Of a stretch of 21,893 nt of DNA, positions 1-21,893 are shown in pieces. The notes under the pieces were generated by a model. It was given only the letters and a program-made list of their open reading frames with translations. It made no database searches and was not told the DNA's origin. The stretch is from a virus: IMG/VR virus record IMGVR_UViG_3300033571_010153, positions 1-21,893 of that record; one strand, written 5' to 3'. A program made the position numbers and the translations under genes. Position 1 is the first letter of the stretch; each line of letters starts with the position of its first letter.

Positions 1-711
1 CCATATCAGGCGTACGCAGGGCCTCTCACTGCAGGGGCGTCAAACCTGCAGGGTCAAGCGTTTACCGGCTTGGCGAATCTCACTATGCCTACTGCCGCCT
101 CCATGTCGTACACCCCGGGTAGCTTTAATGACCCCGGTGTCGCGGGTAGTTACATGTCACCGTATATTCAAGGTGCGCTTAACCCGCAGATGGAAGAGGC
201 ACGCCGTCAGGCAGAGATCACTAGAGTCAACAATGCTGGTCGGATGACTCGCGCAGGCTCATACGGTGGTGGGCGTCAGGCAGTGATGGAGTCTCAGGGG
301 TACGATGCGTTGGAGCGCAACCTCGCCAACATATATGGCACCGGAATGCAGAATGCGTTTACTAACGCGCAAGGGCAGTTCAACACGGAAGAAGCTCGGC
401 GTATGGCTGCCGCAGGACAGAACCAGCAGTACGGACTGCAAGGCTTGCAGGCGCAGATGAACGCTGGCGCTACCCAGCGCGGTATCGAGAGCGAAGGTAT
501 CGCTGCAGACATCAACCAGTTTGAGCAGGAACGGGACTATCCCTATAAGCAAGTGCAATACATGCAGTCTTTGCTCCAAGGCTTGCCACTTGCTACGCAG
601 TCCTATTCATATCAACAGCCTAGTGGGCTGACGTCGTTGATGGGGACTACAGGAAGCATTCTTGACTTGTTTAACACGTGGAAAAATGGCGGCTCAAAAA
701 CAGGCGGCTAA
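1..711 (+). CDS. Putative internal virion protein, 5' end missing
   Basis: The frame is open from base 1, so the gene begins left of the window; 236 codons before the stop are visible, and a TTG at 70 need not be the start. The visible N-terminus (AYAGPLTAGASNLQGQAF) resembles segments I associate with structural proteins of uncultured aquatic phages. The rest is rich in Gln, Ala, Gly and Met, predicted mostly helical, with short Gly-rich patches (SYGGGRQ) and no signal peptide or enzymatic motif. It lies 12 bases before a second Gln-rich protein and then a giant protein. That order, by increasing size, recalls the ejectosome genes of T7-like phages (gp14, gp15, gp16). The role is inferred from context; a minor tail or head-tail protein is the main alternative. 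Confidence 0.7.
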   Translation, partial: PYQAYAGPLTAGASNLQGQAFTGLANLTMPTAASMSYTPGSFNDPGVAGSYMSPYIQGALNPQMEEARRQAEITRVNNAGRMTRAGSYGGGRQAVMESQGYDALERNLANIYGTGMQNAFTNAQGQFNTEEARRMAAAGQNQQYGLQGLQAQMNAGATQRGIESEGIAADINQFEQERDYPYKQVQYMQSLLQGLPLATQSYSYQQPSGLTSLMGTTGSILDLFNTWKNGGSKTGG

Positions 712-723
712 GAGAGATTACCC

Positions 724-2178
724 ATGGCAGGCATAGACTCCATCGTAAACGACCGCGCAGACATGTTCGCTGGCAACCCGCAGGGGCTCCAGCAACGCTA
801 TGCTATGGGGCAAGACCTCTTGGATTTGCTTGCCTTGCAAAAACTGAAGAAAGACAAGGAAGCTGCGCAGCGCAGTCTGCAGATGCAAATGCAAGGGCCA
901 CAAGGCACGGTGAAAGACCAGCTGGAAGGGCAAGTCATGGATATGACGCGGCAGGAAGTTGCACAGGCAATGGGCCCCGGTATCCAGCAGCAAGGTCAGC
1001 AAATGGCCGCTCAGCAAGCACAGCAAGCGTTGAGCGGTGGTCTCCCCACGCAACCCGCACCGAACATGGTTGGTATGGCCCAAGGGGGTATTGTTGGGTA
1101 TCAGGAAGGTGGGATGCCGGAGGGAGAGGAAGACTACCTAGATTACGGGCAGATAGACCCCCAAATGGCGGGGCTGCGCAGCAATAGCGTGCTCAAAGGG
1201 CTAGTTGAGTTTTTTGCCCGGAAGAACGCGGAGGCCGAGCGTTACCGGCGGACTGGAAGCACGGATCAGCCCGCAGCCGAGGCGCAGCCGCCGCAAGAAC
1301 CTGCCCCCGTCACGGTTCGCGGCACCGGGCCGTTTGGACCGCAGCAGGGTATCGCTTCTGTGCTACCACAACGTGAGGTAAATACTCGCCCCACCCCCCA
1401 ACGCGCCTACACAGACGCGGAAAACGAAGCCAACGTAGCAGCCATGACCGAAACGTTACCGGCTGTGCAGCGTGCAGAACCCGCAGCGGCGCCTAAAGAC
1501 CCGCGCATGAGTCGGTATGAAGATCAGTTGACGCGCCTTGAAGCCGAAGAAAAAGATAAGCTCGGTGCACTCATCGACTTCCTGCTTGGCGCTGGCGCCA
1601 GTGGCGGTACTACCCTTGGTGCAACAATGACGGGTGGTGGCATGGGGCTGCGTGACCGGCGCGAGCGTATCAAAGGCGAGATGGCCCAGACGGTCAAGAA
1701 TATCGAAGACCTCCAGTTCCAGCGCGACGAGATGCAGGCCCGGCAGGAAGAAAGCGCTGAAGACCGGGCGCTGCGCCTGCAGTTGGAGCAGATGGGGATT
1801 AGGTCGGATGAAAAGCTGGCGCAGGCAGACATTGCATCTAGGCAGAGTCTTGCTGAAATGGACGCGCAGTTACAGCGTGAGCTGGCAGAAAGCGAGCGTA
1901 CAGGGCGCATGTCCGTTGACGAGACAAACAGGCTTACTACGGAGCGTAATCTTCTCGCGGATGGAATGGAGGCAGCGCAAAACGTCCTCGATAGCACGTT
2001 TTCTGATGCCGCAGCGAAAGCCGCAGCGTCCGAGAGCATGAGACAAATAAGTGCGGAGATGAACGCTTTGTTGCAGCGCGTAAGGGGTAGAGGGCCTTCC
2101 CAGCAACAGGGCGGTAGCCAAGTGCCCGAAGACGTGCGAGCCGCGATGAGTCAGTATCTAACTCCACCTCCTCAATAA
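724..2178 (+). CDS. Putative internal virion protein, Gln-rich, coiled coil
   Basis: This 484-residue protein starts at an ATG preceded by AAGAGAGA. Residues 25-125 are very rich in Gln and Met and predicted helical. Around residues 118-131 is MAQGGIVGYQEGG, a motif I recall from hypothetical proteins of uncultured aquatic phages. Residues 160-270 are Pro/Ala-rich and probably flexible. Residues 280-310 form a Gly-rich, weakly hydrophobic stretch (LIDFLLGAGASGG) that could insert in a membrane, followed at about 310-400 by a charged, likely coiled-coil region. A flexible and helical protein with a membrane-active stretch beside a giant virion protein fits a gp15-like ejection protein. No enzymatic motif is seen. 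The protein family is unnamed as far as I can tell, so the function is inferred from neighbours only. Confidence 0.75.
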   Translation: MAGIDSIVNDRADMFAGNPQGLQQRYAMGQDLLDLLALQKLKKDKEAAQRSLQMQMQGPQGTVKDQLEGQVMDMTRQEVAQAMGPGIQQQGQQMAAQQAQQALSGGLPTQPAPNMVGMAQGGIVGYQEGGMPEGEEDYLDYGQIDPQMAGLRSNSVLKGLVEFFARKNAEAERYRRTGSTDQPAAEAQPPQEPAPVTVRGTGPFGPQQGIASVLPQREVNTRPTPQRAYTDAENEANVAAMTETLPAVQRAEPAAAPKDPRMSRYEDQLTRLEAEEKDKLGALIDFLLGAGASGGTTLGATMTGGGMGLRDRRERIKGEMAQTVKNIEDLQFQRDEMQARQEESAEDRALRLQLEQMGIRSDEKLAQADIASRQSLAEMDAQLQRELAESERTGRMSVDETNRLTTERNLLADGMEAAQNVLDSTFSDAAAKAAASESMRQISAEMNALLQRVRGRGPSQQQGGSQVPEDVRAAMSQYLTPPPQ

Positions 2179-2190
2179 ATAGGGCTCCTC

Positions 2191-5100
2191 ATGGCAGAGT
2201 TAGATGACGCAATTCGGGCGTTCCGAAACGCGCATGCTGCGGGCGACACTGCCGCAGCTACTACGCTAGCTAGATATATACAACAAATAGAAACGCAAGC
2301 GCCCGCACCGGGGGGTCCGTTTGCCTCGCTTTACGAGGTTTCCGCATCTCCAGAAACCCCCGAAGCCCCCACTATGGGCGGCGAGTTTGGCCGTAGCGTC
2401 GAGTCTATACTGTCTTCCCTGCGCACTACAGGCTCCGCAGTCTTTGGTGATGAGGAAGAAGCAGCACTGGCTGGCCTCGAACGTCAACAGAAGATCGGTG
2501 AAGAATATGGCGAGGGGCCTTCCTTCGAGCGTGTCAAACGTGCCTACGAAGAAGACGGCCTTCTGTCCGCTGCAGGCGAAGCGGTTAGTCAGATTCCATC
2601 CGCGGTAGCCGGGCAGTTGCCTATCTTGGGTGCGCTAGGTGCTGGCGCTACGGCTGGGCAAGTGGCTATCCCTGTTCCGGGGCTCGGTGCCGCCATAGGG
2701 GCTGCGACGGTCGGGGTACCTTTATTCTTTGGCTCCAACATAGAGCGCCAAGCAGAAACCCAGCAGGCGGAAGGCGTACCAGTTGACATTAGCACTGGTA
2801 GAGCACTCACTGCCGCAGTCGGTCAGACTGCCTTAGAATCCGCGGGTGCAGCTGCCACGGTTGGTAAGGGGGTCATCAAGTCTATTCTGAAGCTTGCTGA
2901 TGATGCCCAGCTTGATAGTGCAGCAGCCCGAAACCTTACTGGAGCCGCGCTGGCTAAACTGCGTGGAGAAGCCGCAACACCTGTAACCATGGGTGCCCGG
3001 GCAGGAGCCGCCGGTAGGGGTGCCCTTACTGCCGCTGCAGTCGAAATACCCACTGAGATTGCGCAGCAGGTAATAGAGCGCGCCCAAGCTGGGTTGGATG
3101 TATTGTCACCTGAAGCCCTCGCGGAGTATGGAGAAGCTGCCTATCTGGCCGGTATCGCGGGGGGCACGTTGGGTGGCGCTACGCGGGTAGGAGAGCCGGG
3201 GCGCGTACAGCGTCGTGCGGAAACAAGACTGCGCGAAGCAGCCGAGCAGGAGACACAAGACCTGTTTGCTGCGGAGCAAGAGCGCCAAGGGGCAGACAAA
3301 ATCCCTGCGGGTATGCAGCCAGACTTGTTTGGCGAGCTAGCCCCCGTTATGGCCCCGCAAACCCGTGCGGGTGAAGCCCAGCAAGAAGAACTACGCCTGC
3401 AAGAACAGCAGCGAGAAGCCTACCGCACGCGTGGTGGTGAAGAGCGCTTTGCACCCCCCGGTACGTTTGCGGCTACTGAACTGCCGGACTTGATGGAGGG
3501 CCGGGATCGAGACGTATTTGACTATATGAAGTCTCAAGGGCTCACTGAGGCCACAGCGCTTGAAACGCTGCCGACGAAGGAAGACAACGAAGAGCGCATT
3601 ACGTTCAACAAGATCAAGGCACTGATGAATGAGCAGCTGGTGATGGCAGCGGCTGCCATAGAGGCGCCTCGTATTCCCGTAGCCCCGGACCAAGCACCAC
3701 TAACTCTCGACCCAGCCAAACGCATTGCGGACTTGACTCCTGAAGAACGCAGTGTGTTTGAGCGTGCGGTTGAGGCCGTGCGTGCGCGTAGGCAAAAGGG
3801 TACGCTGGGCACAGGTAAGGGGCAACAACCCCTGCCAAAAGCACTTACTAACATACTCGTAGGTGAAGAAGCCACCGCCGCTAAAGCAGAAGAAGCTGCT
3901 GCGGCAAAGGAACGAGAAGACGCAGCGGCGGATCGGGCGAAGAAGCAGGCGGATCGGGAAGCAGAAGCTGCGCGTAAGCAGGCGCTCAAAGACATAGCCC
4001 CCGCAAAAGTGGATTTGGTTGGGGGGCTTCAGGCGCGCAAGACGCCTATAGAACTCGCACAAGACCAAGAGCTCGTAGACATCGCAAAAGCCCAGAAGAT
4101 GCAGGCTGGGCGGGCTGCCCCAACCACGCAGCAAGCAGCACCTGCTGCGCCCAAGTTCCCCACTACAAGAGAGGAGCGTGTTGCTCTTGCCAAAGAAGTG
4201 GGGCTGAACCCCTCTCTGGCCATGGTGCGGAACGATAGTGGTATTTTGGCGCAGTACGCCAACCAAGACCTGACGGACCCTGCAGTAGCTACTCGCTTTG
4301 CATCTGATCTGGAAACAGCAAAGAAAGCTTTTAAGGGTGACTACGCCGACAGAAACTCTGATGCGGTGAACACCCTCGTCGCCCGATTTGCCCCGAAGGC
4401 AACACAACCTGAGCCATCCCAAGAGGTAGTAGATGACCTACAAACTGCCGACACCCAAAAAACACAACCCCCCAACACCGAAGAAACCTCCGGTGATGCG
4501 CAAGCCCCAAGCACCGAGACCGAAACGGCGCAGGGTGAAGTAGCAGAAACAGAAGAAAACCTCGGTGTAGAGTTTGAAGCGCCCGCGGCGGGCAAGAGGG
4601 TTGTAGTTAGACGCGTACCGATAAGCCCCGAGGACGTTGCCGTTGCGGAGGCTCTTGCAGCGCAAGAAGTTGGTGAGGGGCTACCGACTTCCGATGCGCA
4701 AGCCGCCGCGAGATATTTTCGTGCGTACGATCCTGCTTCAGCGTTACGCGTTATGGTAGCGGAGGGTGTGCCAAAATACACTACGACGGAAACAGTTACT
4801 ACAGAAGACAAAGCCAAGAACAAAGCCTTTGCTCGTAGGGCTGTGCGCTGGGTTAAAGCGAACATGTCGCCCGAGGCTGCTAAAGCGATAGCTAAGCATG
4901 CAAAAGACTTCAAAAACATACTTAGCCGTACGCAGGTGACGGCCAAGAAACGCGCTATCCGTAATGAAATCGACGAAGCGGAGGTCGCTGCGCGTGCGGA
5001 GAAGGCTGAGCAGGAAACCACCCAAAAAGTGGATGCCGCACTGCGCAAGCAAGAGGCTGCGAGCCCTACTGCCGCCAAGAAGCTCGACCCCGCAACGCGC

Positions 5101-8100
5101 GCTGCGCTTAAGGAAGTAGACAAGCGGGTAGCCGAGGAAACTGGGGCCCTCACAGCGGACACCGCCGTTGCGCGTTCTACGCGCCCAGAAGAAAAGATTG
5201 ACGAAGAGCGAAAGCTGAAAAGCCAGAAGCGTATGTTTGAACTGACTGGAGGTAAGGTTACTCAGCTACCTCCAGCGGGGCCGGAACAAATCCGTCAAGT
5301 CATAGACCCACGTGGGGCTCGCACGCGCCAGCCCATGTACCTCGAAAACGCCACCAACTCCCTTAAACTGGAGGGTGACCTGCTGGCCGCAGTACAAGCA
5401 GGTGACCTGAAGCAGACGATCTCTTTGCTCGTAGGCAAGATGGGCCAACGCCCCGAGGCGCAGCAGATTCTGCGCAGGTTCCAGTCACTCGGGTTGAAGA
5501 CGAAAATTGTTGTGGCAGCGCTCGGTAGGCCGGGTGAGTACGACCCCATCACCGACACCATCACGCTCGACCCGGAGCTTGGGTTGAATGAGCACACGCT
5601 GGTGCACGAGCTATCGCATGCTGCGCTTGCTAACCAGATTGCCAACCCGAACTCCAAGGTAGCCAAGGACTTTGGTGGGTTCTTCCAGATCGTGAAGAAC
5701 CAGCTTGGTGGTACCTACGGCGGCACTGACGTGCAAGAGTTCGCTGCAGAGATCATGGGCAACGAGTCATTTGCCGCGGCAACCAAAGCAATGAAGGCCC
5801 CCAAAGGCGGCAGTCTGTGGGACCGCATCGTCCAGACTATCGCTGAGTTCTTCGGCTTCCGTAAACAGCAGTCTGTATACGACCAAGCCATCAAGTACAT
5901 CGAGGAGCTGCTTAACGTACCGCGCTCCGCGGAGCCCACCGTCACTGAAAAACTGTTCATGGGTACGCCCAAGTCGGCAGCCGAAGCGCTTACTAGCATA
6001 GGTAAAGAAGTACGCCCGGTTACCCGTGAAGCGCAAAGTGACTTCCGCAAGCTGTTGCGCAAAGTAGACGGGGTGGACCCCAAGTTCGAGGCAGTCTACT
6101 CCACTGCGCTGAAAGCCGCGTTCTCCTTGATGCGGCTGCAGAATATTTACGACATCTACAAAGACGCAGGTTCAAAATACACCCCGCTGGCTCGGGCGCT
6201 GAAAAAGCTGTCCGACTCCCTTGAACGCCGCCTTGGAGAAATTGAACGCCGTAGCAAAGTATTCAATGACAAGTACAATGGCTGGCTCAAGATAGCCAAC
6301 GACAAGAAATACGCTGCCCATATGGGGCGCATGGTTACACTGGCAGACGAAGCGCGCCGTAACGGAATAGACTTGGTGCCTGAGAACAAGTTCGAGCCAT
6401 CCAAAGACCAGCAACAGACGTACGAGCGCCTGCGTAACGTGCTAAACAATCTGCCAAAACCTGTGCGCGACATGTACCTCGAAATGCGCAGGGACTATGA
6501 CAAAGAGTTTCAGGCGAACCGCGAGTTCTTGCTGGCTCAGTACCGCGATAACCCTACTGCCTACGCAGAGATGAAACAGGCGTTCGAGGCCCAGCATGCT
6601 CTCAAAGGCTATATCCCTGACATGCGGTTTGGGGATTTTGTGCTGGAGTACACCGAAGCCCGTACTAACCGCAGGGTGGTGCAGCAGTTTGAGTCTGCAG
6701 GAGAGCGGGCACAGGCTATAGAGCAGCTGAAGCTGAAAGATGGTGAGTATGAGACCTACTCCCGCGTAACGGAAGCTACTTACGACCAGAAGAAAGTGCC
6801 GGATGGTTCCTTCCTACACAGAGTGATGGACGACCTAAACAAAACCGGCGCTTCGCAGAAGCAGCTGGATACTGTGTACCAAGCGTATCTCAGCATGTTC
6901 CCGGCGCAGTCGCTGGCCAAGCGCATGATGCGCTCTGAGAATGTAGCGGGGCAGTCTAAAGACTTGCTGCGGGGCTACGCCGCCACAATGATGCAGTGGG
7001 TGCGCCACCGTGCGAATGCGCAGTACAGCCCGGTAATCGACGAGGCACTTGACGAAATTCAAGCCCAGCGGGATGTAGGCGGTACACATACTCTGGCGCT
7101 GAATAGTGTACTCAATAGCCCGGGCTCAAGAGACTTCCTGCACAACCCTACGTTCAACCCGCTGATCTCCACCGCCACTGGCATCAGCTTTGGGGCGTAC
7201 ATCCTCGGCAACGTGTCCTCAGCGATTATCAACCTGACTGCGCTGCCGTTGGGTTGGAACATGCTTGGTGCCAAATACGGATATAACGCCGCCCGCAAGG
7301 CCATGGTAGATGCCACCAAAATAATTACCCCGCTCTCCCTCAAAGATATGACGGGGGATACTAAGGCGTGGGATAACGTCCCCGCCAAGTACCGCAAGTT
7401 GGTTGATGCCATGCTCGACCGCGGACAGCTGCAGCACACGCAGACGCGAGAGATTCTTGAGGGGCGGGGTAAGTCGTCTGCCGAGATGGGCTCTGGTGCC
7501 GCCGGGCTTATGGTGAAAGCACTCGACCTTGGTAGTCGCCCGTTCAACGCGGCAGAAAAAGTGAACCGTGGTGCTATTGGTATAGCAGCCTATGAGATGG
7601 CGCGTAAAGGCGGTAGCGGCGTGGCCCCGATGACTGAGGCAGCGGCGATTGAGTATGCAATAGAAGTAGTGAAGAACATCAATACTTCGGGCACCGCGGC
7701 TACCGGCCCTCGGGCGTTCCAGACAGCCCCCGGGCGTTTGATCGGTACGTTCAAGAGCTTTGCCTTAAACCAAGTTGCTGTGCTCGGCATCACCGCGGCC
7801 AAAGCCTTCATCGGCGCAGACCCCGAAACTAGGCGGGTAGCACGTAGACAAGTGCTGGGCACCTATGCCGTATCCGGTGCGCTCGCCGGAGTGGCTGGTA
7901 TGCCATTCGTTACAAGTACTGTGTCGATTCTCAACTCCGTAATGCAGGGGTTGTTTGGCGATGACGACGATGACTACGAATACTTTAACAGCCAAGAGTG
8001 GATGCAGGACGTGCTGGCCGACTGGGCGTACAAGGGGCCTATCAATGCGTTCCTCAATCTCTCGGTAGCCGACAGAACAGCAATTACCAACAACTTGGCG

Positions 8101-8706
8101 CCTACGCCGGACTCTCAGTTAGTTGAGGACGTTGGCTATGTGCGGGCTATGATTATCCAGCTCGCCGGGCCAGCAGCGGGTGTTGCAGTGAACGTAGAGA
8201 AGGCGATTACCGAAGCCAAAGAAGGACGCTGGGGTCGTGTGCCGGAATACTTACTGCCCACCGCAGGGGCAAACCTGTTCAAAGCCGCACGCTTCTACCG
8301 TGACGGTGCGGACGTCAACAAAGATGGCGAGCCCGTAGACGACGACATCAACGCTTACAATGCAGTGATGCAGGCCATTGGCTTCGCTCCGGCGGACCGC
8401 GCACTTATCTACCAAGCCCGTACTATGGCGTTGCAGTTTGAAGCTTTTGTTGAACAACACAAGGCTCAGCTCCTTGACGCAGCATGGGCAGCCTTCAACG
8501 TTGGGGATACTGAGACCTTTGAAGAAGTCCGGGGTCGGTTGGTTACGTTGGGACAGCGATACCCGGGGTTGGTGCAGAACGATACTATTGAGCGCTCCTT
8601 CCGGTCTCGTGCGCAGAGTGTACAGGACAGCGTAACAGGCGTAACCCTTAACTCGTCCCTACGCCCCGAGCAGATACGCCGGTTCTTCGATGACTTGGAA
8701 GACTAA
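2191..8706 (+). CDS. Giant polyvalent virion protein with HExxH peptidase motif
   Basis: At 2171 residues this is the largest gene. Residues 1-35 form a helix with an AHAAGDTAAA pattern common at the start of phage polyvalent proteins. Residues 138-178 are hydrophobic and Gly/Ala-rich. Residues about 560-620 are an Ala/Glu/Lys coiled coil. A zincin motif HELSH lies at 1139-1143, with VQEFAAE at 1181-1187 supplying a plausible third metal ligand (E1183 or E1187). Long helical regions follow. Two hydrophobic stretches, about 1660-1690 and 1888-1922, may cross or enter membrane; an acidic DDDDDYEYF patch follows the second. The C-terminus resembles large polyvalent-protein-associated (LPD) domains. 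By position and size it resembles the ejectosome protein gp16, with a peptidase where T7 has a transglycosylase. The ejection role is inference; a protein injected to act on host targets is the alternative. Confidence 0.85.
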   Translation: MAELDDAIRAFRNAHAAGDTAAATTLARYIQQIETQAPAPGGPFASLYEVSASPETPEAPTMGGEFGRSVESILSSLRTTGSAVFGDEEEAALAGLERQQKIGEEYGEGPSFERVKRAYEEDGLLSAAGEAVSQIPSAVAGQLPILGALGAGATAGQVAIPVPGLGAAIGAATVGVPLFFGSNIERQAETQQAEGVPVDISTGRALTAAVGQTALESAGAAATVGKGVIKSILKLADDAQLDSAAARNLTGAALAKLRGEAATPVTMGARAGAAGRGALTAAAVEIPTEIAQQVIERAQAGLDVLSPEALAEYGEAAYLAGIAGGTLGGATRVGEPGRVQRRAETRLREAAEQETQDLFAAEQERQGADKIPAGMQPDLFGELAPVMAPQTRAGEAQQEELRLQEQQREAYRTRGGEERFAPPGTFAATELPDLMEGRDRDVFDYMKSQGLTEATALETLPTKEDNEERITFNKIKALMNEQLVMAAAAIEAPRIPVAPDQAPLTLDPAKRIADLTPEERSVFERAVEAVRARRQKGTLGTGKGQQPLPKALTNILVGEEATAAKAEEAAAAKEREDAAADRAKKQADREAEAARKQALKDIAPAKVDLVGGLQARKTPIELAQDQELVDIAKAQKMQAGRAAPTTQQAAPAAPKFPTTREERVALAKEVGLNPSLAMVRNDSGILAQYANQDLTDPAVATRFASDLETAKKAFKGDYADRNSDAVNTLVARFAPKATQPEPSQEVVDDLQTADTQKTQPPNTEETSGDAQAPSTETETAQGEVAETEENLGVEFEAPAAGKRVVVRRVPISPEDVAVAEALAAQEVGEGLPTSDAQAAARYFRAYDPASALRVMVAEGVPKYTTTETVTTEDKAKNKAFARRAVRWVKANMSPEAAKAIAKHAKDFKNILSRTQVTAKKRAIRNEIDEAEVAARAEKAEQETTQKVDAALRKQEAASPTAAKKLDPATRAALKEVDKRVAEETGALTADTAVARSTRPEEKIDEERKLKSQKRMFELTGGKVTQLPPAGPEQIRQVIDPRGARTRQPMYLENATNSLKLEGDLLAAVQAGDLKQTISLLVGKMGQRPEAQQILRRFQSLGLKTKIVVAALGRPGEYDPITDTITLDPELGLNEHTLVHELSHAALANQIANPNSKVAKDFGGFFQIVKNQLGGTYGGTDVQEFAAEIMGNESFAAATKAMKAPKGGSLWDRIVQTIAEFFGFRKQQSVYDQAIKYIEELLNVPRSAEPTVTEKLFMGTPKSAAEALTSIGKEVRPVTREAQSDFRKLLRKVDGVDPKFEAVYSTALKAAFSLMRLQNIYDIYKDAGSKYTPLARALKKLSDSLERRLGEIERRSKVFNDKYNGWLKIANDKKYAAHMGRMVTLADEARRNGIDLVPENKFEPSKDQQQTYERLRNVLNNLPKPVRDMYLEMRRDYDKEFQANREFLLAQYRDNPTAYAEMKQAFEAQHALKGYIPDMRFGDFVLEYTEARTNRRVVQQFESAGERAQAIEQLKLKDGEYETYSRVTEATYDQKKVPDGSFLHRVMDDLNKTGASQKQLDTVYQAYLSMFPAQSLAKRMMRSENVAGQSKDLLRGYAATMMQWVRHRANAQYSPVIDEALDEIQAQRDVGGTHTLALNSVLNSPGSRDFLHNPTFNPLISTATGISFGAYILGNVSSAIINLTALPLGWNMLGAKYGYNAARKAMVDATKIITPLSLKDMTGDTKAWDNVPAKYRKLVDAMLDRGQLQHTQTREILEGRGKSSAEMGSGAAGLMVKALDLGSRPFNAAEKVNRGAIGIAAYEMARKGGSGVAPMTEAAAIEYAIEVVKNINTSGTAATGPRAFQTAPGRLIGTFKSFALNQVAVLGITAAKAFIGADPETRRVARRQVLGTYAVSGALAGVAGMPFVTSTVSILNSVMQGLFGDDDDDYEYFNSQEWMQDVLADWAYKGPINAFLNLSVADRTAITNNLAPTPDSQLVEDVGYVRAMIIQLAGPAAGVAVNVEKAITEAKEGRWGRVPEYLLPTAGANLFKAARFYRDGADVNKDGEPVDDDINAYNAVMQAIGFAPADRALIYQARTMALQFEAFVEQHKAQLLDAAWAAFNVGDTETFEEVRGRLVTLGQRYPGLVQNDTIERSFRSRAQSVQDSVTGVTLNSSLRPEQIRRFFDDLED

Positions 8707-8897
8707 ACCCGCCACACCCGAATGCCGCGCACCCCACCCTCAATGACTGCCTTGTGCACAGTTCTGTAGCGTAAGCGTTTGAGGGTGGGGAGCATCTCTT
8801 GCCAAGCAGAAGGCGGGTGCAGGCAGGGGATAAAAAACGAAGCCCCCACCGTGAACTCCCGCCAGTTAACGCTGTAGCTAACCTTCTCCACTATCAT
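8703..8897 (-). CDS. Small conserved phage protein ending in GIRVWRV
   Basis: A 64-residue protein whose ATG lies inside the end of the primase-helicase gene (20-base overlap), so it is probably translated by coupling; no clear Shine-Dalgarno precedes this ATG. An in-frame GTG further down (TVGASFF) has GGGAG close by and is an alternative start. The pattern VGASFFIPCL, a Leu/Arg-rich helix, then GGVRGIRVWRV looks like a compact alpha/beta domain and recalls small proteins of many aquatic phages. Its function is unknown to me. Its TAG stop overlaps the TAA stop of the giant virion protein on the opposite strand, so it closes the leftward block. The conserved-looking C-terminus argues against a chance ORF. 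Confidence 0.7.
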   Translation of the reverse strand: MIVEKVSYSVNWREFTVGASFFIPCLHPPSAWQEMLPTLKRLRYRTVHKAVIEGGVRGIRVWRV

Positions 8898-11739
8898 TGG
8901 ACATCATCGGCATAATCGAGCCCAGTGAAATGAAGTCGGGGTTTGAGCAGTCCAGTACAATCGCGTGGACACCGGGGGACACAATACTCATACCTTTTGA
9001 CATGCGCTTTGTGCCAGCCCCCAAGTATATACCACGCGCCTCCAGCTGCTTAAGTGTGTCCTTGTAGTTGATCTGCAACTCAACGCAATCGTGTTTAAGT
9101 GCCTTAGCGTTGATGTACATGCGCTTGGTGTCCGGCTCGTAGCGGATAAGCAGTGGGCCCCGGGGCTCCAAGATGGGCATCTCCTGCATCTTAGCCATCC
9201 CCCCACGCCCATCTGTAGCCTCGTTGATTACCACAATGTTCTGCATGTGGCGGTTAATGAAGTCCCCTACAACTGAGCTGGCGTTGGATACCGGCGGGGC
9301 AACTTCCGTGCGTAGCTCAAGAAGCATCTGGGTAGCCCATGCGTATATGCGTTTCATGTCCCAGTCGAAGAGCCCAAGAGCTTTCTGAGCTATCAACCCG
9401 CCAGCGATATTGGCGGCCACCACGGCGGACCAGAAGCGCTCCCGTTGCGTCAGCTTCAACTCGGTGTCCAGCTTGCGTTGTACATCCCGAGCGGCCTGCA
9501 CTGCCTCTTCCAAGTTGGACACAAGCCAAGAAGCGTAGATGCCCCCAGCGTGCCCGTAGTTTTCCTTAAGCTGGTGGTCGAATAACCGCTTGGCTTCATC
9601 CACCGGGATAGCTTTGCAGAAATCAATCTTGTACTCCAGAAGGCGCATAAGCTCACCGTCTGGGCTGTTTTTGAATGACGTCATCCGCTCAGCGAACGCA
9701 GCGTTTGAGCTGCACAGCGAGATGGTCGCCCACGAAGTAAGGTTTGCCCTAAGCTCGTTTGCCGAAGACTTAAGTCTGTCCTTACCTCTCCCCTGCGACA
9801 TGCTGTATGCAAGCGTTGAGAAATCTTGCGGGGTTAGGTTGGTCATTTCGTCCACGCAGTACGGCAGGTTGTTCAGCAAGCCAAGCTTCATTATCTTGGC
9901 ATTGAGCGTGTCCTCCCACATGCCGCATAGTTTTTCCGGGTTACCGTATACGCTGTTACACATATACAGGATGGTTGATTTGCCTGTACCAGAAGTTGGG
10001 TGGATGACGTTGATGATGGCGCCGTTCTGCCCAAGGAACTTAAGTAGTGGGGCACCAAACGCAGTGAGTGCGGCGAATGCATGGGGCTCCAACCCTTCAC
10101 GCCCATACAGATTGAACACCTCTTTCCACTTCTCCAGCGTACCCGCTGTGTGCATGTGCTGCGCAAGGGCTGACGTGGATAGCGATACGGGGCTATGGAA
10201 GGTACCTTCGCGGGTTATCTCGCGGTCCCCAAGAATAAACTTGCTGTCTTTCTCTGCCCACCCAAACTGTAGTCTCATAAGTTCCGCCTTTTTTCTTTGT
10301 TGGAGGTCGCGTACTGCGGTCATCAGGTACGTGGCCAATAATGGAAATCGTTTCTCGGGGCACACTATGCCTTCTGCGGCCAAGTGCCTGCGGAGTTCAG
10401 TTCTATCCGCCAGCTGCACGTTTGTTGTTACGAATTCTTTGATGCCATCCATAGGCATATGCACTTTAAGGTATGCCACGTCTCCTTGTATTGGGTCTCT
10501 CATCCGCTTAACTACGTACAGGTCATGCTCATACACCAACTCGGGCTCTGACTCCTCCTCGGCAGGGTTCAAAAAGTACACCCCACCATGCTTACCTCTG
10601 AAAAACGGATCGGGATAAGCTGGCACTGTGTGCACAACCGGCTCGTCCTCGCTCTCCTCTGCAGGCTCCTCCACCACCTCCGTGGGCTCCGGGGCGCTAC
10701 GTGCGATGGTCTTGCCTAGTGAGATGGGGCTCGTGAGCTTACCGTAGTGAGGGCAGCCGGCGCAACCACCGGGGTTGTTTTTCTCAAACTCCGCGCAGGA
10801 GTGCGGGCCCTTGATCCCTACAATCTTACGTTCGACTGCGCCGGGGTCGTAGTCTGGGTGCCCTTCGGACAGCTTGTGTATCGCTATGTCTTTGTCAGAA
10901 CAGAACTTCGCTATGGATAGCGCATCAAACCACCGAGGCTCGGCCAGCGTGGCTCTCTCCATGTAGCAGCTTAACAGTTGGCTGCAGCCTTCTCCTTTGC
11001 CACACTTGCGCATGATGGATGCGAAGCTGGACTCTATGTTGGCCTGCATGGCCTTGCCCAATGCGGTCAGCTCGCGCTTGGGGCGGCTCACCTGCTGTAC
11101 TTCCTCCACCCCAAGTATTTCTTTCAGCTGTTCCAGTGATACAGGATCGGCCTCCTTCAATACAGCAACCGCAAGTGGTGGGTCTTCCTTGAAGTTCAGC
11201 GTGCCGGGTAGTCGCATAATACGAGCCACCTCGAACACGGAGCCATCAACATACAGGCCGTGTGTATTGCATACCCCACGCAGCTTGGCTGCTACTGGCT
11301 CCCACACACTGCGGGATACTTCCTCCGTAAGCGGCCAATACGCATGTATACCTCGACCCGAGTTGACCACTACAGGCACGGGGAGCCCAGCATCCTGTAC
11401 AAACGCCCGCAACGCGGTAAGCCCTGCTACCTGTGATGCGTAGCCAGCGGGCCTGCCAGTCTTGGGGTTCAACAGCGCTTTATCAGGGCCACAGTCGATG
11501 TCCAGCCAGAAGGACTTGAGCGCAAGAACATTGTCCTTGGTGCGGTTCTCGTCTGTTGCGTACTTCGCAACACCAAAGAAAACGTTCTTGCCTTGGGATA
11601 CAAAACGTTCTGCAGCCTGATCCAGTTCTTCCCGCGTCTCTACAAACTTCTGCCTAGAGAAACCATCAGTCCCTATGCCTACGACGCAATACCACCCCTC
11701 GTGTGGCTGCACCGCACTCAACAAGTCGAAGTTACCCAT
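8878..11739 (-). CDS. Primase-polymerase / helicase fusion (AEP + AAA ATPase)
   Basis: This 953-residue protein likely primes and unwinds DNA at the phage fork. Residues 1-200 look like an archaeo-eukaryotic primase domain: metal-binding LDID (D80, D82) and SGRGIH ending at H132, followed by ARIMRLPGTLNFK. A Cys/His cluster around residues 310-340 (CAEFEKNNPGGCAGCPHYGK) resembles the zinc knuckle at the end of such primase domains. Residues about 400-800 form a DUF927-like helicase: Walker A SGTGKST with K587, Walker B YCVDEM with D630 and E631. The ATG is 2 bases after the stop of the HTH gene, so translation is probably coupled. There is no separate DnaG- or DnaB-like gene in the window, which fits one protein doing both jobs. 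Exact polymerase activity cannot be judged from sequence alone. Confidence 0.88.
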   Translation of the reverse strand: MGNFDLLSAVQPHEGWYCVVGIGTDGFSRQKFVETREELDQAAERFVSQGKNVFFGVAKYATDENRTKDNVLALKSFWLDIDCGPDKALLNPKTGRPAGYASQVAGLTALRAFVQDAGLPVPVVVNSGRGIHAYWPLTEEVSRSVWEPVAAKLRGVCNTHGLYVDGSVFEVARIMRLPGTLNFKEDPPLAVAVLKEADPVSLEQLKEILGVEEVQQVSRPKRELTALGKAMQANIESSFASIMRKCGKGEGCSQLLSCYMERATLAEPRWFDALSIAKFCSDKDIAIHKLSEGHPDYDPGAVERKIVGIKGPHSCAEFEKNNPGGCAGCPHYGKLTSPISLGKTIARSAPEPTEVVEEPAEESEDEPVVHTVPAYPDPFFRGKHGGVYFLNPAEEESEPELVYEHDLYVVKRMRDPIQGDVAYLKVHMPMDGIKEFVTTNVQLADRTELRRHLAAEGIVCPEKRFPLLATYLMTAVRDLQQRKKAELMRLQFGWAEKDSKFILGDREITREGTFHSPVSLSTSALAQHMHTAGTLEKWKEVFNLYGREGLEPHAFAALTAFGAPLLKFLGQNGAIINVIHPTSGTGKSTILYMCNSVYGNPEKLCGMWEDTLNAKIMKLGLLNNLPYCVDEMTNLTPQDFSTLAYSMSQGRGKDRLKSSANELRANLTSWATISLCSSNAAFAERMTSFKNSPDGELMRLLEYKIDFCKAIPVDEAKRLFDHQLKENYGHAGGIYASWLVSNLEEAVQAARDVQRKLDTELKLTQRERFWSAVVAANIAGGLIAQKALGLFDWDMKRIYAWATQMLLELRTEVAPPVSNASSVVGDFINRHMQNIVVINEATDGRGGMAKMQEMPILEPRGPLLIRYEPDTKRMYINAKALKHDCVELQINYKDTLKQLEARGIYLGAGTKRMSKGMSIVSPGVHAIVLDCSNPDFISLGSIMPMMSNDSGEG

Positions 11740-11741
11740 GA

Positions 11742-11966
11742 CTACTCGCTAATAAAGTGGGCGATCCTTTCGTGTAGTTTCTTGTGTGGGCTGTATGCAC
11801 CGACGAACCAACAATACACAGCCGCGCGGGAGACTCCGAACTTCTTCGCCACTTCGCTTACTGCTATGTCGTTGTCAATGCAATACCGCCCGAGCCTGAC
11901 TCCTATTAACTTGGGGCTGGCGGCCTTGGTTTTTTGCAGCATCGCCAATGTGTACCCGGCAGACAT
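11742..11966 (-). CDS. Small helix-turn-helix DNA-binding protein
   Basis: This 74-residue protein has a clear helix-turn-helix: SEVAKKFGVSRAAVYCW at about residues 37-53, in the style of Xre/Cro or resolvase-type HTH modules, with a basic helix before it. It consists of little more than the DNA-binding unit. Its ATG shares one base with the stop of the preceding gene (TAATG), and GGAG lies about 9 bases upstream. Its stop is 2 bases before the primase-helicase ATG. A regulator of this operon or of the host is possible; an origin-binding accessory factor is also plausible because it sits between a possible ssDNA-binding protein and the primase. No operator repeats were identified near the candidate promoter at 13336-13363. 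Confidence 0.75.
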   Translation of the reverse strand: MSAGYTLAMLQKTKAASPKLIGVRLGRYCIDNDIAVSEVAKKFGVSRAAVYCWFVGAYSPHKKLHERIAHFISE

Positions 11967-12886
11967 TATTTTTTACTCCAGTCAGCAAGCGCAGCAGCAA
12001 GGTCGGCTTTGGTTGCGTCATCAGAGGGCTGCTCTGCTTGCTCCTTTTTGTTGGGGCGCTTTTTTGGTTCCTCTATCCCGTCGTCAGGATCGTCCGAGCG
12101 CTGCACTTTCGCTTTGGGCGCTTCCTGCTCAGCGGGTGCCGCATGCTTCGGTTCCTTACGCACACCATCCACTGACGCCACTGTAATGCGGGTGTACATC
12201 TCCGCTTCCGGACGTGCTTGGGCTTTCTGTATCAGGGTGTACTCTTCGTCGGTTACAGGACGGCTTGGCGAGAACACGAGCTCCATACCTTCAACCTCGT
12301 CGTCAAACGCTACTGTGGTAACCACGGTATCCGGGGACTCGCCATTAGCCACAAGGAACTTTACGTAGCTCTCGAACGGATGCACGTTACCTGAGCCCTT
12401 ACCGAACAACGATTTGGATGGGATGCTCATCTGGTATATATCACCCGTGGTGTCGCCTTCGAGCAACACAGAGATACGGCGCTGGAAGCGGCAAGCACGC
12501 GTGCCGTTCTCACCAGAGCCCTTAACGTTCATGGGGCAGTCGGCGCAGTTAGCATGCTGTTTGTCGGTTGCTGCGGCCTCTGGTATGTCGCCTGCATTGG
12601 ACCAGCAGTTCGGCATTGTGGCCTCGGCGTTCGGGTCGTACTTACCCGCATAGTACACACGGGATACCTTCGGCTGTGCAGCTATCACAATAACATTCAT
12701 GGTGCCACGGACTGAGTTACCGATCTGCTCACCGTTGACCAGCTTCTTGAATGTTCCGTTAATGTTGCACTGTATGCGGCGCGAGGTGGACGAAGACGCG
12801 AGGGTCTGGCCTAGTTTGGTCAGGCGCTGCTCAGAGCGCACACCGACCGCGTTACGACTATTGAATATGGATACGTCATTGCTCAT
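11966..12886 (-). CDS. Possible ssDNA-binding protein with Cys cluster
   Basis: This 306-residue protein has a beta-rich N-terminal two thirds and a long charged C-terminal tail (from about 245) ending AALADWSKK. Four cysteines, C94, C114, C117 and C132 (PNCWSN, CADCPM, RACRFQ), are spaced like a zinc or structural site. The core contains MNVIVIAAQPKVSRVYY and RRISVLL strands. I recall relatives beside polymerase and helicase genes of aquatic phages, usually unnamed. A compact beta domain, a disordered acidic/basic tail and a place directly upstream of the primase suggest a single-stranded DNA-binding protein, but no OB-fold motif can be proven by eye. GAGAG lies 8 bases before the ATG. Stop and next start overlap as TAATG. 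Confidence 0.6.
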   Translation of the reverse strand: MSNDVSIFNSRNAVGVRSEQRLTKLGQTLASSSTSRRIQCNINGTFKKLVNGEQIGNSVRGTMNVIVIAAQPKVSRVYYAGKYDPNAEATMPNCWSNAGDIPEAAATDKQHANCADCPMNVKGSGENGTRACRFQRRISVLLEGDTTGDIYQMSIPSKSLFGKGSGNVHPFESYVKFLVANGESPDTVVTTVAFDDEVEGMELVFSPSRPVTDEEYTLIQKAQARPEAEMYTRITVASVDGVRKEPKHAAPAEQEAPKAKVQRSDDPDDGIEEPKKRPNKKEQAEQPSDDATKADLAAALADWSKK

Positions 12887-12896
12887 ATCTAAGCTC

Positions 12897-13307
12897 TCAC
12901 TTATTAGGGGTTGGTTTACGAACAGATATTACATACTTCCTGTCTGCCTGCAGCCCGGGAGGTACGCTGCCCGGGTTGTCAGCTAAAAACTCTTTCATGT
13001 GCGTGTTGTGTATTCGCTTCTCCAGCAGGTGAAACGCATCGTGGGCCTTGATGAACTCGTGCATCTCGTGCCAGTCACTTGTCCAGTAGTTAGTGCGGAT
13101 GATGCGTGATGCAGTTCCAAGGGGAGTCCGTAGGCTATCTAGGTTCTGCTCCGCACACAAAGCAAGCAGCGCCTCCGCCATCTTCTCCTGCGACTCCTTT
13201 AGTGTCTTGATCTCTTCCTCTTTGTCAGCGATAGCGTTGCGGATGGTTATGTAGGCAGCCACAAGCTTGTCTGCGGTTTGGGTTTCTTCAGCGGGCAGTG
13301 ATTCCAT
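12897..13307 (-). CDS. Conserved phage coiled-coil protein, function unknown
   Basis: The chosen ATG at 13307 gives 136 residues and follows AAAGGAGGAGCT, one of the best ribosome sites in the window; the frame opens 27 bases earlier, but without such a site. Residues 10-60 form a likely coiled coil (IADKEEEIKTLKESQEKMAE). The remainder, with LRTPLGTASRI, NYWTSDW and a C-terminal YVISVRK, is a compact alpha/beta region that resembles an unnamed protein repeatedly seen in phage replication modules. It is the first gene after the sigma70-like promoter at 13336-13363 and is followed by the possible ssDNA-binding protein. A replication or nuclease-modulating role is suggested by position only. 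Confidence 0.75.
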   Translation of the reverse strand: MESLPAEETQTADKLVAAYITIRNAIADKEEEIKTLKESQEKMAEALLALCAEQNLDSLRTPLGTASRIIRTNYWTSDWHEMHEFIKAHDAFHLLEKRIHNTHMKEFLADNPGSVPPGLQADRKYVISVRKPTPNK

Positions 13308-13335
13308 AGCTCCTCCTTTCGGGTTGGGGAACATA

Positions 13336-13363
13336 AGTATATCGGGGGTATTTACAGTGTCAA
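13336..13363 (-). promoter_or_regulatory. Near-consensus sigma70 promoter
   Basis: On the minus strand TTGACA (13363-13358, perfect -35) is separated by 16 bases from TATACT (13341-13336, five of six -10 bases). It fills the 56-base gap between the helicase stop and the start of the gene at 13307, immediately ahead of its strong Shine-Dalgarno. Predicted transcription would start near 13328-13330 and cover the coiled-coil protein, the possible ssDNA-binding protein, the HTH protein, the primase-helicase and the last small gene. The match suggests recognition by host RNA polymerase holoenzyme. Activity has not been shown. Confidence 0.7.
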
Positions 13364-14920
13364 CTAGATTGTGTCTATTTCTTGGCGATATAAATCAACT
13401 ATCTTGACGTGACTATCTATGTTGCTCTGGAGCATTGTGTAGAGCCGCTCTTCTACACCACTCCCTACGACGTTTACAATTGTCATGTTGTGTCGCTGCC
13501 CCGGGCGGTCGATGCGCGCGTTGGCTTGCAGGTAAGTCTCTACACTTGCGACGGGAGCGTACCATACTACCGTATCTGCGGCGGTCAATGTAACCCCGTG
13601 CGCAGCAGCTTGCGGCTGGATGATAAGCACGCGAGGGTCCGGCAGCGTCTGGAACGCATCGAATATATCTGAACGCTTGTTGGCTGATACGGCGCCCGCT
13701 ATGACTTCACACGTAATTCCTTTGGCTGTCAAAAAGTCCCGTAGCAGAGCTATAGTGTGCGTAAACGGCACGAACACCAATACTTTATGGCTTGCCTCTT
13801 CAATGACTTCCAGTACAACGTTAAGCCTGTTGCTTACGTCGAACTCCACCACCTCACCCGTGTCGCTGTATACAGCTCCTCCGGATATTTGCAGTAGCTT
13901 GTTCAGGTTCACCGCTGCGTTTACGGAAGTAATAGACTGCCCCGCCGCCTCCATAGTCATTTGTTTCTTAAGCAGTTTGTAGTACTTCTGTTGCTGCGGA
14001 GTTAGCGGAGCCTCCCTAGACACGATCACTACTGGAGGCAAGTCCAAGCAATCCTTCTTCTCGAAGCGTATTGCTGGTTGGAGCATGGTGTGCACTGTTT
14101 TGTTGGCCGTTATCTTCGGCTTCCATACAAACTGGCTGACTTTGTACATAACCATGTCGCGGTACTGCCCAAAGTATTTGGGGGCCCGCTCCGGGCGGAT
14201 CAGCTTGGCAAGTCCGTAGGCGTCCAGCGGGGACTGCGCGGCAGGCGTACCTGTCAAACCCCATAGCCACTCCACCGTATCTGTAAGCTCCTTCATCAAC
14301 TTCCATCTGCGGGTCTGTACGTTCTTGTAGCTGTTAAGCTCATCTATGACAACGATGTCGAACTTGGCGTCCATGAGCTCTTGATGCACCACCTCTACGC
14401 CATCGTAGTTGATGATGACGAACTCTACGCCAGAGTCTATGGTTTTCTTACGTGCTTTAGGGTCTCCGTAAGCAACGGCGCAACTTCGGTGCATAGCAAA
14501 CTTGAACAGGTCTTTCTGCCATGCTGCTTTCATTATTGACATAGGGCATACAACGAGCACGCGTTTGACCAGCCCGAGCTTCATCAGGTAATCCACCGCC
14601 CATATGACACACGCTGTCTTTGAAGTGCCAGCCTCCGAGAAACAGAAAGCCCGCTTGTGCAGGGTCAGGAAAGATGCTGTAGTGCGTTGGTGCTCGAACG
14701 GCGTCAGCTTGCCCGTCCATTGATAATCTCGCAGCAACGGCGACGGCACATCTTTAACGCCCAAGTCTGCGAGCTGTTGCGCTTCGTTCAGCCCCCAGTA
14801 CACAGCCACCTCATGCATGCCATCTTTGGCCCCAAGGTCTTTGGACTTCTCAATTACTTCGGTGACTTTATGCGGCGTGCGGGTCTTCAGCACGAGGGCT
14901 TTGTTGTCAACTATCTGCAT
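13364..14920 (-). CDS. SNF2-like superfamily 2 DNA helicase/translocase
   Basis: This 518-residue protein has the two RecA-like lobes of SF2 ATPases. Residues 74-82 carry the Q-like motif (PFEHQRTT); Walker A is EAGTSKT (K101, T102); motif II is VIDELN (D193, E194); motif III is GLTGTPAA near 221-228; motif V is the HGVTLTAAD region near 441-449; motif VI is QANARIDRPGQ with R469 and R472 as arginine fingers. Overall length and motif VI fit the SNF2/Rad54-like branch found in phage replication clusters. It could remodel forks or recombination intermediates. The ATG is 3 bases after the stop of the preceding basic HNH-like gene. The Walker A has Ser before Lys where Gly is usual; such variants occur in SF2 proteins and need not mean inactivity. 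Confidence 0.9.
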   Translation of the reverse strand: MQIVDNKALVLKTRTPHKVTEVIEKSKDLGAKDGMHEVAVYWGLNEAQQLADLGVKDVPSPLLRDYQWTGKLTPFEHQRTTASFLTLHKRAFCFSEAGTSKTACVIWAVDYLMKLGLVKRVLVVCPMSIMKAAWQKDLFKFAMHRSCAVAYGDPKARKKTIDSGVEFVIINYDGVEVVHQELMDAKFDIVVIDELNSYKNVQTRRWKLMKELTDTVEWLWGLTGTPAAQSPLDAYGLAKLIRPERAPKYFGQYRDMVMYKVSQFVWKPKITANKTVHTMLQPAIRFEKKDCLDLPPVVIVSREAPLTPQQQKYYKLLKKQMTMEAAGQSITSVNAAVNLNKLLQISGGAVYSDTGEVVEFDVSNRLNVVLEVIEEASHKVLVFVPFTHTIALLRDFLTAKGITCEVIAGAVSANKRSDIFDAFQTLPDPRVLIIQPQAAAHGVTLTAADTVVWYAPVASVETYLQANARIDRPGQRHNMTIVNVVGSGVEERLYTMLQSNIDSHVKIVDLYRQEIDTI

Positions 14921-14923
14921 GGG

Positions 14924-15193
14924 TTACTTCTTACTATGTCCGTTGCGGGCGCGGTTCTTGCTGGGGGACTCCAACCTGTAACCATCTGCGTTACTGCCCC
15001 CTTTGCTGAGCATCTTGTTGTGGCTCACGTCTTTACCCTTGCGGCGCGGGGACTTCTTGGTGATGGTGCCGGTGTCCTTCTTATCCACCGCACGTCTTGC
15101 ACGTTGCCTCTCCATGCGGTCGTCGTGCTCGCCCCGCTCAACTTGCATCGCATACTCTTTCTTATATGGTCTGGGTTTGTTCACGTACGGCAT
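14924..15193 (-). CDS. Small basic HNH-like protein
   Basis: This 89-residue, very basic protein starts at an ATG preceded by AAGAGGTGAATT. The N-terminal half is Lys/Arg-rich and probably disordered or DNA-contacting. The C-terminal half has KGKDVSHNK (D55, H58), SKGGSNADGY (N68) and SKNRARNGH (N80), the spacing of a minimal HNH-type finger: Asp-x-x-His, Gly-Gly-x-Asn, Asn-Arg. Similar short proteins are common in phages and are of unproven activity. The paired zinc cysteines of fuller HNH nucleases are absent. It lies between a RecB-like nuclease and the helicase, suggesting a role in DNA processing; a packaging-associated or merely structural DNA-binding role is also possible. Confidence 0.65.
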   Translation of the reverse strand: MPYVNKPRPYKKEYAMQVERGEHDDRMERQRARRAVDKKDTGTITKKSPRRKGKDVSHNKMLSKGGSNADGYRLESPSKNRARNGHSKK

Positions 15194-15196
15194 AAT

Positions 15197-15874
15197 TCAC
15201 CTCTTCAAGTTATGTGGGCATGTGGACACAGGGCAGAACCTGCATAGCGGTCCGCTTACAGGATTCCATACTCCGGTCTGCTCTGCAACTACTAACCGCT
15301 CCAGCGCGGTATCAAAGGTAGCCAAATACGAAGTGCGGTTTTTGGCTGTGTGTTCCTTCTTGACAAACTCCCCACTTACTACGTACAGCAGGCCAGACTT
15401 TATACTCGTGACCCATGGCATATGGGTAAATACCGCACCCGCCAACATGTCCAACTGCGTAGGGTCCGCGTACTTGGCGTTCTTGCCTGTCTTGTAGTCC
15501 ACTAAGTAAGCGGTAGGAGTGTCTACTATAAGCAAGTCGGCAATGCCCCGCCACCAAACATCCGCTGCATCAAACTCCGCCGGGTAGTACTTACCGTCTT
15601 CATACCCCACACCGAGTTTTAGCTCGCAGTACTTGGTGCCGGGGATACGCAGCAGCGCATCTAGGATAGGCTGCATATAGCTGTACTCTGGCGGTACCGG
15701 CACGCCGTCCCTTATATACTCCTCAGCAGCTGTGTGAACCAAGTTACCGTACCGGGTTGCTTCGCTGCCGTCGTCCTTCGTGTCTTTGACTATCTTAAGG
15801 TGGTAGTACTTTTTGGGGCACTGTTCAAAGGTCTTGATACTACTGTATGACCATGCTTGTGAAGGCTTCAACAC
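15197..15874 (-). CDS. RecB/Cas4-like PD-(D/E)XK nuclease with Fe-S cysteines
   Basis: From the chosen GTG at 15874 the protein has 225 residues. It opens with the family helix SYSSIKTFEQCPKKYYH (C19), then GNLVHTAAEEY (H47), GIADLLIVD (D113), YLVDYKTGK (catalytic D126 and K128), Q140, and a C-terminal CRFCPVSTCPH (C211, C214, C219). These are the nuclease motifs and four-cysteine iron-sulfur site of the PDDEXK_1/AddB/Cas4 group, implying a DNA exonuclease or endonuclease for recombination or end processing. A TTG at 15871 overlaps the preceding stop as TTGA and is an equally good start. The frame stays open to a GTG at 16144, but that extension is Arg/Ala/Gly-rich and overlaps the well-initiated 55-codon gene at 15868-16035, so I prefer the short form. 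Confidence 0.88.
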   Translation of the reverse strand: MLKPSQAWSYSSIKTFEQCPKKYYHLKIVKDTKDDGSEATRYGNLVHTAAEEYIRDGVPVPPEYSYMQPILDALLRIPGTKYCELKLGVGYEDGKYYPAEFDAADVWWRGIADLLIVDTPTAYLVDYKTGKNAKYADPTQLDMLAGAVFTHMPWVTSIKSGLLYVVSGEFVKKEHTAKNRTSYLATFDTALERLVVAEQTGVWNPVSGPLCRFCPVSTCPHNLKR

Positions 15875-16035
15875 CTGCCCCCTTTCCGGAACTTCCCATC
15901 CGGGCCTCGGTAGTCGTTCTTCTGCGCTTTCTTCAGCTCCTCGATCAGCAGCGCCCGCTCCCGCGTGAGCACGGCTATTTCCAGTTTTGCGTTTTTTAGC
16001 GCGGCCCACGGGTTTACCAGTTCTCGCAGTGTCAT
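15868..16035 (-). CDS. Small coiled-coil protein (55 aa)
   Basis: An ATG at 16035 has AGGAG 7 bases upstream and opens 55 codons: MTLRELVNPW, then a Leu/Glu/Lys heptad helix (NAKLEIAVLTRERALLIEEL) and a terminal RGPDGKFRKGG. The helix is a likely coiled coil and the Gly-Arg-Phe-Arg tail is typical of small phage proteins. The stop overlaps a TTG start of the nuclease (TTGA), which fits coupled translation. It occupies a different frame from the open extension of the nuclease. The 105 bases between 16036 and 16140 hold no other convincing gene; their only open frame is that extension. Function is unknown. Confidence 0.65.
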   Translation of the reverse strand: MTLRELVNPWAALKNAKLEIAVLTRERALLIEELKKAQKNDYRGPDGKFRKGGRC

Positions 16036-16140
16036 GGCTATCTCCTATGTGTTTTACTTTGTTCCACCCTGCTATGTAGCTGGGGCTTTTACCTTTGAGG
16101 AGTACTGCGTCCTCGGGGTCTGGAGTGCTGTTGGGGCGCG

Positions 16141-16581
16141 TCACTGGCTTGGCACCAACACGAAATGCCGCTCAATGTCATAGTACCCGACAAGCTCAGT
16201 GTCCTCCGGGTCGTTACGGTCTGACCTGCCGCCGATGTCCACTCTGTCTGGTGTGGTTATTTTCATACAGCCAACCGCGTCCGTCCAGCCTACTATCAGG
16301 AATACGGGTACGTTAGTAACAGCACCAAGCCGCCCCGCCGCCATCACTTTATCGAGAGATAGCATATAAGTGCTGTAAGCGCCCTTCTTGTTTGTCCTGC
16401 ACTTAAGCTCGGCAAACGCTACCCGCTCACCCTTGCGGTACACAGCGTAGTCTATCTGGGCTTTGCGCGACAACTTGCGCAGTTCGCACTTCCATTGCGA
16501 CTTGAGCAGGTTCGCCAACCTACTCTCCGCAGTCATATGGTCCTGCGTCTCATACAGGGGGCGTCGCGGCGAAACATCCAT
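16141..16581 (-). CDS. Putative PD-(D/E)XK endonuclease
   Basis: The ATG at 16581 has AAGGA about 7 bases upstream and gives 146 residues; a longer open frame from 16653 lacks such a site and overlaps the hydrolase. The core reads TAESRLANLL (E19), QIDYAVYRKG (D44) and VAFAELKCR (E58, K60), the Glu, Asp and Glu-x-Lys pattern of the PD-(D/E)XK fold, followed by a helix with YMLSLDKVM and a strand VPVFLIVGW. Such small phage proteins are often resolvase-like or VRR-NUC-like endonucleases. Residues 110-146 form an acidic tail of unknown use. It lies beside a second nuclease of the same superfamily but a different branch. Fold assignment is fairly confident; substrate is not known. Confidence 0.72.
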   Translation of the reverse strand: MDVSPRRPLYETQDHMTAESRLANLLKSQWKCELRKLSRKAQIDYAVYRKGERVAFAELKCRTNKKGAYSTYMLSLDKVMAAGRLGAVTNVPVFLIVGWTDAVGCMKITTPDRVDIGGRSDRNDPEDTELVGYYDIERHFVLVPSQ

Positions 16582-16601
16582 TGCAGATTCCTTGTACTTA
16601 A

Positions 16602-17000
16602 CTAGCGGTAGAAAACGTGGTCTTTTATGCGCACCACACGTTGCAAGCCCCACTTGGGGTTAACTTTCAAGCTGTGGTAATGCGTGGCGCCTTTGGCTCT
16701 ATCGCTTGGCGTGTTGTTCAACACTAACGTAGCGACTGCGCGTGCCCTGCGAAGTGCGCGTCTGTCTCTGGGGGCATCGCTCTTGCCGTCACAGTACCAA
16801 TCAAACTGGCATTGCCCAATCACGGGGTTCCCGCGCCGATCCACTGGGCCTTGATGCACGACGCTGCATACATCGTCTGGATAGCGCGGATCGTGTACTC
16901 GGTTCATAACTACTTGGGCTACGGCTATCTGGCCTTCAAGGCTTTGATCCCGGGCCTCGTGGTATATCGTCAGGGCTAGGCACAGCATTGCGTTTATCAT
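16602..17000 (-). CDS. SleB-type cell-wall hydrolase
   Basis: From the ATG at 17000 (GGGGGAG 5 bases upstream) the protein has 132 residues. It matches the Hydrolase_2/SleB fold: LTIYHEARDQSLEGQ with the presumed catalytic E15, IAVAQVVMNRVHDPRYPDDV, QCQFDWYCDG, and near the end GATHYHS. This family cleaves peptidoglycan as a lytic transglycosylase or amidase-like enzyme, so it is the candidate endolysin. The hydrophobic start is part of the catalytic helix, not a convincing signal peptide, so export would need a holin or another route; none was identified in the window. Its first 65 bases overlap the preceding gene. A lysis gene amid early-type genes is unusual in placement; a non-lytic role in host-wall remodelling cannot be excluded. 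Confidence 0.85.
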   Translation of the reverse strand: MINAMLCLALTIYHEARDQSLEGQIAVAQVVMNRVHDPRYPDDVCSVVHQGPVDRRGNPVIGQCQFDWYCDGKSDAPRDRRALRRARAVATLVLNNTPSDRAKGATHYHSLKVNPKWGLQRVVRIKDHVFYR

Positions 17001-17352
17001 CTTCGCTCCCCCACGCTCCAGTAGTTTTAACGCGCCCGCACACGACAGCGCCATGTTCTTTTGCTATCTGTATCCCTACCCGCATTTGTCCCTGCGTCAT
17101 TGCTGTGGCCAACAACTGCCGCGCTTTTTGTGCTCGTGGGTTAATACTAACGTCGTGCCATAACCAACCATAAGCTTCGACCACCGGCTCAGGAAGGGAC
17201 CCCAGTAACATTTCGTTTTCTTTCGCAAACAGCGCCACTGCATCCATAACCGCTCCAATAACCCCATCACGCAAGCGCCAATCTGTTATCGTCACGTTAG
17301 CCGCAATACAGGTCTCTATTTGTTCGGGCGTTAATTCATTTACTTTTATCAT
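16936..17352 (-). CDS. Hypothetical protein, helical
   Basis: The ATG at 17352 with GAGAGGTGG upstream gives 138 residues. The body is helical (ELTPEQIETCIAANVTITDW, then GAVMDAVALFAKENEMLLGS) and contains VVEAYGWLWHDVS and a Gln/Arg helix, then a hydrophilic tail rich in Asp, Pro and Gly that overlaps the hydrolase start by 65 bases. I do not recognise the family. The start overlaps the end of the preceding zinc-finger gene by 17 bases, so it belongs to the small-gene array. Tail composition suggests disorder. Confidence 0.65.
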   Translation of the reverse strand: MIKVNELTPEQIETCIAANVTITDWRLRDGVIGAVMDAVALFAKENEMLLGSLPEPVVEAYGWLWHDVSINPRAQKARQLLATAMTQGQMRVGIQIAKEHGAVVCGRVKTTGAWGSEDDKRNAVPSPDDIPRGPGSKP

Positions 17353-17542
17353 CACAAACCCACCTCTCTCTTAGGATAGCTTGGTGGAACGACCCCGCTG
17401 CTGGCCAGCACTCCCAGCAGACCCACCCCTTGCGCACGCGGTGCATAACTCCGTTGTCCGCTTTTTCGTAGGCAAAGATTTCTTCTTGCACTGTCCGGCA
17501 AAGATCACAACGTCGCTCAAGGGGTTCATGCTTTTTTATCAT
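17336..17542 (-). CDS. Small zinc-finger protein (CxxC pair)
   Basis: This 68-residue protein has RRCDLCRTV near residue 12 and WVCWECWPA near residue 41, a CxxC...CxxC pair that probably binds zinc. GGAG lies 7 bases before its ATG, inside the end of the preceding gene. The stretch between the pairs is a short beta hairpin-like region (EEIFAYEKADNG, VMHRVRKG). Such proteins often bind host proteins or nucleic acid, but the target here is unknown. It overlaps both neighbours, consistent with cotranscription and coupled translation. Confidence 0.7.
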   Translation of the reverse strand: MIKKHEPLERRCDLCRTVQEEIFAYEKADNGVMHRVRKGWVCWECWPAAGSFHQAILRERWVCDDKSK

Positions 17543-17747
17543 CGCCGTACTCCAACTGTAATATAAGTTGGCAGTAGTGTAGCGCCTTTTCTACATCGGC
17601 CCTACCGTTCTTGGCGCGGTGCCGTGTTATGTACTTCACAACATTTCCTTCGAGGAAACTAAGCCCGTTGGCGTGTATGTATTCCACGGGCTGTATGGTC
17701 ATCTCTTTGTAATGGCTACCACCCACTTGAGTATCCGTAGCTTTCAT
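17526..17747 (-). CDS. DUF3310 (SaV-like) protein
   Basis: This 73-residue protein matches DUF3310 closely: QVGGSHYKEMTIQPVEYI, then ANGLSFLEGNVVKYITRHR, KNGRADVEKALHY and a final helix. The family is widespread in phages and is a small helical protein sometimes related to nucleotide-metabolism folds, without an established reaction. GAGGAAGAAGAG precedes the ATG, which overlaps the prior stop as ATGA. Length is normal for the minimal form of the family. Confidence 0.9.
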   Translation of the reverse strand: MKATDTQVGGSHYKEMTIQPVEYIHANGLSFLEGNVVKYITRHRAKNGRADVEKALHYCQLILQLEYGDDKKA

Positions 17748-17929
17748 AGCTCTTCTTCCTCAGCGTCTAGCACGTCATCGAAAGCCCACACAGCGGGCAA
17801 TACCCAGTCACAACCTGCGCATTGTACTTCTCCGCTGCATTTCAATAGCCACGTCATACACCCGCAAGTACACACTAACGCGCTATCTGAGCCCGGCACA
17901 ACACGGGGGAACTGTATTATATCAGCCAT
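17744..17929 (-). CDS. Small zinc-ribbon protein (61 aa)
   Basis: The ATG at 17929 follows GGAAGGAAGG and gives 61 residues; the frame is open further upstream, but that part overlaps the preceding gene and has shadow-like composition. Six cysteines (C20, C22, C24, C31, C37, C40; VCTCGCMTWLLKC and VQCAGCDW) form a zinc-ribbon-like cluster, with an acidic tail DAEEEEL. Its end overlaps the DUF3310 start as ATGA. A role in binding polymerase or host transcription proteins is conceivable for such ribbons, but nothing in the sequence identifies the partner. Confidence 0.72.
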   Translation of the reverse strand: MADIIQFPRVVPGSDSALVCTCGCMTWLLKCSGEVQCAGCDWVLPAVWAFDDVLDAEEEEL

Positions 17930-18146
17930 TGCCTTCCTTCCATTTCTGTCTGTCGGCCTTCTGAGCCTCTGTGGATATACGGAACGGGACGTAGGTGATG
18001 GTGCTGGCCCCAGACGGAAGCTGTTGTATTTTGCCACCCTTCGCAAGAAACGCAGCGACATGTTCCTCCATCTCTTTGCGTATCAAATCGGACTGCTGCC
18101 TGCTCGGCGCGTACTCGCTGCTGTACCGCTGGTCGAATATGCTCAT
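17922..18146 (-). CDS. Small conserved phage protein (FLAKGGKI motif)
   Basis: A strong AGGAGG lies 5 bases before the ATG of this 74-residue protein. It is a charged helix (SDLIRKEMEEHVAAFLAKGG) followed by KIQQLPSGAS and a basic/acidic tail. The helix-then-GGKI-strand pattern is found in many small phage proteins of unknown function. It overlaps its downstream neighbour by 8 bases and its upstream neighbour as ATGA. Confidence 0.72.
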   Translation of the reverse strand: MSIFDQRYSSEYAPSRQQSDLIRKEMEEHVAAFLAKGGKIQQLPSGASTITYVPFRISTEAQKADRQKWKEGNG

Positions 18147-18478
18147 GGTGCCTCCTGTGGGGCTCCGGCAAGCACCCTATTAAGCATGTTAAAAGTAAGA
18201 ATTACCGCCATGCGTTTGGAGGTTGCTTGGCTTGCTATGTCTTCTATTGTCTCGTCTGACAACGGCATGAATTGTCTCGGAAACTTATCCAGCGCCTCGA
18301 CGCGGGATTGCAGCGCGGCGTACAAATCAGCCCTGACGTACTCCGTCCACGGCTCCCCGTCTTCGCAATCTTCTGGCGAGTCATGCTCACACCACAAGCG
18401 TCCAACATCCTCAGAGGCGCAGCATTTCGGCTGCAAGTAGATTCGCTCGTGATCCACTTCCTTCGCTGTATCAGTCAT
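18143..18478 (-). CDS. Hypothetical protein, Cys-containing
   Basis: This 111-residue protein starts at ATG 18478 after GGTGGAG. Its first half has IYLQPKCCASED, RLWCEHD and PEDCEDGEPWTEYVRADL, a pattern I associate with small phage proteins of unknown role; the cysteines C19, C20, C30 and C38 might bind metal. The second half is helical (ALQSRVEALDKFPRQF, DIASQATSKRM). The stop overlaps the next ATG as ATGA. No function can be assigned. Confidence 0.7.
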   Translation of the reverse strand: MTDTAKEVDHERIYLQPKCCASEDVGRLWCEHDSPEDCEDGEPWTEYVRADLYAALQSRVEALDKFPRQFMPLSDETIEDIASQATSKRMAVILTFNMLNRVLAGAPQEAP

Positions 18479-18665
18479 TGGTCGGTCTCCACCCTGTGAA
18501 TCCGTTGTTTATCCATTGCTGGGCGGCATTCGGCGCAGTGGGCGGTATCCAGTCCCACATACCGATGCGCACTTTTCCATTTGTCTCTTTCAGTTCGATA
18601 TTGCCGTGTCTGTCTGCGTGACGAGCGGTCGGCAGCGCCCTGTTAAATGGTATAAATTCAATCAT
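18471..18665 (-). CDS. Hypothetical protein, Trp-rich (64 aa)
   Basis: The ATG at 18665 follows GGGGGAGAG and shares bases with the previous stop (TGATG). The 64 residues include IEFIPFNRALPTARH, KVRIGMWDWIPP and QQWINNGFTGWRPTND, which suggests a small beta-rich domain. I do not recognise the family. The gene end overlaps the next start region by 8 bases. Confidence 0.65.
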   Translation of the reverse strand: MIEFIPFNRALPTARHADRHGNIELKETNGKVRIGMWDWIPPTAPNAAQQWINNGFTGWRPTND

Positions 18666-18865
18666 CACTCTCCCCCTGCGCTCAGTGCGCGCATGGCTTC
18701 GGCGCATTCAACAATAGTTTTGTCCTGCACCAGCCGGGCGAATTCTTCAAGCTGCTCGAAAGTAAAGACAAGCCTTGTGGGGCCGCCATCACCATCAACG
18801 CTTTCATCCTTCGCGCCGCACTTTATAAAGGCGGTGGCTACCGCCAGCTTGCGTGTGTCAGTCAT
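18665..18865 (-). CDS. Hypothetical small acidic protein (66 aa)
   Basis: GAGGTG lies 5 bases before the ATG at 18865, which overlaps the previous stop as ATGA. The protein is a helix (RKLAVATAFIKCGAKD), a GDGGPTRLVFTF strand and two further helices (EQLEEFARLVQD, ECAEAMRALS). Composition is balanced, unlike a shadow frame. No family recognised. Confidence 0.65.
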   Translation of the reverse strand: MTDTRKLAVATAFIKCGAKDESVDGDGGPTRLVFTFEQLEEFARLVQDKTIVECAEAMRALSAGGE

Positions 18866-19158
18866 GGCTTCACCTCAGTCAGCAGGGCTCGGAGTTGGCT
18901 CTTGCTGAAGTGCAGTCGTTCGATGTTGTGCTTCTCGACGTCAACCACGGCAGCAAGTAGCGGGTCTGCCTGTTTTATCCAGACCTCCTTTGTCCAGATA
19001 AGCGCGTCGATAGCAACGATGGCGTTTTTAATATCGTCCTGCGGCAATGCGGCGTTGGCTGCCTCAAGTCCTTCAACAAAGTAGAAACGCTCCGGGTGCG
19101 TAGCGTCAACATCTGGGCCTTGCTGTCCTGCCTTCTCAAACAGCGGGCAGAGGGTCAT
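18862..19158 (-). CDS. Hypothetical protein (98 aa)
   Basis: AAGGAG lies about 8 bases before the ATG at 19158, which overlaps the previous stop as ATGA. The sequence contains PERFYFVEGLEAANAALPQD and IVAIDALIWTKEVWIK, then helices ending in LRALLTEVKP. It appears to be a compact helical protein. I do not recognise it. It belongs to the translationally coupled small-gene array. Confidence 0.65.
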   Translation of the reverse strand: MTLCPLFEKAGQQGPDVDATHPERFYFVEGLEAANAALPQDDIKNAIVAIDALIWTKEVWIKQADPLLAAVVDVEKHNIERLHFSKSQLRALLTEVKP

Positions 19159-19439
19159 GGATTTGGCTCCTTGGCTTCGGCGTAGAGGGGCGTATCATGT
19201 GGCAGCTTGTGCGCCTCTTCTAATTTACAGAAACCAATGGAAGTGAATTCGCCGCTGCCGCCTTGGTTCCACACTTTTATGGTAACCGTAGCCTCCCGCT
19301 CGCACAGCCTGTAACGAGAGAGGAGTTCTTCGACCTTGCTGGCAAGTATCACCGGACCAAGATCAGTTACCTGCGCGTTGCAGGTTCTGTGTTTGACAAT
19401 CCATTCCTTCTGCCATCCCGGCAGCTTATCCGCGCTCAT
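19155..19439 (-). CDS. Hypothetical protein (94 aa)
   Basis: The ATG at 19439 follows AGGAGGCGG and overlaps the previous stop as ATGA; a longer open frame to 19475 is not needed. The 94 residues include KLPGWQKEWIVKHRTC, VEELLSRYRLCEREA and the beta stretch ATVTIKVWNQGGSGEF. It may be a small alpha/beta protein. No family recognised and no catalytic pattern visible. Confidence 0.65.
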   Translation of the reverse strand: MSADKLPGWQKEWIVKHRTCNAQVTDLGPVILASKVEELLSRYRLCEREATVTIKVWNQGGSGEFTSIGFCKLEEAHKLPHDTPLYAEAKEPNP

Positions 19440-19702
19440 TGTCCGCCTCCTGTTTGTACTTGGCGAGGGCTGCATACACCGGCATTGTCCCTCTTGTTGC
19501 GCTCGACTATCATCGCGTCTGCTTCGTCGTACGCCTTTTTTGCCCTTTCATCTGGGTACAAGTCGTAACCCCCTGTTATAAACCCCTGCATCGCTTTCGC
19601 TGCGAAGTAGTCACGCAGGGTCATGCCATCAGACCAAACCGGCATTCCGTAATTGCCTGTATAGCTGCCCGGAAACGCTGGCCCTCCGTTATCTATGCTC
19701 AC
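19436..19702 (-). CDS. Small conserved phage protein (GMTLRDYFAAKAMQG)
   Basis: This 88-residue protein starts at GTG 19702, 5 bases after GGAGG; the GTG overlaps the previous stop as GTGA. It contains DNGGPAFPGSY, DGMTLRDYFAAKAMQGFI and a helix AKKAYDEADAMIVERNK, the consensus of a small protein found in very many phages of Proteobacteria. The function of that group is unknown to me. The C-terminal 20 residues look disordered. Confidence 0.78.
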   Translation of the reverse strand: MSIDNGGPAFPGSYTGNYGMPVWSDGMTLRDYFAAKAMQGFITGGYDLYPDERAKKAYDEADAMIVERNKRDNAGVCSPRQVQTGGGQ

Positions 19703-19800
19703 TCCTTCCTCCCAGCCCTAACGAGCCTGTTCAAATGCTTGATCTCAAGCGCCAAGCGCGCCGCCTTCGTGTCTTTTGTTTTTGCGCGGAACGTTTTCAT
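19699..19800 (-). CDS. Very small basic protein (33 aa)
   Basis: ATG 19800 with GAGGGAGAGGG just upstream opens 33 codons of basic helical sequence (FRAKTKDTKAARLALEIKHL, RLVRAGRKE). Its stop overlaps the GTG of the next gene, and its ATG overlaps the previous stop as ATGA, so it fits exactly between two coupled genes. That fit and the ribosome site are the main support. A leader for coupling rather than a functional protein is the alternative. Confidence 0.55.
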   Translation of the reverse strand: MKTFRAKTKDTKAARLALEIKHLNRLVRAGRKE

Positions 19801-19967
19801 ACCCTCTCCCTCGGCGCGTACCGTATCTTGTCCAGATCAAGAGATCGAACATACGCATTGAACTTGCCCAGTACTTCCGCTTTGCTGTAGCCAAACCAGA
19901 TGAGCTTAGCTACTCCATCGTCGCTTACAAGCGACCACCAATTGTCACGCACTTTTTTCAGGACCAT
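19797..19967 (-). CDS. Small hypothetical protein (56 aa)
   Basis: ATG 19967 has AGAGGA about 8 bases upstream and shares a base with the previous stop (TAATG). The 56 residues (VRDNWWSLVSDDGVAKLIWF, GYSKAEVLGKFNAYVRSL) look like a beta hairpin followed by a helix, a pattern common among small phage proteins. Its stop overlaps the next ATG as ATGA. Function unknown. Confidence 0.68.
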   Translation of the reverse strand: MVLKKVRDNWWSLVSDDGVAKLIWFGYSKAEVLGKFNAYVRSLDLDKIRYAPRERV

Positions 19968-20221
19968 TAGTTTATTCCTCTCGCGGGGTCACTATCCATT
20001 ACTCGGAACGTTTCCAATATCACCGCAGCTGTAGCCATTGCCCGGCTGCGCTCCATGACAAGGTACTGCACAACGCTACCGTCGGGAATAGCGGTTCCTA
20101 CGACACAGTAGGGTGCATGCATTGCCTTGGTACGGGATTCTGCTTCTTCTAGGGCGTGCTGTACGTCGTCAAACGTAGAAACTGTAGGGTGCACAAAAGA
20201 TATATCGCGGTCGTCAGTCAT
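19967..20221 (-). CDS. Hypothetical protein (84 aa), first of small-gene array
   Basis: The ATG at 20221 has GAGG 7 bases upstream and is the first start after the 174-base intergenic region following the polymerase. The protein has a helix (DDVQHALEEAESRTKAM) then strands PYCVVGTAIPDGSVVQYLVM and a helix with MATAAVILETF. It resembles a small alpha/beta fold but I do not recognise it. It probably heads the array of coupled genes that runs to 16936. Confidence 0.68.
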   Translation of the reverse strand: MTDDRDISFVHPTVSTFDDVQHALEEAESRTKAMHAPYCVVGTAIPDGSVVQYLVMERSRAMATAAVILETFRVMDSDPARGIN

Positions 20222-20395
20222 ATAGCGCCTCGTAATACAAGTTAGTGGGGCCCGTGACGTGGGCTATCCGGTGTGTGCCTGTTTAATATGCAAACCGCCG
20301 GAGCGGCAACGAGGGCATAACATCACACACTGCTGGTGTTTTTCACAACATGCCCACCGCCAGCTGGGACATGGGGCGCTAGGCGCCCCGAGGGG
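20222..20395. other. Intergenic region after DNA polymerase
   Basis: This 174-base gap is the longest in the leftward block. It holds the inverted repeat at 20373-20389, a shorter inverted repeat at 20294-20307 (minus strand stem GCCGC/GCGGT with a TCCG loop), and only weak -35/-10-like matches (TTGCCG, then TATTAA 15 bases later). In the polymerase frame, 44 Cys-rich codons follow the polymerase stop before the next TAG at about 20261, including CEKHQQC and CPRCRSGG. No gene with a proper start site was found. Confidence 0.5.
20373..20389 (-). terminator. Perfect 7-bp inverted repeat after polymerase stop
   Basis: GGGGCGC-CTA-GCGCCCC forms a perfect GC-only stem with a 3-base loop, 6 bases after the polymerase TAG. 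There is no T-run behind it on the minus strand, so it is not a classic intrinsic terminator. It could slow polymerase, protect the 3' end of the message or act as a partial terminator. Confidence 0.4.
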
Positions 20396-21893
20396 CTAGC
20401 ACTGCCCGTAACGCGGGTCAGCACCAGCCTCGCAATTCAGTGGTAGTTCTGGTGCCCACGAGGGGCGTATCTTCATGCACAACCCAACGTATTCAAGCCC
20501 GCGCTCTTTCTCCGCTTCCGGCACCAACACACACACGGCATCATGCACAGTCATAACAACTTTGTACTTCTGGGCTATGCGCAACAACTGTTCGCCTACA
20601 ACTATGCGGGCCAGCGCCTGCACGCAATTTTCAACAACTTTGCCCCCGTATATCCTGTTTGGTATGGTCGTCCGGCCTTTCTTGGTGTCATATACAAACT
20701 CGACCCTACCCTCCTCGTTCTTGACACGTCTAAGGTTAGGATACTTTATGTACAACCCGTTTGGCAAGCGTATTCCCTTACGACCTTCAACAATTACTAC
20801 ACCTTCTTTACCGAACGGTATAGTCTTGTCTTCAAGTATAGCACCCAGCACTTGCTGCCCTTGTTTCCACAACTCCGGAATAGCTTTGTATGTACTACGG
20901 TACACACTAATGATGCGCTCACACTCCTCAAGGGGTAGGTCAACACCAAAGTTTTTAAGCTGCGCGTGGAACTTCTTGTACCCCATACCAAACCCACAGT
21001 TATGGACTATGAGTGGCCCGGCATCTGTCGCAATTGTGAATCTGTTCCTCGGCCCTGCGTAGGCGATGTCGTAGGTCATCAAGTTCCGTTTGCAATACTC
21101 GAACTTTACGTTTGTTCCTTGCGTTCTCCGCTCTCGTGACGAACCGGAGATTTCCCGGCTCATATCCTCGGTTGTTGTCAATCCGGTCAATATCAAGCTT
21201 GGGGTCGTCCCAGTGTTCAAGTGTGAGCAAGTATTGGAGGAATGCGCCCCTGTCAGTTCTCCACGGGGCATACACTTCAATGCCGCGCCCCCCATAGTCT
21301 TCATGTTGGCTACCAGTTGTACTATGGCATCGTGATATGCAACTAGAGATGCGGTTGAGCAGCCGCTCCCGATGTTCATCGTCCGGAAGTATGTCGCTAT
21401 ACCCCCAATAAAGTTTGCGAGTGCGCGTAGAGGACTTTTTAGCGCAGACGTTGCACCGGGTGGACTTGAAGTTTTTGAAGTTGTGCCTGTCAACCCGGTA
21501 CTCCCCACTTCCACAGTCGCACCGCACAATGAGCGCCGCGACGCCACCCCGGACTCCTCGGATATACCCAGTAACGGTAAGCTTGCCGCTGCGGTCTCCA
21601 ATGCTTGGGAGCGGGTAGCTTCGCCTAGCACCACATATTGCCATTCCTTCCATTGCGTCCCGCACAATACTCGGTGATCCGGCGTCAACCAAACGCCGCA
21701 ACTCTTCCACGTCTCTTTGACGCCTTTCTTCAGTAATCCGTGATGGCATACCCAATCCTCCCCATCCCAAAGTTTGTCGTGTAGGGTGACCTCTTCTATT
21801 GGCTTCCACCCCGAGTTACAGAGTACTGGAGTTCCTTCGGCAACACAACCCAATATAGTAGTCTTGCCATTAAAACGTTCCTCTTTGCTAACC
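20396..21893 (-). CDS. Family A DNA polymerase, intein-interrupted, 5' end missing
   Basis: The frame runs off the right edge, so the exonuclease domain and motif A are outside. Visible N-extein: RFNGKTTILG. Visible C-extein: CGFGMGYKKF onward. Joined, they give the O-helix (motif B) pattern R-x3-K-x6-GFGMG of Pol I-like polymerases, which binds the incoming nucleotide. Further on are IRLPNGLYIKYPNL, the conserved VQALARIVVGEQLLRIA helix and motif C MTVHDAV, whose Asp is a catalytic metal ligand; Ala replaces the usual Glu after it. It replicates the phage genome. The host protein is inactive until the 283-residue intein (20999-21847) splices out between G and C. The TTG at 21853 is not the start: the frame is open through it to the edge. 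Confidence 0.93.
   Translation of the reverse strand, partial: VSKEERFNGKTTILGCVAEGTPVLCNSGWKPIEEVTLHDKLWDGEDWVCHHGLLKKGVKETWKSCGVWLTPDHRVLCGTQWKEWQYVVLGEATRSQALETAAASLPLLGISEESGVASRRSLCGATVEVGSTGLTGTTSKTSSPPGATSALKSPLRALANFIGGIATYFRTMNIGSGCSTASLVAYHDAIVQLVANMKTMGGAALKCMPRGELTGAHSSNTCSHLNTGTTPSLILTGLTTTEDMSREISGSSRERRTQGTNVKFEYCKRNLMTYDIAYAGPRNRFTIATDAGPLIVHNCGFGMGYKKFHAQLKNFGVDLPLEECERIISVYRSTYKAIPELWKQGQQVLGAILEDKTIPFGKEGVVIVEGRKGIRLPNGLYIKYPNLRRVKNEEGRVEFVYDTKKGRTTIPNRIYGGKVVENCVQALARIVVGEQLLRIAQKYKVVMTVHDAVCVLVPEAEKERGLEYVGLCMKIRPSWAPELPLNCEAGADPRYGQC
21000..21749 (-). CDS. HNH homing endonuclease nested out of frame in intein
   Basis: A complete 249-codon gene in the -1 frame relative to the intein, same strand. 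ATG 21749 is 7 bases after GGGGAGG. Residues 51-60 (GDRSGKLTVT) and a CxC/CxxC zinc site (C77, C79, C99, C102) match the N-terminal domain of free-standing phage HNH nucleases. Residues 113-215 match their catalytic region: LNRISSCISRC, DYGGRGIEVY, LDIDRIDNN at 185-193, GYEPGNLRFVT and NARNKR. Residues 216-249 are a likely helix with HNCDRC. The TAA stop lies in the codons of the intein's last two residues. A GTG at 21809 would add 20 residues but has no comparable ribosome site. The enzyme would be made separately from the polymerase precursor. Target is presumably the intein-less polymerase gene; activity is inferred. Confidence 0.88.
   Translation of the reverse strand: MPSRITEERRQRDVEELRRLVDAGSPSIVRDAMEGMAICGARRSYPLPSIGDRSGKLTVTGYIRGVRGGVAALIVRCDCGSGEYRVDRHNFKNFKSTRCNVCAKKSSTRTRKLYWGYSDILPDDEHRERLLNRISSCISRCHSTTGSQHEDYGGRGIEVYAPWRTDRGAFLQYLLTLEHWDDPKLDIDRIDNNRGYEPGNLRFVTRAENARNKRKVRVLQTELDDLRHRLRRAEEQIHNCDRCRATHSP
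21757..21763 (-). promoter_or_regulatory. Shine-Dalgarno of nested HNH gene
   Basis: GGGGAGG lies 7 bases before ATG 21749. In the intein frame the same bases form part of the codons for DGED of the conserved LWDGEDWV stretch, so one sequence serves as protein motif and ribosome site. It decides the start of the nested gene over the upstream GTG. Confidence 0.75.

Follow-up and report, generated by a model that had tools for sequence, protein, structure and literature searches.

A putative mobile intein of phage DNA polymerases with an HNH endonuclease encoded in a second reading frame

The stretch of DNA analysed here, referred to as the window, is a virus record of 21,893 bases; between 21892 and 20396 its minus strand encodes the C-terminal portion of a family A DNA polymerase, into which an intein is inserted. 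The end of the N-extein (...KTTILG, 21848..21892) is truncated by the end of the window, the complete polymerase being seen in a second contig (L001); the intein occupies 283 codons of the polymerase frame (20999..21847) and the C-extein (CGFGMGYKKF..., 20396..20998), which belongs to the PHROGs DNA polymerase families, continues to the stop codon. The polymerase of L001 contains an identical element and matches Pfam DNA_pol_A. Within the intein an N-splicing domain (residues 1-90) is followed by a spacer (94-249) and a C-splicing domain (250-283), all on the minus strand. A preliminary description made from the DNA alone had reported an intein open over its whole length with every splicing motif, and both its coordinates and its frame were borne out. 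The residues by which inteins are recognised (Cys/Ser1, the block B T..H pair, a C-terminal His/Ser-Asn and a +1 Cys/Ser/Thr) are present in the window as Cys1, an 'LTPDH' block B with T55..H58, the C-terminal 'TYDIAYAGPRNRFTIATDAGPLIVHN' / 'IVHN' and a +1 Cys. All 162 homologous loci that were parsed have the splice residues C1 ... (H/S)N followed by (C/S), and these form invariant columns of the alignment.

Structure prediction agreed with the motifs. In an AlphaFold model based on a 60-sequence alignment, intein residues 1-90 and 250-283 reached a pLDDT of 93-98 and residues 94-249 stayed at about 33, so that the ordered intein fold is split by about 155 residues predicted to be disordered. 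When the model was compared with PDB structures by Foldseek, 40 of the 41 fold matches were inteins or intein-like domains, as expected of a HINT fold. The window element is thus an intein with complete splicing motifs and a predicted HINT fold, and would be able to splice.

The same strand contains, in frame -1 relative to the intein, an ORF of 249 aa that starts with ATG (21000..21749) and overlaps the intein by 750 of its 849 nt, that is 88%. It had been described as a zinc-finger HNH nuclease, and the phrog_374 profile of PHROGs agrees with that assignment, as it matches residues 50-216 with E=3.8e-32 and covers the zinc finger and the HNH core. This core (HNH aa ~46-215, minus strand, 21103..21611) was delimited by substitution rates and by invariant Cys and HNH-type residues, and corresponds to the spacer in the intein frame. 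In the window one could extend the open HNH frame back to a GTG at 21809, but the conserved ATG, preceded by a Shine-Dalgarno sequence (SD), is that at 21749. The ORF, conserved among its closest homologs (class 1, below), was modelled by AlphaFold as an ordered protein (mean pLDDT 84), and the model matched predicted viral HNH proteins, the top one being a Jerseyvirus ORF of phage LPSE1. Searches of Pfam and NCBIfam with the HNH protein gave no match, Foldseek against the PDB gave nothing significant and a PDB sequence search was uninformative; matches to solved structures were weak, that to PacI (3ldy) having a Z of 4.5 over 88 residues only.

Elsewhere in the window, a replication-type cassette on the minus strand (8878-17747, upstream and downstream) comprises a DUF927 protein, an SNF2-like helicase, two PD-(D/E)XK nucleases, a cell wall hydrolase and DUF3310. 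On the plus strand, 2191-8706 encodes a protein of 2171 aa that has a metallopeptidase-like motif (HELSHAAL); it matches nothing in Pfam and may be a large internal protein of the virion.

Homologs were collected by a search seeded with the HNH protein in IMG/VR, phage records and bacterial genomes, and the double frame that the preliminary description had proposed to look for in relatives was found in two classes of loci. In class 1 (80 distinct loci) the HNH lies at intein frame -1, the intein being in HNH frame +1, and 18,404 codons contain 0 intein-frame stops versus 1,533 in the control frame. Class 2 comprises 91 distinct, diverged loci in which the HNH lies at intein frame +1, the intein being in HNH frame +2, again with 0 intein-frame stops. 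Over the 171 unique loci no stop (0) occurs among 36,204 codons of the intein frame, against 2,638 stops in the remaining frame. The in-frame nuclease of a classical intein was found in none of them, the HNH being in frame -1 or +1 in every locus. Free-standing relatives of the HNH (n=7) have 6-33 stops in each other frame. In 4000 synonymous shuffles that kept the HNH protein and the codon usage of the window fixed, the intein frame never stayed open (0/4000; mean 5.7 stops). A frame open by chance can be rejected because of these shuffles and of the 171 loci without intein-frame stops. An assembly error merging two frames, which the preliminary description had named as a way to refute the arrangement, was rejected as well: the same double frame recurs in many genomes of isolates and in independent contigs, the stand-alone GenBank gene entry SETP12 among them.

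Class 2 loci (L117-L136 and L141-L220), which use the opposite alternative frame, derive mostly from Firmicutes prophages, with Streptococcus and Gardnerella phages too, and occupy helicase genes as well as polymerases; among the hosts are SF2/ResIII helicase genes (L208, L215, L219) and a diverged family A polymerase (L220). The host gene of L211 looked by eye like a replication ATPase and had no Pfam match. Among named phages, the nested form was found in Jerseyviruses (e.g. Ent2), in the E. coli Kagunaviruses fEg-Eco19 and fPoEco01, in the Dhillonvirus Sodalis phage SO-1, in E. coli phages PS2 and P-GXEC-L2P5, and in EBPR siphovirus 2, Pseudomonas phage MR14 and Vibrio phage 97.13. Some genes hold further inteins. 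The polymerases of L212:3-3317 and L120:1594-5406 have two, the one with the nested HNH and another at a different site, which in L120 looks ordinary, with an in-frame endonuclease; in Salmonella phage Ent2 (L036:4781-5660) the annotation of the helicase gene 3' of the polymerase includes a second intein, one with a LAGLIDADG endonuclease.

The Ent2 record describes its polymerase element as an 'intein, encoding splicing domains' and leaves the nuclease without annotation. Only one of the inspected phage records annotates the nuclease, as an intron ORF: in that of SO-1 it is the ORF of a 'type I self-splicing intron', though the polymerase is open throughout. HNH ORFs do occur in phage group I introns, and the annotation of SO-1 gp39 as such a case would fit an intron that by coincidence has no stop in the polymerase frame. 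An Rfam intron search returned nothing relevant at strict or even permissive thresholds, so the conserved RNA structure of such an intron was not seen, and the complete intein motifs, the fold and the lack of intein-frame stops in all 171 loci speak against it too. We rejected this explanation, to which we give almost no credence.

In order to follow selection in each frame, isolated substitutions per opportunity were counted between pairs of loci, each locus being used once; as the loci are related, all p-values are approximate. In class 1 exteins, polymerase-frame synonymous changes, which are nonsynonymous in the unused HNH phase, occurred at 0.37-0.40, and in the single-coding first part of the intein at 0.241. 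Within the HNH core, changes that are HNH-synonymous and intein-nonsynonymous occurred at 0.250, about equal to the neutral yardstick of 0.241, and those that are HNH-nonsynonymous and intein-synonymous at 0.040. HNH-synonymous changes creating an intein-frame stop were found in none of 40 opportunities (p ~1e-5 at a rate of 0.25), and intein-silent changes creating an HNH-frame stop in 0/39, versus 44/117 in the N-extein (p = 3e-7). In the N-terminal overlap the intein-synonymous change went down to 0.120 (p = 0.001 versus the single-coding part), which indicates that constraint acts on the N-terminal end of the HNH where its codons are shared with the splicing domain. Class 2 showed the same pattern in the other phase. 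Both frames are therefore kept, as the comparison of synonymous and nonsynonymous change proposed in the preliminary description could tell, and in the core the intein frame drifts about neutrally yet never gains a stop. By these frame-specific rates it is the HNH protein that is constrained in the core, where the intein reading only has to remain open, whereas the two ends serve both proteins. The earlier figure of 88% dual coding stands as the extent of overlap, but only the two ends are informative in both frames.

The signals with which the nuclease would be translated are written in intein codons. In the window the SD (GGGGAGG) and the ATG of the HNH (minus strand, 21747..21771) lie over the codons of the intein motif WDGEDWVC, the Val codon GTA giving the ATG. 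In class 1 the ATG consists of the last base of Val-GTA and the first two bases (TG) of the Cys codon that follows it in the motif WDGEEWV-C, and the Gly-Glu-Glu codons give the SD. Val is encoded by GTA in 38/38 class 1 loci with that motif versus a background of 23%, and the codon is not fixed in class 2, which serves as a control with the same motif and the other HNH frame; where class 1 loci lack the motif Cys, the ATG is two codons earlier (28/34). In class 2 the ATG is instead formed by Tyr-TAT and a following G, with TAT in 54/62 against a background of 49%, and SDs such as AAGGAGGT are encoded by Lys-Glu-Val codons of the intein. The SDs are stronger than those of synonymous shuffles (p = 6e-5 and 5e-9, the true significance being lower as the loci are related). 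A promoter scan for the HNH gave no credible promoter of its own.

Upstream of the ATG, and still inside the intein, the HNH frame is closed by a stop in 48/56 class 1 and 53/53 class 2 loci, at most 9 nt from the ATG in 35/53 of the latter. Together with the start signals, these stops support the proposal of the preliminary description that the HNH would be a separate protein, and internal initiation would explain both classes. Programmed ribosomal frameshifting, by which the N-extein, the N-terminal part of the intein and the HNH would be made as one fusion, could draw on the fact that in some class 1 loci, the window included, the HNH frame is open some way 5' of the ATG. It would, however, require opposite shifts, -1 and +1, in the two classes, and is disfavoured by this and by the upstream stops, as well as by an ATG and SD that are fixed through codon choice; we regard it as very unlikely.

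The distribution of the element would fit a mobile one. Among Jerseyvirus-like polymerases the intein was found in 166 phage records, and many other records have an empty site. The site of phage skrot is precisely empty, with flanks 95% identical to those of Ent2 (Ent2 versus skrot: GGTAAGGCT^TGCGAACTG), so that an intein inserted in frame into a conserved motif has exact intein-free counterparts in relatives (Ent2/skrot; 57% coverage class). Between Jersey- and Dhillonvirus the intein is 82% identical and the exteins 67%, and between Jersey- and Kagunavirus 94% and 87%; part of this gap reflects the dual-coding constraint. Two insertion points lie nine bases apart in motif B, GKT/C and ILG/C (the slash marking the point). 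At these sites (L067) the inteins are related class 1 members and the points are three codons apart in the polymerase motif, suggesting a site shift or two target specificities.

A further search, seeded with the intein, showed the HNH ORF to be intact in ~62/67 complete class 1 inteins; the others have a nonsense mutation (L258, L305) or an in-frame deletion of the core (L290), or are mini-inteins of 135 residues (L306:3001-3405 and L311:3001-3405). In these mini-inteins part of the N-terminal end of the HNH can still be read in the -1 frame, which looks like a fossil of the nested nuclease. Homologs with one frame broken and the other kept, named in the preliminary description as grounds for refutation, do exist for the HNH (~5/67), but the intein frame was broken in none of the 67. 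To judge from these sequences, HNH breaks under an intact intein are what would be expected of a decaying selfish nuclease in a host gene that still needs splicing.

Filled and empty sites, similar inteins in diverged polymerases and the series of decay stages would all be expected of homing. Competition between phages can involve free-standing HNH nucleases of their own, and the nested HNH might likewise be real and serve the phage otherwise, for instance by cutting the DNA of competing phages, its homing role having been lost. The coexistence of filled and empty alleles among close relatives, the transfer between genera, the insertion at the most conserved polymerase motif and the intein decay products without HNH all fit homing, and such a loss appears very unlikely. 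The two roles are not exclusive, since by cutting empty alleles the enzyme would already influence competition.

In an unrooted tree of HNH proteins, class 1 (100/100) and class 2 (92/92) formed separate clades with free-standing phage HNHs between them. Their separation and their different frames suggest two independent nestings of the HNH. In Aeromonas phage phiWae15 (L234:895-1626) a free-standing HNH relative lies directly 5' of an apparently uninterrupted DNA polymerase gene, an arrangement that is a possible forerunner of the nested form.

We consider the element to be, with a probability of roughly 0.88, a mobile intein with its homing endonuclease encoded in a different frame. According to this model, the polymerase mRNA would be read straight through as N-extein, splicing domain, spacer, splicing domain and C-extein, the spacer being nothing more than the HNH gene read in the other frame. 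The two splicing domains would fold together, excise the intein from Cys1 to Asn283 and restore polymerase motif B. An independent ribosome start at the SD and ATG inside the intein codons would give the free HNH nuclease, which would cut intein-free polymerase alleles, presumably near the insertion site, and repair would then copy the element in.

Classical mobile inteins, with an in-frame LAGLIDADG or HNH nuclease, likewise have a splicing domain, a nuclease between blocks B and F and site-specific presence or absence in conserved motifs; here, in contrast, the nuclease is a separate ORF in another frame, outside the intein polypeptide. Group I introns with an internal HNH ORF (I-HmuI type) also combine a self-splicing element with an independently translated HNH, as would be the case here, but the present element would splice at the protein level, and the whole nuclease gene must therefore stay open in the host frame too. 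In fractured genes, where split inteins flank a free-standing endonuclease gene, intein and nuclease are again separate proteins, whereas in our element the host gene is unsplit and the nuclease gene is nested and dual-coding. The closest precedent for the hidden frame is the out-of-frame HNH of ShiLan, which lies in a phage methylase without splicing domains, has a GTG start and no detectable RBS, and whose insertion, as far as is known, remains part of the host protein (2025, PMC11855218). Both have an insertion that is free of stops in the frame of the host gene and contains an HNH ORF in a different one, and both have a disjunct distribution suggesting homing; the element described here differs in being a complete splicing intein, with complete splicing domains in the host frame, in its conserved start and SD, and in the use of both alternative frames. 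The preliminary description had left the novelty of the nested form to a literature check, and the open full-text literature, a scope outside which preprints and most subscription journals fall, yielded no description of an intein that splices and has its nuclease out of frame.

The dual-coding intein is quite probably a widespread, unrecognised architecture that arose at least twice and in which the RBS and start codon of the nuclease lie within splicing-domain codons. If so, a nuclease would lie hidden in many of the inteins that are recorded as 'splicing domains only' and have a long linker without features, and the annotation of a common phage gene would change, the Jerseyvirus version alone being present in 166 cultured-phage records. 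It would add to in-frame fusion and split genes a further way in which an intein and its homing nuclease are paired, and would be a natural case of two entangled genes within a core phage replication enzyme; because nuclease frameshifts would also break the polymerase, the selfish gene would be shielded. Since cultured E. coli phages carry the element, splicing, internal initiation and homing would be separable by changes that are silent in one frame. The theory of overlapping genes would gain a clean natural case, in both phases, in which one frame is folded and the other only kept open.
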